A stretch of DNA of 64,000 bases from Streptomyces sp. WMMC500. Lineage in GTDB: Bacteria; Actinomycetota; Actinomycetes; Streptomycetales; Streptomycetaceae. Below the pieces are notes generated by a model. It searched no databases, was not told the DNA's origin, and was given only the letters and a program-made list of their open reading frames with translations. Each line of letters begins with the position of its first letter. Positions within the stretch are counted from its first letter, which is position 1. Shown in pieces: positions 1 through 64,000 of the stretch. Made by a program: the position numbers and the translations under genes. The DNA lies in the NCBI RefSeq assembly GCF_027497195.1, contig NZ_CP114905.1, forward strand, positions 1,054,001 through 1,118,000, read 5' to 3'.

Positions 1-685
1 GGTGCCGGTGGCGGACGCCGTGCCCTGGCGGGCGTACGAGCAGCGGGTCACCGCCCGGCTCCCCGGCCGGGAGCCGCTCACGCTCTCCGGCACCACGGGC
101 TTCAACCCGGTGCAGCGGGACGGCGCGACGACGACGGCACCCGTCGACCTCGCCGAGGACGCGGAGTGGTCGGAGTACACCGAGCCGTGGGGCGGCGCCG
201 CGGACCTGTCCGGTCCGCTGCGGTTCGCGTACACGGACGACGCCCTCGTGCTGCGGGCCGACGTCACCGACGACACGCACGCGCAGGACAACCCCGCGTC
301 CACCATGTACAACGGCGACTCGGTCCAGTTCGCCGTCAGCCCGCGGCTGCCGGGCCGGTCCGCGGAGCTGACCGAGATCGGCGTGGCGGGGCTGGAGGAC
401 GGGCCGGTGGCGTACACCTTCCTGGCCTTCGGCGGCGCGCAGACCGGAGGGCCGACGCCCGGCGCGGAGACCACGGTCACCCGGGCCGGCGGCACGACCT
501 CGTACGAGGTCCGCGTGCCGTGGACGTCGCTCGGCCTCAAGGGGCGGCCCACCGCGCCGATCGGCCTGTCCGTCATGGTCAACGACGACGACGGGCAGGG
601 CCGCACCGGGTTCCTGGAGTGGGGCTCGGGGATCGGGCGTACGAAGGACACCGCGCTGTTCCGGCCGGTGCAGTTGATGGACTGA
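1..685 (+). CDS. C-terminal part of a carbohydrate-binding protein (CBM9-like domain), partial
   Basis: The reading frame is open from the window edge, so the true start lies upstream. The visible ~227 residues look like a carbohydrate-binding family-9-like beta-sandwich: Trp- and Tyr-rich strands near residues 50-60, an NGDSVQF segment near residue 105, and a closing FLEWGSGIG strand, a layout typical of the last domain of extracellular glycoside hydrolases. The catalytic part would lie outside the window. It converges on a secreted GH32 gene and ends just before a strong hairpin at 701-731. The domain class is inferred from pattern; the substrate is unknown. Confidence 0.6.
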   Translation, partial: VPVADAVPWRAYEQRVTARLPGREPLTLSGTTGFNPVQRDGATTTAPVDLAEDAEWSEYTEPWGGAADLSGPLRFAYTDDALVLRADVTDDTHAQDNPASTMYNGDSVQFAVSPRLPGRSAELTEIGVAGLEDGPVAYTFLAFGGAQTGGPTPGAETTVTRAGGTTSYEVRVPWTSLGLKGRPTAPIGLSVMVNDDDGQGRTGFLEWGSGIGRTKDTALFRPVQLMD

Positions 686-700
686 GGAACGAAAGTCCGC

Positions 701-731
701 GCGGACCCCGGGCGATCCGCCCGGGGTCCGC
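701..731. terminator. Bidirectional terminator hairpin
   Basis: A perfect 14-bp inverted repeat (701-714 against 718-731) with an ATC loop lies between two convergent genes. It has no T-run, as is common in GC-rich actinomycetes. Confidence 0.75.
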
Positions 732-752
732 GTGTCCCCGGGCGGACCGGCG

Positions 753-2321
753 TCAGACCGCGAACTCCCGGATCACGGTGTTCCGGAAGACCGCCGTGCC
801 GTCGAGGGTGAACAGCGCGAGGCCGGTGTCGGCCGGGTTGGGGAACGCCTCCGCCGAGTGGGTGTAGCGGCCGTCGTCGAAGAACACCTCGACCGAGGTG
901 CGGTCGACGAGGACGCGCATCGTCACCCGGCGGGCGGCGGGGTCGAGCGGTGTCCTGCTCTCCTGCCACCGGCCGCTGGCGTCGGGGTTGGGCACGCCGC
1001 CGCGGTTGACGAAGGCGTAGGTGCCGTAGACGCCGGCGTCGACGTGCCGGGCGCCGTCTGCGGAGCGGCGCATTTGCAGGCCGGCGCCGGTGACCTGGTC
1101 CCAGGTGAGCTCGGTGGTGAGTTCGTACGCGGTCCCGGTGTAGTCCAGGACGCGGTGGCCGGTGACGTCGAGGTCGCCGAGGGGGACGGTGCGGGAGACG
1201 TGGGCGTCCAGGCCGGCGGTCGGGCGGGAGGCGAGGTAGAGGGTGCCGCCGGCGTCGCGCCTGAGCGTGATCTCGCGGACGATCGAGTCGGTGCCGTTGA
1301 AGCCGTCGGCCTCGATGGTGGGAGTGACGTTCGCGTACTCCCAGTTGTTCAGCCAGCCGACGGCGTAGCGGGTGCGCGGGTCGATCGAGCCGCCCGCGCT
1401 GCGGCGTTCGAAGGTGACGGCGGCGTACCAGTCGAAGCCGTGGTCGAGCCACTGCGGGTCGGCCGCGTCGGGGGTGAAGGCGGTGCCGTCGAAGGCGCCG
1501 GTCCAGTAGGCGTACGTGTTCGGCAGCCCGGCGCCCTTGCCGTTGGCGCTCACGCCGAGCACCCAGCGGCCGGTGCCGTCGTCCGCGGTGAGGTGGAAGA
1601 GGTCGGGGCACTCGAAGACGCCGAGCCCTTCGCGGACGAAGCCGCCCGCGTACGTCCACCGCTTGAGGTCGTCGGAGTGGTAGAAGCCGACCTTGGTGTG
1701 CTCGGCGAGCGCCATGACCCAGCGCCCGCGCTCCTCGTCGCGGATCACCTTGGGGTCGCGGAAGTCCTTCACGCCCGGGTTGGCGAGCACCGGGTCGGTG
1801 CCGTGGGGGGTGAAGGTGCGGCCGCCGTCGGTGGAGTAGTAGAGGTACTGGGCCTGGGTGTGCGCGTTCGGGTCGGGCTCCATGGTGGCCAGGACGACGA
1901 CGGCGCCCGCGCCGAAGCCGGCGGTGTTCGCGGTGTCCACGACCGCGCAGCCGGACCAGACGTCGCCGTTCGCCGTGGTGTCCTTCGGCACGGCGATGCC
2001 GCGGTCCTCGAAGGCGGCCAGGTCAGTGCTCGTGGCCAGCCGCCAGGCGGTGCCCGCGGTGGTGCCGCCGGTGAGGTAGTCGGCGTTGTAGAGGTAGTAG
2101 TAGAGGTACTCGCCGTTCACCCAGACCGGCCGCTGCGGGTCGTTCTTCCACTGGTCGGGGACCGTGAGGTGGTACTCGGCGCGGTAGCCGTCGGCGGCGG
2201 CGGGCGCCGGACGCGGCGCCCTCGTGAGCGCCGGCGCCGCGGCGGGGACCGCCACGGCGGCGGCCCCGAGTCCGGTGGCCCTGAGCAGGGTTCTCCTGGT
2301 CGTCCCGCGTTCTCCAGGCAT
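753..2321 (-). CDS. Secreted GH32 fructan hydrolase (levanase/inulinase type)
   Basis: 522 residues. The N-terminus has a twin-arginine motif (RRTLLRATG) and an alanine-rich hydrophobic stretch to about residue 43, so Tat export is expected. The GH32 five-bladed propeller follows: WKNDPQ with the likely nucleophile Asp61, FRDP with transition-state Asp189, and FECPD with acid/base Glu237. A C-terminal beta-sandwich ends with the EVFFDDG strand usual in GH32. It should cut levan, inulin or sucrose-type fructosides outside the cell and feed the divergent ABC importer. The ATG at 2319-2321 is preceded by an AGGAGG-type site. Exo versus endo action cannot be told from sequence. Confidence 0.9.
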   Translation of the reverse strand: MPGERGTTRRTLLRATGLGAAAVAVPAAAPALTRAPRPAPAAADGYRAEYHLTVPDQWKNDPQRPVWVNGEYLYYYLYNADYLTGGTTAGTAWRLATSTDLAAFEDRGIAVPKDTTANGDVWSGCAVVDTANTAGFGAGAVVVLATMEPDPNAHTQAQYLYYSTDGGRTFTPHGTDPVLANPGVKDFRDPKVIRDEERGRWVMALAEHTKVGFYHSDDLKRWTYAGGFVREGLGVFECPDLFHLTADDGTGRWVLGVSANGKGAGLPNTYAYWTGAFDGTAFTPDAADPQWLDHGFDWYAAVTFERRSAGGSIDPRTRYAVGWLNNWEYANVTPTIEADGFNGTDSIVREITLRRDAGGTLYLASRPTAGLDAHVSRTVPLGDLDVTGHRVLDYTGTAYELTTELTWDQVTGAGLQMRRSADGARHVDAGVYGTYAFVNRGGVPNPDASGRWQESRTPLDPAARRVTMRVLVDRTSVEVFFDDGRYTHSAEAFPNPADTGLALFTLDGTAVFRNTVIREFAV

Positions 2322-2383
2322 GCTGGGTTCCTCCTCCTATGGGGGTGGTGAGGTCGGCGGTGCGCCGCTGCGGAACTGTATTA

Positions 2384-2395
2384 CTAACTCGTTAA
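2384..2395. promoter_or_regulatory. Candidate operator, site 1 (fructan locus)
   Basis: The dyad TAAC-TC-GTTA (2385-2394) lies in the 163-bp divergent region between the secreted GH32 and the importer operon. The complement strand reads ACGAGTTAG, which recurs at 2469-2477. Placement suggests binding by the LacI regulator at 7225-8289; this is inference. Confidence 0.45.
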
Positions 2396-2415
2396 AGGTC
2401 AATGCTTCCCGCCCC

Positions 2416-2421
2416 TTGACA
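2416..2421 (+). promoter_or_regulatory. Possible -35 element for the importer operon
   Basis: A TTGACA hexamer sits about 64 bp before the binding-protein start and between the two dyads. The region 17-18 bp downstream is only a weak -10 (CATCAT), so the promoter is tentative. Confidence 0.25.
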
Positions 2422-2462
2422 GCCCTGCAGCAGGGTCCACATCATCTGGATGCCACCTTCGG

Positions 2463-2476
2463 CTAACACGAGTTAG
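2463..2476. promoter_or_regulatory. Candidate operator, site 2 (fructan locus)
   Basis: The dyad CTAAC-ACGA-GTTAG is perfect over 5-bp arms and lies immediately before the importer start at 2485. Together with site 1 it makes an inverted pair of ACGAGTTAG words that could let one repressor close both divergent promoters. Confidence 0.45.
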
Positions 2477-2484
2477 GCCCTTCG

Positions 2485-3894
2485 ATGACCCACCCGTACC
2501 TCAACCGCCGCAGCCTGCTGCGGTACGGCGCCTACGGCGCGGGGGCCGCCGCCCTCGGCGGCACCGCCGCGAACTGGGACCGCCTCACGGGTGCCGACAT
2601 CCCCGCCCGCGACGACGGTGCGCTCGTCGTGGCCACCCTCGGCACCGCCGTCGACCCGGCGACGCGGAGCGCGCTGAGCGAGGGATTCGGCAGGCTCCAC
2701 CCCGACATCCAACTCCGGCTGGTCGCCGTTCAGGCCACCGACTGGTCGGACTTCTTCGCCAAGATCCTCACCCAGATCGCCGCGGGGCGCGCACCCGACG
2801 TCGTCTACGTGGCCACCGAGGGCGTGCAGCTCTTCGCCCGCCGGCTCGGCGTGCCGCTGGACGGCTGGCTGCGGCGCGACGCCGACGAACTGCGCGCGTA
2901 CTTCGCCGACGTCCACCCCTCGCTGGTCGAGTCGATGATGTACGAGGGCAGCCTCTACCAGCTCCCGCTGGAGTTCAACGCCGCCGACGTGTACCTCAAC
3001 ACCGGCGTGCTGAAGCGGGCCGGCGCCCCGCTGCCCCCGGCCGACTGGACCCGCGACGACTTCACCGCGCTGCTGCGCGCCATGAAGGACTCGGCCGGCT
3101 CCGGCTTCACGCCGTACTTCTGGACCAACCGGCTGTGGGGCGGCGTCGTCCCCTGGCTCTTCGCCAACGACACCAACCTGCTCGCCGAGTCGAAGGCCCC
3201 CGGCGGCGCCTGGCTGTGGGACACCTTCTACCCGCCCGAGCAGCGCCACGGCCGGGGCGGCGGCTACCGCTGGCGCACCCCGCAGGCCACCGCGGACCGC
3301 GTCGAGGAGGTCTACGACCACCTCGCCGAGCTGATCCAGCAGCGCCTCTGCTCCCGGCCCGAGGCGGGCGGCGGCAACAACCTCGTCGGCGTCTTCTCCA
3401 CCGGCCGGGTCGGCGTCACCCCCGCGGGCGGCTTCTGGGCCGGCGGCCTCGCCGCCGCCGGGATGAAGGCGAGCGCGTACGACGTCCAGCACTTCCCGCG
3501 CTGGCGCACCCAGCGCCACCAGTACGGCGCCGCGGGCTACGCCCTGCTGCGCACCTCGAAGAAGCAGGACGCCGCCTGGGAGTTCATCAAGTACACCGCG
3601 ACCACCGAGGCGATGGAGAAGCTGTTCCAGGCGAACCAGACGACGCCCGCCCGCCGCTCCATGGTCGACGCCGCCCGCTACCGCGAGACGGGACCGGCCA
3701 ACTGGCGGGTCTTCTACGACACCCTCGACGACTACCCCGCGACCGGGCCGATCCCGGCGCCGCCGCAGTCGGCCGAGGTCGAGCAGTTGCTGATCCAGCA
3801 CACCGGCACCGCGCTGTCCCACCCGCGCGCGGTGCGCGGCGCGCTGCGCCGGCTCCAGTCCGACCTGGAACAGGCCATGGAGCGTGAGATATGA
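2485..3894 (+). CDS. Sugar ABC transporter substrate-binding protein (fructan locus)
   Basis: 469 residues, family 1 extracellular solute-binding fold. The N-terminus carries a twin-arginine-like NRRSLLRYGA motif and a small-residue stretch, suggesting Tat export; no lipobox cysteine is evident. The body has the usual marks: PDVVYVATEG in the first lobe, QLPLEFNA, and a WEFIKYTAT segment in the C-terminal helices. It should capture fructo-oligosaccharides released by the divergent GH32 and pass them to the two permeases, with which it overlaps by 4 bp. No ATPase gene follows. The ligand is inferred from the two GH32 neighbours. Confidence 0.85.
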   Translation: MTHPYLNRRSLLRYGAYGAGAAALGGTAANWDRLTGADIPARDDGALVVATLGTAVDPATRSALSEGFGRLHPDIQLRLVAVQATDWSDFFAKILTQIAAGRAPDVVYVATEGVQLFARRLGVPLDGWLRRDADELRAYFADVHPSLVESMMYEGSLYQLPLEFNAADVYLNTGVLKRAGAPLPPADWTRDDFTALLRAMKDSAGSGFTPYFWTNRLWGGVVPWLFANDTNLLAESKAPGGAWLWDTFYPPEQRHGRGGGYRWRTPQATADRVEEVYDHLAELIQQRLCSRPEAGGGNNLVGVFSTGRVGVTPAGGFWAGGLAAAGMKASAYDVQHFPRWRTQRHQYGAAGYALLRTSKKQDAAWEFIKYTATTEAMEKLFQANQTTPARRSMVDAARYRETGPANWRVFYDTLDDYPATGPIPAPPQSAEVEQLLIQHTGTALSHPRAVRGALRRLQSDLEQAMEREI

Positions 3895-4907
3895 GCGCCG
3901 ACTCCCAGCCGACGACACAGCCGTCGGCGCAACCGGCAACGCAGCCGGCCCCGCAGCAGGCGACCCGGCCGGCGAAGGCGCCGCCGGACCGTACCCCCGG
4001 ACACGCCGCGCCGCGCCGCACCTCGTCCGCCCGCGGCCGCGGCACGCGGCTGCTGGCCGCCCTGTTCCTGGCGCCCACAGTCGTCGGCATCGCCGTCTTC
4101 ACCGTGGTGCCGATCGCCGGCTCCGTCGTCCTCAGCTTCTTCCACTGGGACGTGATCGACTCCCCGCGGTACGCCGGCGCGGCAAACTACCGCGAGGTGT
4201 TCACCGACGACACCGTCCTCGTCTCCTTCCGCAACACCCTGATCTTCATGGTGTTCGCGGTCGGGCTGCAGTTGCTGCTCGCCCTGGTCCTGGCGATCGC
4301 GGTCGACGGCAGGATGCCGGGCTGGCTCCGCTCGGCGTTCCGCTCGGCCTTCTTCTTCCCGCTGATCCTCTCCGCCGCCTCGGTCTCGGTGGTGATGAAG
4401 TACCTGTTCAACCAGGACTTCGGGGCCGTCAACTGGCTGCTCGGCCACGTCGGCGTCGATCCGGTGCCGTGGCTGACGTCGGAGAACTCGGCGATGGCCG
4501 CCGTCGTCCTGGCGTACGTCTGGCAGCAGTTCGGCTTCTCCTTCCTCCTCTTCGTCGGCGGGCTCAACAACATCCCCCGGGAGATCCACGAGGCCGCGGC
4601 CCTGGACGGCGCCACCGGGCTGCGCCGGCACCTCGGCGTCACGCTGCCGCTGCTCTCGCCCACGCTGCTGGTCGCCTCGGTCGTCGGGATCATCAACGCG
4701 CTGCAGGTCTTCGAGCAGCCGTACGTCCTGACCGACGGCGGCCCCGGGGACTCCACCCGCACCGTCGTGATGGTCATCTACCAGACCGCCTTCGAGCAGC
4801 TCCGCTTCGGGGAGGCGTCCGCCGTCGGCGTGCTGCTCTTCGCCCTGATCATGGCGATCACCGCCCTGCAGTTCCGGCTCAGCCGGCGATTCGTCCACTA
4901 CCAGTGA
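3891..4907 (+). CDS. ABC sugar permease, MalF type
   Basis: 338 residues. The first ~48 residues are a polar tail rich in Gln, Pro and Thr; six membrane segments follow. The cytoplasmic EAA loop (EAAALDGATG) that contacts the ATPase is present near residue 235. The gene starts inside the stop region of the binding-protein gene (ATGA overlap) and is 13 bp from the second permease, so the three are one transcript. It forms half of the channel for the imported fructoside. Confidence 0.88.
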   Translation: MSADSQPTTQPSAQPATQPAPQQATRPAKAPPDRTPGHAAPRRTSSARGRGTRLLAALFLAPTVVGIAVFTVVPIAGSVVLSFFHWDVIDSPRYAGAANYREVFTDDTVLVSFRNTLIFMVFAVGLQLLLALVLAIAVDGRMPGWLRSAFRSAFFFPLILSAASVSVVMKYLFNQDFGAVNWLLGHVGVDPVPWLTSENSAMAAVVLAYVWQQFGFSFLLFVGGLNNIPREIHEAAALDGATGLRRHLGVTLPLLSPTLLVASVVGIINALQVFEQPYVLTDGGPGDSTRTVVMVIYQTAFEQLRFGEASAVGVLLFALIMAITALQFRLSRRFVHYQ

Positions 4908-4920
4908 GCCGGGAGAACCC

Positions 4921-5772
4921 ATGAGTTCCGCCCCCACCGCACCCCGGCTGAGGCACGGCTTCGCGCCGTGGGCCAGGATCACCGGCCTGGTGGTCTGCGC
5001 CCTGCTGACCCTCGGCCCGGTCCTGTGGACCGTCTCCACCTCGCTCCGCGCCCCGGCCGAGTCCTTCGACCTGCCGCCGCAGATCGTTCCCACGGAGCCC
5101 ACGGCCGACGCCTACCGGCAGGTCTTCGACCAGGTCGACGTGTGGCTGCTGGCCCTGAACTCCACCCTGGTGACCGGGCTGATCGCGGCCGGCCAGATGC
5201 TCACCGCCGGGCTCGCCGGCTACGCCTTCGCCCGGCTGGAGTTCCGCTTCAAGAGGACGCTGTTCGCCGTCGTGCTGGCCACCATGATGGTGCCGCTCCA
5301 GGTCACGATCGTGCCGGTGTTCCTGGTGCTCAAGGAGATGAGCCTGACCGACACCCTGCTCGGTCTCATCATCCCCGCCTTCCCCACCGCGTTCGGCACC
5401 TTCCTCATGCGCCAGTACTTCCTCGGCATGCCGCGGGACCTGGGCGAGGCCGCGATGATCGACGGCGCCGGGCCGTGGCGGATCTTCCGCTCCGTGTACG
5501 CGCCGCTGGCCGCACCGGGCCTCGCGATCGTCGGCGTGCTGGCCTTCAACTACCACTGGAACGAGTTCTTCCGCCCGCTGATCCTGGAGACCTCCACGGA
5601 GAACCACACGCTGCCGCTCGGCCTCGTCTCGCTCCAGGGCAACCTCGGCACCGGCTCCATCTCGGTCGTCCTCGCCGGCGTCGTGCTGTCCATGATCCCC
5701 GCCATCGCCGTCTTCGTCGTCGGCCAGCGCCCTCTGCGCGAGGGCATCACGTCCGCAGGAGTCAACCGTTGA
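4921..5772 (+). CDS. ABC sugar permease, MalG type
   Basis: 283 residues with six membrane segments and the EAA loop GEAAMIDGAGPW near residue 180, typical of the MalG half of carbohydrate importers. It pairs with the preceding permease. Its stop codon overlaps the TTG start of the intracellular GH32 gene, so import and hydrolysis are translationally coupled. Confidence 0.88.
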   Translation: MSSAPTAPRLRHGFAPWARITGLVVCALLTLGPVLWTVSTSLRAPAESFDLPPQIVPTEPTADAYRQVFDQVDVWLLALNSTLVTGLIAAGQMLTAGLAGYAFARLEFRFKRTLFAVVLATMMVPLQVTIVPVFLVLKEMSLTDTLLGLIIPAFPTAFGTFLMRQYFLGMPRDLGEAAMIDGAGPWRIFRSVYAPLAAPGLAIVGVLAFNYHWNEFFRPLILETSTENHTLPLGLVSLQGNLGTGSISVVLAGVVLSMIPAIAVFVVGQRPLREGITSAGVNR

Positions 5773-7262
5773 GCCACGCCCCCGGGTCCGCCGGTCCGCA
5801 CGCCCCCGGTACCACCGACCCGCATGGCGCGGGGTCCACCGACCCGCACGCCCCCCGGCACCACGTACGACCGCCCGCCAACTGGGCCAACGACCCCAAC
5901 GGGCCGTTCCGCTGGCGCGGCCGCTACCACCTCTTCTACCAGCACAACCCGTACGCGCCCACGCACACCGACATGCACTGGGGCCACGCCTCCAGCCCCG
6001 ACCTCGCCCGCTGGACCCACCACCCGATCGCCCTCACCCCGACGCCCGGCGGCCCGGACGAGGCCGGCTGCTGGTCCGGCTGCGTCGTCGACGACGCCGG
6101 CGTGCCCACCGCCGTCTACACCGGCATCGACCACCGCCACACGGGCCTCGGCACCCTCTGCCTGGCCCGGGCCGCCGACCCGGAGGACCGGCACCTGGAG
6201 CGCTGGCGGCCCGAGCCCGGGCCCGTGGTGGCGGGTCCGCCGGACGGCCTGGAGGTGACGATGTTCCGCGACCCGTTCGTCTTCTCCCACGCCGGCCGCC
6301 GCTGGTCCCTCGTCGGTGCCGGCCACGCCGACGGCACCCCCTCGGTGCTGCTGTACGACTGCACGGACCTGACCTCCTGGCGCTTCGCCGGCATCCTCCT
6401 CGACGGCCGCGATCCGGTGGCCGCCGACGCGTTCGGCGACAAGGCCGTCGGCTGGGAGTGCCCGCAGTTGCTGCGCACGCGCGGCGGCGGATGGGTGCTG
6501 GCGGTCGCCCTCTGGGACGGCGACCCCCGCGCCACCGGCTACCTCGCCGGCACCCTGGAGCCGGACGCCGCGGGCGGGCTCGCCTTCGCGCCCCGCACCG
6601 GCGGGCGCCTTGACCACGGCCGCGACTTCTACGCGCCCGCCGTGCTGCAGGACGACGCCGCGGGGCGGGCCCTGCTGTGGGGCTGGTCCTGGGAGTCCCG
6701 CGCGCGGGAGGAGACCGAGCGGGCCGGCTGGGCCGGCGTGCTCACCTCCCCCCGCGTCGTCGACCTCGGCCCCGACGGCACCCTGCGGACGGCGCCGGCT
6801 CCGGAGCTGGAACTGCTGCGCGCCGCCGCACCGTTCGTCACCGCGCCCGTACGCACCCCGCTGCCCGTCGCGTACGACCTGAGCGTCATTGCCCGTACGC
6901 CCACCACCGCGAGCCTGCTGCGGGCGGCGTCCGGCGCGGAGCTGACGCTCCGCCTGGACCCGGCCACCGGCACCGTGACGCTGGACCGCTCCGGCTGGCC
7001 CCGCGCGCGCGGCGACGGCGCCGCGCCCCTGGTGCTTCCCGCCGGCCCGCCCGGGGCGCCGGAGTTGGAGGTCCGCGTCCTCGTCGACGGCTCCCTGCTC
7101 GAAGTGTTCGCGGGCGACCGCGCGGTCGCCACGGAGCGGGTCTACCGCCGGCCCGACGACGTGGCCGAGCTGGCCGTCACGAGCGGCGGGGCCGGCCCGG
7201 GCGGCGCGGGCGACGGGGCCGCGGTCACCGGCTGGGCGCTGGTCCCACCGACGCCCGGCTGA
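5769..7262 (+). CDS. Intracellular GH32 beta-fructosidase (sucrose-6-phosphate hydrolase/levanase-like)
   Basis: 497 residues from a TTG start that overlaps the permease stop (TTGA). The start is favoured by AGGAG seven bases upstream and by coupling; no ATG or GTG is well placed before the catalytic motif. The first 30 residues are a low-complexity Pro-His-Gly-Thr stretch with no signal peptide. GH32 motifs are complete: ANDPNG with nucleophile Asp42, FRDP with Asp168, ECPQ with acid/base Glu230. It should split imported fructosides in the cytoplasm. Its last 38 bases overlap the convergent LacI gene. Confidence 0.88.
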   Translation: MSHAPGSAGPHAPGTTDPHGAGSTDPHAPRHHVRPPANWANDPNGPFRWRGRYHLFYQHNPYAPTHTDMHWGHASSPDLARWTHHPIALTPTPGGPDEAGCWSGCVVDDAGVPTAVYTGIDHRHTGLGTLCLARAADPEDRHLERWRPEPGPVVAGPPDGLEVTMFRDPFVFSHAGRRWSLVGAGHADGTPSVLLYDCTDLTSWRFAGILLDGRDPVAADAFGDKAVGWECPQLLRTRGGGWVLAVALWDGDPRATGYLAGTLEPDAAGGLAFAPRTGGRLDHGRDFYAPAVLQDDAAGRALLWGWSWESRAREETERAGWAGVLTSPRVVDLGPDGTLRTAPAPELELLRAAAPFVTAPVRTPLPVAYDLSVIARTPTTASLLRAASGAELTLRLDPATGTVTLDRSGWPRARGDGAAPLVLPAGPPGAPELEVRVLVDGSLLEVFAGDRAVATERVYRRPDDVAELAVTSGGAGPGGAGDGAAVTGWALVPPTPG

Positions 7263-8289
7263 CCACCGGGCAGGTGAGCCTGCGGACGGTGGCGGGGGGC
7301 GCGGCGCCGGTGCCGATCGCGGTGAGCAGCAGCCGCGCCGCCTCCTCCCCCATCTCCCGGTGCGGCAGCCCGACCGTGGTCAGCGGCGGGTCGAGGTAGG
7401 CGGCCATGTGCTCCTGGTCGTCGTAGCCGACCACGGACAGCTCCCCTGGCACGGCGAGACGAAGCTGTGCCGCGGCGTGCAACACCCCCGCCGCGACCCG
7501 GTCGTTGTAGCAGACGATGCCGGTCGGCCGCCGGTCCGCGGCGGCCCCGGCGAGCAGCCGCGTCGCGCCGGTGCGTCCGGCGGTGATCTCCCCCCCGGCG
7601 CGTACGACCCACTCCTTCGGCACGGTCACGCCCGCGCCGCGCAGGGCGTCCCGGAAACCGCGCAGCCGCTCGGCCGTCGCGATGTCGTCGAGGCCGCCGA
7701 CCATGGCGATCCTCCTGTGCCCCGCGTCCAGCAGCAGCCTGGCGGCCGCCCGGCCGCCGGCCCGCTCCGCCGGGATCACGGCGGGCAGCGAGTCGTCCTC
7801 CGCCAGGCAGTTGGCGAGCACGGCGGGGGTGTGGTGCAGCCCGGCGGGCACCCGGACGCGGCGCAGGGACATGGCCGCGTAGATGATCCCGTCCACCCGC
7901 CGGTCCGTCAGTTCGGCGACCGCCGCGTCCTCCTTGGCCCCGTCCCCGCCGGAGTCCACGGTCAGCACGAGGTGCTCGCTGTCCCAGGCGGCTTCCATCG
8001 CCCCGCGCAGCAGCCGGCCCGCGAACGGCGACGAGGCGATCTCGTCGGTGACCAGTCCGAGCACGGCCGTACGACGCCGGCGCAGCCCGCGGGCCACGGC
8101 GTTGGGCCGGTAGCCGAGCCGCTCGGCGGCGCGGCGGATCCGCTCCTGCGTCTCGGCCGAAAGGTTGCCCTCCGCGCGGCCGTTGAAGACGAACGAGACC
8201 GCGGTGTGCGAAACGCCAGCGAGCCGGGCGACGTCGCGCGACGTGGGGCGCGCGAGGCCCGCCGGATCCCCGTTCCCGTCCCTGCTCAT
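7225..8289 (-). CDS. LacI-family regulator of the fructan locus
   Basis: 354 residues from ATG at 8287-8289. An N-terminal HTH (TSRDVARLAGVSHTAVSFVFNG, residues ~14-35) and hinge (ERLGYRPNAVARGLR) precede a periplasmic-binding-protein-like sensor domain (AVLGLVTDEIASSPFAG onward, VVGYDDQ near the end). The frame is open further upstream, but that part has no family similarity. The gene converges with the intracellular GH32 and probably represses the importer and GH32 genes, with a fructoside as inducer; the dyads at 2384-2395 and 2463-2476 are the obvious candidate targets. Confidence 0.85.
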   Translation of the reverse strand: MSRDGNGDPAGLARPTSRDVARLAGVSHTAVSFVFNGRAEGNLSAETQERIRRAAERLGYRPNAVARGLRRRRTAVLGLVTDEIASSPFAGRLLRGAMEAAWDSEHLVLTVDSGGDGAKEDAAVAELTDRRVDGIIYAAMSLRRVRVPAGLHHTPAVLANCLAEDDSLPAVIPAERAGGRAAARLLLDAGHRRIAMVGGLDDIATAERLRGFRDALRGAGVTVPKEWVVRAGGEITAGRTGATRLLAGAAADRRPTGIVCYNDRVAAGVLHAAAQLRLAVPGELSVVGYDDQEHMAAYLDPPLTTVGLPHREMGEEAARLLLTAIGTGAAPPATVRRLTCPVVSRASVGPAPSR

Positions 8290-8516
8290 GCCCGTCGGCC
8301 CGTCCTTGCCGCCCGCCACCGCTCTGCTCGATCGCCCCACCCTAACCCGGGAAAGGCCGGGCCCGGACCGCGGACCGGGGAGCCGTCGGCCCGGGGTGAC
8401 GCGCCGTCCGGTGTGTGCGCGGTTCTCCGGCCCGGCGCCGTGTACAGACCGGCGGCGCGCGCGTTGAATCGGCACGGACGGGACCGTACTTCGCTCAGTG
8501 ACGACCAGGAGGACGG

Positions 8517-9500
8517 GTGGCACCCACCCCCGAGCAGACCTTCGGCTTCGACCCCACACACGGCTACGACCTGGACAGCCTGCTCGCGGTCCCGGCCCCC
8601 GCCGCGCCCGCGGACTTCGACGGCTTCTGGCGCGGCCGGTACGAGCAGGCCCGGGCGGTGCGCGTGGCCCCCGCGACCGGCGCGCGCACCGTAACCGCGG
8701 GGGCCGGGGCGGCGGAGGTGTACGAGGTCGCGTACACCTCCGTGGGCGGGCTCCGCGTCGGCGGCTGGCTGACGCTGCCGGCGGACGGCGAGGTGCGGCA
8801 GGGCTGTGTCGTGACCCACGGCTACGGCGGCCGGCAGGCCCCGGACCCCGCGCTCCTGCCCCCGGGCACGGCGGCCGTCTGGCCGTGCCTGCGCGGCCTC
8901 GGCGCCCGCAGCCTGCACCCCGGCCTGCCGTCCGACGCCGCCGCGCACGTGCTGCACGGCATCGGCTCGCGCGCGTCGTACGTGCACGGCGGCTGCACCG
9001 CCGACGTGTGGTGCGCGGCGACGGCGCTGCTGGAGCTGGTACCGGCGGCGGCGCGCCGGCTGACGTACGCGGGCACGAGCTTCGGCGGCGGCATCGGCGC
9101 GCTCGCGCTCCCCTGGGACGACCGCTTCGCCGCCGCGGCCCTCACGGTGCCCAGCTTCGGCAACCACCCGCTGCGCCTGACCCTGCCCTGCACCGGCAGC
9201 GGCGAGTCCGTCCGCCGGTACCACGCCGCGCACCCCGAGGTCGCCTCCGTGCTGGCCTACTTCGACGCCGCCACGGCCGCCACCCGCATCACCGTCCCCA
9301 CGCACGTCGCCCCCGCCCTCCTGGACCCGGCCGTCCCGCCCCCGGGCCAGTTCGCCGTCCACAACGCCCTGCGGGGCCCGAAGGAACTCCGCGTCCTCAC
9401 CGCGGGCCACGTGGAGCCCTCCGACCCCGAGGAGGAGGCGGCTCTGCGCGACGCCCAGCGCGACTTCCTCGTGACGGCCTGCCCCCGGGAGCCGGGCTAG
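8517..9500 (+). CDS. Acetyl xylan esterase / cephalosporin-C deacetylase family hydrolase
   Basis: 327 residues, GTG start with an AGGAGG site five bases upstream. Alpha/beta hydrolase of the AXE1 (CE7) type: oxyanion segment THGYGG near residue 101, nucleophile elbow GTSFGG with Ser188, and a C-terminal TAGHVE that supplies the catalytic His. No signal peptide, so it is probably cytosolic, as CE7 enzymes are, removing acetyl groups from imported xylo-oligosaccharides or other small esters. It is divergent from the LacI gene across 227 bp with no clear site. Its last four bases overlap the convergent TetR gene. Confidence 0.8.
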   Translation: MAPTPEQTFGFDPTHGYDLDSLLAVPAPAAPADFDGFWRGRYEQARAVRVAPATGARTVTAGAGAAEVYEVAYTSVGGLRVGGWLTLPADGEVRQGCVVTHGYGGRQAPDPALLPPGTAAVWPCLRGLGARSLHPGLPSDAAAHVLHGIGSRASYVHGGCTADVWCAATALLELVPAAARRLTYAGTSFGGGIGALALPWDDRFAAAALTVPSFGNHPLRLTLPCTGSGESVRRYHAAHPEVASVLAYFDAATAATRITVPTHVAPALLDPAVPPPGQFAVHNALRGPKELRVLTAGHVEPSDPEEEAALRDAQRDFLVTACPREPG

Positions 9501-10084
9501 CGGCCGCCGTCCGCATCGGGGGCGCGGTCGAGGATCAGGTCGGCGGCGCGGGCGACGACCTGGGCGCGGGTGCGGTCGCCGTGGTCGGCGGCGAGGAAGT
9601 GGGCGCCGATCGCCACGCAGAAGGCGATCAGGCTGCGGGCCTCGACCTCGTCGGGGTCGGAGCAGAAGGTTCCGATCATGTCGCGCAGCAGGTCCATGCG
9701 CACGTTGTCGACGCGGCGCAGGCGCGCGGCGACCGCCTCGTCGCGGCGCGCCCAGTCGCGGACCGCGAGATCGATGGGGCGCAGGCGGTCGTCGGAGAAG
9801 GTGAGCCGGCCCGCGCGGTGGATCTTGGTCTTCGGGTCGCCGCCCTCGCGTTCGACGCGCCCGATGACCTCGTCGGTGCTCTCCCGCTCCCAGGTGTCGA
9901 GCATCGCCTCCAGCAGGGCGTTGCGGTCGGCGAAGTAGCCGTAGAACCCGCCCTTGGTGACGCCGAGGTTCTTCGCCAGTGCCTCGACGCGGACGGCGTC
10001 CGGGCCGCCGGCGGCGAGCGTCCGCAGCCCTTCCTCGATCCATCTGTCACGCGGCGTGCGAGCCGTGGCCACGACGTGTCCCAC
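9497..10084 (-). CDS. TetR-family transcriptional regulator
   Basis: 195 residues. The TetR HTH is evident at residues ~14-60 (RDRWIEEGLRTLAAGG, then LGVTKGGFYGYFADR), followed by a variable helical ligand domain. It is divergently arranged with a DUF2867 gene, and the gap holds two almost identical 18-bp palindromes that overlap both promoters. This supports autorepression plus repression of the neighbour. The inducer is unknown. Confidence 0.88.
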   Translation of the reverse strand: MGHVVATARTPRDRWIEEGLRTLAAGGPDAVRVEALAKNLGVTKGGFYGYFADRNALLEAMLDTWERESTDEVIGRVEREGGDPKTKIHRAGRLTFSDDRLRPIDLAVRDWARRDEAVAARLRRVDNVRMDLLRDMIGTFCSDPDEVEARSLIAFCVAIGAHFLAADHGDRTRAQVVARAADLILDRAPDADGGR

Positions 10085-10099
10085 CTCACTCTTCTCCGG

Positions 10100-10117
10100 T
10101 TATACGCTGCCGTATAA
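10100..10117. promoter_or_regulatory. TetR operator, site 1
   Basis: TTATACGCTGCCGTATAA: perfect 7-bp arms around a 4-bp centre, 16 bp from the TetR start. Confidence 0.8.
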
Positions 10118-10133
10118 ATGGGCTAGCCTGGGC

Positions 10134-10151
10134 TTATACGCTACCGTATAG
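10134..10151. promoter_or_regulatory. TetR operator, site 2
   Basis: TTATACGCTACCGTATAG: 6-bp perfect arms (TATACG/CGTATA), differing from site 1 at two positions and lying exactly 34 bp further on. It sits just before the ribosome site of the DUF2867 gene. Confidence 0.8.
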
Positions 10152-10164
10152 ATGAACGGAGGAC

Positions 10165-10776
10165 GTGGTGACCATGAGGCTCTCCGCAAGCGCGCACACC
10201 GCACGCCCGTGGCGGATCCACGAGATCGCCGGCGACTTCCGCGTGGAGGACGTGTGGGCGCTGCCCACCCCCGGCGGGCCCGACGACCTGGCGGTGCTGG
10301 TGCGCCAGATCGCCGACGGCATCAGGGGCGGGGTGAAGGGAGAGGACTTCGTCTCCCGCGTGCTCTTCGCCGTCCGCTGGAAGCTCGGGGCGCTGCTGGG
10401 CTGGGACAAGGCCGAGAACGGCGTCGGCACCCGGGTCGCCTCGCTGCGCGAACGGCTGCCGGCGGACCTCCGCGGCGGTCCCCCGGGCCCGGACCTCGGC
10501 TCGTCACCGTTCACCTCCCTCTACCAGAGGGACGACGAGTGGGCCGCCGAGATGGGCAACAAGACCGTGCACGCGGTCATGCACATCGGCTGGGTCCCGG
10601 ACGGGGCCGGCGGCTACCGCGGCCAGATGGCGGTCCTGGTCAAGCCGAACGGGCTGTTCGGCGCCGTCTACATGGCCGCCATCAAGTCCTTCCGGTACAT
10701 CGGGGTGTACCCGGCGCTGATGCGCTCGATCGGCCGCGAGTGGCGGGAGAACGCCGCCGTACGCAGCGTGCGCTGA
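10165..10776 (+). CDS. DUF2867 family protein under TetR control
   Basis: About 203 residues. The start is ambiguous: GTG at 10165 or 10168, or ATG at 10174, all behind GGAGG at 10158-10162; 10168 has the best spacing. The sequence matches the DUF2867 pattern, with a DVWALPTPGG segment and a C-terminal KSFRYIGVYPALMRSIG. These proteins are often paired with TetR regulators and may be lipid- or polyketide-cyclase-like folds; no reaction is established. It is the likely sole target of the divergent regulator. Confidence 0.75.
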   Translation: MVTMRLSASAHTARPWRIHEIAGDFRVEDVWALPTPGGPDDLAVLVRQIADGIRGGVKGEDFVSRVLFAVRWKLGALLGWDKAENGVGTRVASLRERLPADLRGGPPGPDLGSSPFTSLYQRDDEWAAEMGNKTVHAVMHIGWVPDGAGGYRGQMAVLVKPNGLFGAVYMAAIKSFRYIGVYPALMRSIGREWRENAAVRSVR

Positions 10777-10804
10777 CCGGCCCCACGGTTCGATCCGGCC
10801 ACGC

Positions 10805-10831
10805 GGGGGCCGGGCGCCGCACCCGGCCCCC
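10805..10831. terminator. Terminator hairpin between convergent genes
   Basis: A perfect 10-bp stem (10805-10814 with 10822-10831) and a 7-base loop lie between the DUF2867 gene and the convergent sulfatase gene. Confidence 0.7.
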
Positions 10832-10851
10832 ACCCGCCTGCCGCCGCCGCG

Positions 10852-12357
10852 TCAGGCGGCCTGGGCGGGTGCGGGTTCGTCGCCGTAGCGGCGCTGCAGC
10901 CGGGCCAGTTCCCGTTCGAGGCCCGCCCGCACGCGCGCGTACGCCGGGTCGTCGTGCACGCTGTGCAGTTCGTCGGGGTCCTTCTCCAGGTCGAACAGCT
11001 CCCACTCCGGCGCGAAGACCCGGTCGGAGGCGCCGGGGACGCCCAGGCCCTCGCCGTAGTAGAAGATCAGCTTGTACCGCTCGGTGCGCACGCCGTAGTG
11101 CGCGCGGACGTGGTGGGCCGAGTCGTCGTGCATCCAGTAGCGGTAGTAGACCGAACGCCGCCAGCCCTCCGGGACCCGGCCGCGGAACAGCGGGGTGAGG
11201 CTCCGTCCCTGCATCCGCCCGGGCACGGCGGCGTCCGCGACGCCGGCGAGTTCGAGAAGGGTCTGCGCGTAGTCGATGTTGAGCACCATCGCGTCGCTGA
11301 CGGAGCCGGCGGCTATGCGGCGCGGGAAGCGGATGAGCAGCGGGTTCCGCAGGGACTGCTCGTACATGAACCGCTTGTCGAACCAGCCGTGGTCGCCGAG
11401 GAAGAAGCCCTGGTCGGAGGTGTAGACGACGACGGTGTCCTCGGTCAGCCCGTGGGCGTCGAGGTGGTCGAGGAGCCGGCCGACGTTGTCGTCGACCGAC
11501 GCGACGCAGCGCAGGTAGTCCTCCATGTAGCGCTGGTACTTCCAGGCCAGTTCCTCGTCCGGGGTGAGGCCGTCCGGCACCGGCTCCTTCAGATCCGTGG
11601 CGGTCAGGTCCCGCGCCACCCGCATGGTGGCCGCGGCCGCCGCTTCGGACCGGTCGGAGTAGTCGTCGCGCAGGGTCGCGGGCCGCGCGATGTCGACGCC
11701 TTCGTACATGTCCCCGTGCGCCTCGTCCGGCTGCCACGGCCGGTGCGGCGCCTTCTGGTGCACCAGCAGGCAGAACGGGCGGTTCGGGTCCCGGCGGTCC
11801 AGCCAGTCCAGGGACACGTCGGTGATGACGTCGGTGGTGTAACCCGTGTGGTCGACGGGGCCGGCGGGAGTGAGGAGCCGCGGGTTGACGTACGGGCCCT
11901 GCCCCTGCAGCACGGCCCAGTCGTCGAAGCCGCGCGGATCGTGGACGCCGCCGTGGCCCAGGTGCCACTTGCCGAACAGCGCGGTCTGATAACCGGCCGC
12001 CTGCAGCAGTGCCGGAAACGCGGCCTGGGTGGCGTCGAACGGCGTGTTCAGGGTGGTGACGCCGTTGACGTGGCTGTACGTGCCGGTGAGGATCGCGGCA
12101 CGGCTCGGGCTGCAGATGGCGTTGGTGCAGAAGGCGTTGTCGAACCGCATGCCCTCGCGCGCCAGCCGGTCGATGTGCGGGGTCTCGTTGACCGCGCTGC
12201 CGTACGCCGACACCGCGTGCGCGGCGTGGTCGTCGGTCATGACGAACACGATGTTCGGCCGCGAGCCGGCGCTCGCCCGGCCCGGCAGCAGGCTGAGCGC
12301 CGCCGCGCCGGCCGCGCCGGACACCACCGTCCGCCTGCTCACTGCGTGATCACTCAT
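10852..12357 (-). CDS. Tat-exported sulfatase (formylglycine-dependent)
   Basis: 501 residues from ATG at 12355-12357, chosen because a twin-arginine signal (VSRRTVVSGAAG) follows directly. The sulfatase fold begins at PNIVFVMTDDH, whose Asp residues bind the metal. The signature CSPSR (Cys82) followed by AAILTG is the site turned into formylglycine by a maturase, which is not in this window. The later KWHLGHGG and GDHGWFDKRFMYE segments are conserved metal and sulfate ligands. It would remove sulfate from an extracellular glycan or ester. No glycan-lyase neighbour identifies the substrate. Confidence 0.87.
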   Translation of the reverse strand: MSDHAVSRRTVVSGAAGAAALSLLPGRASAGSRPNIVFVMTDDHAAHAVSAYGSAVNETPHIDRLAREGMRFDNAFCTNAICSPSRAAILTGTYSHVNGVTTLNTPFDATQAAFPALLQAAGYQTALFGKWHLGHGGVHDPRGFDDWAVLQGQGPYVNPRLLTPAGPVDHTGYTTDVITDVSLDWLDRRDPNRPFCLLVHQKAPHRPWQPDEAHGDMYEGVDIARPATLRDDYSDRSEAAAAATMRVARDLTATDLKEPVPDGLTPDEELAWKYQRYMEDYLRCVASVDDNVGRLLDHLDAHGLTEDTVVVYTSDQGFFLGDHGWFDKRFMYEQSLRNPLLIRFPRRIAAGSVSDAMVLNIDYAQTLLELAGVADAAVPGRMQGRSLTPLFRGRVPEGWRRSVYYRYWMHDDSAHHVRAHYGVRTERYKLIFYYGEGLGVPGASDRVFAPEWELFDLEKDPDELHSVHDDPAYARVRAGLERELARLQRRYGDEPAPAQAA

Positions 12358-12616
12358 CTTCTGTGCGCTCCCGTCGCGGTACGGCTGACGTGCGGGACTT
12401 CCCCTCCAGGCTAGGAGGCAGGCCGCGTACGGCTGTCCGATTTCTCGGCACATGCCGGAACAGCCGCAACGAGGCGTTCAGGAAGCCGCAACAGTCTGCC
12501 CCGCCGGCGGCCCCGCCATGCCGGTGGACGGGCTGCCCGGCCGGCCCGGCGCGGGGGCCTCCGTCCAGAGCAGTCCAACCGGCGGGCCGGGCCGGGAGCC
12601 CTCAGGCTGGACACAT

Positions 12617-13513
12617 ATGAAAGGGGCCCGAGGTTCCGAAAAGCGGCGGCACACGCTGCGCTGGGCGGCCACCGGCGCCGCTGCCGCGGTCGCGGCTGCC
12701 CTGAGCGCGCTGGTCCTCGCCGAGGTCCCGCCCTTCGGCGCCGACGACCCGGGTCCGCGCGTACGGTCGCCGCACACCCCGGCCGCCCCGCTCTCCCCGG
12801 CCGACGCACTGCAGCCTCCCATCGTGACCCGCAAGGAGTGGGGCGCCGATCCGCGTCTCCTCGATCAGAAACCGCGCTACGCGGACGCCGTGCACGCCGT
12901 GGTCATCCACCACACCGGCGACTCCCACGACTACGACTGCTCCGACAGCCCGCACCTCGTCCGCGAGATGTACGCGACGCACGCCGTAGGCAACGACTGG
13001 GGCGACCTCGGCTACAACTTCCTGGTCGACAGGTGCGGCACGATCTTCGAGGGCCGGCTGGGCGGCGTGGAACGCCCGGTGGTCGGGGCGCACGCCCTCG
13101 GCCTCAACAGGGGCACGACCGGGATCGCCGCGATCGGCGCGTACCCGGAGGGCGTGCCCGTACCGAAGCCGCTGCGGAAGTCCCTGGAGATGCTCATCGC
13201 CTGGAAACTCGGGCTCACCGGGGTCGCGCCCGGCGCCCGCGCCCAGCTCGTCTCCACCAGCAGTCTGGGCCGGTTCCCGGAGGACAGCACGGTGAACGTG
13301 CCGACGGTCCTCGGCCACATCGACGCGTACGAGACGACCTGCCCCGGGGAGAGCCTCCTGCGGCTGCTGCCCGCCCTCCGCAAGGAGGCCGCACGCCTGC
13401 AGAGCAAGGCGAAGGTGCTGGTCAAGGGGGACAGCGGACGGCCCGGAGGCCGGGAGGCACAGGACCGGGGCCCGGTCGGCGCAGACCCGGAGGCCCCGCG
13501 GACGGGTCGATGA
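12617..13513 (+). CDS. Peptidoglycan recognition protein-type N-acetylmuramoyl-L-alanine amidase
   Basis: 298 residues from ATG at 12617; upstream codons in frame look non-coding. An N-terminal hydrophobic segment (residues ~15-40) serves as signal or anchor. A PGRP/amidase_2 domain spans ~65-240: VTRKEWGADPR, the zinc ligand in VIHHTGDS, WGDLGYNFLVDRCGTIFEGR, and GHIDAYETTCPGE with the second His and Cys ligands. It probably cleaves or binds cell-wall stem peptides outside the membrane. No strong ribosome site is seen. It overlaps the next gene by 4 bp. Confidence 0.82.
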   Translation: MKGARGSEKRRHTLRWAATGAAAAVAAALSALVLAEVPPFGADDPGPRVRSPHTPAAPLSPADALQPPIVTRKEWGADPRLLDQKPRYADAVHAVVIHHTGDSHDYDCSDSPHLVREMYATHAVGNDWGDLGYNFLVDRCGTIFEGRLGGVERPVVGAHALGLNRGTTGIAAIGAYPEGVPVPKPLRKSLEMLIAWKLGLTGVAPGARAQLVSTSSLGRFPEDSTVNVPTVLGHIDAYETTCPGESLLRLLPALRKEAARLQSKAKVLVKGDSGRPGGREAQDRGPVGADPEAPRTGR

Positions 13514-14625
13514 GGACGATCAGGAGTATGGGGGTAGAGGCCGGCGTGCGGGGGGCCGTGGTGGTCGTGCTGCTCGTGGCGGGCGCGGTGGCGAATCTGC
13601 TGGGGCCCGAGCCGTTCGTGGGCCTGCCCCTGCTGGCGGCCGTTCCGCTCGTCGCCGGTGCGGTGCTGAGCCTGCGCCTGACCGCCGTGTTCGCCGTGCT
13701 GACGCTTCTGGTCGCCGCCGCGCTGGACCTGCAGAACGGTCGTTCGGCGGTCCCTTGGGCGGTCGACATGACGATGGTGACCGTGACCGGTTCCCTGGGC
13801 GTGCTGATCAACCGTCTGCTGACGCGGGAGCGGCGCAGCGTCGCCCAGGCCCGGGACGTCGCCGAGGCGGTGCAGCGGGCGGTGCTGCCCGACCCGCCGG
13901 CCCGGGCGGGGGCGCTCATGGTGGCCGCCCGGTACGAAACCGCACACACCGAGGCGCGGATCGGCGGTGACCTGTACGCGGTCCAGGACGGGCCCTGGGG
14001 CACCCGCGTGCTCATCGGCGACGTCCGGGGCAAGGGGCTGCAGGCGGTGGCCAGTGTGTCCGTGGCCATCGGCGCCTTCCGCCAGGAGGCCGAGAAGGCA
14101 CCCACGCTGGCCGATCTGGCGTGGCGCCTGGACGAGGCGCTGCGCCGGGAGAACGAACGCCGCGGCCCCGCCGCCGCGGAGGACTTCATGACCGCGGTGC
14201 TGGCGGAGGTCTCGCCGGACGGCGCCAGCGTACGGACGGTCAACTGCGGGCACCCGTCGCCGTACCTCGTCCACGACGGCGCCGTCGTACGGCTCGACCC
14301 CACCCGGCACGAACTGCCGCTGGGTGTCGGCCTGCGAACGCCCCCGGAACCCGGGGACGAGTCACTGGCCACGGACACCTTCACCCTCCCGGAAGAGGCG
14401 GCCCTGCTCCTGGTCACCGACGGCGTGACCGAGGCCCGCGACCCGCGCGGCACCTTCTACGACGCGCGGTCCGCCGGCTGTCTCACCGCCCGCCCGTTCC
14501 CCCGGCCCGACCTGCTGCTGGACGCTCTCCTCGACGACGTCGCCGCATGGACAGGCGGCGAGAACCAGGACGACATGGCCGTGGTCGCCCTGTCCCGCGT
14601 GCGGCGGACCGGCCGGACGGGATGA
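13510..14625 (+). CDS. Membrane PP2C/SpoIIE-type serine phosphatase
   Basis: 371 residues. The first ~105 residues hold three or four membrane segments; a short helical linker (RERRSVAQARDVAEAVQRAVLP) leads to a SpoIIE/PP2C catalytic domain. Metal-binding motifs are visible: ARIGGDLY, IGDVRGKG and NQDDMAVV. Such RsbU-like proteins dephosphorylate anti-sigma-factor antagonists in stress and development. There is no partner anti-sigma gene nearby. The ATGA overlap with the amidase gene suggests co-expression linked to cell-envelope state. Confidence 0.85.
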   Translation: MRTIRSMGVEAGVRGAVVVVLLVAGAVANLLGPEPFVGLPLLAAVPLVAGAVLSLRLTAVFAVLTLLVAAALDLQNGRSAVPWAVDMTMVTVTGSLGVLINRLLTRERRSVAQARDVAEAVQRAVLPDPPARAGALMVAARYETAHTEARIGGDLYAVQDGPWGTRVLIGDVRGKGLQAVASVSVAIGAFRQEAEKAPTLADLAWRLDEALRRENERRGPAAAEDFMTAVLAEVSPDGASVRTVNCGHPSPYLVHDGAVVRLDPTRHELPLGVGLRTPPEPGDESLATDTFTLPEEAALLLVTDGVTEARDPRGTFYDARSAGCLTARPFPRPDLLLDALLDDVAAWTGGENQDDMAVVALSRVRRTGRTG

Positions 14626-14654
14626 CCGGTCGCCCCGCGCTCCGGCCGCTTCCC

Positions 14655-14874
14655 TCAGCCGTGGCCGGGCCCTGGTGGGGGCTGCGCGCCCGGCGGCGGC
14701 GCGGGGGCGGTCCGGGTGAGCGCCGCGTGCCGGTACTCGCGGGGCGTCATGCCGTAGGCGGCGCCGAACGCCCGGCGCAGCGCACGGTCCCCGTCCACCG
14801 GACGCCTGTTCGCGCCAGGCCTCCGCACGGTCGGCCGCCGGCACGTCCTCGGTGCGGAACAACGTCTCGATCAC
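14655..14874 (-). pseudogene. Remnant of an AraC-family regulator with a large internal deletion
   Basis: Reading from GTG at 14874, about 23 residues (IETLFRTEDVPAADRAEAW...) match the typical N-terminus of AraC-binding-like regulators. In another frame, just downstream, comes a typical AraC C-terminal helix (ALRRAFGAAYGMTPREYRHA), ending at a stop at 14655-14657. Some 250 residues between them are missing and the two ends are out of frame. The original reading frame stays open into the antisense of the phosphatase gene, but that part is not regulator-like. A deletion remnant is the simplest reading. Confidence 0.7.
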
Positions 14875-15965
14875 CGCGTCACCCCCCTTGACTGACGCAG
14901 ATGCTGGCCACCCCCGGCGGCCCGGGTTCCCGGTGCCGGCCGCGCGGCGGCAGGCCCCGGAGCGCGCGGGCCCCTCGGCCGTGGCGGATCACGACCCTCT
15001 TGCCCGTCGCGGAAGGTGCGCCGGTACGCCGAGGGGGGTGCGCCCACGCGCCGGCAGAAGTGGGTGCGGAGGGAGACCGGCGAGCCGAAGCCGGTGAGGC
15101 GCGCTATCTCCTCCACCGACAGGTCGGTGGTCTCCAGCAGCTCGCGGGCCCGCTCCACCCGGGCCCACACCAGCCACCGCAGCGGCGTGGTGCCCGTCTG
15201 CGCCCGGAAGAGGCGGTGCAGGTGGCGCACGCTCACCCCGGTCCTGCGGGCGATGTCGGCGAGGGTGAGCCGCCGGTGGAGGTTGCGGTACAGCCACTCC
15301 ACCGTCGCGTGCAGCGGATCGCCGGCGGTGGCGGGGCGGCGCGGCACCTGCGCCATCCCACCCTCCCGCCGCGGCGGGACCACCAACGCGCTTGCGGTGC
15401 GCGCCGCCACCGCCGCGCCGTGGTCCCGGCTGATCAGGTGCAGGCACAGGTCGAGGCCGGCGGCCAGCCCGGCGGAGGTCAGCACCTGCCCGTTGTCCAC
15501 GTACAGCACCCCGGGATCCACCCGCACGGCCGGGTACTCGGCGGCCAGTTGCCCGGCCGCCAGCCAGTGCGTCGTCGCCCGCCCGCCGTCCAGGAGCCCC
15601 GCCTCGGCCAGCAGGAACGCGCCGGTGCAGATCGAGGCGACCCTGATGCCCCGCCCGTGCGCGGCGCGCAGCAGCGCCGGCACGGCCGGGTCGGGTGCGG
15701 TGCCGCGGCCGACGCCGGGGACCACGATGGTGCCCGCCGCCAGCGCCGCGGCCAGCGGGTGGGAGGGGACCAGCCCGAAGCTGGCGGTGCCGGCCACCGT
15801 GGTCGTCACCGGCCCGTCGCCGCACACCCGGACCTCGTAGGGCGGCGTGCCGTCGGGGAGGCGGGCGATGCCGAACGCCTGACAGGCCGCAGTGACGTCG
15901 AACCCCACCGCGCCCGGCGGCGCGAGCACGGCCACCGTGTGCCGGGCCGTCGACGGCGTCAGCAT
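14871..15965 (-). CDS. GlxA-type AraC-family regulator (DJ-1/PfpI sensor plus AraC HTH)
   Basis: 364 residues. Residues ~8-180 form a DJ-1/PfpI-like domain (VPGVGRG, and SICTGAFLLAEAGLLDGGRATTHW with the nucleophile-elbow Cys); residues ~215-320 form a double AraC HTH (LTLADIARRTGVSVRHLHRLF, then LSVEEIARLTGFGSPVSLRTHF). A proline/arginine-rich tail follows. It is divergent from a Tat-exported protein with the same PfpI domain, only 70 bp away, which it probably regulates. Its stop overlaps the start of the downstream AraC remnant. Confidence 0.88.
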   Translation of the reverse strand: MLTPSTARHTVAVLAPPGAVGFDVTAACQAFGIARLPDGTPPYEVRVCGDGPVTTTVAGTASFGLVPSHPLAAALAAGTIVVPGVGRGTAPDPAVPALLRAAHGRGIRVASICTGAFLLAEAGLLDGGRATTHWLAAGQLAAEYPAVRVDPGVLYVDNGQVLTSAGLAAGLDLCLHLISRDHGAAVAARTASALVVPPRREGGMAQVPRRPATAGDPLHATVEWLYRNLHRRLTLADIARRTGVSVRHLHRLFRAQTGTTPLRWLVWARVERARELLETTDLSVEEIARLTGFGSPVSLRTHFCRRVGAPPSAYRRTFRDGQEGRDPPRPRGPRAPGPAAARPAPGTRAAGGGQHLRQSRGVTR

Positions 15966-16035
15966 GGCACGAACCCGTCGATGCGCGTCACGGCCGGTGA
16001 TGTCGCTTCCCGTACCCGCTTGCCATTCTCACCGC

Positions 16036-16791
16036 ATGACAGTCGACAGCCACCACAGCCGCAGAACCTTCCTCCGCACCACGACCGCCGCGGGCGTCGG
16101 CGCCACCGCCGTCGGAGCGACCGGCACGGCCTCCGCCTCCTCGCCGCAACGGCGCACGGGACCGCTGCGCGTGCACGTCGTGCTCTTCGACGGCGTGGAG
16201 GAGATGGACTTCGCCGCCCCGTACTACGTCCTCGGGATAGCGGACATGCACAGCCCGCACGGGGTGTCGGTCCGTTACGTCACCGCCGACGGTTCCCGGA
16301 CCGTCACCGCCTCCCAGGGCACCCGCGTGCGCGTCGCCCACGGCTGGGCGCCGGACGAGGCCGACGTGCTCGTCGTGCCGGGCGGCGGATTCGCCGACGC
16401 GGACGGGCCGGGTGTCGGCCGGGAGATCCGCCGCGGCGTCCTGCCCCGCGCCCTGGCCGGGGCCCCGCGCCCGGGCCTGACCCTCACGTCCGTCTGCACC
16501 GGCGCGATCCTCCTCGGTGCGGCCGGCCTGGTGAAGGGCCGTCCCTGCACCACGCACCACGGCGCCGTCGAGGCACTGGAGTCCTACGGCGGCGTCCTGA
16601 CCCGCGCCCGGGTCGTGGACGACGGCGACCTCGTCACGTCCGGCGGCATCACCTCCGGCCTGGAACTCGGCCTCTGGCTGGTCCGGCGCGAGTTCGGCCC
16701 GGCCGCCGCGCTGGACGTGGAGCGCATGCTGGAGTACGAGGCGCGCGGCACGGTGTGGACCGGGCCCGCGGCCCGCTCCGGGAGTCGCTGA
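16036..16791 (+). CDS. Tat-exported DJ-1/PfpI-like protein
   Basis: 251 residues from ATG at 16036, chosen because a twin-arginine signal (SRRTFLRTTTAAG) follows. The mature part is a DJ-1/PfpI (class I glutamine amidotransferase-like) domain: VVLFDGVEEMDFAAPYYVL, VVPGGGFADADG, and SVCTGAILLGAAGLVKGRPCTTHH with the elbow Cys. An exported member of this family is unusual. It is paired with the divergent GlxA-type regulator, whose sensor domain is its paralogue. Hydrolase, isonitrile hydratase-like or binding functions are all possible. Confidence 0.8.
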   Translation: MTVDSHHSRRTFLRTTTAAGVGATAVGATGTASASSPQRRTGPLRVHVVLFDGVEEMDFAAPYYVLGIADMHSPHGVSVRYVTADGSRTVTASQGTRVRVAHGWAPDEADVLVVPGGGFADADGPGVGREIRRGVLPRALAGAPRPGLTLTSVCTGAILLGAAGLVKGRPCTTHHGAVEALESYGGVLTRARVVDDGDLVTSGGITSGLELGLWLVRREFGPAAALDVERMLEYEARGTVWTGPAARSGSR

Positions 16792-16989
16792 CCGCCTCGC
16801 GCACCCCCCGCCCGCCCCGGGGCACCCGGCCCCGTCGCCGCGCGCCCACGCCCCCCGCGCACGCGCACCTCCGGCCCGCGCCATGCCGCCTCCTCGCCGC
16901 ACTCGCCGTCCCGGCTTCCCGAAGAGAAGTCGGCGGAGGCGCGCGGTGCGTTCCCGGCGATCGCCGGGCGCGGCCGTCCACGGCCCGGG

Positions 16990-17787
16990 TCAGCGGGCGT
17001 CGGTACTGCGCAGGGTGAGGATGCGTACGCTGCGCTCGCCGGTGTGGGCGTCGCGGCCGTGCCAGCAGCGGTAGTTGTCCAGGACGAGGATGTCGCCTTC
17101 GTCGAGGCGGAAGCGCGGCAGCGCCGGCTCCATGGCGCGGACGGCCCGGTCGAGGCGGGCGAGCATGGCCTGTACGCGGTCGGCGTCGGGATCGCGGTGC
17201 AAGGGGGCGGCGCCGTCGGTGCGGCGGACGATGCGACGGCCGGTGCGGGTGTACTCGACGTGCCGGCCGACGCGCGGGACGGCCGGCAGGCCGCGGAGCC
17301 CGGCCCAGACGCCGTACAGGTCGACGTCGACGCCCGTGAGGAAGGCGTGCAGCTCGGGATCGCCGGACGCGAGGTCGTCGACGACACGGTGGGCGTCGAC
17401 GGCGAAGGAGTCGCCGCCGGCGGGTGCGGGGCGCACGCACTGGACGAGGACGAAGTCCTCGTCGGGGTCGCGCCGGCGGCGCTGCACGCCGCCGACGTCG
17501 ACGGTCAGGTCGAAGCTGTCGGCGTGCAGGTGGACGGGTTCGCCGTCGCGGGAGGTCCGCAGGCGCTGCGGGTACAGCTCGGCCAGGCGGCTGCCGAGGA
17601 CTTCGGCCGCCGCGACGACGAGGGCGTCGGCGGTGGCGTCGCGGCCGAGGAGGACGGCGGCGCCGGTACGGGCCAGCGAGGCGCCGGCCTCGTGCGCGCG
17701 GGCGGCGGGGAACCGGTCGGGGACGACGCCGGGGCCGTCCGCGTGGAGGGACACGTCGGCCGGCTGCTGCCGGAGGTCGTTGCTCAT
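16990..17787 (-). CDS. TauD/TfdA-like Fe(II)/2-oxoglutarate dioxygenase
   Basis: 265 residues. The iron facial triad is complete: the HxD of LHADSFD (near residue 107) and a distal His in LDNYRCWHGR, with an Arg further on for 2-oxoglutarate. It belongs to the clavaminate-synthase/TauD fold, which hydroxylates small amino-acid-like or sulfonated substrates. It is divergent from the radical SAM operon across 229 bp; whether the two are linked is unknown. The 198 bp on its other side, to the PfpI-like gene, shows nothing recognisable. Confidence 0.8.
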   Translation of the reverse strand: MSNDLRQQPADVSLHADGPGVVPDRFPAARAHEAGASLARTGAAVLLGRDATADALVVAAAEVLGSRLAELYPQRLRTSRDGEPVHLHADSFDLTVDVGGVQRRRRDPDEDFVLVQCVRPAPAGGDSFAVDAHRVVDDLASGDPELHAFLTGVDVDLYGVWAGLRGLPAVPRVGRHVEYTRTGRRIVRRTDGAAPLHRDPDADRVQAMLARLDRAVRAMEPALPRFRLDEGDILVLDNYRCWHGRDAHTGERSVRILTLRSTDAR

Positions 17788-17841
17788 CTGTCCTTGCTCA
17801 CGGTGGGTGCGGGCCGGCGGGTGAAGATCCGGGCCCTCGTT

Positions 17842-17852
17842 GCATTTAATGC
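17842..17852. promoter_or_regulatory. Small AT-rich palindrome between the dioxygenase and radical SAM operon
   Basis: GCATT-T-AATGC stands out as the most AT-rich spot in a divergent 229-bp gap, 55 bp upstream of the dioxygenase start. It could be an operator or a promoter element; evidence is thin. Confidence 0.25.
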
Positions 17853-18016
17853 GTTACTGCTTGCGAGTGGCAACAATCCGGGGGTGGCGCCGAGTCGGTC
17901 AGGACAGCCTCGGCAGGCCCGCCCTCGCCCAGGTTGCGGCGAATGCCCCGGCGGGTTTCCGTGACCCACCGCCGGTGGAAGCCATCCCGCGGGAGATCCG
18001 CGACGGAGGGTGAGAT

Positions 18017-19450
18017 ATGGGGCTGTCGGCGCGGCTACGGGCCGCCGAGCGGGCGAGTCGGCCGTACGATCCGGAGTTCACCGCGGCCATGGCCCGCCGG
18101 TGGGACGGGCTGCCGGCGCACGTGAGGACTCCGGGGCAGGTCCTGGGGCGGCACGGCGTCGGCTGTGAGGGCACCCACGGTGTCTTCCCCAAGTGCAACC
18201 TGGCCTGCACTCCCTGCTATCACTCCAGGGACGCCAACGCCGTGCGCGTCGACGGCCAGCACACCCGCGAGCAGGTCGACGCGCAACTCGCCCTGCTGCG
18301 GCGGGTGCGCGGGCCGCGGGCGCACGCCCAGCTCATCGGGGGCGAGGTGAGCCTGCTGCCCCCGGAGGACCACGCCGCCTGCCTTCAGATCATGCGCGGG
18401 CACGGCCGGGAGCCGATGAGCTTCACCCACGGCGACTTCGACGACGACTACCTGCGGGCGCTCGCGCTCGGTCCGGACGGCCGGCGGCGCTTCGACCGGC
18501 TGTCGTTCGCCGCGCACTTCGACAGGTTCATGTACGGGCGGCGCGGCATCGCCCGGCCGCCGAGCGAACGGGCGCTGAACCCGCACCGGAAGCGGTTCGC
18601 ACAGATGTTCGCGCGGCTGCGCCGGGAACACGGGGTGCGGTTCTTCCTGGCGCACAACATGACCGTCACCCCCGGCAATCTGGACGAGGTCGCCGACGTC
18701 GTCCGCGACACCCGCGCGATGGGCTACGGCATGCTCTCCTTCCAGCCCGCCGCCTTCCTCGGTGACGACCGGCGCTGGAAGGAGTCGTACCGCGAGGCGA
18801 CGCCGGACGCGGTGTGGGCGGAGATCGAGCGCGGCGCGGGCACGACGCTGGACTACCGCGTGTTCGAGCACGGCGACGTCCGCTGCAACCGCGCCGCCTA
18901 CGGCTTCTACGTCGGCGAGCGCTGGTATCCGTACCTCGACGGCGCCGATCCCCGCGACCTGGCCGTCCGGGACGCCTTCTTCCGCCACCTCGGCCGCGTC
19001 AGCTTCTCCGGCACCCCGCCCGCGCTGCTCGCCGTCCGGCTCGCCCGGATCGCCGCCCGCCACCCGTCCCTCGTGCTCACCGCCGTGCGCTGGCTCGCCC
19101 GCACGGTGCGCCGCGTCGGGCCGGCGCGCCTGCTCCGGCACCGGCTGCGGGCCCGCTCGGTATCGTTCCTCATGCACACCTTCATGGACGCCGAGCACGT
19201 CGCGCCCGCCTGGGAGCTGATGCGGCGCGGCGAGACCAGCGCGGACCCGAAGCTGCGCGAGACGCAGGAGCGGCTGGCCGCCTGCCACTACGCCATGGCC
19301 CACCCCGAAGACGGCACCCTGGTGCCGGCCTGCGTCCAGCACGCCGTGCTCGACCCGGCCGAGAACGCCGCACTGCGCACCCTGCTGCCGCTCGTCGAGG
19401 TCCGCACCTCCGACGCCCCGGGAAGGAACACCTCATGCGCATCGGCGTGA
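18017..19450 (+). CDS. Radical SAM protein, first gene of the rSAM/MTAP/glycosyltransferase operon
   Basis: 477 residues, ATG behind GGAGGG. The [4Fe-4S] motif is CNLACTPC (Cys60, Cys64, Cys67), followed by YHSRDANAV. A radical SAM barrel fits to about residue 260, and a long C-terminal region holds two more Cys (CHYAM and PACVQH, near residues 425-445) that might bind an extra cluster. It overlaps the phosphorylase gene by 16 bp, so it leads an operon of five. It generates a 5'-deoxyadenosyl radical; the substrate is unknown. I do not recognise a named family such as ArsS or ArsL. Confidence 0.82.
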   Translation: MGLSARLRAAERASRPYDPEFTAAMARRWDGLPAHVRTPGQVLGRHGVGCEGTHGVFPKCNLACTPCYHSRDANAVRVDGQHTREQVDAQLALLRRVRGPRAHAQLIGGEVSLLPPEDHAACLQIMRGHGREPMSFTHGDFDDDYLRALALGPDGRRRFDRLSFAAHFDRFMYGRRGIARPPSERALNPHRKRFAQMFARLRREHGVRFFLAHNMTVTPGNLDEVADVVRDTRAMGYGMLSFQPAAFLGDDRRWKESYREATPDAVWAEIERGAGTTLDYRVFEHGDVRCNRAAYGFYVGERWYPYLDGADPRDLAVRDAFFRHLGRVSFSGTPPALLAVRLARIAARHPSLVLTAVRWLARTVRRVGPARLLRHRLRARSVSFLMHTFMDAEHVAPAWELMRRGETSADPKLRETQERLAACHYAMAHPEDGTLVPACVQHAVLDPAENAALRTLLPLVEVRTSDAPGRNTSCASA

Positions 19451-20223
19451 TCACCGGCTCCGGCAGCTACGACTGGCCGCACCTCGCCGAGGCGGTCCAC
19501 CGCACGGTCCGTACCGGGCACGGCGACGTGCCGGTGACCGAGGGCCGCCTGGCCGGCGCCGAGGTCGTGCAGTTGTCCCGGCACGGGGCGGGCCACCGGC
19601 GGCTGTCCCACCACGTCGAGCACCGGGCGAACCTCGCCGCGCTGCTCGCCTGCGAGGTGCGGGCCGTGGTCTCCTTCACGGTCTGCGGAGCCGTCGACCC
19701 CGCGGCCGAGCCCGGTTCGCTGGTGGTCTTCGACGACCTGTACTTCCCGGCCAACCGGCTCCCGGACGGCTCGCCGTGCACCTGGTACGACACCCCGGGC
19801 GGCGCGGGCCGCGGCCACTGGATCTTCGACCGGCCGTTCTCCGGACCGCTGCGCGAGGCGCTGGTACGCGCCGCCGCGGGCGCGGGGATGCCGGTGCTGG
19901 ACCGCGGCACGTACGGGCACGTCGACGGACCCCGCTTCAACTCCCGCAGCGAGATCGCCGCTCTGGCCGCGGCCGGCGTGACCGCCGTCAGCCAGACCGC
20001 GGGCCCCGAGGTGGTGCTGGCCGGTGAGCGGGAACTGCCGCTGGCCCTGGTGGGCTACGTCACCGACTACGCCAACGGCGTGGCCGCCGAGCCCGAGCCG
20101 GTCGAGGCGCTGCTGGCGCGTCTGGAGACGAGCAAGCGGGTCTTCGCGGAGCTCGCCGAGCACGCCCTGCCCGGCCTGGAGCCGCCACCGCCCGCCGGCG
20201 TCGTCCACCGGTTCGGCGGATGA
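19435..20223 (+). CDS. MTAP/PNP-family purine nucleoside phosphorylase
   Basis: 262 residues. Family features: N-terminal GVITGSGSYDWP phosphate loop, LSRHGAGHRRLSHHVEHRANLAAL, a dimer-interface VDGPRFNSRSEI, and SQTAGPEVVLAGE near residue 190. It is close to methylthioadenosine phosphorylases, which release adenine from 5'-modified adenosines. In this operon two roles are plausible: clearing the 5'-deoxyadenosine made by the two radical SAM partners, or cutting a 5'-substituted adenosine intermediate to a sugar-1-phosphate. It overlaps both neighbours. Confidence 0.82.
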   Translation: MRIGVITGSGSYDWPHLAEAVHRTVRTGHGDVPVTEGRLAGAEVVQLSRHGAGHRRLSHHVEHRANLAALLACEVRAVVSFTVCGAVDPAAEPGSLVVFDDLYFPANRLPDGSPCTWYDTPGGAGRGHWIFDRPFSGPLREALVRAAAGAGMPVLDRGTYGHVDGPRFNSRSEIAALAAAGVTAVSQTAGPEVVLAGERELPLALVGYVTDYANGVAAEPEPVEALLARLETSKRVFAELAEHALPGLEPPPPAGVVHRFGG

Positions 20224-20951
20224 GCGGTGCCGTGACCCGACCGCCCGCCGTCTCCATCGTCATGCCGGTGCTCGACGAGGCCGCCACCGTCGGGCCCGCC
20301 CTGGCCCGGCTGCGCCGCGACTTCCCCGGCTGCGAGTTGATCGTCGTCGACGGCGGCAGCGCCGACGGCACCGCCGGCCTCGCCGCCGCTTACGCCACCG
20401 TGGTACCCAGCGCGCGGGGCCGCGCCGTCCAGATGAACACCGGGGCGCGCCTCGCGACCGGCGACGTGCTGTGGTTCGTGCACGCCGACACCGCGATCCA
20501 CCCCGGCGCGCTGGGCCAGATCCGTACCGCGCTCGCGGACCCCGCCGTCGTCGGCGGCGGGCTCACCCTGCGCTTCGACCGCCGCGGCCCGGGTCTTGAG
20601 TACCTCGCCCGGGCGTCCAACGCCCGCGCCCGCCGCCTGCACCACATCTTCGGCGACCAGGCGATGTTCGTCCGCCGCAGCGTCTTCGAGGCGCTCGGCG
20701 GCTTCCCGGAGCTGGCCATCATGGAGGACCTGGAGCTGTCGCGGCGGCTGCACCGGCGCGGCAGGCTGGCGGTCCTGCCGGCCACCTCCACCGCCTCCGC
20801 GCGTCGCTTCACCGAACACGGCACCTGGCGGATGATCTTCTTCATGCAGTACCTCAAGGTGCTGTACTTCGCCGGCGTCGATCCGGAGCGCATCCGCCGC
20901 CGCTACGCCCGCGGCCCGCGGCTGACGCGCCGCCGGCCCCCCGCCCCCTGA
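20220..20951 (+). CDS. Family 2 glycosyltransferase, TIGR04283-like ('rSAM/selenodomain-associated', now arsenosugar type)
   Basis: 243 residues. GT-A fold: VSIVMPVLDEAATV, then CELIVVDGGSADGT, VPSARGRAVQMNTGARLATGDVLWFVHADT with the metal-binding HAD, and a GDQAMFVRR segment followed by MEDLELSRRL. This matches my memory of the TIGR04283 group, first named for its association with radical SAM and selenium-domain genes and later for arsenosugar clusters. It starts within the phosphorylase stop (ATGA). It probably transfers or accepts a sugar using the phosphorylase product; donor and acceptor are unknown. Confidence 0.75.
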   Translation: MSGAVTRPPAVSIVMPVLDEAATVGPALARLRRDFPGCELIVVDGGSADGTAGLAAAYATVVPSARGRAVQMNTGARLATGDVLWFVHADTAIHPGALGQIRTALADPAVVGGGLTLRFDRRGPGLEYLARASNARARRLHHIFGDQAMFVRRSVFEALGGFPELAIMEDLELSRRLHRRGRLAVLPATSTASARRFTEHGTWRMIFFMQYLKVLYFAGVDPERIRRRYARGPRLTRRRPPAP

Positions 20952-20974
20952 CCCTCCGGCCCCCGGGAGTTCCC

Positions 20975-22678
20975 ATGCGCATCGCCGTCTGCGGCGGCCC
21001 CTACGGCAATCCCCACGCCCTGGCCGCCTTCGTCCGCGACGCCCGCGACCGCGGCGCCGAGCGGCTGTACTGCCTGGGCGACCTCGGCGGCTTCGGCCCC
21101 GGGGTCGACGCCCTGCGGCCGATCCTCACGGCCGGCGGCGTCGAGTGCATCGCGGGCAACTACGACGTGGCGCTCGCCCGCGGCGACACGGACTGCGGGT
21201 GCGGCTACCGCGACGCGAAGGACAACGAGTACGCCCAGCTCATCTACGACCACACCCTGGCCACCACCGACCGGGACTTCGCCGCCTGGATGGGCCGGCT
21301 GCCCACCGAGCGCCGCGAGCGGATCGGCGGTCTCGACGTGCACATGGTGCACGGCTCGCCCCTCGCCCTGAACGACTTCTGGTGGGAGTCCCTGCCCGAG
21401 GACGCGCACCGGCAGCGCGCCGAGGCCAGCGGCGGCGACGTGGTGCTGTGCACGCACAGCGGCCTCCCCTGGCAGCGCCGGCTCGAAGACGCCTCCGCCG
21501 GCGGCCTCGCCGGCACCCTCGTCGTGAACGTGGGCGTCATCGGCAAGCCCGCCAACGACGGCCGCCGCGAGGTCTGGTACGCGCTGCTCGATCTGGCGGA
21601 CGGCCGGGCGAGCGCCGAACTGGTGCCGCTGGCGTACGACTGGCGGGCGCAGGCCACCGACATGCGCGCCGCCGGGCTGCCGGAGCCGTTCGCCGAGACC
21701 ATCGAGACCGGCTGGTGGACCACCTGCCTGGAGATCCTGCCGCCGGCCGAGCGCGCCCGCGGGCGCTACCACCTCTACCGCAGCAGCCTGCCCAGCGGCT
21801 TCACCCCCGCCGACGACGGGTGGGGAACGGCCGCCGCCGAGGCGCGGGACGACGCCGACCGCCCGGTCGTCCCGCTCTTCGGCAGCCCGTACTTCCCCAC
21901 CCGGCTGTGGCTCTACACCAACTTCCACTGCAACCTGGCCTGCGACTACTGCGCCGTCGCCTCCTCCCCCACGGCCGACCCGCGCACCCTGCCGCCCGCC
22001 ACCGTGCGCGCCCTGGTCGACGAGGCCGCCGACGAGGGCTTCACCGAGCTGTACGTCACGGGAGGCGAGCCCTTCCTCCACCCCGACATCGTCGGCCTGC
22101 TCGACCACGCCTGCGCCCGGCTGCCCACCGTCGTCATGACCAACGCCATGCTGCTGCGCGGCCGTCGCGCCCGCCGGCTCGCGCAGCTCGCCGGCCGCAA
22201 GCTCACCGTCCAGACCTCCCTGGACGGCGCCACCCCCGAAGCCCACGACGCCCATCGCGGGCCCGGCTCCTGGGCCCGCACCATGGACGGCATCCGCCAC
22301 CTCATCGACATCGGTCTGCCCCCGCGCGTCGCGCTCACCGAAACCCCGGAGAACACCCGCGAGATCCCCGCCGTCGGCGACCTCCTCGCCGGACTCGGCC
22401 TGCCGGCCGAGCACTTCGCCGTACGCCCCCTGCTGCGCCGCGGCTTCGCCGAGACCGGCCTGGCCATCGGCACCGACTCCTCCGTCCCCGAACTCACCGC
22501 CTCCGCCGGAGGACTGCACTGGCACCCCGCCGGCGCCGACGCCGGCACCAGCCCCGACATGCACCTCGCCGCGGCGGGCACCCCGCTGTGGCGGGGAAAG
22601 CAACTGGTGACCGAGCGCTTCTTCGCCGCCCGCCTGCGGGACGGCAGCCTGCCCCGCCCCGTCAACTGCGCCATCTGA
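20975..22678 (+). CDS. Metallophosphoesterase-like / radical SAM fusion protein
   Basis: 567 residues. Residues ~1-245 have a metallophosphoesterase outline (GNPHALAAFV, CLGDLGGFGPG, AGNYDVAL, MVHGSP, CTHSG) with a Cys-rich DCGCGYRD insert. The usual first-motif Asp and His appear replaced by Gly and Tyr, and GHTH by CTHS, so the metal site may be altered. Residues ~305-567 are a radical SAM domain with CNLACDYC (Cys319, 323, 326) and TGGEPFLHPDI. Both halves lie in one uninterrupted frame. The gene is 23 bp after the glycosyltransferase and in the same operon. Substrate unknown. Confidence 0.8.
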   Translation: MRIAVCGGPYGNPHALAAFVRDARDRGAERLYCLGDLGGFGPGVDALRPILTAGGVECIAGNYDVALARGDTDCGCGYRDAKDNEYAQLIYDHTLATTDRDFAAWMGRLPTERRERIGGLDVHMVHGSPLALNDFWWESLPEDAHRQRAEASGGDVVLCTHSGLPWQRRLEDASAGGLAGTLVVNVGVIGKPANDGRREVWYALLDLADGRASAELVPLAYDWRAQATDMRAAGLPEPFAETIETGWWTTCLEILPPAERARGRYHLYRSSLPSGFTPADDGWGTAAAEARDDADRPVVPLFGSPYFPTRLWLYTNFHCNLACDYCAVASSPTADPRTLPPATVRALVDEAADEGFTELYVTGGEPFLHPDIVGLLDHACARLPTVVMTNAMLLRGRRARRLAQLAGRKLTVQTSLDGATPEAHDAHRGPGSWARTMDGIRHLIDIGLPPRVALTETPENTREIPAVGDLLAGLGLPAEHFAVRPLLRRGFAETGLAIGTDSSVPELTASAGGLHWHPAGADAGTSPDMHLAAAGTPLWRGKQLVTERFFAARLRDGSLPRPVNCAI

Positions 22679-22724
22679 CCGCGCCATCCGAACGATCGCG
22701 CCATCCGACCCAAGGAGAGCCGCC

Positions 22725-23906
22725 ATGGCCACCTCGCCCGGGCACGTCGCCGTCCTCGGGGCGGGCCCCGTCGGCCTCGACGCCGCGCTGGCCGCCACCG
22801 ACGCCGGCCTGTCCGTCACCGTCTACGAAGCCGGCGCCGCCGTCGGCGCCCACGTACGCGCCTGGGGCCACGTCCGCCTCTTCACCCCGTGGCGCCTCAA
22901 CGCCTCCGCCCGCATGCGCACCCACCTGGCCGGCGCCGGCCGCGACCTGCCCGAGGACGCCGCGTACCCCACCGGCACCGAACTCGCCGACCACCTGCTC
23001 GGGCCCCTGGCCGGCCTGCCCGCCCTCGCGGGCCGGGTCCGCCTCGGCCACCGGGTCGCCGCCGTGGCCCGCGCGAGCCTGCTCAAGCACGAGCACATCG
23101 GCAGCAGTACGCGCGCCGCCGCCCCCTTCCGCCTCCTGGTCGACGGCCCGGACGGCGAGTACGAGGACCACGCCGGCCTCGTCCTCGACTGCACCGGCAC
23201 CTACGCCACGCCCAACTCCCTCGGCGACGGCGGCATCGCCGCCCGGGGAGAGCGCGCCCTGGCCCACCGCATCACCCGCACCCTGCCGCCCCTGACCGCG
23301 GAGCCGGACCGCTGGGCGGGCACCGTCCTGCTCGTCGGCGCCGGCAAGTCCGCCCAGACCGCCGCGCGCGGCCTCGCCGAACTCCCCGGCACCCGCCTGG
23401 AGTGGCTCGTGCGCAGCCCCGACCCCGACTGGGGCGAGGTGCCGGACGACTCCCTGCCCGAGCGGCAGCGCCTGGTGGACGTCTCCCGTGACCTGGCCGC
23501 CGGCGGCCACGAGCGCGTCACCGTGCGGACCGGCGCCCGCGTCACCGCCCTCGCCCCGGACGCCGGCGGTCGCGTCCGCGCCGCCGTGTCCACCGCCACC
23601 GGCCCGCACGAGATCGTCGCCGACCACGTCGTCGCGCTCACCGGCTACGCCGCGGACTCCGCCCTCTACCGGCAGTTGCAGGTGCACGAGTGCTACGCCA
23701 CCGGCGCCCCGATGAACGTCTCCGCCGCCCTGCTCGGATCCGCCGGCGGCGACTGCCTCGCCCAGCCGGCCGTCGGCCTGGAGACCCTGCGCAACCCCGA
23801 ACCGGGGTTCTACATCCTGGGCGCCAAGTCCTACGGCCGGCTGAACACCTTCCTGCTGCGCGGCGGCTACGCCCAGGTCGACGAGGTCGCCGCCGCGTGG
23901 GCGTAG
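22725..23906 (+). CDS. FAD/NAD(P)-dependent flavoprotein oxidoreductase
   Basis: 393 residues. An N-terminal FAD Rossmann motif (VAVLGAGPVGLDAAL) and a second dinucleotide motif (TVLLVGAGKSAQTAARGL, near residue 205) place it among flavin monooxygenase/YpdA-like thiol reductase proteins. The C-terminal YILGAKSYGRLNTFLLRGGYAQV is FAD-binding and typical of that group. It ends the five-gene operon, 46 bp after the radical SAM fusion, behind an AGGAG site. It may oxidise or reduce the pathway product. It converges on the MerA-like gene 34 bp away. Confidence 0.8.
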   Translation: MATSPGHVAVLGAGPVGLDAALAATDAGLSVTVYEAGAAVGAHVRAWGHVRLFTPWRLNASARMRTHLAGAGRDLPEDAAYPTGTELADHLLGPLAGLPALAGRVRLGHRVAAVARASLLKHEHIGSSTRAAAPFRLLVDGPDGEYEDHAGLVLDCTGTYATPNSLGDGGIAARGERALAHRITRTLPPLTAEPDRWAGTVLLVGAGKSAQTAARGLAELPGTRLEWLVRSPDPDWGEVPDDSLPERQRLVDVSRDLAAGGHERVTVRTGARVTALAPDAGGRVRAAVSTATGPHEIVADHVVALTGYAADSALYRQLQVHECYATGAPMNVSAALLGSAGGDCLAQPAVGLETLRNPEPGFYILGAKSYGRLNTFLLRGGYAQVDEVAAAWA

Positions 23907-23940
23907 AACTGCCGCCTGGCCGGGTGGTGGGCTCGAAGGG

Positions 23941-25350
23941 TCACCGCCGCAGTCCGCGGCGCAGTGCCAGCAGCGCGCCGGTCGCGCCCCTGGCCCGCGC
24001 CAGCAGGCCGTAGACGTCGGCGAGGGCGGCGTGCCAGGGGCCGTCGGCGTACGTGGGATAGGGGTGGATCGTCCTGGCGTACTGCGCGGCCGTCCAGCCG
24101 AGCCGGACACCGGCGGCCAGGTGGGCGATGGTCTCCCCGGCGCGTGGCGAGACGACCGTGGCGCCGACGATGCGCCCGCGTGGACCGAGGACGAGGGTGG
24201 TGAAGCCGTCGGTGCGGCCCTCGGTCACGGCGCGGTCGACCCGGTCGTGGGTCAGGGTGTGCACGCGTACGGCCTCGCCGTGCTCGGCCCGTGCCTCCGC
24301 CGCGGTGCGGCCGACACGGGCCACTTCGGGGTCCGTGAACGTCACCCACGGCACCGCGGCGCCGTCGATGCGGCGGCGCACGCCGAGGAGCGCGTCGGCG
24401 GCGGCGGCGCCGCCCTGGGCGCCGCCGAGGTGGGTGAAGGCGGAGCGGCCGGTGACGTCCCCGGCCGCGTAGATGCGCGGATTGCCGGTACGCAACCGGG
24501 CGTCGACCCGGACGTCGCCGCGCTCGGTGAGCCGCACGCCGGCCGTCGCCAGGCCGAGTCCCGCGGTGTTGGCGCGGCGCCCGGTGACGGCCAGGAGCGC
24601 GTCGTACGGCAGCGGGCCGCCCGGCCCGTGCACCGCGCCGCCGGTGACCTTCTCGGCGGGGTACCCGGTCAGGACGGTGGCACCCGCCGCCTCCAGCGCC
24701 CGCCGGACCGCCGCGGAGGCGTCCGGTTCCTCCTGCGGAAGCAGCCGCTCCGCCGCCTCCGCCACGGTCACCCGCGCCCCCAGCCGGGCGAGGGCCTGCC
24801 CCAGTTCGCACCCGGCGGACCCGCCGCCCAGTACCACCAGCCGGTCGGGCAGCCGGTCGAGACCCCACACGGAGTCGGTGGTCAGCGGTGCTGCCTCGGC
24901 CAGGCCGGGCACGGGCGCCAGGGCCGGGGAGGAGCCGGTGGCGATCACCGCGTAGCGGAAGCGGACTTCCCGGCCGGCCGCGGTCAGGGTCCGGCCGCCG
25001 GTGAACACGGCCCGGCCGTGGGCCACTTCCACCCCGAGCGGGCGCAGCGACTCGGCGGAGTCGTGCGGCTCGATCGCCGTGATCGCCTCCCGCACATGGT
25101 CCATGGCGGCGGCGAGGTCGACGGGGCCGGTCGCGGCGGCGAGCCCGTAACGGTCCGCGCGGCGGGCGGTCGCGACCTCCCCCGCCACGTGCAGCAGCGC
25201 CTTGCTGGGGACGCATCCCGTCCACAGGCAGTCCCCGCCCAGCCGGTCGCCCTCGACCAGCAGGGTGCGGGCGCCGAGGCGGCCGGCGGTACGGGCTGCG
25301 GTGAGTCCGGCGCTCCCGCCGCCGACGACCACCATGTCGTATGCGCTCAT
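23941..25350 (-). CDS. MerA-like class I pyridine nucleotide-disulfide oxidoreductase
   Basis: 469 residues from ATG at 25348-25350. FAD motif VVVGGGSAGLTAA, redox-active GDCLWTGCVPSK (Cys41, Cys46), NAD motif VVLGGGSAGCELGQAL, and a C-terminal HPYPTYADG in place of the family's usual HxHPT...E end. No C-terminal Cys pair or N-terminal HMA domain is present, so true mercuric reductase activity is unlikely. Relatives of this kind often sit beside TVP38/TMEM64 genes, as here. It is divergent from the methyltransferase-TVP38 pair across 177 bp. Confidence 0.83.
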   Translation of the reverse strand: MSAYDMVVVGGGSAGLTAARTAGRLGARTLLVEGDRLGGDCLWTGCVPSKALLHVAGEVATARRADRYGLAAATGPVDLAAAMDHVREAITAIEPHDSAESLRPLGVEVAHGRAVFTGGRTLTAAGREVRFRYAVIATGSSPALAPVPGLAEAAPLTTDSVWGLDRLPDRLVVLGGGSAGCELGQALARLGARVTVAEAAERLLPQEEPDASAAVRRALEAAGATVLTGYPAEKVTGGAVHGPGGPLPYDALLAVTGRRANTAGLGLATAGVRLTERGDVRVDARLRTGNPRIYAAGDVTGRSAFTHLGGAQGGAAAADALLGVRRRIDGAAVPWVTFTDPEVARVGRTAAEARAEHGEAVRVHTLTHDRVDRAVTEGRTDGFTTLVLGPRGRIVGATVVSPRAGETIAHLAAGVRLGWTAAQYARTIHPYPTYADGPWHAALADVYGLLARARGATGALLALRRGLRR

Positions 25351-25527
25351 GGTGCAGTATGGCTCCTCCGGGTGTGACAGAGCCGGCACCGTGCGTGGAC
25401 GGGCGCTCGGTCCGGGAAGATGACACCCGGGGCCTCCCGCGGACCTGCCCGCGTACCGCGTCGGTTGCGGCGCGAGCGGCGGTGCCGGGGCGGGGCCGGG
25501 CGGTCGGCGAGCGGCACGGGAGACGGG

Positions 25528-26307
25528 ATGGACGCAGACGAGTGGCGGCGCTACGTCACCACCTACCACGACGCCCGACCCGGCATCACCGAGCGGCTCT
25601 TCGCACTCGCCGAGGCGTCCCCGTACACCTGGCTGGCCGAACCGCTGCGCGGCGGCCCGGGCCCGGTGCTCGACCTGGCCTGCGGCTCGGCGCCCACCCG
25701 CGACCTGCTGCCGGACACCGCCTGGCTCGGCGTCGACAGCTCGCGCGGTGAACTCGGCGAGGCGGCCCGCCGGGGGCGCGGCCCGCTGGTGCGGGCGCGC
25801 GCGGACGCCCTGCCGGTGCGCGCGGGCAGCGTCGGCGCGGTGTGCGCGGCGATGTGCCTGCCGGTGGTGACCCCCTTGCCGCGCGTGCTCGGCGAGATCC
25901 GCCGGGTGCTGCGCCCGGGCGGGCGGCTCGCGGCGCTCGTACCGGCGTCCTCGGGGCTGACGGTGGCCGGCGCGGCCGGCTGGGCCCGGGTGATGGGCGC
26001 GCTGCGGGCGGTCCGCCAGCCCTGGCCCAACCCGGACGCCCGCGACGGCCTCGCCGGGCTGCTGCGGGCCGCGGGCTTCCTCGTCCGCTCCGACGAGCGG
26101 CAGGTCTTCACGCTCGCCGTGGAGACACCCCGGGCGGCCGGCCTGCTGGCCGACGCGCTCTACCTCCCGGGTCTGACCGCGCGGCGGGCGGCATCCGCCA
26201 AGCGGTCGCTCGCCCGCTGGGCGCGCCCCGGCCGCCTGCTGCCGTTGCCTCTGCGCCGCATCGTGGCCGAGAGCCCGGCCCCGCACCCCGGCAGGGCGGG
26301 CTCATGA
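25528..26307 (+). CDS. SAM-dependent class I methyltransferase
   Basis: 259 residues from ATG at 25528. Motif I is VLDLACGSAPTRDLL, followed by LGVDSS and a VLRPGGRLAALVPA segment, the usual methyltransferase order; a basic C-terminal tail follows. It has no ArsM-like set of conserved Cys. It overlaps the TVP38 gene by 4 bp. The acceptor is unknown; context beside the MerA-like, phosphatidyltransferase and YnjBCD genes hints at metalloid or lipid chemistry, but this is inference. Confidence 0.78.
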   Translation: MDADEWRRYVTTYHDARPGITERLFALAEASPYTWLAEPLRGGPGPVLDLACGSAPTRDLLPDTAWLGVDSSRGELGEAARRGRGPLVRARADALPVRAGSVGAVCAAMCLPVVTPLPRVLGEIRRVLRPGGRLAALVPASSGLTVAGAAGWARVMGALRAVRQPWPNPDARDGLAGLLRAAGFLVRSDERQVFTLAVETPRAAGLLADALYLPGLTARRAASAKRSLARWARPGRLLPLPLRRIVAESPAPHPGRAGS

Positions 26308-27035
26308 ATCCCGGCGACGACAGCCCGCCGCCCGGGGAGGCGCCCGGGGCGCCCGGCCGCGGCTCCTCCCGCGGCGCCCTCGTCAAGCTGCTCGTCCTGC
26401 TCGCGCTGCTGGCCGGGACAGCCTGCTGGGTCGTCCTGGGCGGGGCCGAGTTGCTGGATGACGTACGCCGCTGGGTGGACGGCCTGGGCGTGTGGGGGCC
26501 GGTCGTCTTCGTCCTCTGCTACGCCCTGGCCGTGACCGTGCTGCTGCCCGGTTCCGTGCTGACGGCGTCCGCGGGGGCGCTGTTCGGGATGGCGGTCGGC
26601 GTGGTGGTCGTGCTGGCGGGCGCCACCGCGAGCGCCGTCGTCTCGTTCGGCCTGGCCCGGTGGCTCGGCCGGCCGGCGGTCGCCCGCTGGACCGGCTCGG
26701 GACGGCTGGCGCGGCTGGACGTCTACCTCGCCCGCCGCGGCTTCGTCGCCATCCTGCTGCTGCGCATGGTCGCGCTCTTCCCCTTCGCCGCCGTCAACTA
26801 CGGCGCGGGGGTGGCCGGGGTGCGGTTCGCCCCGTACGTGGCGGCCACCGCGCTGGGCATCGTGCCGGCCACGGTGGTGTACACGGGGCTGGGCGGGGCG
26901 CTGGGCGACCCGGGCTCGCCGCTGCTGTGGCTCGCGCCTGCGGGCCTGCTGGTGCTGAGCGCCGCCGGCTGGTGGGCGACGAAGCTGCTGCGCGCCCGTA
27001 CCGCGGACGTCAGCGAAGCAGCCGGTAACCGGTGA
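26304..27035 (+). CDS. TVP38/TMEM64 (VTT/DedA-superfamily) membrane protein
   Basis: 243 residues with about six membrane segments after a 25-residue Pro/Gly-rich cytoplasmic head. The VTT signature is clear: LLLRMVALFPFAAVNYGAG followed by FAPYVAATALGIVPATVVY. E. coli YdjX and YdjZ are of this family. Roles in lipid scrambling and oxyanion (selenite) uptake have been proposed for relatives. It is translationally coupled to the methyltransferase and its 3' end overlaps the convergent phosphatidyltransferase gene by 26 bp. Confidence 0.85.
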   Translation: MNPGDDSPPPGEAPGAPGRGSSRGALVKLLVLLALLAGTACWVVLGGAELLDDVRRWVDGLGVWGPVVFVLCYALAVTVLLPGSVLTASAGALFGMAVGVVVVLAGATASAVVSFGLARWLGRPAVARWTGSGRLARLDVYLARRGFVAILLLRMVALFPFAAVNYGAGVAGVRFAPYVAATALGIVPATVVYTGLGGALGDPGSPLLWLAPAGLLVLSAAGWWATKLLRARTADVSEAAGNR

Positions 27036-27627
27036 CGACCCGGTGGGCCGCGGTGACGGCCACGACCGCCGCCCACGCCCACGCGACGGCGTGGGCGTGG
27101 CCCGGCAGCAGGCACCACAGGGTGTGGACCGCGATGGTCTCCGCGCCCTCGGCCAGACCGCCGAGGAAGTTCAGCGAGCGACCGCGGGAGAGCCGGTCGG
27201 CGCTCCGCCCGCGGCCGGTGCGCTCGGCGATCGAGGAGAAGGCGAGGAAGGCCGTGCCGTTGACGTAGTAGGCGAGCAGCACCAGCAGGAACGGCAGCGC
27301 GCCGCCGCCCGCCCCGACCGCGACGCCGACGACGAACGCCCCGTAGCAGAGGAAGTCGGCCGCGATGTCGAGGAATCCGCCCGCCCCGCCGGCGGCGGTG
27401 CCGCGGCGCCGGGCGAGCGGGCCGTCCAGGCCGTCGGCCAGCCGGGAGACCAGCCACAGCACGGCGGCCGTCGTCCACCAGCCGCAGGCCGCCGCCCCGG
27501 CGCCCGCCAGGCCGAGGGCGGCGCCGAGTGCGGTGAGCCGGTTCGGTGTGACGGCCGGGCGGTCCAGCCGGGCGGCGAGCCTGCCCATCGGGCCGGCCAG
27601 CACCGCCCGCGCCCGCGCGTCCAGCAT
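27010..27627 (-). CDS. CDP-alcohol phosphatidyltransferase (YnjF-like)
   Basis: 205 residues with about six membrane helices. The family signature DG-x2-AR-x8-G-x3-D-x3-D is present as DGLDGPLARRRG...GGFLDIAADF (residues ~65-92), with one residue pattern shift. It would join a CDP-linked lipid to an alcohol. E. coli ynjF, of the same family, also lies beside ynjBCD. It is divergent from the transporter operon with 165 bp between. Confidence 0.82.
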   Translation of the reverse strand: MLDARARAVLAGPMGRLAARLDRPAVTPNRLTALGAALGLAGAGAAACGWWTTAAVLWLVSRLADGLDGPLARRRGTAAGGAGGFLDIAADFLCYGAFVVGVAVGAGGGALPFLLVLLAYYVNGTAFLAFSSIAERTGRGRSADRLSRGRSLNFLGGLAEGAETIAVHTLWCLLPGHAHAVAWAWAAVVAVTAAHRVVTGYRLLR

Positions 27628-27792
27628 CAGGGTCCCCCTCCGTACTCCCGCGGCGCGTGCCCGCCGTACCCGCGCACGGTTCCGCGCCCGCCGTCGTGTC
27701 CCATCTCAGCACGGGCGGCGGGCCCGGCGATCTCCGCCGGGTCGTTTCCGCGGATCTGGGTAAGGCAGGGACGACGACAAGGAGTTGCCCGG

Positions 27793-29052
27793 ATGCGGAT
27801 ACGGACTCGGCGGCCCGCCCTGATGCGCGGCCGGAGAGGTGCGGTGGCCTGGACGGGGGCCGCCGCGATGCTGCTGGCGGCCTGCTCGGGCGGCACAGAC
27901 CAGGAGGCGCTGCTGCGGGACTGGTCCGAGCTGCGTGCCGCCGCCCGCGGCCAGACGGTGAACCTCTTCATGTACGGCGGCGACCAGGGGGCCAACGCCT
28001 ACGTCGACGACGAGGTCGTACCGGCGGCGAAGAAGCTCGGCATCGGCGTCAAGCGGGTGCCGGTCGCCGACACCCAGGACGCCGTGCAGAAGGTTCTGGG
28101 CGACGTGCGGGCGGGCAAGGACGGCGGCGGCGCCGTCGACCTGGTGTGGGTCAACGGCGAGAACTTCCGCACCGGCAAGCAGGCCGGCCTGTGGCTGTGC
28201 GGCTACACCGACCTGATGCCCCACCAGAAGTACGTCGACCACTCCGACCCGACCGTCTCCCGGGACTTCGGCACCCCGGTGGACGACTGCGAAACCCCCT
28301 GGAGCAGGGCCCAGTTCGCGTTCGTCTACGACTCCGCCCGGCTGGCGGACCCGCCGCGTACGACGGCCGGGCTCCTCGCCTGGGCCGAGGAGAACCCCGG
28401 GCGCTTCACCTACCCCGCGCCCCCGGACTTCACCGGCTCCGCCTTCGTCCGCCACCTGCTCTACGCCACCGCCCCGGACGGCGACGCGGTCCCGCAGTCC
28501 TACAGCCCGAGCGCGTACGAGCAGGCGACGCCCGCGCTGTGGGAGCGACTCGTCCGGCTGAAGCCGCACCTGTGGCGCGACGGCACCACCTACCCGAAGG
28601 ACGCCGCCGCCCAGGGCGATCTGTTCGCCAACGGCGAGGTGGACGTGACGATGACCTACGGCCCCGCCGAGGTGCCCGGCCTGGTCGCCAGGGGCCACTA
28701 CCCCGAGAGCACCCGGGTGTTCGTGCCCGCGGACGGCACGCTGGGCAACACCAGCTACCTCGCCGTGCCGAAGAACGCCGCGCACCGCGAGGCGGCGCTG
28801 GTGCTGTCCGACCTGATGCTCTCGCCCGCCCTGCAGTACGCCAAGGCGCGGCCCGGCGGCTGGGGCGCGTACACCGTCCTCGACCACGAGCGGCTGCCCG
28901 CGCGCTGGCGGGAGAGGTTCGCCGCCCTCGACACCCCCGCCACGACGCTGCCGATCGAGGAGCTCTCCCGCAACGCCCGGCCGGAGCCGAGCGGCGACTG
29001 GGTGGCCCCGCTGGACAAGGGGTGGAAGCAGCACGTGCCGACGGGCTCATGA
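27793..29052 (+). CDS. ynjB: YnjB-type ABC transporter substrate-binding lipoprotein
   Basis: 419 residues from ATG at 27793. The signal peptide ends in a lipobox (LLAACSG, Cys ~32). The mature protein strongly recalls E. coli YnjB: GQTVNLFMYGGDQGANAY, VDLVWVNGENFRTGKQAGL, and FTYPAPPDFTGSAF. The YnjBCD substrate is not firmly established. It overlaps the first permease gene (ATGA). Position next to sel genes makes a selenium or sulfur oxyanion, or a product of the radical SAM operon, worth testing. Confidence 0.85.
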   Translation: MRIRTRRPALMRGRRGAVAWTGAAAMLLAACSGGTDQEALLRDWSELRAAARGQTVNLFMYGGDQGANAYVDDEVVPAAKKLGIGVKRVPVADTQDAVQKVLGDVRAGKDGGGAVDLVWVNGENFRTGKQAGLWLCGYTDLMPHQKYVDHSDPTVSRDFGTPVDDCETPWSRAQFAFVYDSARLADPPRTTAGLLAWAEENPGRFTYPAPPDFTGSAFVRHLLYATAPDGDAVPQSYSPSAYEQATPALWERLVRLKPHLWRDGTTYPKDAAAQGDLFANGEVDVTMTYGPAEVPGLVARGHYPESTRVFVPADGTLGNTSYLAVPKNAAHREAALVLSDLMLSPALQYAKARPGGWGAYTVLDHERLPARWRERFAALDTPATTLPIEELSRNARPEPSGDWVAPLDKGWKQHVPTGS

Positions 29053-29915
29053 CCCGGCGGCGCACCCGGGGGCTGCTGCTGGTGCTCCCCGCGCTCTCCG
29101 TCGTGGCCCTGGCCGTCTGCGGTCTCGCCCTGGCCGTGCGCGGCAGCCTGGCCGACGGCCTCGGCGAGGGCTGGAGCCCCTCCGCGTACGCCGGGCTGCC
29201 CGGCGACCCGGTCCTCGTCGACTCCCTGCTGCTCAGCCTGAAGATCGCCGCGGCCGCCACGGCGGGATCCGCGGTCCTCGCGCTCGCGGTGGTCGGCGCG
29301 GTCAGCACCGGCCGGCGCTCCCGGGGCGCCGTGGAGGCGGTGGCCCGGGCCACGCTCGCCGTGCCGCACGCCCTGGCCGCCGCCGCCTTCGCCCTGCTGC
29401 TGGCCGGCTCGGGACTCGTCTCCCGCCTCGCCCGGGCCGCCGGCTGGACCGACGAGCCGGCCGACTTCCCCGCGCTCGTCGCCGGCGAGGGCCAGATCGC
29501 CATCGTCCTCGGCTACGTCTGGAAAGAAGCGCCGTTCGTCATCCTGATGCTGCTGGCCGCGCACACACCCGCCGTACGCGACCTGGAGACCGCGGTACGC
29601 ACCCTGGGCGCCGGCCGCCGGCAGCGGCTGCGGCACGTCACCTGGCCGCTGCTGGCGCCCGCCCTGCTGGAGGCGTGCCTGCTGGTCTTCGCGTTCACCT
29701 TCGCCGCCTACGAGATACCCGCCCTGCTCGGCGCGACCGCACCCCGCGCGCTGCCGGTGGAGGCGGTGGAGCTGTACCGCTCGGTCGAACTGGCGGACCG
29801 GCCGCGCGCCCTGGCGCTCGCCGTGGTCATCGGCGCGGTCGTCGCGCTGGCCGCCCTCGCCGCCGCGGTGATCTCCCGGCGGCTGCTGCGCGCACGGGTC
29901 GGGGCCGGCCGGTGA
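29049..29915 (+). CDS. ABC permease (first half of a YnjC-type pair)
   Basis: 288 residues with six membrane segments and an EAA-like loop (DLETAVRTLGAGRRQRLRHV, near residue 180). In E. coli the two permease halves are fused in one ~500-residue YnjC; here they are split into two coupled genes, overlapping by 4 bp. It forms the channel with the next gene. Confidence 0.82.
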   Translation: MTRRRTRGLLLVLPALSVVALAVCGLALAVRGSLADGLGEGWSPSAYAGLPGDPVLVDSLLLSLKIAAAATAGSAVLALAVVGAVSTGRRSRGAVEAVARATLAVPHALAAAAFALLLAGSGLVSRLARAAGWTDEPADFPALVAGEGQIAIVLGYVWKEAPFVILMLLAAHTPAVRDLETAVRTLGAGRRQRLRHVTWPLLAPALLEACLLVFAFTFAAYEIPALLGATAPRALPVEAVELYRSVELADRPRALALAVVIGAVVALAALAAAVISRRLLRARVGAGR

Positions 29916-30757
29916 ACGGGCTGAACAGGGTGGGGCGGGCCGCCGGCTTCGCGGTCCTCGCGGTCTGGGTGGCGGCCCCCCTGCTGCCGCTGCTGGTGTG
30001 GGCGTTCGCCGGCCGCTGGGTGTATCCGGCGCTGCTGCCGCAGGACTTCTCCACCCGGGCCTGGACCCGGGTGGCGGACCCGCAGCAGCACGTCCTCGAA
30101 GCGCTCGGCACCTCCCTGGCGCTGGCCTCCTGCACCGCCCTCGCCGGTACCGCGCTCGGCGCGCTCGCCGCCCGCGGCCTGGTGCTGTACGCGCCGCCGG
30201 CCGCGGGGCTGCTGCGGGTGGTGCTGCTGGCGCCGGTGCTGGTGCCGCCCTTCGCGCTCGCCGTGGGCGTGCAGGAGATGTTCGTACGCGCCGGCCTCGC
30301 CGACCACGCCGTCGGGGTGGCGCTGGTGCACCTGGTGCCCGCGCTGCCGTACACGGTGCTCGTGATGACCGGGGCCTACGCCACCTACGACGTCCGGACG
30401 GAGCAGGCGGCGCGGACGCTCGGCGCGTCGCGCACCGCCGTGCTGCGCCACGTCACCCTGCCGACGCTGGCCCCGGCGCTGCTGGCCGCGGCCACGCTGG
30501 CCTTCCTGGTGTCCTGGAGCGAGTACCTGATGACCGTGCTCGTCGGCGGCGGGCTGGTGACCACGCTGCCGCTGCTGCTGTTCTCCACCGCGGCCGGCGG
30601 CGGCAACCAGCCGCTGACCGCGGTGCTGGGCATCCTCGTCGCCGTACCCCCGGTCCTGCTGTTCGGCCTGGCCGCCGCGCTCCTGCGGCGCCACCGTGCA
30701 CCCTGGGCCGAGGCCGTCCCGCCGTCACCGCGCACCGGAAGGGCCGCCGCCTCGTGA
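29912..30757 (+). CDS. ABC permease (second half of a YnjC-type pair)
   Basis: 281 residues, GTG start overlapping the previous stop. Six membrane segments and an EAA-type loop (RTEQAARTLGASRTAVLRHV). It pairs with the preceding permease and overlaps the ATPase gene by 4 bp. Confidence 0.82.
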   Translation: MNGLNRVGRAAGFAVLAVWVAAPLLPLLVWAFAGRWVYPALLPQDFSTRAWTRVADPQQHVLEALGTSLALASCTALAGTALGALAARGLVLYAPPAAGLLRVVLLAPVLVPPFALAVGVQEMFVRAGLADHAVGVALVHLVPALPYTVLVMTGAYATYDVRTEQAARTLGASRTAVLRHVTLPTLAPALLAAATLAFLVSWSEYLMTVLVGGGLVTTLPLLLFSTAAGGGNQPLTAVLGILVAVPPVLLFGLAAALLRRHRAPWAEAVPPSPRTGRAAAS

Positions 30758-31821
30758 CCTCGACCCCGCCCGCCCCGGCCGGCGGCCTGCGCCTGTCCGG
30801 CGTCACCGTCACCCACCCCGGCCCGCACGGGCGCCGGGCCACCGTCCTCGACGGCCTCGACCTGGCCGTCGCGGACGGCCGGCTGCTCGCCCTGCTGGGC
30901 CCGTCCGGCTGCGGCAAGACCACCACCGTGCAGGTGATATCCGGGCTGCTGCCGCCCGACCACGGCACCGTCCACGTCGACGGCCGGGACGTCACCCGAA
31001 CACCCCCCGAGCGCCGCGGCGCCGCCGTCGTCTTCCAGCAGCCGATGCTGCTGCCGCACCGCACCGCGCTCGACAACGTGGCCCTCCCGGCCCGGCTGCG
31101 CGGGCAGCGCCGCGGCGCGGCCCGTACGGCCGCCCGCGAGGAACTGGCGCGCGTCGGCCTGACGGAGCTGGCCGACCGCTACCCGCGCCAGCTCTCCGGC
31201 GGCCAGGCCCAGCGGGTCGCGCTGGCCCGCGCGCTGGCCGCCCGGCCCCGGGTGCTGCTGCTCGACGAACCCTTCAGCGCCCTGGACACCGGGCTGCGGC
31301 ACGACATGCGCGACCTGCTCACCTCGGTGCAGCGGCAACTGCGCCTGACCACCGTGCTCGTCACCCACGACCGGTCCGAGGCCGCCGCCGTCGCCGACAC
31401 CGTCGCCCTCCTGCACGGCGGCGGCGTGCTGCAGCACGCACCGGCCGCCGACCTCCACGCCCGCCCCGCCTCCCGCACGGTGGCCCGCTTCCTCGGCGCC
31501 CCCACCGCACTCCCCGGCACGGTCACCGGCACCGGACACTTCGCCTGCGCACTCGGCCGTCTGACGCTGCCCGCCGCGGTCCGCCACCGCGGCCCGGGCT
31601 ACCTCGTCATCAGGCCCGAGACGGTCACGCTGAGCGAGGACCCCGACGCGGTTCCCGCCACGGTACGCACCGTGCGCCCGGACGGCGCCTTCACCGCCCT
31701 GGAGGCGGAGACGAAGGCCGGCCCCGTCCACGCCCTGCTCCCGCCGGGCCCGTCCCCGGCCGTCGGCGAACGTGTCCGGCTGCGGCTGCCCGTGGCACAC
31801 CGCTGGGTGACGCCCGGCTGA
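30754..31821 (+). CDS. ynjD: ABC transporter ATPase (YnjD-like)
   Basis: 355 residues from GTG at 30754, overlapping the permease stop. Walker A GPSGCGKTTT, Q-loop VVFQQPML, signature LSGGQAQRVALARAL, Walker B VLLLDEPFSALD and H-loop VTHDRSEA are all intact. A C-terminal TOBE-like region (residues ~260-355) follows, which E. coli YnjD, as I recall it, lacks. It completes a self-contained importer, in contrast to the ATPase-less sugar systems in this window. It converges on selB with 27 bp between. Confidence 0.85.
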   Translation: MTSTPPAPAGGLRLSGVTVTHPGPHGRRATVLDGLDLAVADGRLLALLGPSGCGKTTTVQVISGLLPPDHGTVHVDGRDVTRTPPERRGAAVVFQQPMLLPHRTALDNVALPARLRGQRRGAARTAAREELARVGLTELADRYPRQLSGGQAQRVALARALAARPRVLLLDEPFSALDTGLRHDMRDLLTSVQRQLRLTTVLVTHDRSEAAAVADTVALLHGGGVLQHAPAADLHARPASRTVARFLGAPTALPGTVTGTGHFACALGRLTLPAAVRHRGPGYLVIRPETVTLSEDPDAVPATVRTVRPDGAFTALEAETKAGPVHALLPPGPSPAVGERVRLRLPVAHRWVTPG

Positions 31822-31848
31822 CGCCACCGGCACGGCGGGCGGCAGCCC

Positions 31849-33669
31849 TCACCCGCCGTCCGTGACGGTCCGGCGGCCGTCGGGGTGGCGGCGGGTGCGG
31901 CCGGTCGCGTCGAGGGTTTCCAGGAGGGGGATCGCGACGCGGCGGCTGACGGCGAGGGCGCGGGCGGCCTCGCCGACCGTGAACGGCTGGGGCACGGCGG
32001 CGAGTCGCCGGGCGGCGCGGCCCACGGACCCGGCGGGGAGGTGGACCGCGCCCACCCGCTCCAGCGCGCCGCGGCGCACCAGCAGACTCAACGCCTCGGG
32101 CGTGAGCCCCAGTTCGTCCAGCCGCCGCCGGGTGGGGGCCTGGAACGGGGCGGACCGCAGCTCGTCGAGCAGCCGCTGCCACGCGGCGGCGACCGCCGCG
32201 GGGAGCCCGTCCGCCTCGTCCGCGCGGTAGAGCCTGCCGTCGCGCTGGACCAGGTCGGCACCGGCCGCGGCGGCCAGGCGGTCCCAGGCGGTGTCCGGCG
32301 GCAACGCGAGGAGTCGACGGGCCTGGGCGACCGGGAGTCCCGGGTCGTCGGGGTGGGCCTCGGCGTGGTCCCGCACCGCCGCGGCCAGGGTGGCGCCCAG
32401 CCGTTCCGCGTGCCCTCCGTCGATCAGCCAGGGCGCGCCGTCCGCGTCGACGGCGTAGCCCTGCGCGGCGAGTCGGCGCCGTTCGTCCAGGCCGACGGCG
32501 GCCAGCCGCGCGGCGGGGTCGGTGGGCTCGGTGACGCCGGCCAGTTGGCGCGCGCGGGTGGCGGCGGCTCCCCGTCCCGACAGCGGGGGCGGCTCCGGAT
32601 CCAGCACCGTCGCGCCGACCAGCAGTCGGGATCCCGGGTCGCGGAGCAGCAGCCGGTCGCCGACGTGGAGCGGCAGCGGGGTGCGCAGGGTGAGGCGTGC
32701 GGCCTCGTGACCCAGTGGCCGCAGCCGCGCGCTGGTTGCGGCGGTGCCGCAGTGGACGAGGGGTTCGGCCGGCAGGCGGGCAGGCTCACGGCCGCGGGCC
32801 GTCCGGCCCGTCGGTGCGTAACGGACGTCCACGCGGTCCGTGGTCCACCACCGCTCCGGCGTGAGGAGCGCGTTTCCCCTGCCGACCTGGTCGGCGGTGA
32901 CGCGGCGGAGGTTGACGGCGACGCGGGCGGGGCCGGTCACCCGGGGAACGGCGTGGCCGAGGCTCTCCAGGCCGCGTACCTGAACGGTGCGACCGGCGGG
33001 GGCGAGGTGCAGGGTGTCGCCCTCGGCGAGGGTTCCGGCGGCGAGGGTGCCGGTGACGACCGTGCCGGCGCCCGCCACGCTGAACGCCCGGTCCAGCCAC
33101 AGCCGTACGGGGGCCGCCGGATCGGGCGGCGGCCGGGCGGCGGCCAGCGCGTCGAGTTCGCCCAGGAGCAGGTCGAGCCCTTCGCCGGTGCGGGCGCTGA
33201 CGGCGACGGCCGGGGTGCCGGCGAGGCCGGTGCCGGAGGTCCGTTCCACCGTCTCCGCGAGGGCCGGTGCGGGGTCGGCGAGGTCGGCGCGGGTGACGAC
33301 CCGCAGCCCGGCGCGCACGCCGAACGCGTCGAGGGCGGCGAGGTGTTCGGCGGTCTGCCGGCGCCAGCCCTCCTCGGCGGAGACCACCAGCAGCACGGCG
33401 GGCGCGGTGGCGATTCCGGCGAAGGTGGTGGCCAGATAGCGGTGGTGGCCGGGCACGTCGACGAAGGCGAGGGTGCGCCCGCTGGGCGCGGTGGTCCAGG
33501 CGAAGCCCAGGTCGAGGGTGAGGCCGCGGCGGCGCTCCTCGGCGAGCCGGTCGGGGTCGGTGCCGGTGAGGGCGCGCACCAGCGTCGACTTGCCGTGGTC
33601 GACGTGGCCGGCGGTCGCGATCACCAGGCCGGGGGCGGCGGTCACGCCTTCCCCGGGGGCGGCGGTCAC
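31849..33669 (-). CDS. selB: Selenocysteine-specific elongation factor SelB
   Basis: 606 residues from a GTG that overlaps the selA stop (GTGA). GTPase motifs: GHVDHGKST, DVPGHHRY and a TRADL-type guanine site; EF-Tu-like domains 2-3 (DRAFSVAGAGTVVTGTLAAGTL) follow, then C-terminal winged helices (residues ~430-606) that bind the SECIS hairpin in selenoprotein mRNAs. It brings Sec-tRNA to in-frame UGA. Three GTG codons (33669, 33645, 33627) could serve as starts because of a 21-bp tandem repeat; the first is best coupled to selA, the third matches the usual protein N-terminus. Confidence 0.93.
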   Translation of the reverse strand: MTAAPGEGVTAAPGLVIATAGHVDHGKSTLVRALTGTDPDRLAEERRRGLTLDLGFAWTTAPSGRTLAFVDVPGHHRYLATTFAGIATAPAVLLVVSAEEGWRRQTAEHLAALDAFGVRAGLRVVTRADLADPAPALAETVERTSGTGLAGTPAVAVSARTGEGLDLLLGELDALAAARPPPDPAAPVRLWLDRAFSVAGAGTVVTGTLAAGTLAEGDTLHLAPAGRTVQVRGLESLGHAVPRVTGPARVAVNLRRVTADQVGRGNALLTPERWWTTDRVDVRYAPTGRTARGREPARLPAEPLVHCGTAATSARLRPLGHEAARLTLRTPLPLHVGDRLLLRDPGSRLLVGATVLDPEPPPLSGRGAAATRARQLAGVTEPTDPAARLAAVGLDERRRLAAQGYAVDADGAPWLIDGGHAERLGATLAAAVRDHAEAHPDDPGLPVAQARRLLALPPDTAWDRLAAAAGADLVQRDGRLYRADEADGLPAAVAAAWQRLLDELRSAPFQAPTRRRLDELGLTPEALSLLVRRGALERVGAVHLPAGSVGRAARRLAAVPQPFTVGEAARALAVSRRVAIPLLETLDATGRTRRHPDGRRTVTDGG

Positions 33670-33673
33670 GCCT
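33629..33673. repeat. Two copies of a 21-bp direct repeat, 24-bp period, at the selA/selB junction
   Basis: 33629-33649 and 33653-33673 are identical. The repeat duplicates the junction, so SelB gains an eight-residue VTAAPGEG unit and a second GTG start behind a purine-rich site. Confidence 0.85.
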
Positions 33674-34973
33674 CCTCCGGCGGCGCGGTCACCGCGAGAA
33701 CGGCGGCGAGCAGCGTCACGTCCTCCTCCTCGGGAACGGTCCGCAGGTCGAGCAGCAGCCGGTCGCCGTGGACGCGGCCGACGACGGCCGGGTCGCCGGA
33801 GCGCAGCGGCCCGGCGAGGGGGGCGGGCAGCGCGACGGCGGCGCTCGGCAGGGTGACGCCGGGCGCTCCCCCGCCGCCGACCCGGGCCTCGCTGGGCAGC
33901 GCCTCGGCGGCGACGCCCCGTTCGGTGAGCCGGGCCGCCAGCATCTCGGCGCGGGCGGCGAGTTCCGCCTTCCGTACCGCCAGGGCCCGTGCCACCGGAG
34001 GTGGGGGGCCGAGGACGGTGGCCTCCAGGGCGGCGAGGGTCAGTTTGTCGACGCGCAGTGCGCGGGCCAGCGGATGGGTGCGGAGCCGCTCGACGAGGTC
34101 GCGCCGGCCGAGCAGCAGGCCCGCCTGCGGACCGCCGAGCAGCTTGTCCGCGCTGGCGGTGACCAGGTCGGCGCCCTGGTCGAGGGAGGTCGCGGCGTCG
34201 GGCTCGTCGGGCAGCGCGGGATGTGGCCGCAAGAGCCCGGAGCCGATGTCGTGGACCAGCGGGACGCCCAGCGTGGCGAGGTGGGCGAGGGAAACGGAGG
34301 ACACGAAGCCGGTGGTCAGGAAGTTGGAGGGGTGCACCTTGAGCACGAGGGCGGTGTCGGGGCCGACGGCGCGCGCGTAGTCGTCGAGGTGGGTGCGGTT
34401 GGTGGTGCCGACCTCGACCAGCCGGGCGCCGGTGCTCTCCACCAGCTCGGGGAGGCGGAACCCGTCGCCGATCTCTACCAGTTCGCCCCGGCTGATGAGG
34501 ATTTCGCCGTTCCCGGCGAGGGCGGTGGCGGCGAGCACCAGTGCGGCGGCGTTGTTGTTGACCAGATGGACCGCCTCCGCGTTCGGGACTGCCGCGGCGA
34601 GGGCGGCAAGCGCGCCCCTCCCCCGCCGGGCCCGGCGCCCGTCGCTCAGGTCGAACTCCACGTCCGTGGGACCGGACGCGGCCCGCAACGCCTCGGTGGC
34701 GGCGGCGGAGAGCGGCGCGCGGCCGAGGTTGGTGTGCACGACGACGCCGGTGGCGTTCACCACCGGGCGCAGCGAGGTGGCGTGCCGGGGCAGGTCGGCG
34801 ACGGCCGCGTCGGCGGCCTCTTCGGGGGCCACCAGGCCGGCGCGCACGCGGTGTTGGACCTCTGCGACGGCGCGACGGACCAGGGTGCGCCCCAACCGCA
34901 GGGCGGCGTCGGCGAGTCGGGGGTCGGCGAGCAGGGCGTCGGTGCGCGGAACACGGCGTCTGGCGTCCGTCAA
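33666..34973 (-). CDS. selA: L-seryl-tRNA(Sec) selenium transferase SelA
   Basis: 435 residues from TTG at 34971-34973, chosen because GGGGAGG lies six bases upstream and the length then matches the family; the frame stays open through the tRNA gene but that part is not protein. PLP-enzyme features: VVNATGVVVHTNLGRAPLS, VHLVNNNAAAL, and the PLP-lysine motif ASADKLLGGPQAG. It turns Ser-tRNA(Sec) into Sec-tRNA(Sec) using selenophosphate from SelD. It is coupled to selB and follows the tRNA-Sec gene on the same strand. Confidence 0.92.
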   Translation of the reverse strand: MTDARRRVPRTDALLADPRLADAALRLGRTLVRRAVAEVQHRVRAGLVAPEEAADAAVADLPRHATSLRPVVNATGVVVHTNLGRAPLSAAATEALRAASGPTDVEFDLSDGRRARRGRGALAALAAAVPNAEAVHLVNNNAAALVLAATALAGNGEILISRGELVEIGDGFRLPELVESTGARLVEVGTTNRTHLDDYARAVGPDTALVLKVHPSNFLTTGFVSSVSLAHLATLGVPLVHDIGSGLLRPHPALPDEPDAATSLDQGADLVTASADKLLGGPQAGLLLGRRDLVERLRTHPLARALRVDKLTLAALEATVLGPPPPVARALAVRKAELAARAEMLAARLTERGVAAEALPSEARVGGGGAPGVTLPSAAVALPAPLAGPLRSGDPAVVGRVHGDRLLLDLRTVPEEEDVTLLAAVLAVTAPPEEA

Positions 34974-35031
34974 CGCCGGCCTCCCCGGTGGTGTGCGGAA
35001 CGGACTCGGAGCTTCGAGGGGGCTGTGTCGG

Positions 35032-35124
35032 CGGAGGCGTATGGGAATCGAACCCACCCGGCCGGGGTTCCCGACCGCATCGGTGTTGAAGACCGTGGGG
35101 GCCACCAGGCACCCGCCCGCCTCC
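35032..35124 (-). tRNA. selC: tRNA-Sec, anticodon TCA
   Basis: About 93 bases, reading right to left. The acceptor arms GGAGGCG (35118-35124) and CGCCTCC (35033-35039) pair fully; the anticodon loop CTTCAAC carries TCA (35087-35089); the T loop is GGGTTCGATTCCC; a long GC-rich variable arm is present. This is the build of a bacterial selenocysteine tRNA. The eighth acceptor pair expected in bacteria looks mismatched (G-A), and CCA is not encoded. It lies 59 bp upstream of selA, in the same direction, and opposite selD. Confidence 0.9.
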
Positions 35125-35200
35125 GGCAGGGAGTCTACGTCCACGAGCGAGGCACCCGTCCCCTGTCCGCGCACGGGCGTTCGGGCGTAACGTCCGGCGG

Positions 35201-36205
35201 ATGACCGTGCGACTGACCCAGTACGCGGGCGGCGGTGGCTGCGCCTGCAAGATTCCTCCCGGCGAACTCGACGCCCTGGTCTCCTCCCTGGACCGGACGG
35301 GCAGCCGCCCGAAGGATCCGGCCGCGGAGTTGCTGGTGGGCCTGGAGGGCGGCGGAGACGACGCCGCCGTGGTCCGCCTCGACGGTGAGCGGGCGCTCGT
35401 CACCACGGCCGACTTCTTCACACCGGTGGTGGACGACGCGTACGACTGGGGCCGGATCGCGGCGGCCAACGCACTCTCCGACGTCTACGCGATGGGCGGC
35501 ACGCCGTGGGCGGCGATCAACCTCCTCGCCTGGCCCAGGGACACGCTGCCGATGGAGTTGGCCGCCGAGGTGCTGCGGGGCGGCCGTGACGTGGCGCACG
35601 CGGCGGGCTGCCAGGTCTCGGGCGGCCACAGCGTGACCGATCCGGAGCCCAAGTACGGGATGTCGGTGATGGGGATGGTCCACCCCGAGCGGATGCTGCG
35701 GCTGGACGCGGCCGCGCCGGGGCGGGCGCTGACCCTCACGAAGCCGCTGGGCAGCGGGGTGCTCAACGCGCGGCACAAGGCGACCGGGGAGGTCTTTCCC
35801 GAGGCGGTGGCCGTCATGGCCGCGCTGAACCGGGACGCCTCGGTCGCGGCGGTGGCCGCGGGTGTCCGGGCGGGAACGGATGTCACGGGGTTCGGCCTGC
35901 TGGGCCACGCGTACAAGCTGGCGCGCGCCTCCGGTGTGACGCTGGCGATCGACGCGGCGGCCGTGCCGTTGCTGGCGGACACCCGGCCCGCGGCGGTCGA
36001 CGGCTTCGTCAGCGGCGGCACCCGGCGGAATCTGGCGTGGGTCGAGCCGTGGGTGGAGTTCGGCGCCCTCCCCGAGGTCGACCGGTTGGTGCTGGCCGAC
36101 GCGCAGACGTCGGGAGGGCTGCTGCTGGCCGGCGAGGTGCCGGGACACCCGGTGATCGGCGAGGTGCTGCCCCCCGGTGAGGCTCCGGTGGTGGTACGCG
36201 GCTGA
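35201..36205 (+). CDS. selD: Selenide, water dikinase SelD (selenophosphate synthase)
   Basis: 334 residues. The glycine-rich N-terminus has GGGGCACKIPP with the catalytic Cys and Lys; the position that is selenocysteine in many bacteria is Cys here, so SelD does not need its own product. ATP/Mg motifs: DDAAVVRLDG, TTADFFTPVVDD, NALSDVYAMGG, and GGHSVTDPEPKYG. It makes selenophosphate for SelA. It is divergent from tRNA-Sec and selA with 76 bp between the tRNA and its start. Confidence 0.94.
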   Translation: MTVRLTQYAGGGGCACKIPPGELDALVSSLDRTGSRPKDPAAELLVGLEGGGDDAAVVRLDGERALVTTADFFTPVVDDAYDWGRIAAANALSDVYAMGGTPWAAINLLAWPRDTLPMELAAEVLRGGRDVAHAAGCQVSGGHSVTDPEPKYGMSVMGMVHPERMLRLDAAAPGRALTLTKPLGSGVLNARHKATGEVFPEAVAVMAALNRDASVAAVAAGVRAGTDVTGFGLLGHAYKLARASGVTLAIDAAAVPLLADTRPAAVDGFVSGGTRRNLAWVEPWVEFGALPEVDRLVLADAQTSGGLLLAGEVPGHPVIGEVLPPGEAPVVVRG

Positions 36206-36246
36206 TACGCCCCCCGCAGGCGATCGGCTTGTATGTACACCGTCAT

Positions 36247-36260
36247 TCTACCCGGGTAGA
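36247..36260. promoter_or_regulatory. 14-bp perfect palindrome upstream of the Mau-like operon
   Basis: TCTACCCGGGTAGA lies 54 bp before the start of the 36314 gene in a 108-bp gap. It is a plausible operator for the operon. The bases before it (TTGTATGTACACC) are relatively AT-rich and may hold the promoter. Confidence 0.45.
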
Positions 36261-36313
36261 GTGAATCGCCGTTCAGCGCAACAGGTTCGGGACACCGTTC
36301 TCAGGAGGACCAT

Positions 36314-37018
36314 GTGGCGTCATCCACTGCCGTCGAGCACCGCGCGTTGGACGGTATCGCCTACCGCCTCGCCGCCGACCTCGACCTGACGCGGCCCGCG
36401 ACCTCCGTCGTCGAGGTGATCGCCGACGGCCGCCTGCACGAGCTCACCGCCGGGCCGGCCGACCTGGCCGAGTCGGTCGCCGCGTCCCTGGGGATCACCG
36501 CGTTCGACAGCGAACTCTCCTTCCGGGGCGGCACGTTGCGGACCGCCACCACCGGCGAGTACGACGCGCAGGCGCAGCAGGTGGAGAACCCGACGCTGGT
36601 GGTCTGGCAGGGCCGGCGGTTCAGCCTGGTCACCCGGCTCTACCGGGCCGCGCTCACCGACGTGTTGCTGCTCCTGCGCACCCTCGGCATCGCCGAGCAC
36701 TCCGACGGCATCACGCTCACCCCCGACGCCTCCGCCGGCACCCGCCTGGCCCGTCCCGCCACGGTGCTCAAGGAAGTGCCGACGCTCGGCCTGGTCGAGA
36801 TGGGCCGGCCCACCCGCGAGCACACCGTGCAGCTCCCGCCCTGGCACGGCGCGTCGGTGCCCTCGGGCGAGCTGTTCCGCGACTCGCTCTCCGACGGGCG
36901 CCCGTTCTTCGTACTCTCCGGCGAGGAGGTGTGGGCGACCATCGTGCCGCTGGCCGACACCACCACCGACGCCGTTCCCGCGCTGGTCGAAGCGCTCGAC
37001 CTGCGGGCCGTGGGGTGA
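36314..37018 (+). CDS. Unknown protein, first gene of the Mau-like operon
   Basis: 234 residues from GTG at 36314, behind AGGAGG with good spacing; the nearby ATG is out of frame. No signal peptide, membrane segment, Cys cluster or family motif is evident. It seems a soluble cytoplasmic alpha/beta protein with a VEMGRPTREHTVQLPPWHG segment near residue 155. It overlaps the MauE-like gene by 4 bp. It occupies the place of the heavy-chain gene mauB in mauBEDA order, but bears no resemblance to that beta-propeller. Function unknown. Confidence 0.65.
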   Translation: MASSTAVEHRALDGIAYRLAADLDLTRPATSVVEVIADGRLHELTAGPADLAESVAASLGITAFDSELSFRGGTLRTATTGEYDAQAQQVENPTLVVWQGRRFSLVTRLYRAALTDVLLLLRTLGIAEHSDGITLTPDASAGTRLARPATVLKEVPTLGLVEMGRPTREHTVQLPPWHGASVPSGELFRDSLSDGRPFFVLSGEEVWATIVPLADTTTDAVPALVEALDLRAVG

Positions 37019-37599
37019 CGTCCCTGAGCGCCGCCACGGCCACGGGCGTGGTGCTGCTGGCCCTGCTCGCGGGCGCCGCCGCCCACCTGAGCCGGCCCGG
37101 CGCGCTGCCCGAGGCGTTGACCGAGCACCGGCTGCTGCCGCGGCGCGCCGTGGTGCCGGCCGCGGTGGCGGCCACGGCGGCCGAGAGCCTGCTCGCCGTC
37201 GCCGGCGGCGCCGCGCTGCTCGCCGGCCACCGCGCCGCCCTCGCCGCCGTACTCAGCGCGGCTGCGACGGTGTTCGCCTGCTACGCCCTCTACACCGGAC
37301 ACGCCCTGGCGGCCGGGCGCGGCGGCCCCTGCGGGTGCTCACGCACCGACGTTCCGCTGAGTGCGTGGGTCGCCGGCCGGGCCTGGGCGTTGGCGGGACT
37401 GGCCGCCGTCGCCGCCACGCTCACCGCGGGGACCGGCGACCCGCCCGGGGGCGCGGCCGAGTGGACCACGGCGGCGCTGGCCGCCGTCACCCTGGCCGTG
37501 CTGCTCTGGGCGCTGCCGGCCGCCATGGGCCAACCGATGGCGACGGCGCGCCCGCCGGCCGGCGCCGGGACCGTCCCCGCCGTCAAAGGAGGCCGCTGA
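37015..37599 (+). CDS. MauE/DoxX-like redox-associated membrane protein
   Basis: 194 residues, GTG start overlapping the previous stop. Four or more membrane segments and a GGPCGCSR cysteine pair near residue 105 on a loop, the MauE pattern. MauE proteins help disulfide formation in the methylamine dehydrogenase light chain. The next two genes encode a CxxC thioredoxin-like protein and a 12-Cys exported protein, so a disulfide-assembly role is consistent. Confidence 0.75.
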   Translation: MTSLSAATATGVVLLALLAGAAAHLSRPGALPEALTEHRLLPRRAVVPAAVAATAAESLLAVAGGAALLAGHRAALAAVLSAAATVFACYALYTGHALAAGRGGPCGCSRTDVPLSAWVAGRAWALAGLAAVAATLTAGTGDPPGGAAEWTTAALAAVTLAVLLWALPAAMGQPMATARPPAGAGTVPAVKGGR

Positions 37600-37601
37600 C
37601 C

Positions 37602-38108
37602 GTGGACTTCACCACCAGCGCCCTGATCCTGTCCTGGGTCGCCATCGCCCTGCTCGCCCTCGTGGTGTCCGGGCTGGTGCGGCAGGTCCACCAGCTCTCG
37701 CGGGGCCAGGTGGTCCGCTCCCCCGGGCGGCTGGGCGTCACGCCGGGCAGCGCGGCGCCGCACGCGGACGAGCTGCTGGCCGGGGACCGCGAGACGCTGC
37801 TGCTCTTCCTCAGCGCCGAATGCCGCACCTGCGCCGAGGTGCTGGCGGCGGCCGGCCGCCTCAACGGGCAGCGCGCCGTACGCGCCGTCTACGCCGGTGA
37901 CGCGCCTCCCGCCACGGAGACCGGCGTGCCGGTCACCGGGAACCGGCCCGACCTCTTCACCGCCTACGACGCGATCGCGACCCCGTTCGCCGTGCTCGTC
38001 GGCACCACCGGGCGCGTCGTGCGCAGCGCACCGCTCGGCTCCGCCGACGCGTTGGGCGACCTGGTCGCCGCAGCCCCCGACCACACCAGTCAGCCGAGGA
38101 GCGCGTGA
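37602..38108 (+). CDS. Membrane-anchored thioredoxin-like protein (MauD-like)
   Basis: 168 residues from GTG at 37602. One N-terminal membrane segment (residues ~5-27), then a thioredoxin-like domain with ECRTC (CxxC near residues 72-75) and a cis-Pro-type IATPFAVLV segment. It matches MauD, which supplies disulfides to the methylamine dehydrogenase light chain. It overlaps the Cys-rich gene by 4 bp. Confidence 0.75.
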   Translation: MDFTTSALILSWVAIALLALVVSGLVRQVHQLSRGQVVRSPGRLGVTPGSAAPHADELLAGDRETLLLFLSAECRTCAEVLAAAGRLNGQRAVRAVYAGDAPPATETGVPVTGNRPDLFTAYDAIATPFAVLVGTTGRVVRSAPLGSADALGDLVAAAPDHTSQPRSA

Positions 38109-39028
38109 TGACCACCCTCGACGAGGTTCCCCAGTTGCGCCGCGCCGGCGCCGCCGACCGGCCCGTCCGCCGCCGCAGCACCTCCGCGCTGCCGAGCCTG
38201 GCACCCCGGCGGCGTACCGTGCTCCAGTCGGCGACGGTCGTGGGCTTCGCCGCCCTCGGCGTCTTCGGCGCGGCCCGGCAGGCGTACGCGGACGGCTACG
38301 ACATCTGGGAGGGCGCGTGCCCCTCCTACGCCTCGGAGCACGACTGCTCCCCCGGCTGCGGCCCGAGCACCGTGCACGCCGCCGCCTGTGAGACGAGCGG
38401 CCCGCACGAGGGCTTCCACCGCAACGACGGCGTGACCTGGACCCTGCGGCCCAACCAGTGCTACTCCGGCTCCTACGACGGCTGGCTGTGGGCGTTCAGC
38501 GGCGCGTGCGGCGCCTGCGGCTGCGGCATCGAACGCCGGTGCCACGACGGGTACTTCAACTCCGGATCCGGCTGGGTGCGCTCCATCTGCCGCTGGACCA
38601 CCGACTGCGGCTGCGAGGGCGCCGTCACCTGGCCGACGCTGCGCGACGGTTCGCGCGGCCCGGACGTCCGTACGGCCCAGCACCTCCTGGGCGTCCACGA
38701 GTTCCCCACCGAGCCGGACGGGATCTACGGGCCGAGCACCGAGACCGCGGTCAGCGGCTTCCAGGAGGCCAGGGGGCTGCAGCCGACCGGTACGGTCAAC
38801 GCGACCACCTGGACCCACCTGGTGGTCACCGTCCGGCAGGGCGACTCCGGCGGCGCCGTCAGCGCTGCCCAGCGCCAACTCGTCAAGCACGGCTACCCGT
38901 TGACGGTGGACGGCGCGTTCGGCCCGCTCACGGCGGACGCGACCCGGGAGTTCCAGCGCGGCGCCGGGCTGACCGTCGACGGCGTCGTCGGCCAGCAGAC
39001 CTGGCGCACCCTCGTCGGCGGGGCGTGA
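38105..39028 (+). CDS. Tat-exported 12-cysteine protein (MADH light-chain-like) with two peptidoglycan-binding repeats
   Basis: 307 residues. Twin-arginine signal PRRRTVLQSATVVGF (residues ~33-60, cutting near AYA-DG). Residues ~63-172 hold exactly 12 Cys, the number in the methylamine dehydrogenase light chain (six disulfides), with a Trp (GVTW, ~111) before a cluster GACGACGCG and later Trp residues (~156, 163) before CRWTTDCGC; this spacing recalls MauA, whose two Trp form the TTQ cofactor. Residues ~178-305 are two PG_binding_1 repeats. A wall-bound redox or structural protein is likely; TTQ formation is speculative. Confidence 0.7.
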   Translation: MMTTLDEVPQLRRAGAADRPVRRRSTSALPSLAPRRRTVLQSATVVGFAALGVFGAARQAYADGYDIWEGACPSYASEHDCSPGCGPSTVHAAACETSGPHEGFHRNDGVTWTLRPNQCYSGSYDGWLWAFSGACGACGCGIERRCHDGYFNSGSGWVRSICRWTTDCGCEGAVTWPTLRDGSRGPDVRTAQHLLGVHEFPTEPDGIYGPSTETAVSGFQEARGLQPTGTVNATTWTHLVVTVRQGDSGGAVSAAQRQLVKHGYPLTVDGAFGPLTADATREFQRGAGLTVDGVVGQQTWRTLVGGA

Positions 39029-39029
39029 C

Positions 39030-39206
39030 GTGGGGCAGGTCGGCACGGGCCCGGCCAGGCCGGCGTGGCGCGGCCGGCTGACCGACCCGGCGGTGCCGGC
39101 GCTCGTGCTCAGCTCCGGTGCGGTGGCGGCCAGTTGGTACGGCCCCCTGCTCACCTGGACGATCCTCGGCGGCCTGGCGGGCTACTCGCTCTCCGGCTCC
39201 GTCTGA
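39030..39206 (+). CDS. 58-residue small membrane protein in the Mau-like operon
   Basis: GTG start two bases after the stop of the Cys-rich gene; ends TGA at 39204-39206. The product has a basic proline-rich head (PARPAWRGR) and one hydrophobic segment from about residue 22 to 55 with Trp and Tyr near the centre. GC-rich third positions are kept throughout, supporting real coding. No family is recognised. Confidence 0.55.
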   Translation: MGQVGTGPARPAWRGRLTDPAVPALVLSSGAVAASWYGPLLTWTILGGLAGYSLSGSV

Positions 39207-39269
39207 ACGCGGAACAGCGCGCACGCGCTTGCCTCGCCAGGTTGGCGGGCCGTTCACCGACAGACAACC

Positions 39270-39785
39270 GTGCTCGGGGTCTTCTCCACCGGGCTGCTGC
39301 TCGGCGCCCTGCTGTCGGCCACCGTGCTGTGGCTTGCCTCGGGGCTGGTCGCTCCGGTCTCCGCGGACTGGCGCGCGGGGGCGATCGTCGCCCTCGGGCT
39401 GCTCGCCGTCGCGCGCGACGCCGGGGTGCTGCGCCTGCGGCTGCCGCAGAACGCGCGGCAGGTCCCGCAGGACGTGCTCCAACGCCATCTGGCGCGCGGC
39501 GCACTGCAGTTCGGATTCGAGTTGGGCACCGGGGTGCGGACCTACGTGTCGGCGAGCCTGCCGTACGCCCTCGCCCTGGGCGTGCTGCTGGCCAACGACG
39601 CGGGCGTGGCGCTGCTGGCCGGCCTCGGCTTCGCGCTGGGCCGCGCGGCCACCCCGGCCCTGCGGTTCGCCTCCGGCACCGGCGAGGAGTGGGACGACCG
39701 GCTGCAGGCCCGCCTCCGCCTCCTCACGATCGGCGCCGCGACGGTCGCGACGGCGGCCTGGACGGTGCTGGCCCTGCGGGGGTAG
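39270..39785 (+). CDS. Multi-pass membrane protein closing the Mau-like operon (MauF-like position)
   Basis: 171 residues from GTG at 39270; no good ribosome site. Four or five hydrophobic segments, with a central LPQNARQVPQDVL loop and a conserved-looking LQFGFELGTGVRTYV stretch. I recall similar motifs in actinobacterial proteins near MauE genes, and the position suggests a MauF-like helper, but the family is not certain. It converges on the quinone oxidoreductase gene with 6 bp between. Confidence 0.6.
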   Translation: MLGVFSTGLLLGALLSATVLWLASGLVAPVSADWRAGAIVALGLLAVARDAGVLRLRLPQNARQVPQDVLQRHLARGALQFGFELGTGVRTYVSASLPYALALGVLLANDAGVALLAGLGFALGRAATPALRFASGTGEEWDDRLQARLRLLTIGAATVATAAWTVLALRG

Positions 39786-39791
39786 GCACGG

Positions 39792-40718
39792 TCAGGGCAC
39801 CAGCACGATCTTGCCGAGGGTGTGGCGGCGTTCGAGTTCCCGGTAGGCGTCACGGACCTGCTCCAGCGGGTAGGTACCGGCGATGGGCACCTCCAGATCG
39901 CCGTCGGCGATCCGGGCGCCCAGCTCCGCCAGCACGTCGGCACCGGCCCCCTCGGCGTTGGCGTCGCTCCTGGTTCCGTAGCGCTCGGCGTCGGTGTAGT
40001 TGATGATGGTGTCCACCCGGTCGGGCCGGACGCCCAGGTCCTCGACGGCCATCCGGACGTAGTCGGCGCCGAAGGTGTCGATGAACGCGTTCGGGCCGCC
40101 GTCCTCCGCGGCCCGGCGGATGCGGTCGGCGACCCCCTCGCCGTGGGCGACCGGGGTGATCCCGTGCGCGGCGAGCCAGTCGTGGTGGTGCGGGCCGGCC
40201 AGGCCGATCACGGTGGCGCCGGCGCCGCGGGCCAGTTGCGCGGCGAGCGAGCCGACGCCGCCGGCCGCGCCGGCGACCACGACGGTGTCGCCCGGTCCGG
40301 GGCCCACCGCCCGCACCGCGGCGTAGGCGGTGGAGCCGGCGACGGGCAGGGCGCCGGCGGCCTCCCACGGCACGCCGGGAGGCCGCGGGGTGACGTTGGC
40401 CGCGGGCACCGCGACGTACTCGGCGTGGCTCGCCCGGTCGTCGGTGTATCCGATGACCTCGTCTCCGACCGCGACGTTCCGTACCCGCTCGCCGCGTTCC
40501 TCGACGACGCCGGCCAGGTCGCTGCCCTGTCCCGAAGGGAACGTCGCCGGCCACATCGCGTCCATCAGGCCCTCCCGGATCACGCTCTCCCCCGGGTTGA
40601 TTCCGGCGGCCCGTACCCGGACGAGCACCTCGTCCGGGCCGGGGACCGGGCGTTCGACGTCCACGACCCGCAGGACGTCCACATCGCCGTACTCGTCGAA
40701 CCTCACCGCTCGGGGCAT
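39792..40718 (-). CDS. Zinc-free MDR-type NADPH:quinone oxidoreductase
   Basis: 308 residues. GroES-like N-terminal domain, then NADPH motif VVAGAAGGVGSLAAQLA (near residue 150). The structural and catalytic zinc Cys are absent, as in quinone oxidoreductases. It would reduce quinones or enones as a detoxifying enzyme. The gene stands alone, with an 8-bp inverted repeat upstream. Confidence 0.85.
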   Translation of the reverse strand: MPRAVRFDEYGDVDVLRVVDVERPVPGPDEVLVRVRAAGINPGESVIREGLMDAMWPATFPSGQGSDLAGVVEERGERVRNVAVGDEVIGYTDDRASHAEYVAVPAANVTPRPPGVPWEAAGALPVAGSTAYAAVRAVGPGPGDTVVVAGAAGGVGSLAAQLARGAGATVIGLAGPHHHDWLAAHGITPVAHGEGVADRIRRAAEDGGPNAFIDTFGADYVRMAVEDLGVRPDRVDTIINYTDAERYGTRSDANAEGAGADVLAELGARIADGDLEVPIAGTYPLEQVRDAYRELERRHTLGKIVLVP

Positions 40719-40760
40719 GCCGGGCTCCCTCGGTCAGCGACCGTCGTCGTGCGCACGGAT

Positions 40761-40783
40761 GGCGCATACGGCCACTATGCGCC
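40761..40783. promoter_or_regulatory. 8-bp inverted repeat upstream of the quinone oxidoreductase
   Basis: GGCGCATA and TATGCGCC face each other across 7 bases, 43 bp before the start. It may be an operator; no regulator gene of the right kind is adjacent. Confidence 0.35.
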
Positions 40784-40910
40784 GACGGCTCCGGAACGAC
40801 CACCCGGGGGCCCGCCCGGCCGTCACCTTCCTCCGATCGGCCGAACGAGCCGCTCCGTGCACGGCACGGGGGCGGACGGCACGGCACTGCCCCCGGACGT
40901 CCGCGGGAGG

Positions 40911-41945
40911 TCAGCCGCCCGGCGGACCCGTCGAGCCGCGCGGGGTGAGCTCCGGGGTCGGCACCTGCCGGGACTCGGCCGCCCCGGTGGTCATGCGGGT
41001 GAACAGCGCCCGCGCCACCTCGGCGCCGAAGCCGTGCACGTCGTGGCTCATGGCGGAGAGCGTGGGGTGCGTGAGCCGGCAGAGCTGGGAGTCGTCCCAG
41101 GCGAGCAGCGAGAGGTCGGCGGGCACCGACAGGCCCATCTCGGAGGCCACCGAAAGACCGGCGACGGCCATGATGTCGTTGTCGTACAGGATCGCCGTGG
41201 GCCGTTCCGCGGAGGCCAGCAGGGTACGGGTGGCGCGGGCACCGTCCTCGCCGGAGAACCCGGTGGGCGTCTGCGGGCCCGCGTCCAGGCCGAGTTCGCG
41301 GACGGTGGCCTCGAAGGCGGCGTTACGGATCGCGCTGTGGCCCAGCTCGGCGGCGCCGCCGACGTGCGCGACGCGCCGGTGGCCGAGGGCGGCCAGATAG
41401 CGCACGGCCTCCGTGACGGCGGTGGCGTCGTCCGTCCAGAGCGACGGGAAGCCGCCGGTCAGCGAGGGGTGGCCGACGGCGATCACCGGCATGCCGAGCG
41501 CGCCGACCGCCGCCACCCGCGGGTCGTCGGTGCGGAAGTCCACCAGGATCGACCCGGCGACCTGCTTCGACTTCCACCACCGCTCCTGCTGCGCGACTTC
41601 CTCGTCGAGGTCGCGGACCAGCCGCAGCAGCAGAGAGGACGACTGCTCGGCGAGCACGCTCTCGATGCCGGAGACGAACTCCATGTAGAACGGCTCCAGT
41701 CCGAGCAGCCGGGCCGGGCGGCAGATCGCCAGGCCCACGGCGTCGACCCGGGAGCTGGACAGCGAGCGGGCCGCGAGGTTCGGCGCCCAGCCCAGCTCGC
41801 GGGCGGCGGCGAAGATGCGGTCGCGGGTGGCGTCGGCGAGACCGGGGCGGTTGTTGAAGGCCAGCGAGACGGCCCCCTTGGAGACCCCGGCGCGGGCGGC
41901 GACGTCCTTGATCGTCACCTTGGCCGGCGGGCCGTCCGCGCTCAC
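40911..41945 (-). CDS. LacI-family regulator of the mannoside locus
   Basis: 344 residues from GTG at 41943-41945, overlapping the beta-mannosidase stop (GTGA). HTH TIKDVAARAGVSKGAVSLAFNN and hinge ELGWAPNLAARSLSS are followed by the sugar-sensor domain. Being in the same operon as the mannosidase, it likely controls itself, the mannosidase and the divergent transporter through the two AACCGGTC-type sites at 44462-44474 and 44549-44561. Confidence 0.85.
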   Translation of the reverse strand: MSADGPPAKVTIKDVAARAGVSKGAVSLAFNNRPGLADATRDRIFAAARELGWAPNLAARSLSSSRVDAVGLAICRPARLLGLEPFYMEFVSGIESVLAEQSSSLLLRLVRDLDEEVAQQERWWKSKQVAGSILVDFRTDDPRVAAVGALGMPVIAVGHPSLTGGFPSLWTDDATAVTEAVRYLAALGHRRVAHVGGAAELGHSAIRNAAFEATVRELGLDAGPQTPTGFSGEDGARATRTLLASAERPTAILYDNDIMAVAGLSVASEMGLSVPADLSLLAWDDSQLCRLTHPTLSAMSHDVHGFGAEVARALFTRMTTGAAESRQVPTPELTPRGSTGPPGG

Positions 41946-44404
41946 GCGGGCTCCACGCAGAAGAGCGCGGCGCGCACGGCGGCGACGGCGGGGTCGTCCC
42001 CGTCCGGCGTCCCGGGCGCCGCGGGCGCGGGCCAGCCGCGCACGGCGATGGTCGCGCGCTCGCCGGGCAGCAGCGTCAGCAGACCCCGGTCGGCCGTGGC
42101 GGCGGGGTCGAGCCGGTCGGGCTGCAGCAGCAGGTCGCGTACGAAGGTGTGGGCGGTGACCACGACGTCGACCCTATCCGGGTCCGCGGCCCCGGCACGC
42201 ACCACCGCCACGCCGAACTCCGGGCGGGGGTACGCGAAGTCCTTGTCCCGCACCGGAAAGTGCAGCGCGCGCAGCCCGTCGGCCTCGGCGACCAGCAGTT
42301 CCTTCGCGGACGCGGCGGACGGCAGCAGCCCGTCGGGCACCGGCACGACGGCGACGGCCCGCGGCCCGGCGGCGAACGGCACCTCCGCCCGCGCGACCAC
42401 GCCGCCGTCGACCGCGGTGCGGCGCAGCGCCAGGGTGCCGGACCAGAGCTCCGCGCCCTGGTTGACGACGGCCACCGCCGGGCCGCCCGCGTCCTGGCGT
42501 ACGGTCAGCAGGCGGTCGGCGTAGAGCCGGCGCAGCTCGTGGTACAGCGGCTTCAGGCGGCCGTCGCCGTCGACGGCGGACCAGGAGGTGACCGGCCAGC
42601 AGTCGTTCAACTGCCAGACGACCGTGCCCGCGCACACCGGCCAGTGGGACCGCCAGTGCTCGACGCCGGCGGCGATCGCCCGCGCCTGGTTGACCTGCAT
42701 CAGGTAGTGCCAGCGGGCGAAGTCGGCGGTCCCGTCCGGGACGTCGAAGTGGCGGGCGAGGCCGCGCTCCAGCTTGCCGTTGCCGTCGTCGGCCTTCTGG
42801 TGGTGGAGCATGGCCGGCGAGGCCGCGGCGAGCTGCGGGCCCTCACCCAGCGCGCGGCGCAGCGTGGCCCAGGCGGGGGGCGCCTGCCAGCCGAACTCGG
42901 CGACGAAGCGCGGGACGCCGGCGCGGTACTCGGTGTAGTCGGCGCGGTTCCACACCTCCCAGTCGTGGTGGACGCCGTGCGCGGGGTCGTTCGGGTGGTG
43001 CGCCCAGGAACCGGACCAGGGGCTGCCCGGCCAGTACGGGCGGACGGGGTCCAGCTCGGCGACGACCCGCGGGAGCACGCCGAGGTAGTAGCCCTCGCCC
43101 CAGGAGGCACCGGCGAGTTCCTCCTCCCACTCCCAGTCGCGAAAGCCCCACAGGTTCTCGTTGTTGCCGCACCAGAGCACCAGCGACGGGTGCGGCATGA
43201 GGCGGACGACGTTGTCGCGGGCCTCCTCCTCGACCTCGCCGCGCAGCGGCTGGTCCTCGGGGTAGGCGGCGCAGGCGAAGGGGAAGTCCTGCCAGACCAT
43301 GAGGCCGAGTTCGTCGCAGGCGGCGTAGAAGTCGTCGCTCTCGTAGATGCCGCCGCCCCAGACGCGTACGAGGTCGACGCCCGCGTCCGCCGCCTGCCGC
43401 AGCCGCTCGCGGTAGCGGGCGGGGGTGATGCGGGCGGGCAGGGCGTCGTCGGGGATCCAGTTGACGCCGCGGGCGAAGAGGGGTTCGCCGTTGACGACGA
43501 GGGTGAAGCGGGAGCCGTGGGGGTCGGCGGCGGTGTCGAGGCGGACGGTGCGGAAGCCGACGCGGCGGGTCCAGGAGTCCAGGGGCGGGCCCGCGGCGGT
43601 GGCACCGTCGTGCAGGGTGACCTCCAGCGCGTAGAGTGGCTGGCCGCCGTAGCCGCGCGGCCACCACAGCTCGGGGCGGGCAAGCGTGAGTGGGACCACC
43701 CCCTCCGTGCCCTCCAGCACCGCCGTCGCCTCGGCGTCGCCGACCCGCGCGCGGACGGTGAGCGGGCGCCGCGCGCCGGCGGCGGTGCGCTCGACGTCCA
43801 GACGCACCTCGACGCGGCCGGTGCCGTCGGCGTCGACCGTCACCAGCGGACGGACCCGGGCCAGCCGCGCGGTGCTCCAGTGCTCCAGCCGCGCCGGGCG
43901 CCAGATGCCGGCGGTGACCAGCGTCGGGCCCCAGTCCCAGCCGAAGGAGCAGGCCATCTTGCGGATGAACGGGAAGGGTTCGGGATAGGCGTTGGGCCGG
44001 TCGCCCGTCCGGGCGCGTACCGCCTCGGCCTCGGTGTAGGCGGAGGTGAAGGCCACGGCGAGAGGGCCGGAGCGGCCGGTGACGTCGAAGCGGTAGCGGC
44101 GGTGCATGTTACGGGTGGTGCCGAGCGGTTCGCCGGCGAGCCGGAGCGCGGCGGCGGTGTCGAGGCCGTCGAAGACGAGGTCGGTGCGTTCGTGCGGGCC
44201 GTCGTAGGGCGCGATCTCCGTCTCGTACGTCCAGTCCCGCCGGCCGACCCAGGCGACGTCCGTCTCGTGGGTGCCGAGGTACGGGTCGGGGATGACGCCG
44301 GCGGCGAGCAGGTCCGTGTGGACGCAGCCCGGCACCTGCGCGGGCAACCGGTCCCCGTCGTGCCGCAGGGTCCAGCCCTCGGAGAGCGGGGTGACGTCCT
44401 TCAT
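41942..44404 (-). CDS. GH2 beta-mannosidase / exo-beta-glycosidase
   Basis: 820 residues from ATG at 44402-44404; codons upstream look non-coding. GH2 architecture: sugar-binding domain (residues ~1-180), Ig-like domain, then TIM barrel with RVWGGGIYESDDFY, WQDFPFACAAYP and LWCGNNENLWG (acid/base Glu near residue 410), and VAEFGWQAPP (nucleophile Glu near residue 510). LWCGNNEN is characteristic of beta-mannosidases. No signal peptide, so it acts on imported mannosides, possibly chitosan- or N-glycan-derived. It is divergent from the ABC importer. Confidence 0.87.
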   Translation of the reverse strand: MKDVTPLSEGWTLRHDGDRLPAQVPGCVHTDLLAAGVIPDPYLGTHETDVAWVGRRDWTYETEIAPYDGPHERTDLVFDGLDTAAALRLAGEPLGTTRNMHRRYRFDVTGRSGPLAVAFTSAYTEAEAVRARTGDRPNAYPEPFPFIRKMACSFGWDWGPTLVTAGIWRPARLEHWSTARLARVRPLVTVDADGTGRVEVRLDVERTAAGARRPLTVRARVGDAEATAVLEGTEGVVPLTLARPELWWPRGYGGQPLYALEVTLHDGATAAGPPLDSWTRRVGFRTVRLDTAADPHGSRFTLVVNGEPLFARGVNWIPDDALPARITPARYRERLRQAADAGVDLVRVWGGGIYESDDFYAACDELGLMVWQDFPFACAAYPEDQPLRGEVEEEARDNVVRLMPHPSLVLWCGNNENLWGFRDWEWEEELAGASWGEGYYLGVLPRVVAELDPVRPYWPGSPWSGSWAHHPNDPAHGVHHDWEVWNRADYTEYRAGVPRFVAEFGWQAPPAWATLRRALGEGPQLAAASPAMLHHQKADDGNGKLERGLARHFDVPDGTADFARWHYLMQVNQARAIAAGVEHWRSHWPVCAGTVVWQLNDCWPVTSWSAVDGDGRLKPLYHELRRLYADRLLTVRQDAGGPAVAVVNQGAELWSGTLALRRTAVDGGVVARAEVPFAAGPRAVAVVPVPDGLLPSAASAKELLVAEADGLRALHFPVRDKDFAYPRPEFGVAVVRAGAADPDRVDVVVTAHTFVRDLLLQPDRLDPAATADRGLLTLLPGERATIAVRGWPAPAAPGTPDGDDPAVAAVRAALFCVEPA

Positions 44405-44461
44405 GGGTGCTCCAATCTCGGGTCTCGCGCCAAGGTAACCGCCTCTCAGGACCCCTGTCCA

Positions 44462-44474
44462 TAAACCGGTCAAG
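44462..44474. promoter_or_regulatory. Candidate LacI operator, mannoside locus site 1
   Basis: TAAACCGGTCAAG, 58 bp upstream of the beta-mannosidase start. Its reverse complement matches site 2 across CTYGACCGGTTWA. Confidence 0.55.
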
Positions 44475-44548
44475 TTCTTTCTGCGTCGGAGAGGTTGACG
44501 TCATCGCCGCTCTGAGGGAAGGTTCCTCGTCAAGAAAAGGGGCCTCGA

Positions 44549-44561
44549 CTCGACCGGTTAA
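44549..44561. promoter_or_regulatory. Candidate LacI operator, mannoside locus site 2
   Basis: CTCGACCGGTTAA, 38 bp upstream of the binding-protein start and inverted relative to site 1, with the centres 88 bp apart. The central CCGG fits the CG-centred dyads typical of LacI-family sites. Confidence 0.55.
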
Positions 44562-44598
44562 GTATCACGGGCCGGCTCAGCGAACGGAGATGGTGGAG

Positions 44599-45918
44599 AT
44601 GAAGGGAAGGGCGCTCGCCGGTGCGCTGCTGGCCGCCGCGCTCGCGACGACCGCCGCCTGCACGGGCAGCGGGGCCTCGTCGGAGAAGGAGGAGGCGAAG
44701 GCGGTCGACGACCCGGACAAGGTGTCCGGCACGATCGAGGTCATCACCCATCGCACCGACCTCGTCGAGGACGGCACGATGGACGAGTACGCGGCCGAGT
44801 TCCGCAGGACGTACCCCAACGTCAAGGTGGAGTTCGACGGGGTCACCGACTACGAGGGCGAAGTCAAGACCCGGATGAACTCGGACGACTACGGCGACGT
44901 CCTCATGATCCCGGGCACGGTGAAGAAGAACGACTACCCCCGCTTCTTCGCCTCGCTGGGCAAGCAGTCCGCACGTAGCGAGAAGTTCCGCTTCACCGAC
45001 TACTCCACGGTCGACGGCGAGGTCTACGGGGTCAGCATCTACGGCAGCGTCCCCGGCTTCGTCTACAACAAGCGCGTCTGGGAGCAGGCCGGCGTCACCG
45101 AATGGCCCACCACGCCGGCCGAGTTCCTCGACGACCTCAAGGCCGTCAAGGACGAGACCGACGCCGTCCCGTACTACACCAACTTCAAGGACGGCTGGCC
45201 GCTGGCCCAGTGGTGGCCCGCCCACTCCGCCGCCACCTGCGACGAACAGGCGGACGTCAAGGCCGTCGGGGGCGACCCCTTCGCCGAGGGCGGCACGGTA
45301 CGCACCGTGGACACCCTCCTGTACGACATCGTGGACCGGGGCCTGGCGGAGAAGGACCCGACCACCACCAACTGGGAGGGCTCCAAGCCGAAGATCGCCA
45401 AGGGCGAGATCGCCACGATGTTCCTGGGCTCCTGGGCCGTCGTCCAGATGCGCGACGCCGCCGAGCAGGCCGGCACGGACCCGGACGACATCGGCTTCAT
45501 GCCCTTCCCGCACCAGGTCGACGGCGCCTTCTGCGCCGGCCTCTCCCCCGACTACCAGCAGGCCGTGAGCATCCACTCCGCGCACAAGGAGGCCGCGCGC
45601 GCCTGGGTCGACTGGTTCGCGGAGAAGTCCGGCTACCCCGAGGACAACCTGAACGTCTCCACCCTGCGCGACGCCCCGCTGCCCGACGTGCTCGCCGAGT
45701 ACGAGGAGCAGAACGTGCGGCTCATGGAGCTGGACCAGTCGAAGGGCGCGGAGCTGAAGGAGCTGGACGACGCCTCGGAGGTCGGCATCGACGACCCCGA
45801 CTACCGCCAGGAGCTGGTCGACATCGCCCGCGGCGCCAAGGACGGCAGCCCGGACGACCTCTTCGCGGACCTCTCCGAGCGCTGGACCGGAGCCGCGGCG
45901 GAGCTGGGTTACCGGTGA
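44599..45918 (+). CDS. Sugar ABC transporter substrate-binding lipoprotein (mannoside locus)
   Basis: 439 residues from ATG at 44599, with GGAG nine bases upstream; ATG at 44590 is an alternative with no spacing. The lipobox is ATTAACTG (Cys ~21). The mature protein is a family 1 solute-binding fold: TYPNVKVEFDGVTDYEGEV, GVSIYGSVPGFVYNK, and FLGSWAVVQM in the hinge. The divergent beta-mannosidase makes a beta-mannoside the likely ligand. Two permeases follow; no ATPase. Confidence 0.87.
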   Translation: MKGRALAGALLAAALATTAACTGSGASSEKEEAKAVDDPDKVSGTIEVITHRTDLVEDGTMDEYAAEFRRTYPNVKVEFDGVTDYEGEVKTRMNSDDYGDVLMIPGTVKKNDYPRFFASLGKQSARSEKFRFTDYSTVDGEVYGVSIYGSVPGFVYNKRVWEQAGVTEWPTTPAEFLDDLKAVKDETDAVPYYTNFKDGWPLAQWWPAHSAATCDEQADVKAVGGDPFAEGGTVRTVDTLLYDIVDRGLAEKDPTTTNWEGSKPKIAKGEIATMFLGSWAVVQMRDAAEQAGTDPDDIGFMPFPHQVDGAFCAGLSPDYQQAVSIHSAHKEAARAWVDWFAEKSGYPEDNLNVSTLRDAPLPDVLAEYEEQNVRLMELDQSKGAELKELDDASEVGIDDPDYRQELVDIARGAKDGSPDDLFADLSERWTGAAAELGYR

Positions 45919-46799
45919 GTGCCCTGAGGCGCCGGCTGCGGGGCGGCGTGGTGCCGTGGCTGTTCCTCGCCGCCCCGCTGGCGCTGCTGATCACGTTCAC
46001 GTACGCGCCCGTCGCCAACATGGTCGCGTACAGCTTCACCGACTGGGACGGGCTGAGCCCGGAGCTGAACTACGTCGGCACGGAGAACTACTCCGACCTC
46101 TTCACCCGCTCCGAGCTGTTCGAGGTCTTCTTCGTCAGCGGCTACTACCTCGCCGCCTCGGCGGTGCAGATCGTGCTGGCGCTGTACTTCGCGACCGTGC
46201 TCAGCTTCCACGTCCGCTTCCGCAACCTCTTCAAGGGCATCCTGTTCTTCCCGTACCTGGTGAACGGCGTCGCCATCGGCTTCGTCTTCCTCTACTTCTT
46301 CCAGGACGGCGGCACCCTCGACGCGCTCGTCGGCCTCTTCGGCGACGAACCCGACCGCGCCTGGCTCGGCGACTCCACCTCCGCCAACGCCTCGCTGGCC
46401 GGGGTGTCCGTCTGGCGCTTCATGGGCCTGAACTTCGTGCTGTTCCTCGGCGCGATCCAGTCCATCCCCGGCGAGCTGTACGAGGCGGCCGAGCTGGACG
46501 GCGCCAACCGCTGGCAGCAGTTCCGGCACATCATCGCGCCCGGCATCCGGCCGGTGATCAGCCTCAGCGTGATCCTGGCCGTCTCCGGCTCGCTGGCGGT
46601 CTTCGAGATCCCGTACATCATGACGGGCGGCGCGACCGGCACCGAGACGTTCGTGATCCAGACGGTGGACCTGGCGTTCACGTTCAACAAGACCGGGCTG
46701 GCCTCGGCGGCGGCCGTGGTGCTGCTGCTGATCGTGCTCGCGGTGACCTGGGTGCAGCGGACGCTCGTACCGGACGAGAAGGCGGGTGACCTGGTATGA
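45915..46799 (+). CDS. ABC sugar permease, MalF type (mannoside locus)
   Basis: 294 residues, GTG start overlapping the binding-protein stop. Six membrane segments and the EAA loop GELYEAAELDGANRW (near residue 195). It overlaps the second permease gene by 4 bp. Confidence 0.87.
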   Translation: MSALRRRLRGGVVPWLFLAAPLALLITFTYAPVANMVAYSFTDWDGLSPELNYVGTENYSDLFTRSELFEVFFVSGYYLAASAVQIVLALYFATVLSFHVRFRNLFKGILFFPYLVNGVAIGFVFLYFFQDGGTLDALVGLFGDEPDRAWLGDSTSANASLAGVSVWRFMGLNFVLFLGAIQSIPGELYEAAELDGANRWQQFRHIIAPGIRPVISLSVILAVSGSLAVFEIPYIMTGGATGTETFVIQTVDLAFTFNKTGLASAAAVVLLLIVLAVTWVQRTLVPDEKAGDLV

Positions 46800-47627
46800 G
46801 AGCGGCCGTCGTCACACGCACGCTGACGTATCTGTCGCTGGTCGGGGCCGCCGCGGTGGTGGTGCTGCCGCTGCTGGTGGTCTTCCTCACCTCGCTGAAG
46901 ACCCCGGAGGAGATGGCCGGCGACGGCGGGGCGCTCTCGCTCCCCGGCAACCTGCTCAACTTCGACAACTACGCGACCGCCTTCGAGGACGGCCGGATGC
47001 TCTCGGCCTTCGCCAACACCGCCGTCATCCTCCTCTGCGCGATCGCCGGCACCGTCGTCATCGGCTCGATGACGGCGTACGCCATCGACCGCTTCCGGTT
47101 CCGGTTCCGGAAGCTGGTCGTGGGGCTCTTCCTGGTCGCGGCGATGGTGCCCGGGGTGACCACCCAGGTGGCGACCTTCCAGATCGTCGACAGCTTCGGG
47201 CTGGTCAACAGCCGGCTCGCACCCATCGTGCTCTACATGGGCACCGACATCGTCTCGATCTACATCTTCCTGCAGTTCATCCGGTCCATCCCGGTCTCGC
47301 TCGACGAGTCCGCCCGGCTGGAGGGCGCCAACTCCTTCACGATCTACCGAAAGATCATCTTCCCGCTGCTCAAGCCGGCGATCGCGACGGTCGTCATCGT
47401 CAAGGGCGTCACGGTCTACAACGACTTCTACATCCCCTTTCCTGTACATGCCCTCCGACGACCTCGGGACGATGTCCACCGCCCTGTTCCGCTTCAAGGG
47501 CCCGTACGGGGCGCACTGGGAGACGATCTCGGCGGGCACGATCCTGGTCATCCTGCCGACCCTCGCCGTCTTCCTGTTCCTCCAGCGCTACATCTACAAC
47601 GGCTTCATGAGGGGGGCGACGAAGTGA
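46796..47627 (+). pseudogene. ABC sugar permease, MalG type, broken by a +1 frameshift
   Basis: The frame reads as a normal MalG-type permease, with the EAA loop SLDESARLEGANSF, up to DFYIPF near 47438. There the sequence CCCCTTTCCTG has one base more than needed: removing a T gives DFYIPFLYMPSDDL and continues as a normal permease C-terminus (LFRFKGPYGAHWE, then ILPTLAVFLFLQRYIYNGFM) to a stop at 47625-47627, a 276-residue protein of standard length. As given, translation runs on to 47650 with a nonsense tail. It may be a sequencing error at a C/T run or a real inactivation. Confidence 0.85.
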
Positions 47628-47855
47628 GCCGGGCCGGCCCCCGCCGATGAGTCCGGCCGGTCAGGACGACCCGCCCGCACGCCGGGGGGCAGGACCCGGG
47701 ACGGACGTCCGCCCCGGGTCCACCGGTCGGTGGACCGGGGGTTCCACCGGATGCCGCTGCCGCCCGGGGGGCGCCGGCGGCCAGCATCGACGGCATGGCC
47801 CGCGGCCCGCGGCCACACGTCCTCGCCGACGTCACTGCAGCCGAAAGGCAGTCCG

Positions 47856-49367
47856 GTGTCCCGTATCCGACACGCCCTGCTCCTCGCCCTGTCCGTCGCC
47901 GCCGTCACCGCCGTCACCGCACCCGGGGCGCCCGCCGCCCCCGCGGGCGCCCCAGAAGGGCGGCGGGCGCCCGCCCTGTCCTGGGAGCCCTGCGCCCGGC
48001 CCGGCGGGCCCGCCGGCATGGAGTGCGCCGAGCTGGCCGTGCCGCTCGACTACGCGGATCCCGGCGGCCCGCGGCTCACCCTCGCCGTCTCCCGGCTGCG
48101 CAGCGAGGACCCCGCGGCGCGGCGCGGGACCCTGCTCGTCGTGCCGGGCGGGCCCGGCAGCTCCGGCGTGCAGCGGCTCGCCGAGAAGGGGGCGGCCCTG
48201 CGCGCCGAGACGGCCGGCGCGTACGACCTCGTCGGCTTCGACCCGCGGGGCGTGGGCGGCAGCACGCGGGCCGGCTGCGGACTCGCCGCGGACGACCGCC
48301 ACCTGGTGAACGTCCGCCCCTGGCCGGGACCGGACGGCGGCATCGGCGCGAACGCCGCCCGCTCCGCGCGCGTCGCCGAGAGCTGCGCCCGCGCCGGCGG
48401 CGCGGTGCTCGCCAGCTTCTCCACCGCCAACGAGGTGCGGGACATGGAGCGGCTGCGACAGGCACTCGGCGAGGAGCGGCTCTCCGTGTGGGCGACGTCG
48501 TACGGCAGCTACGTGAGCGCCGTCTACGCCCAGCGGTATCCCCACCGCACCGACCGCTGGGTGCTGGACGGCAGCGGCGACCCGGACCCCGAGCGGGTCG
48601 GGCGCGGCTGGATGGCGAACTTCGCCGCCGGCGCGGAGGACCGCTTCCCCGACTTCGCCGCCTGGGCCGCCGACCCCGCCCGGGAGGCCGAGGGGCTGCG
48701 GCTGGCGGAGCGGCCCGAGGACGTCCGGCCGCTCTTCCTGCGCCTGGCCGCGAAGCTGGACCGCGAGCCGAGGGAGAGCACCACCGCGGGCGTCCCCCTC
48801 ACCGGCAACCGGCTGCGGCAGGCGATGCACACCGCCCTGTACGCCGACGCGGGCTTCCCGGCGCTGGCCCGGCTGGTCCGGCAGGCGCGGGACCCGCAGA
48901 CCACCCCTGTGCTCACCCCCGACGTGGCCGGCCCGATGAGTGACGAGGACGCGGCCGTGGCCCTCGCCGTCCTGTGCAACGACGTCCGCTGGCCGGCCCC
49001 TTCGGTCTCCGCCCACCAGCGGGCCGTGACCGCCGACCGGGCCCGGCACCCGCTGACCGCGGGCATGCCCGTGAACATCACCCCCTGCTCCTTCTGGAAG
49101 GACACCCCCGACGACGCCCCCACCCGGATCACCGACGAGGGCCCCTCCAACATCCTCATGCTGCAGAACCGGCGCGACCCCGCCACCCCGTACGCCGGCG
49201 CGCTGAAGATGCGCGAAGCCCTCGGCGACCGGGCCCGCCTCGTCACGGTCGACAGCGGCGGCCACGGCTCGTACCTCGCCAACGGCAACCCCTGTGGCGA
49301 CCGCGCGGTCACGGCCTTCCTCACCACCGGCAACCGCCCCGGCACGGACGTGCACTGCGCGGACTGA
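47856..49367 (+). CDS. Secreted alpha/beta hydrolase of the tripeptidyl aminopeptidase (Tap/Slp) family
   Basis: 503 residues from GTG at 47856, behind AAAGG and followed by a Sec signal peptide (RIRHALLLALSVAAVTAVT, cut near residue 27). S33 features: VVPGGPGSSG oxyanion loop, VGFDPRGVGGS, nucleophile elbow WATSYGSY, NRRDPATPY with the acid, and SGGHGSY with the catalytic His in a TAP-like C-terminal domain. Such proteins remove tripeptides from extracellular proteins. It stands alone between the two sugar loci. The 228 bp upstream show nothing clear. Confidence 0.83.
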   Translation: MSRIRHALLLALSVAAVTAVTAPGAPAAPAGAPEGRRAPALSWEPCARPGGPAGMECAELAVPLDYADPGGPRLTLAVSRLRSEDPAARRGTLLVVPGGPGSSGVQRLAEKGAALRAETAGAYDLVGFDPRGVGGSTRAGCGLAADDRHLVNVRPWPGPDGGIGANAARSARVAESCARAGGAVLASFSTANEVRDMERLRQALGEERLSVWATSYGSYVSAVYAQRYPHRTDRWVLDGSGDPDPERVGRGWMANFAAGAEDRFPDFAAWAADPAREAEGLRLAERPEDVRPLFLRLAAKLDREPRESTTAGVPLTGNRLRQAMHTALYADAGFPALARLVRQARDPQTTPVLTPDVAGPMSDEDAAVALAVLCNDVRWPAPSVSAHQRAVTADRARHPLTAGMPVNITPCSFWKDTPDDAPTRITDEGPSNILMLQNRRDPATPYAGALKMREALGDRARLVTVDSGGHGSYLANGNPCGDRAVTAFLTTGNRPGTDVHCAD

Positions 49368-49501
49368 CCTCCGCGGCGCGGCGCCGGCCGGGGCCGCCAG
49401 GCGGGCGACGACCCGGCCGGCCGCCGCAACGCCCGGGCAGGGCGCGGGAGGTGACGTTGCGCCAGTCGTTGACGCGGTGCCGGTTCGATTCTACGGTCTC
49501 G

Positions 49502-49515
49502 TTCGAAGTTGCGAG
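49502..49515. promoter_or_regulatory. Degenerate arabinoxylan box upstream of GH51
   Basis: TTCGAAGTTGCGAG keeps the left half of the TTCGAnWTWTCGAA box and lies exactly 19 bp before the perfect copy. Confidence 0.4.
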
Positions 49516-49520
49516 CGATA

Positions 49521-49534
49521 TTCGAAATTTCGAA
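49521..49534. promoter_or_regulatory. Arabinoxylan-regulon operator upstream of GH51
   Basis: TTCGAAATTTCGAA is a perfect 14-bp palindrome 14 bp before the GH51 start. The same box recurs before the GH43 gene at 58318 and the GH62 gene at 60204. Confidence 0.7.
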
Positions 49535-49548
49535 CCCACGGAGTACGC

Positions 49549-51078
49549 ATGATCCCTGCCGCGGCCACGGCCCGTGTCACGCTCGACTCCGCCTTCGTCG
49601 TCGCCGACGCGAGTCCGCGGCTGTTCGGCTCCTTCGTCGAGCACCTCGGCCGCTGCGTCTACACCGGCATCTACGAGCCCGGCCACCCGGCCGCCGACGG
49701 GACGGGGCTGCGGGGCGACGTGCTCGGGCTGATCCGTGAGCTCGGGGTGACGACCGTCCGCTACCCCGGCGGCAACTTCGTCTCCGGGTACCGGTGGGAG
49801 GACTCGGTGGGGCCGGTGGAGCGGCGGCCGCGGCGGCTCGACCTCGCCTGGCGGTCCACGGAGACGAACCGCTTCGGGCTCGCGGAGTACGTGGCCTTCC
49901 TGCGCAGGCTCGGGCCGCAGGCCGAGCCCATGATGGCCCTCAACCTCGGCACCCGGGGCGTCGCCGAGGCGGTCGAGCTGCTGGAGTACGCCAACCACCC
50001 CGCCGGCACCGCGTTGTCGGAGCGTCGTGCCGCGCACGGCGACGCGGCCCCGTACGGCATCCGCCTGTGGTGCCTCGGCAACGAGCTGGACGGGCCGTGG
50101 CAGACCGGCCACAAGACGGCCGCCGAGTACGGGCGGCTGGCCGCCGAGACCGCCCGCGCCATGCGCCAGTTCGATCCGGGGCTGGAGCTGGTCGCCTGCG
50201 GCAGCTCCAGCCGGGCCATGCCGACGTTCGCCGCGTGGGAGGCGACCGTGCTCGCCGAGACCTACGACCTGGTCGACTACGTCTCCCTGCACGCCTACTA
50301 CGAGGAGACCGACGGCGACCGCGACTCCTTCCTCGCCTCCGCCGCCGACATGGAGTCCTTCATCGAGAGCGTCGTCGCGACCTGCGACCACGTCGGCGCC
50401 CGGCTCAAGTCGGCCAAGCGCATCGGCCTCTCCTTCGACGAGTGGAACGTCTGGTACCAGTCGAGGTTCCGGGCTCAGGCCGAAGAACGCCCCCTCGACT
50501 GGCCCGAGGCCCCGCGCCTCCTGGAGGACAACTACAGCGTCGTCGACGCCGTCGTCTTCGGCTCACTGCTCATCGCCCTGCTGCGGCACGCCGACCGGGT
50601 CGGCGTCGCCTGCCTCGCCCAGTTGGTCAACGTCATCGCGCCGATCATGACCGAACCCGGCGGCCCGGCCTGGCGGCAGACCACCTTCCACCCGTTCGCG
50701 CAGACCGCGCGGTACGCCCGCGGCGGGCAGGTGCTGCACGTCGCCGCGGAGTCACCCACGCACGAGACCGCCAAGCACGGCGAGGTGCCGCTGCTGTACG
50801 CGACGGCCGTCCGCGACCCGGAGTCGGGTGCGGTCACCGTCTTCGCCGTCAACCGCGACCAGCGGCAGCCGCTGGGTCTTGAGGTGCTGCTGCGCGGCCT
50901 CGCGGTCTCCGAGGTGGTGGAGCACAGCGCGCTGGCCGACGCCGACCCGGAGGCACGCAACACCCTCCGGGACCCGGAGCGCGTCGTCCCGCACCCCGTG
51001 ACCGGCGCGACGCTGCGGGACGGCACGCTCAGCGCCGTGCTGGAGCCGCTGTCCTGGAACGTCATCCGCCTCATCTGA
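49549..51078 (+). CDS. GH51 alpha-L-arabinofuranosidase
   Basis: 509 residues, no signal peptide, so intracellular. GH51 motifs: VRYPGGNFVSGYRWED, acid/base Glu179 in CLGNELDGPW, and nucleophile Glu298 in SFDEWNVWY. It releases arabinose from imported arabino- or arabinoxylo-oligosaccharides. It leads an operon with the binding protein and two permeases that follow (36 bp, then overlaps), and its promoter carries the shared palindromic box. Confidence 0.92.
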   Translation: MIPAAATARVTLDSAFVVADASPRLFGSFVEHLGRCVYTGIYEPGHPAADGTGLRGDVLGLIRELGVTTVRYPGGNFVSGYRWEDSVGPVERRPRRLDLAWRSTETNRFGLAEYVAFLRRLGPQAEPMMALNLGTRGVAEAVELLEYANHPAGTALSERRAAHGDAAPYGIRLWCLGNELDGPWQTGHKTAAEYGRLAAETARAMRQFDPGLELVACGSSSRAMPTFAAWEATVLAETYDLVDYVSLHAYYEETDGDRDSFLASAADMESFIESVVATCDHVGARLKSAKRIGLSFDEWNVWYQSRFRAQAEERPLDWPEAPRLLEDNYSVVDAVVFGSLLIALLRHADRVGVACLAQLVNVIAPIMTEPGGPAWRQTTFHPFAQTARYARGGQVLHVAAESPTHETAKHGEVPLLYATAVRDPESGAVTVFAVNRDQRQPLGLEVLLRGLAVSEVVEHSALADADPEARNTLRDPERVVPHPVTGATLRDGTLSAVLEPLSWNVIRLI

Positions 51079-51114
51079 CGGTACGCACCGGACGTACCCG
51101 GGAGGAGCAGGGAC

Positions 51115-52479
51115 ATGGACCACGCACCGCCTCTCAGCCGGCGGCGGCTGCTGACGTCGGGGGCCGGCACGCTCGCGGCCCGCGGCCTGGCCGCCACCGG
51201 ACTCGCCGCCACCGCCCCGGTCGCGGCCGGCTGCGCCGCGCCCTCGTTCACCGCCGCCGGCACGACCAGGCTGCGCTACTGGCACCTCTTCGGCGGCGGC
51301 GACGGCGTGAACATGTCCGCGATGGTCGACGCCTTCGCCGCGGAGCACCCGGACCTCGACGTGGAGGCCACCCAGCTCGAGTGGGGTCCCCCGTACTACA
51401 CGAAGCTGGGCATGGCCGGTGCCGGCGGGCGCGCGCCCGAGGTGGCGGTGCTGCACCTCACCCGGCTCGCCGGCTTCGGCCCCGGAAAGCTGCTCGACCC
51501 CTTCGACCCGGGCCGGCTCAGGGAACTGGGCATCACCCCCGACCGCTTCCCGGCGGAGATCTGGCGGCGCGGACAGGTGGCGGGCGAGCAGTACGCGATC
51601 CCGCTCGACACCCATCCGATCGTGCTCTACTACCACACCGAGATCTGCGAGGAGGCCGGGCTGCTCGCCGACGACGGCGGCCTCCGGCCGATCAGCGGCG
51701 TCCGCGCGTTCACCGCGGCGCTGCGTGCCGCGAAGGAGGTCACCGGCGCGCCGCCGCTGGTCGCCGAGACGCTCGGCACCGACACCGTCACCCCCTGGCG
51801 GCTCTTCGCCACCTTCTACTCGCAGACCGGCGGCACCGTCCTGTCGGAGGACGGCCGGCGGATCACCCTCGACGACGCCAAGGCCCTCGAGGTCCTGGAG
51901 TTCATGGCGATGCTCACCGACGAGGGCCTGATGGTGCGGCGCGCCGACTACCCCGGCTCCGTCGGCGTGTTCGGCGCGGGCGAGACCGCCTTCTCCCTCA
52001 ACGGCGAGTGGGAGGTGACCACGTACACCGCCGACAAGCTGCCGTTCTCCATGACCCGGGTGCCCGGGCTCTTCGGCCGGCCCACCGTGATGGCCGACTG
52101 CCACTCCTTCGTGCTGCCGCACCAGGGCGGCCGGTCCGGGGCGGCGAACGAGGCCGCGTACGCCTTCGTCGCCTGGATGCTGGAGCACTCCGTGGACTGG
52201 GCCAAGGGCGGCCACGTGCCGGCCTACCTGCCCACGCTCGACGACCCGGCGTATCTGGAGCTGCGGCCCCAGTCCGCGTACCGGTCCGTCATCGACGACG
52301 TCGTCCTCGACCCGCCCGCCTGGTTCGCGGGCTCCGCCTCGCTGCTGCAGGTCGAGCTGGGGGCCGTCTTCTCCACCGTGTTCACCGGATCCCGCAGCCC
52401 GCAGGGCGCGCTGCGCGAGGCGAAGTCGCGGCTGCAGAAGCTGCTGGACACCCCCGATCCGATAGGAGGCGCCGCATGA
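51115..52479 (+). CDS. Sugar ABC transporter substrate-binding lipoprotein (arabinoxylan locus)
   Basis: 454 residues. The signal combines a twin-arginine motif (SRRRLLTSGAG) with a lipobox (VAAGCAA, Cys ~41), so a Tat-exported lipoprotein. The binding fold shows LRYWHLFGGGDG, YAIPLDTHPIVLYY and FSLNGEWEVTTY. The upstream GH51 suggests arabino-oligosaccharides as ligand. It overlaps the first permease gene by 4 bp. Confidence 0.86.
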   Translation: MDHAPPLSRRRLLTSGAGTLAARGLAATGLAATAPVAAGCAAPSFTAAGTTRLRYWHLFGGGDGVNMSAMVDAFAAEHPDLDVEATQLEWGPPYYTKLGMAGAGGRAPEVAVLHLTRLAGFGPGKLLDPFDPGRLRELGITPDRFPAEIWRRGQVAGEQYAIPLDTHPIVLYYHTEICEEAGLLADDGGLRPISGVRAFTAALRAAKEVTGAPPLVAETLGTDTVTPWRLFATFYSQTGGTVLSEDGRRITLDDAKALEVLEFMAMLTDEGLMVRRADYPGSVGVFGAGETAFSLNGEWEVTTYTADKLPFSMTRVPGLFGRPTVMADCHSFVLPHQGGRSGAANEAAYAFVAWMLEHSVDWAKGGHVPAYLPTLDDPAYLELRPQSAYRSVIDDVVLDPPAWFAGSASLLQVELGAVFSTVFTGSRSPQGALREAKSRLQKLLDTPDPIGGAA

Positions 52480-53426
52480 CCGCCACCGCCACCGTCCCGG
52501 TGCCGCCCGGCGAGACCGCGGCGCCGGCCGGGCGGCCCGCCACCGTACGCCGCAAGTGGACAGAGCACGGCCTGGTGTTCATCGCGCCCTTCCTCGTCAT
52601 GTACGCGATGTTCCTGCTCTGGCCGCTGGTCTACGGCGTCGGCCTGAGCCTGCGCAGCGACAACATCACCGGCGACGGCGGCGAGTACGTCGGCTTCGAC
52701 AACTACACGGAGGCGTTCCGCGACGAGAACGTCTGGTCGTCGCTGTGGAACACCGTGTGGTTCACGGTCCTGTCCACGGTCCCGCTCGTCGTCATGGGCC
52801 TGGTCTTCGCCCTGCTGGCACACCATCTGCGCGTCGTGCAGTGGCTGTGGCGGCTGAGCTGGTTCGCGCCCTTCGTGCTGCCGTCGGGCGTCGTGGGGCT
52901 GCTCTTCCTCTGGGTGATCTACCCGTCCGACTTCGGCTTCGCCGACCAGATGCTCGCCGAGTTCGGGCTGCACCCGGGCATCGGCTGGCTGACGGACGAG
53001 CGGTACGCGATGCTGTCGATCGTCCTGACGACGGTGTGGTGGACGGTCGGCTTCAACTTCCTGCTCTACCTCGCCGCTCTCCAGTCGATACCGCAGCACC
53101 TGTACGAGGCCGCGGAGCTCGACGGCGCCGGCCCCTGGCACCGGCTGCGCCACGTCACGCTGCCGCTGCTGAGGCGCACCACGGGGGTGGTCCTGGTGCT
53201 CCAGATCCTCGCGTCCCTGAAGGTCTTCGACCAGGTCTACATCATGACCGGCGGCGGCCCCGACGACGCCACCCGGCCGATCCTGCAGTACGTCTACCAG
53301 TCGGGCTTCACCGGCTACCGGATCGGCTACGCGTCCGCCGTCTCGTACCTCTTCTTCGCCCTCATCGTGATCGTCTCGCTGATCCATCTGCGCCTGTCCC
53401 GCCGCAACGCCGAGGAGGCCCCGTGA
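52476..53426 (+). CDS. ABC sugar permease, MalF type (arabinoxylan locus)
   Basis: 316 residues, ATG inside the binding-protein stop. Six membrane segments and the EAA loop HLYEAAELDGAGPWHRLRHV (near residue 210). It overlaps the second permease by 4 bp. Confidence 0.87.
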   Translation: MTATATVPVPPGETAAPAGRPATVRRKWTEHGLVFIAPFLVMYAMFLLWPLVYGVGLSLRSDNITGDGGEYVGFDNYTEAFRDENVWSSLWNTVWFTVLSTVPLVVMGLVFALLAHHLRVVQWLWRLSWFAPFVLPSGVVGLLFLWVIYPSDFGFADQMLAEFGLHPGIGWLTDERYAMLSIVLTTVWWTVGFNFLLYLAALQSIPQHLYEAAELDGAGPWHRLRHVTLPLLRRTTGVVLVLQILASLKVFDQVYIMTGGGPDDATRPILQYVYQSGFTGYRIGYASAVSYLFFALIVIVSLIHLRLSRRNAEEAP

Positions 53427-54280
53427 GTGCACTGGCCGCGGATTCGGGCCGCAGGGCCCGCTGGACCCGCGGGCGCGTCGCGCTGTTCGCCGTGGCGCTG
53501 CTGCTGGTCGTGGTGTGGGTGCTGCCGCTCGCGTGGGCGCTGTCGGTCTCGCTCAAGCCGGACGCGGAGGCGGCGAAGACCCCGCTGGAGTGGGTGGGCT
53601 CGACGATCACCTTCGACGCCTACCGGGCGGTGTGGGAGACCGGTGACATCGGCCGCTGGCTGTTCAACACCGCGTACATCGCCTGCATGACCACCGTGCT
53701 GACCGTGGCGCTCTGCTCGATGGCCGCCTACGGCTTCGCGCGCACCGAGTTCCGGGGCCGCAAGGCGCTCTACGCGCTCGTCCTGGCCGGGATCATGGTG
53801 CCGCCGCAGGTGCTGATCGCGCCGCTGTTCGCGGAGATGGTGCAGCTCGGCCTGGTGGACACCTACTGGGGCGTGATCCTGCCTCAGGTGGCCGTGCCCG
53901 CGATGGTGTTCATTCTGGTGAAGTTCTTCGAGGGGGTGCCGCGCGAGCTGGAGGAGGCCGCGTTCGTCGACGGGGCGGGCCGGTGGCGGGTGTTCTTCAC
54001 GATCGTCCTGCCCCTGTCGAGGCCCGTGCTCGCCGCGGTCGCGATCTTCACCTTCATCTCGACCTGGAACAACTTCCTCTGGCCGTTCCTCGTCACCACC
54101 GACCCGAACGGCATGACGCTGCCCGTCGGGCTCGTCAACGTCCAGTCGTCCTACGGCGTGCGCTACGCGCAGATGATGGCGTCCGTCGTCATCGCCGGGC
54201 TGCCGCTGCTGGTGGTCTTCGCGATCTTCCAGCGGCAGATCGTGCGCGGCATCGCCCACACGGGGCTGGCCGGGCAGTGA
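53423..54280 (+). CDS. ABC sugar permease, MalG type (arabinoxylan locus)
   Basis: 285 residues from GTG at 53423. Six membrane segments and the EAA loop LEEAAFVDGAGRWRVF. It is intact, unlike its counterpart in the mannoside locus, and ends the operon just before a strong hairpin. Confidence 0.87.
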   Translation: MSALAADSGRRARWTRGRVALFAVALLLVVVWVLPLAWALSVSLKPDAEAAKTPLEWVGSTITFDAYRAVWETGDIGRWLFNTAYIACMTTVLTVALCSMAAYGFARTEFRGRKALYALVLAGIMVPPQVLIAPLFAEMVQLGLVDTYWGVILPQVAVPAMVFILVKFFEGVPRELEEAAFVDGAGRWRVFFTIVLPLSRPVLAAVAIFTFISTWNNFLWPFLVTTDPNGMTLPVGLVNVQSSYGVRYAQMMASVVIAGLPLLVVFAIFQRQIVRGIAHTGLAGQ

Positions 54281-54281
54281 C

Positions 54282-54315
54282 GTGCCCGGGCTCCGTCCCG
54301 GCGGAGCCCGGGCAC
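54282..54315. terminator. Terminator hairpin after the arabinoside importer
   Basis: A perfect 14-bp stem (54282-54295 with 54302-54315) and a 6-base loop begin one base after the permease stop, between convergent genes. Confidence 0.75.
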
Positions 54316-54389
54316 ACGGCGTGGTGCACGCTTCCGCGAGTGGCGCGGCAGGGCGTGTTCCGGGGGCGGCGCTGTGTGCCGTATCCGGA

Positions 54390-55934
54390 CTAGCGGACGG
54401 CCAGGTCGTCGAAGCTCGCCATCCGCTTCGCCGGCGCCACCGCGCCGCCCGCGGCGGCGCGCGGGCCCACGCGCACGCCGTGGGCGCCGGAGGCGTGAGC
54501 CGCGTCCGTGACACTGATCTTCGGGGTGGTCATGTCGTCCACGTACACCTTCAGCGACGGCCCGACGGCCTCGACCTTCAGCCTGTGGGTCTCGCCCACG
54601 CCGACGTCCACGGGTGCCCTGCCGAGCGTCCTTGCCTCCTCCCCCGCCGTGCGGAGCACCACGCCCTTCGGCGTGAGGCCGGCGTAGTAGCCGGTGAAGC
54701 CGTCCGGCCCGCTGCCGGGAGAGGTGGCGCGGAAGGCGAATCCGGCGTCGGCGGTGCCGTGGGTGAGGGTGACGTCGCCCTCGTAGACGAGGTCGGCGAA
54801 GTTCGTGTCCTGGAGGGACGCCCCGCCCTTCCCCGCGGCCCCGGTGTACGCGTCGCCGGCCGCGGACCACCGCGCGCCGCCGTGGTTCTTCCACCCGACG
54901 GCGTTGTCGTCGTCGAAGTTGTCCCGGACCCGCATCGTGACCGGGCGGATCGTGCCGTCCTCCGCGAACTCCATCCGGTCGTACGCCAGCGCCCTGCTGT
55001 TGCCGTCCGTCTCGCTGAGGGGCCGGCGGTGGTAGAAGATGTACCAGATGTCGGTGCCGGGGATGTTGAGCACCGAGTTGTGCCCGGAGCCCCGCGCGAC
55101 CGCCGGGTCCTGCTGCAGCACCTTGCCGAGCCGCTCGAAGGGCCCGGTGGGCGAGTCGGCGACGGCGTACGAGACGGAGTAGTCGGGGCCGGTCCAGCCG
55201 CCCTCGGACCACATCATGTAGTACTTGCCGTTCCGCTTGAACATCAGTGAGCCCTCGGTGTAGTTCTCCGGCGTGATCTCCTTGAACGTGGTGCCGTCGT
55301 CGAACGTGCCGAGGCTGGTCATGTCGGGGTTGAGCTTCACGACGTTGGCGTGGTGCCAGCCGCCGTAGTACATGTACGCCTGCCCGTCGTCGTCGATGAA
55401 GACGTCCTGGTCGATGGGCTGCGCGCCGTTGTGGAACTGCGCGATCAGCGGCTTGCCGAGCGCGTCGCGGTACGGGCCCTCGGGGCGGTCGGCGACGGCG
55501 ACGCCGATGCCGCCCAACTCGTCGTCGCCCTGGATGTCGTTGGCGGCGAAGTACAGGTAGTACCGGCCGTTCCGCTCGATCGGCGCGGGCGCCCACAACG
55601 CCCGTCGCGCCCACGGGATGTCGGCGATGTCCAGCACTCCCGGATGCTTCTTCCAGTGCACCAGGTCGGTGGAGGAGAACGCGTCCATGAACGTCTGCTC
55701 GTCGTAGCCGCGCGACGTGGTCGGGAAGACCCAGTAGCGGTCGCCGTAGACGGCCACGTCCGGGTCGGCGTACCACCCGTCGACGAACGGGTTGCCGGCC
55801 ACGGCGGTGTCGTAGTCCGGCACGGCCGCCGCGGACGCGGCCGCGGCGGGCTCCCCCTCGGCGACGGCGGGGGCCGCGCCGCCGAGCAGCAGGGCGATCG
55901 AGGACAACACGGCGAACGTGCGGAGGCGGTGCAT
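54390..55934 (-). CDS. Secreted GH43 glycosidase with a C-terminal beta-sandwich domain
   Basis: 514 residues. Sec signal to about residue 26. GH43 propeller residues: base Asp in WYADPDV (~57), pKa-modulating Asp in PIDQDVFID (~175), acid Glu in YTEGSLMF (~230). Residues ~335-514 form a lectin-like jelly roll of the kind found in 3-keto-disaccharide hydrolases. Likely an extracellular beta-xylosidase, arabinofuranosidase or arabinanase; the sequence does not settle which. Its promoter holds a different palindrome (55997-56008) from the other arabinoxylan genes. Confidence 0.83.
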   Translation of the reverse strand: MHRLRTFAVLSSIALLLGGAAPAVAEGEPAAAASAAAVPDYDTAVAGNPFVDGWYADPDVAVYGDRYWVFPTTSRGYDEQTFMDAFSSTDLVHWKKHPGVLDIADIPWARRALWAPAPIERNGRYYLYFAANDIQGDDELGGIGVAVADRPEGPYRDALGKPLIAQFHNGAQPIDQDVFIDDDGQAYMYYGGWHHANVVKLNPDMTSLGTFDDGTTFKEITPENYTEGSLMFKRNGKYYMMWSEGGWTGPDYSVSYAVADSPTGPFERLGKVLQQDPAVARGSGHNSVLNIPGTDIWYIFYHRRPLSETDGNSRALAYDRMEFAEDGTIRPVTMRVRDNFDDDNAVGWKNHGGARWSAAGDAYTGAAGKGGASLQDTNFADLVYEGDVTLTHGTADAGFAFRATSPGSGPDGFTGYYAGLTPKGVVLRTAGEEARTLGRAPVDVGVGETHRLKVEAVGPSLKVYVDDMTTPKISVTDAAHASGAHGVRVGPRAAAGGAVAPAKRMASFDDLAVR

Positions 55935-55996
55935 GTGAACTCCCTTTCCGTACGGTGACTGTGTGCGTCTGACCGGGTCCGCTGTACATCGTTGTT

Positions 55997-56008
55997 GACA
56001 ACGTTGTC
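55997..56008. promoter_or_regulatory. Candidate operator upstream of the secreted GH43
   Basis: GACAACGTTGTC is a perfect 12-bp, CG-centred palindrome of LacI type, 63 bp before the GH43 start. It has no match to the TTCGA boxes, so it suggests a separate regulator. Confidence 0.5.
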
Positions 56009-56089
56009 GCAGCGTGGAGTGTCCCGAGCCTCCCTCCCGGTGTCAAGACATCCCGTCGCGTCGCGGCCGGCTCCGCCGGCCGGCCGTGG

Positions 56090-57376
56090 CTAGCCGCCCG
56101 CGGAGGGCATCGCCGCGGTCGCGTTCCGCGCGGTGTCCGCCGGGCTGCCCAGGGAGTCGGGATCCAGCCTCAGGAACCGGGGACGGTAGTCGTTGGTGTT
56201 GCCGGCCCCGCCCATCCTGTTCACGTTGTAGGTGACGAGCAGTTCGCCCGGCTCCGACAGGCTGGGATGGGCCTTCGCGTTGTACGTGTACCGCTGGCCC
56301 GGCCCTGTCCCCTCGAACTCGGGCGCCGTGTAGAACCTGACGGGCTCGGAGAAGGGGCCCGCCGGGCTGTCCCCGAGGGCGTACATCATGTCGGGGCTCT
56401 GCACGTTGCGCGTGTACACGGCGAGGTACCTGCCCCTGTGCGGCCCGCTGGTGACGGGAGTGACGCTCGCCTCGGTGGAGACGTCGCGGACCAGCGGGGC
56501 CGAATCCTCGACGGCGCCGCTCCATCCGCTGCCGTCCCAGTACCTGAGGCCGCCGAGGTCGGGGAACTCCGCCCTCGGGACCCGGGAGACGATCAGGTCC
56601 TTCCGGTTCGCCTGGCCCCCGGTCAGGGCGTCCCGGTACCCGTAGAGGTAGAGGTACCCGTCCGGGTTCGGGGCGCCGGCCTCCGCGGAGTTGTTCAGCA
56701 CGCCGATCCCGTAGTCGTACAGGTGGTCCGCGTTCCGGTGGTACATCTGCGGGAGCGCCGCCTTCCTGGTGAAGGCGGCGTAGTCGGGTGCGCCGCCGCG
56801 GACCGGGACCGTGATCAGGTCCACCTGCCGGGGCTTCCAGTCGCCGTCGAACGGGATCCCGAAGACGTACACGTTGTCGTCCACGGTCAGCGCCCCCTGC
56901 ATCCAGGCGGTGTACCCGAACAGGTTGTCCCCCTGCGCCGTGCTCCCGCTCGCCTTGTGCCCGTACCGGAAGCCGATGCGGTCCGGGTCGGGGGTGTCTC
57001 CGGTCAGCACGGCGGAGGAGTGGTTCTGGTAGGCGGAGTTGCCGAGTGCGCCGGACGGCTCGGCGGATCCGAGGATCGTGTCGCTGAAGACGAAGAAGGT
57101 CCTGCTCGCGGCATCGGCACCGCCGAACGACTGCGCCTCGTTCAGCGGTGTCGAGTAGATGCCGTCGGCGCCCAGCCAGGTGTCGGACCGGCCGGCCCGG
57201 TCGAACAGGTGCGTCCAGTCGTCCGCCGGCGAGGCGGCCGCGTCCGTGGGGGTGCCGGCCCCCGGGCTCACCGCGGCCACGAGAAGCGCCAGCACCGTCG
57301 CCACGAGGGCGGCAACGGTGCCCGGACGCCGCGGTGTTGACGCCCCGGGGAGTCTTCGGCTCCGGACTCTGCTCAT
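56090..57376 (-). CDS. Exported DUF4185 protein (predicted five-bladed glycosidase-like)
   Basis: 428 residues from ATG at 57374-57376, chosen because a signal-like stretch follows (basic head, then VAALVATVLALLVAAV, residues ~27-42). The DUF4185 layout is visible: TWLGADGIYS, FFVFSDTILG, QNHSSAVL, and repeated YLYLYGYRDA and YLAVYTRNV blades. Some relatives are arabinan- or pectin-degrading enzymes with a GH43-like propeller, which suits this locus. The catalytic residues are not evident. It follows the GH43 gene's promoter on the same strand. Confidence 0.7.
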   Translation of the reverse strand: MSRVRSRRLPGASTPRRPGTVAALVATVLALLVAAVSPGAGTPTDAAASPADDWTHLFDRAGRSDTWLGADGIYSTPLNEAQSFGGADAASRTFFVFSDTILGSAEPSGALGNSAYQNHSSAVLTGDTPDPDRIGFRYGHKASGSTAQGDNLFGYTAWMQGALTVDDNVYVFGIPFDGDWKPRQVDLITVPVRGGAPDYAAFTRKAALPQMYHRNADHLYDYGIGVLNNSAEAGAPNPDGYLYLYGYRDALTGGQANRKDLIVSRVPRAEFPDLGGLRYWDGSGWSGAVEDSAPLVRDVSTEASVTPVTSGPHRGRYLAVYTRNVQSPDMMYALGDSPAGPFSEPVRFYTAPEFEGTGPGQRYTYNAKAHPSLSEPGELLVTYNVNRMGGAGNTNDYRPRFLRLDPDSLGSPADTARNATAAMPSAGG

Positions 57377-57482
57377 GGGAATCCCTTCCGTACCACGGGC
57401 GGCGTACGCGGACGCCGGACGGACTCCTGCCGTCGTACCCTTCCCCGCCCTGGCGAGCCCGCACACGGCCGGCCGGGCCTCA

Positions 57483-58103
57483 TCAGCCGCGGCTGTCCTC
57501 TGCCGGCGCCTGCCGGGTGAGCAGGGTGCGTGCGTCCATCAGCGCGAAACCGAGCAGGTTCAGCCCCCGCCACGACTCCGGGTCGGCCACGTGGTCGTCC
57601 GTCGGCGCCAGGCCGATGCCCCAGATGCGGTCCACCGGACTCGCCTCCACCAGCACGCGGTCACCGGTTCCGCGGAGATACGCCGAGAGCGGGCCGCTCT
57701 GGCCGAACTTGGCCACGTTGCCCCGCACCACGAGGTCGTAGCGCTGAGCCGCCCAGACCGCCTCGTCGAAGCCCCGCACCTTCCGGCCCTCGGCCTTGGC
57801 CTCCCCCGGATGACGGGCCGCAAGGATGCGCTCCGCGGCCACGTCGTCGCCGAACAGCCGCGCCTTGGCGGCCATCATCCAGTGCTCCGCGCTGCGGTAG
57901 TCGACGCCGTCCACCGTGAACGCCGCCGGCCACCACTGACTCAGACAGGCCGCGTCCACCGCTCCCGGACGCCGGGCGCGGTGCCCCCAGAAGAAGAGGT
58001 ACTTCAGCCTGCGCCCCCGCCGCACGGTCTCGCGCACCTCGGCCACCGAACGCGGCAGGTCACCCCCCTGCCCGGCGGCCCGCGCACCGATGTCCTGCTC
58101 CAC
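57483..58103 (-). CDS. NADAR-family (YbiA-like) N-glycosidase/ADP-ribose-related protein
   Basis: 206 residues from GTG at 58101-58103, behind GGGGGA; the frame is open upstream, with an ATG at 58175, but the family domain starts near residue 38. NADAR motifs: YLFFWGH, SAEHWMMAAKA with the catalytic Glu, VRGNVAKFGQ and DRIWGIGL. Relatives hydrolyse N-glycosidic bonds in damaged riboflavin intermediates or act on ADP-ribosylated substrates. It has no obvious link to arabinoxylan breakdown. It is divergent from the GH43 gene at 58318. Confidence 0.8.
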   Translation of the reverse strand: MEQDIGARAAGQGGDLPRSVAEVRETVRRGRRLKYLFFWGHRARRPGAVDAACLSQWWPAAFTVDGVDYRSAEHWMMAAKARLFGDDVAAERILAARHPGEAKAEGRKVRGFDEAVWAAQRYDLVVRGNVAKFGQSGPLSAYLRGTGDRVLVEASPVDRIWGIGLAPTDDHVADPESWRGLNLLGFALMDARTLLTRQAPAEDSRG

Positions 58104-58251
58104 CGTCCCCCGCTCCCCTCCCAGGCGATACGGCGCGGCGCCGGTCCCCCTCCGCGCGGCGCGCCTCCCGGCGTTCATCGTCGCCCATATCCGGGTGGCC
58201 GGCACCGCAATTGACGGTGGCGTTGCCCGTCGTTACGGTGCGCACCAAGGA

Positions 58252-58265
58252 TTCGACTTATCGAT
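58252..58265. promoter_or_regulatory. Arabinoxylan box, upstream copy (GH43)
   Basis: TTCGACTTATCGAT matches the box at 13 of 14 positions and lies 19 bp before the second copy. Confidence 0.6.
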
Positions 58266-58270
58266 CGCTG

Positions 58271-58284
58271 TTCGACATATCGAA
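58271..58284. promoter_or_regulatory. Arabinoxylan box, downstream copy (GH43)
   Basis: TTCGACATATCGAA, 33 bp before the GH43 start and just before the ribosome-site region. Confidence 0.65.
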
Positions 58285-58317
58285 GGAGAACTCCCGCCGC
58301 CGAGGAGGCTGACCCTC

Positions 58318-59925
58318 ATGCCCGACCCACTGCACCCCTGGAGCCGCCGGACGTTACTCACGGCCGCCTCCGGCCTGGCCGCCGCGACCACGCTGCCGGC
58401 CGCGGCATCCGCCGCCGCGCCGGGCCCGCTCCAGGCGACGTACACGAATCCCGTCCTGTGGCAGGACTTCGCGGACATCGACATCATCCGCGTCGGCGAC
58501 ACGTACTACTACTCCGCCTCGACGATGCACTACTCGCCGGGCGCTCCCATCCTGCGCTCCTACGACCTGGTCAACTGGGAGTTCGCCGGGCACTCGGTGC
58601 CGGTGCTGGACTTCGGGAGCAAGTACGACCTGAACGGCGGCCGCGGCTACGTCCGCGGCATCTGGGCGTCCTCCCTGGGCTACCGGAACAGCAACCGCAC
58701 CTTCTACTGGATCGGGCAGATCGACTTCGCCCGCACCTACCTCTACACCGCCCCGTCCGTCGAAGGGCCCTGGGCCAGGCACGCCTCGCTCGGCAGCGTC
58801 TACTACGACGCGGGCCTGCTGTTCGACGACGACGACACCCCGTACGTGGCCTACGGCAACACCGCCATCCACGTCGCCCAGCTCTCCCCGGACGCGCGCA
58901 CCCAGGTCCGTTCCCAGCAGGTGTTCAGCACCCCGCCGAGCGTCGGCACCCTGGAGGGAGCCCGCTTCTACAAGATCAACGGAAACCACTACATCTTCCT
59001 GACCCGCCCGGCCAACGGCCAGTACATCCTGAAGTCCACCTCCGGCCCCTTCGGCCCGTACGAGATGCGGCAGGTGCTCCTCGACCTCCCGGGACCGATC
59101 GCCGGCGGCGGAGTGCCGCACCAGGGCGGACTGGTCAGCACCCCGGACGGCGGGTGGCACTACATGGCCTTCGTCGACGCCTATCCCGGCGGCCGCGTGC
59201 CCGCGCTCGCCCCGGTCACCTGGTCCGCGGACGGCTGGCCCACCCTGCAGCTCGTGAACGGCGCCTGGGGCCGGTCGTACACCGCACCGCTGCCCCTGCG
59301 CCCCGTCGCGCCGATGACCGGCACCGACACCTTCCAGGGCAGCGCGCTCGCCCCACGGTGGGAGTGGAACCACAACCCCGACACCGGCAGATTCTCCGTC
59401 GGCAACGGGCTGACCCTGCGCACCGCGACGGTGACCGGCGACCTGTACGCCGCCCGCAACACCCTCACCCACCGCATCCAGGGCCCCACCTCCACCGCCA
59501 CCATCGAACTCGACTGTTCCGCGATGGCCGACGGCGACCGGGCGGGTCTCGCCGTGCTGCGGGACTCCTCCGCCTGGATCGGCCTCAAGCGCGACGGCGG
59601 CACCACGCGCGTGGTGATGGTCGACGGCCTGACCATGGACGGCAACTGGAACACCACCGGCACCGGCACCGAACGTGCGAGCGCGGCCTTCCCGGGCAAC
59701 CGGATCTGGCTGCGCGCCCGCGCCGACATCCGGCCGGGCAGCGGGCGGCAGGCCGAGTTCTCCTACAGCACCGACGGCAGCGGCTTCAGCCGGCTGGGCC
59801 CCGCCTTCACGCTCAACAACGCCTGGCAGTTCTTCATGGGCTACCGCTACGCCGTCTTCAACCACGCCACCCGGGCGCTCGGCGGCAGCGTCCGGGTCGC
59901 ACGCTTCGAACTGGCCACGCCCTAG
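58318..59925 (+). CDS. Tat-exported GH43 beta-xylosidase/arabinofuranosidase with lectin-like C-terminus
   Basis: 535 residues from ATG at 58318, behind GAGGAGG. Tat signal WSRRTLLTAASGL. The catalytic propeller starts TYTNPVLWQDFADIDIIRVG, with the base Asp in the FADID segment; the rest of the active site (YDAGLLFDDDDTPYVAYG, and LEGARFYKINGNHYIF with the likely acid Glu) fits GH43. Residues ~335-535 form the C-terminal beta-sandwich common to GH43 xylosidases. The promoter carries paired TTCGA boxes. Confidence 0.85.
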   Translation: MPDPLHPWSRRTLLTAASGLAAATTLPAAASAAAPGPLQATYTNPVLWQDFADIDIIRVGDTYYYSASTMHYSPGAPILRSYDLVNWEFAGHSVPVLDFGSKYDLNGGRGYVRGIWASSLGYRNSNRTFYWIGQIDFARTYLYTAPSVEGPWARHASLGSVYYDAGLLFDDDDTPYVAYGNTAIHVAQLSPDARTQVRSQQVFSTPPSVGTLEGARFYKINGNHYIFLTRPANGQYILKSTSGPFGPYEMRQVLLDLPGPIAGGGVPHQGGLVSTPDGGWHYMAFVDAYPGGRVPALAPVTWSADGWPTLQLVNGAWGRSYTAPLPLRPVAPMTGTDTFQGSALAPRWEWNHNPDTGRFSVGNGLTLRTATVTGDLYAARNTLTHRIQGPTSTATIELDCSAMADGDRAGLAVLRDSSAWIGLKRDGGTTRVVMVDGLTMDGNWNTTGTGTERASAAFPGNRIWLRARADIRPGSGRQAEFSYSTDGSGFSRLGPAFTLNNAWQFFMGYRYAVFNHATRALGGSVRVARFELATP

Positions 59926-60034
59926 CGAGGATTCCCTGCACCGACCAAGGCCGCTCTCGAAAATTTCGCCCTGGGAATCGAAATTCTTCCGCTGGCGGCA
60001 TTGACGCCGCGCCCTCTCCCCTCAATCATCCCTG

Positions 60035-60048
60035 ACTGAGAGTACGAA
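60035..60048. promoter_or_regulatory. Degenerate arabinoxylan box upstream of GH62
   Basis: ACTGAGAGTACGAA keeps only the right half (CGAA) of the box, but sits exactly 19 bp before the good copy, as at the other two promoters. Confidence 0.3.
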
Positions 60049-60053
60049 CGACG

Positions 60054-60067
60054 TTCGAGATATCGAA
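60054..60067. promoter_or_regulatory. Arabinoxylan box upstream of GH62
   Basis: TTCGAGATATCGAA, 136 bp before the GH62 start. The 278-bp gap also holds two weaker look-alikes near 59957-59968 and 59978-59986. Confidence 0.6.
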
Positions 60068-60203
60068 CTCGCACAACGGCCTTTCGCACCACTCGTTTTC
60101 GTTCCGGTGAGGCTCTCCACGCGGTTGTCCGGGCTCCCGGCCATCCGGGGAGGCACGCGACGCCGCGTGGCGGGCCCCGGCTGAGCCGCGATGGAGAACC
60201 CCC

Positions 60204-61319
60204 ATGCCTCTGTCGAAACACCGCCCGTGCACGCGGTCGATACGGGCCGCCTCCGCCGTCCTCCTCGGTCTGGCCCTGGCGCTGTTCGCCGTGCCCGCCG
60301 AGTCCTCTCCCCTGCGCCCGTCCGCATCGGCGACGGGCCACCAGTCCGCCGCCGCACAGGAGTTGCCCGACAGCTTCCAGTGGTCATCCACCGGCCCGCT
60401 GATCTCACCTCAGCCGGGCCTCGACTCCGTCGCGGCCAAGGACCCCTCCGTCGTCCAGGACGAGGACGGCACCTGGCACGTCTTCTTCACCAGGGTCGAC
60501 ACGGCCGGCGACTGGGGCCTGGCGCACACCGGCTTCGACGACTGGTCCCAGGCCGCCGACGCCCAGCAGACCGACCTGGAGACCGCCTCCGCCATCGGCA
60601 CCGGCTACCGGGCCGCACCGCACGCCTTCTACTTCGCCCCGAAGGACGAGTGGTACCTCGTCTACCAGACGGGCCTGCCCTCGTTCTCCACCACCACCGA
60701 CCCCGACGACCCGACGAGTTGGTCGGCGCCGCGGAACTTCATGGACAGCATGCCGGACATCGTCGAGGAGAACATCGGCGACGGCTACTGGCTCGACTTC
60801 TACGTCATCTGCGACGAGACGGACTGCTACCTGTTCTCCGCCGACGACAACGGCCACGTCTACCGCTCCCAGACCACCGTGGCCGAGTTCCCGGGCGGCT
60901 TCGGCAACACCCAGATCGTCCTGTCGGACACCAAGAACAACCTCTTCGAAGGCGGCGCCGTCTACCGCGTCGAGGGCACCGACACCTACCTGCTGATCTG
61001 GGAGGCCATCGGCGGCGACGGCCGGCGCTGGTACCGCTCCTTCACCTCGCAGGGCCTGTCCGGCCAGTGGCAGCCGCTGGCCGACACCGAAGCCGACCCC
61101 TTCGCCCGCAGCAACAACGTCTCCTTCGAAGGCGGCAACGCCTGGACCCGGGACATCAGCCACGGCGAGCTGATCCGCACCACCCGCGACCAGACCATGA
61201 CCCTGGACCCCTGCGACATCCGGCTCCTCTACCAGGGCATGGACCCGGCCGCCGGCGGCGAGTACTCCCAGCTCCCCTGGCGCCTGGCCCTGGCCACCAA
61301 CACCGCCTCCGCCTGCTGA
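60204..61319 (+). CDS. Secreted GH62 alpha-L-arabinofuranosidase
   Basis: 371 residues. Sec signal to about residue 33, then a short Ser/Ala linker and a single GH62 domain with no binding module. GH62 features: SFQWSSTGPLISP, base Asp80 in AKDPSV, YRAAPHAFYFAPKDEWYLVYQTG, ICDETDC with the usual Cys pair, LFSADDNGHVYRSQT, and acid Glu in NLFEGGAVYR. It removes arabinose side chains from arabinoxylan, preparing it for the GH10 xylanase downstream. Controlled by the shared box. Confidence 0.92.
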   Translation: MPLSKHRPCTRSIRAASAVLLGLALALFAVPAESSPLRPSASATGHQSAAAQELPDSFQWSSTGPLISPQPGLDSVAAKDPSVVQDEDGTWHVFFTRVDTAGDWGLAHTGFDDWSQAADAQQTDLETASAIGTGYRAAPHAFYFAPKDEWYLVYQTGLPSFSTTTDPDDPTSWSAPRNFMDSMPDIVEENIGDGYWLDFYVICDETDCYLFSADDNGHVYRSQTTVAEFPGGFGNTQIVLSDTKNNLFEGGAVYRVEGTDTYLLIWEAIGGDGRRWYRSFTSQGLSGQWQPLADTEADPFARSNNVSFEGGNAWTRDISHGELIRTTRDQTMTLDPCDIRLLYQGMDPAAGGEYSQLPWRLALATNTASAC

Positions 61320-61375
61320 ACCACCCGGGCGGCCACCGCAACGGATCCCCCTCCCCCACACAGGAGTGTCTTCGT

Positions 61376-63446
<2,071 letters not shown>

Positions 63447-63570
63447 CGGCCGGCACACGCCGGCTCTCCGGATCGGGGCGGGGCGCCCGGGAGGGTTCCT
63501 GCCGCGCGCGGGCCGAGGGCGGCCCGCCCCGGTTCCTCCCTGTCGCGGCTCTTCCCCGCGCGTGTCCGGA

Positions 63571-64000
63571 TCACGCGTGCGCCGCGGCACGCGGGCCGGG
63601 CGGTGCCGTCGACGTGCGTGCCACGAGTTCCGTGGCGAGTTCGATGTGGTGGGATTCCACGTTCTCGCCGGCGGCCAGGCGGAGGGCGGTGCGCAGGGCG
63701 ACGCCGCCCATCTCGCGGAGCGGCTGGCGAACGGTCGTCAGCGGCGGCGAGGCCATCCGGGCGAGGAGCGTGTCGTCGAAGCCGACCACGCTCAGGTCCT
63801 CGGGGACGCGCAGACCGCGGGCCCGGGCGGTCTCGATGACGCCGAGGGCGATCTCGTCGTTGCCCGCGAAGATCGCCGTCGGCGGCTCTTCGAGGTCCAG
63901 CAGTGCCGCGGCGCCGGCCAGGCCGGTCTGGTACGTGAACTCTCCGGCCCGGACGTAGGCGGGGGGTACGGGTGCTCCCGCCGCCTCCATGGCGGCGCGG
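63571..64000 (-). CDS. LacI-family regulator, C-terminal part (runs off the window)
   Basis: About 140 visible residues of a sugar-sensing domain: PTAIFAGNDEIALGVIETARARGLRVPEDLSVVGFDD and PLTTVRQPLREMGGVAL, both standard LacI-family signatures; the N-terminal HTH is beyond base 64000. It is convergent with GH10 and the best local candidate for the protein that reads the TTCGAnWTWTCGAA boxes of the arabinoxylan genes. Confidence 0.88.
   Translation of the reverse strand, partial: RAAMEAAGAPVPPAYVRAGEFTYQTGLAGAAALLDLEEPPTAIFAGNDEIALGVIETARARGLRVPEDLSVVGFDDTLLARMASPPLTTVRQPLREMGGVALRTALRLAAGENVESHHIELATELVARTSTAPPGPRAAAHA

Follow-up and report, generated by a model that had tools for sequence, protein, structure and literature searches.

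A Streptomyces operon with candidate arsenosugar-type genes and a metallophosphoesterase-radical SAM fusion

Introduction

Organoarsenic synthesis in Streptomyces has been described for bisenarsan, the bsn cluster of which is presented, in the portion of the source drawn on here (PMC12159101), as lacking SAM-dependent enzymes. In the excerpt used, a review from 2025 on natural products of actinomycetes credits this group with simple methylarsenicals and bisenarsan, and cyanobacteria with arsenosugars. The closest systems for comparison are arsenosugar loci of the ArsS type, for which we used plasmid p1 of Cupriavidus KK10 and the actinomycetotal loci G359, G390, G259, G284 and G550. The run on p1 comprises ArsM (truncated where the stretch read begins or ends), a CMD protein, ArsS (465.7 bits), a MerA-like protein, TVP38, TIGR04283 (277.7 bits), TIGR04282 (201.5 bits), an MTAP, a radical SAM protein and DUF547. 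Two further systems are touched upon: the metallophosphoesterase arsenate reductase Car1 of Rufibacter tibetensis, for which two cysteines are reported as essential (Shen 2024, as cited in the consulted part of PMC12124457), and the arsinothricin genes arsQML (PMC8552651, in part).

Here we analyse a window of 64,000 nucleotides from Streptomyces sp. WMMC500 (NZ_CP114905.1, 1,054,001 to 1,118,000). Like the ArsS-type loci, it encodes a TIGR04283 transferase and an MTAP-type phosphorylase; unlike them, it lacks ArsS and has a metallophosphoesterase-radical SAM fusion protein and a flavoprotein instead. The Cupriavidus locus and the operon family share ArsM, TIGR04282, MerA-like, TVP38 and homologues of the first radical SAM protein (rSAM1), of which ArsM and TIGR04282 are not in the operon of this strain. 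Compared to the bisenarsan pathway, as far as its source was available, the window differs by two radical SAM proteins and a putative sugar route.

Results

The five-gene operon is real. Its open reading frames lie on one strand at the coordinates given before, with starts, stops and frames checked, either overlapping (genes 1/2 by 16 nt, 2/3 by 4 nt) or less than 50 bp apart (gaps of 23 nt for 3/4 and 46 nt for 4/5):

18017..19450, plus strand: gene 1, rSAM1, divergent radical SAM protein (ORF; Pfam, homologues)
19435..20223, plus strand: gene 2, MTAP-like nucleoside phosphorylase, ATG at 19435 (Pfam, NCBIfam, homologues, tree)
20220..20951, plus strand: gene 3, TIGR04283 family glycosyltransferase, GT (NCBIfam)
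20975..22678, plus strand: gene 4, metallophosphoesterase-radical SAM fusion (profile matches, alignment)
22725..23906, plus strand: gene 5, FAD-dependent oxidoreductase, the flavoprotein (profile matches; frequent neighbour of the fusion gene)

As regards a possible in-frame Sec codon, all five are full length as read, with TGA as the stop codon of four, and the relatives of gene 4 terminate at about the same position in the alignment. Four genes show streptomycete codon bias (GC3 0.95-0.97). The MTAP frame was passed over by a crude gene caller in favour of an antisense ORF, and is backed by Pfam, NCBIfam and homologues.

Clustering of the operon genes exceeds chance and the set recurs across Actinomycetota. 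In a collection selected by the fusion gene (the best 80 of 136 loci, 55 of them at least 15 kb long), and with bit thresholds of our own choice (>150 bits for rSAM1), the 55 long loci contain GT in 48 cases, rSAM1 in 42, a MerA-like gene in 38, the FAD gene and a TIGR04282-like gene in 35 each, and the MTAP in 33. Scattered homologues had been named beforehand as evidence against the grouping; the genes are found to co-occur widely. In a second sample, selected by rSAM1, 10 out of 396 genomes of Actinomycetota have this gene; within the stretch read, three of the ten (the window, L195 and L196) show both GT and the fusion gene and seven lack GT, several contigs being short. Seven of the 55 long fusion-gene loci are without GT, rSAM1 and MTAP, and five of these seven carry PhnD- or PhnC-like genes, so the fusion gene also serves a different function.

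Gene 3 scores 230.3 bits against the TIGR04283 "arsenosugar" transferase model (cut-off 182), so that the membership suspected from the letters holds. TIGR04282, common in the loci of relatives (e.g., 179.6 bits in L020), was not found in the window operon; the sole similar gene found in the genome is 4.1 Mb distant and scores 122.1 bits (cut-off 134). Seven of the 30 streptomycete loci likewise lack TIGR04282, ArsM-bearing ones among them.

Gene 2 remains below the cut-off of the MTAP equivalog TIGR01694 (139.8 against 274.85 bits), and a separate canonical MTAP is encoded elsewhere in the genome (293.7 bits). In the phosphorylase tree 18 operon rows and four rows from actinomycetotal ArsS loci are united with 100/100 support, and 23 canonical MTAP rows, including the strain's own canonical copy, stand apart. 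The MTAP of the Cupriavidus ArsS operon groups with the canonical enzymes, and a special phosphorylase clade is thus unnecessary for an arsenosugar route.

rSAM1 has no match in an NCBIfam search. The cysteines of its CX3CX2C motif are 60/64/67, and C50, C290 and C423 are also invariant. It is related to radical SAM genes within ArsS loci of Burkholderia and Cupriavidus; on a B. glumae plasmid the annotated arsS is separated from an rSAM1 homologue by two genes. rSAM1 and ArsS occur together in none of the 396 genomes, as expected by chance given 10 and 8 carriers.

The N-terminus of gene 4 is a domain related to the metallophosphoesterases of ars operons (Car1 kind), and its C-terminus is a radical SAM domain (C319/C323/C326). 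The N-half matches 30 plasmid records with 23-34% identity over 89-100% of its length (E at most 2e-16). Nine annotated records that we picked from these are, Roseomonas apart, ars operons with ArsR and ACR3, ArsM or ArsC; six of the 30 come from cyanobacteria and need not be ars operons, and in three of these six the match falls on a GTP-binding protein. In Roseomonas the halves are encoded by two distinct genes, and the same run also includes an rSAM1 homologue and TIGR04282. C74 and C76 are present without exception in the 39 fusion proteins aligned, and a CGC motif is present in 10 of 11 proteins aligned. Judged from ars-operon metallophosphoesterases, the proteins compared here, gene 4 keeps both cysteines described as essential in Car1. 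Unlike this kind, it is fused to a radical SAM domain and has lost phosphoesterase metal ligands: the D and H of motif I are replaced and GHTH is altered. The radical SAM half reaches only 50.5 bits against ArsS (TIGR04167, cut-off 300), less than against several unrelated families. Its best NCBIfam match is the Rv1681 family NF049973, at 266.3 bits also below cut-off (380); gene 4 differs from this family by the fused reductase-like domain, and in Mycolicibacterium a relative adjoins a PhnD-type binding protein. An ArsL model, which the library may not hold, is not among the NCBIfam matches listed for gene 4 (best 25 of 48), and rSAM1 has none.

The absence of arsM and arsS, previously noted for the window, extends to the whole genome, where the best ArsM match is a generic one of 38.4 bits and the best TIGR04167 match is gene 4 itself (52.1 bits). 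ArsM is linked to the operon in 20 of 27 operon-bearing genomes (from 27 of the 30 streptomycete loci). Among 199 genomes of the same genus, six have ArsM, eight have rSAM1 and four have both, 2.2-3.4 kb apart (Fisher p 1.6e-5, descent ignored). Against an arsenite methyltransferase model (cut-off 263) the linked ArsM family reaches only 191.7 bits; across all 19 aligned rows 12 of its cysteines are invariant, including those of CC, YGCG, SNCVLNL and GECLAGAL. A second ArsM-like kind, located close to the fusion gene of L055 and L079, scores best to the arsinothricin ArsM (341 and 325 bits, cut-off 500). ArsS loci are found in 8 of the 396 actinomycetotal genomes, with GT adjoining ArsS in seven and MTAP in six.

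Downstream of the operon the following features were read:

23941..25338, minus strand: MerA/lipoamide-dehydrogenase-like oxidoreductase; similar gene in the ArsS operon of Cupriavidus; start tentative, the frame being open further upstream
25528..26307, plus strand: class I SAM methyltransferase, not ArsM; accompanies the operon in many streptomycetes
26307..27035, plus strand: TVP38/VTT-domain membrane protein; similar gene in the Cupriavidus ArsS operon; start codon approximate
27010..27627, minus strand: CDP-alcohol phosphatidyltransferase family protein; near rSAM1 also in L197 and L199
27822..31821, plus strand: ABC transporter (binding protein, two permeases, ATPase); boundaries approximate
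31849..33666, minus strand: selB
33666..35174, minus strand: selA; probable start nearer 34955, the part before it overlapping tRNA-Sec
35030..35124, minus strand: tRNA-Sec (selC)
35201..36205, plus strand: selD

Discussion

In this study, we propose that the operon provides for most of an arsenosugar-type pathway, another protein having taken the place of the canonical ArsS; we assign this reading a probability of about 0.5. From gene content, protein families, linkage, the phosphorylase clade and the cysteines we infer every reaction and substrate, their order and the replacement of ArsS. Since the Cupriavidus ArsS run contains most of the same kinds of genes, most of the genes here fit such a pathway. 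Where ArsS would be expected stands an unstudied protein that joins a domain resembling an arsenic reductase to a radical SAM domain, and we propose that it takes over the role of ArsS.

In most relatives, ArsM would make a methylated arsenical, which this strain would have to import or make otherwise. The Car1-like domain of the fusion protein may convert a pentavalent (methyl)arsenical into its trivalent form by means of C74 and C76, and its radical SAM domain may then join a 5'-deoxyadenosyl group to arsenic. The MTAP-like phosphorylase would strip adenine to give 5-arseno-5-deoxyribose 1-phosphate; sugar activation may fall to a TIGR04282 protein, which many relatives encode but this operon does not, and the TIGR04283 transferase would pass the sugar to an acceptor. 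rSAM1, homologues of which coexist with ArsS in Burkholderia and Cupriavidus, could serve a later or side step, and the flavoprotein and the MerA-like enzyme could control the redox state. If true, arsenosugar chemistry reaches streptomycetes and other actinomycetes via an ArsS-independent route, a single polypeptide couples arsenical reduction to C-As bond formation, and a gene list becomes available for the steps after adenosylation (phosphorolysis, activation and transfer).

The earlier note saw in the genes a set for a modified nucleoside or sugar, with the element left open (selenium, sulfur or none). The set does fit a route from a 5'-metalloid-adenosine to a sugar, while ArsM, TIGR04167 and an operon TIGR04282 are missing here. 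As to the element, the comparative evidence points to arsenic, given the linked ArsM, the phosphorylase clade, the Cupriavidus ArsS operon and the reductase-like domain of gene 4; the strain itself has no ArsM. With ArsM and an operon TIGR04282 lacking and selABD nearby, it may therefore make an arsenosugar, use another element or keep a reduced pathway.

That the operon here is a reduced remnant, its intact genes no longer forming a working pathway after the lineage lost ArsM and TIGR04282, is unlikely, and draws on signs of decay among relatives as well as on these two absences. ArsM fragments are kept in three other ArsM-less genomes (L022, G144 and, at 39 bits, G183), G183 lacks genes 2-5 in the 32 kb read save for remnants of gene 4, a full-length phosphorylase is missing in L024, rSAM1 of L034 contains stops, and the best rSAM1 tree has seven changes of ArsM presence. 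Yet none of the five operon genes of this strain is shortened, their codon bias is normal in those that were scored and their cysteines are conserved; all five ORFs are kept in the ArsM-less loci L022, L027 and L089, and TIGR04282 is missing from some streptomycete loci that have ArsM.

It is also unlikely that rSAM1 forms the C-As bond of an arsenosugar-type pathway and the fusion protein performs another step, e.g., reduction with a different radical transfer. A natural rSAM1-GT fusion (P0044) and the extra invariant cysteines would suit this assignment. rSAM1 homologues, however, stand alongside ArsS, the expected adenosyltransferase, in B. glumae and Cupriavidus; rSAM1 is also found without nearby MTAP and GT, and its match is missing in 6 of the 48 GT-bearing long loci, of which L043 and L045 start inside rSAM1 at a contig edge and L023, L040, L074 and L079 do not.

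An adenosylated chalcogenide leading to a seleno- or thiosugar is very unlikely. The selB-selA-tRNA-Sec-selD genes begin about 8 kb from the operon, directly past the associated transporter, and in Miltoncostaea selBAD adjoins a locus of the radical SAM-GT2-DUF2064-PhnD type. Of the 31 distinct genomes that carry the operon or its rSAM1, those without ArsM have selA in 6 of 9 cases, versus 1 of 22 with ArsM (Fisher p 0.0007). On the other side, "without" was defined by the lack of a match to one ArsM at E <= 1e-40, and other kinds could be missed outside the strain's own genome. A tree-aware version of this test gives two to three of five pairs for and none against, with significance out of reach. 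In G183 selBAD is 2.9 Mb from rSAM1, in G144 it is on a different contig, and both the methyltransferases linked to the operon and the reductase-like domain belong to arsenic families. Only a slim chance is given to an element switch in this lineage, in which, with ArsM lost and selB-selA-selC-selD as new neighbours, a selenium species would be adenosylated and the adduct turned by the phosphorylase and the transferase into a 5-seleno-ribose sugar; one gene set would then handle arsenic where relatives have ArsM and selenium where they use Sec. selB itself is probably not part of the operon's pathway.

Radical SAM enzymes give off 5'-deoxyadenosine and MTAPs are able to cleave it, but the simpler reading of the earlier note, here taken as a non-metalloid product with a phosphorylase that only salvages the 5'-deoxyadenosine left by both radical SAM proteins, is weakened to a similarly slim chance by the second, canonical MTAP, by the placement of the operon copy in a clade with actinomycetotal ArsS-locus enzymes and by the arsenic families among the neighbouring genes of relatives.

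Under the arsenosugar-type reading, the neighbouring CDP-alcohol phosphatidyltransferase and membrane proteins suggest a testable idea on arsenolipid synthesis. Parts of the ABC transporter adjoin the cluster in L016, L018, L020, L085 and G183 as well.

Proposed function of the operon

We propose, with a probability of about 0.5, that the operon encodes a variant of an arsenosugar-type pathway without ArsS, in which gene 4, a fusion of a Car1-like domain and a radical SAM domain, is the replacement. Our confidence is higher for the arsenic context of the operon than for this statement as a whole, and lower for each single reaction of the proposed pathway. Arsenosugar chemistry itself is already known; the variant lacking ArsS would be the new part. 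In the open-licence literature (subscription journals being outside the scope), the titles and abstract beginnings among the matches listed hold no description of this operon or of an ArsS-less arsenosugar locus.

Organization of the operon

The window (G000:C1:1054001-1118000) comes from a genome of one 8.61-Mb contig, and the operon in it is intact. The five tightly packed open reading frames named in the earlier note are indeed present, all on the + strand; two neighbouring pairs overlap, by 16 and 4 nt, and the other two are separated by 23 and 46 nt.

Features of the operon and its immediate flanks (window coordinates)
16990-17787, divergent, upstream of the operon: TauD-family dioxygenase
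18017-19450, +: gene 1, radical SAM protein rSAM1
19435-20223, +: gene 2, MTAP-like phosphorylase, 16-nt overlap with gene 1
20220-20951, +: gene 3, TIGR04283 glycosyltransferase (GT), 4-nt overlap with gene 2
20975-22678, +: gene 4, metallophosphoesterase-radical SAM fusion, 23-nt gap after gene 3
22725-23906, +: gene 5, FAD oxidoreductase, 46-nt gap after gene 4
downstream of the operon, -: MerA-like oxidoreductase

The MerA-like gene is followed in sequence by genes for a methyltransferase, a TVP38/VTT protein, a CDP-alcohol phosphatidyltransferase and an ABC transporter, beyond which lie selB, selA, tRNA-Sec and selD. Distantly related Actinomycetota also have a CDP-alcohol phosphatidyltransferase in the vicinity of rSAM1 (27010-27627 in the window, L197:8352-8957 and near 3832 in locus L199), a possible sign that the product is linked to a lipid.

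Gene 3 scores 230.3 bits to TIGR04283 (cut-off 182), confirming the family to which the earlier note had likened the transferase. Gene 2 reaches 139.8 bits to the MTAP equivalog model, half its cut-off, and gene 5 has generic FAD-oxidoreductase matches only (NCBIfam, Pfam). The sole match of rSAM1 is Pfam Radical_SAM, below the cut-off (25.9 versus 29.5 bits); no NCBIfam model matched it, a PDB sequence search returned nothing useful and a structure search gave weak radical SAM matches only (best E 2.1e-5). Its family nevertheless comprises 2614 proteins at E ≤ 0.001 (7998 candidates scored), with the CX3CX2C cysteines 60/64/67 as well as C50, C290 and C423 invariant in a 34-row alignment. P0044, a Streptomyces protein, is a natural fusion of rSAM1 and a TIGR04283 transferase.

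Spread of the gene set

A search with gene 4 yielded 136 relatives, the best 80 of which were taken as loci. These belong to Streptomyces, but also to Pseudonocardia, Conexibacter, Modestobacter, Catenulispora, Acidimicrobiales and others. In the 80 loci, tblastn (1e-8) detects GT in 66 cases, rSAM1 in 53, the MerA-like gene in 50 (weak ones counted), the FAD oxidoreductase in 42 and MTAP in 40. With HMMs, the 55 of these loci with a length of at least 15 kb show GT in 48, rSAM1 in 42, MerA-like in 38, FAD in 35 and MTAP in 33. In addition, 35 of them contain a TIGR04282-like gene and 21 an ArsM-like gene of one kind or the other; seven of the 55 have gene 4 without GT, rSAM1 and MTAP. TIGR04282 is absent from the window operon, the only relative found in the genome lying 4.1 Mb away and scoring below the cut-off, and is also missing from 7 of the 30 streptomycete loci among the best 80 of 136.

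The gene order differs between lineages, while the gene set itself is retained. The operon is patchy: rSAM1 occurs in 8/199 same-genus and 10/396 Actinomycetota genomes. The set thus persists across actinomycetes (GT in 48/55 gene 4 loci of at least 15 kb), but strict linkage is contradicted by the seven loci just mentioned and by seven of the ten rSAM1-bearing Actinomycetota genomes, in which GT was not seen in the stretch read, some of their contigs being short. In six loci (L052, L053, L055, L061, L067, L082) GT is absent and gene 4 precedes genes for a PhnD-like binding protein and a transporter, which would be a different use of the same predicted enzyme. Three of the six, L053, L055 and L082, additionally contain an ArsM-like gene (scanned in L055 alone).

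Links to arsenic

ArsS scored above the cut-off in 8/396 Actinomycetota genomes. In seven of the eight its neighbour is a GT related to gene 3 (the GT of L131 scores 220.1 bits to TIGR04283), and in six there is also an MTAP beside it that shares 45-50% identity with gene 2. The exceptions are G575, a genome in which GT is present and MTAP absent beside ArsS on a short contig, and G580, whose three ArsS-like genes (L132, L133, L134) adjoin neither; one of these three has an in-frame TGA that was read as sense in the search. Co-occurrence of ArsS and rSAM1 across the 396 genomes was uninformative at these counts.

The phosphorylases point in the same direction. In the tree, 18 operon and 4 ArsS-locus rows are united (100/100) on a long branch, to which none of the 23 canonical MTAPs or 8 other phosphorylases belongs, and a quick tree of 67 rows agrees. 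The united proteins have stretches in common, e.g., SQTxGPE and DYANGV. The strain's canonical MTAP (C1:5717747-5718484, 293.7 bits) groups with the canonical set. The MTAP of a Cupriavidus ArsS operon does so as well, and the special clade is thus not used by all ArsS operons.

An all-against-all ORF comparison in the 80 gene 4 loci (best 80 of 136) revealed a recurrent methyltransferase whose scores all stay below the respective cut-offs: 191.7 bits to an arsenite methyltransferase model (cut-off 263), and less to the ArsM models. Twelve of its cysteines are invariant in 19/19 rows, and those in YGCG, SNCVLNL and GECLAGAL are presumably the arsenite-binding ones. This ArsM occurs in 6/199 same-genus genomes, four of them among the eight rSAM1 carriers, at 2.2-3.4 kb from rSAM1. 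It is likewise present in 20 of 27 operon-bearing genomes, reached via 27 of the 30 streptomycete loci among the best 80 of 136; the best matches fall inside the locus or up to about 2.3 kb off, with coordinates compared by eye and contig names not displayed. L055 and L079 have an ArsM-like gene of a second kind close to gene 4, scoring 341 and 325 bits to arsinothricin ArsM (cut-off 500); related genes occur in L053, L076 and L082.

The absence of arsM, noted earlier for the window, extends to the strain's own genome. Genomes without a full ArsM can carry fragments of it beside the operon (L022:4624-4980; L111:10966-11312 in G144; weakly, L109:13858-15654 in G183). The 32 kb read from G183 lack genes 2, 3 and 5 and contain no more than remnants of gene 4, while rSAM1, MerA, the methyltransferase, TVP38, the CDP-alcohol transferase and the transporter are kept.

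Among 72,556 plasmids, relatives of rSAM1 were found in 47 records (45 Burkholderia, 1 Cupriavidus, 1 Roseomonas), and one of each genus was read. The B. glumae record has an annotated arsS two genes from the rSAM1 homologue. The unannotated run of Cupriavidus KK10 comprises an ArsM that is truncated by the edge of the stretch and scores 179.5 bits to arsinothricin ArsM, a CMD-domain protein, ArsS (465.7), MerA-like, TVP38, TIGR04283 (277.7) and TIGR04282 (201.5), followed by an MTAP (TIGR01694, 276.4), the rSAM1 homologue (own HMM, 100.7 bits) and DUF547. Most genes of the window operon are therefore present in this ArsS operon, whereas ArsS is missing from the actinomycete one. Since its homologues lie in ArsS-bearing runs, rSAM1 goes with arsenosugar genes and occurs together with ArsS. 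Our first idea, that rSAM1 itself replaces ArsS, is for this reason no longer the favourite. As ArsS is the piece absent from the actinomycete operon, gene 4 is the remaining radical SAM enzyme.

Gene 4 as candidate replacement of ArsS

Gene 4 comprises Pfam domains Metallophos_2 and Radical_SAM. Its best NCBIfam match, NF049973 (Rv1681), is below the cut-off (266.3 versus 380 bits), as is ArsS TIGR04167 (50.5 versus 300). In the proteobacterium Roseomonas haemaphysalidis (plasmid L210:3169-11268), both halves are separate genes in one run. TIGR04282, DUF547 and the rSAM1 homologue come first; then follow a second radical SAM gene, which matches the C-half at 33%, a PhnD/E/C-like transporter, and a metallophosphoesterase, which matches the N-half at 34%.

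The N-half was found in 30 plasmid records, of which ten were chosen and read. Nine of the ten (seven Bacteroidota, Paraclostridium, Rubrobacter) place its homologue in an ars operon with ArsR and ACR3, ArsM or ArsC; the twenty left include six cyanobacterial records, at least three of which adjoin a GTP-binding protein. One study describes the ars-operon metallophosphoesterase of an arsenic-methylating Paraclostridium as resembling Car1, the arsenate reductase of Rufibacter tibetensis, and as carrying Cys74 and Cys76, essential for reductase activity (PMC12124457).

C74 and C76 of gene 4 are present without exception in the 39 fusion proteins aligned, and in an alignment with the ars-operon proteins 10/11 rows have the CGC motif. 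Compared to those proteins, gene 4 thus keeps the CGC motif, but its GHTH motif is altered, and so are the D and the H in motif I of the phosphoesterase. The predicted structure (mean pLDDT 83.1) combines a metallophosphoesterase and a radical SAM fold; the structure search, informative on folds only, relates the N-half to Ap4A hydrolase/metallophosphoesterase (3qfm, E 7.6e-14) and the C-half to generic radical SAM proteins. Based on the conserved C74/C76, the ars-operon homology and the two folds, we propose that gene 4 joins a reductase domain to a radical SAM adenosyltransferase, the putative former domain feeding the putative latter. Gene 4 of G144 (L089:10001-11953) reads as a single uninterrupted frame of 651 codons; it exceeds that of the window by about 84 codons and so carries an insert.

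Selenium as an alternative

The boldest reading is selenium. The complete selenocysteine machinery (selB, selA, tRNA-Sec, selD; 31849-36205) adjoins the transporter of the cluster, and among 31 distinct operon- or rSAM1-bearing genomes selA is present in six of nine without ArsM (no match at E ≤ 1e-40) versus one of 22 with it (p 0.0007). In a tree-aware test, only five independent pairs are left, two to three for the association and none against, so that significance is unreachable. In addition, the adjacency is conserved neither in G183, where selBAD lies 2.9 Mb from rSAM1, nor in G144. We therefore do not retain selenium as the main reading.

A Miltoncostaea oceani plasmid (L218 1-10636) carries selB-selA-selD beside a CMD protein, a radical SAM protein, a GT2, a DUF2064 protein and a PhnD-type binding protein, and is a second sel-adjacent locus of the general kind seen in the window. 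In the window itself, the region past selD and one hypothetical gene (37015-39028) encodes a MauE/DoxX-like membrane protein and a thioredoxin-like protein, both labelled by eye, as well as a cysteine-rich protein with a C-terminal part that matches peptidoglycan hydrolase models below their cut-offs.
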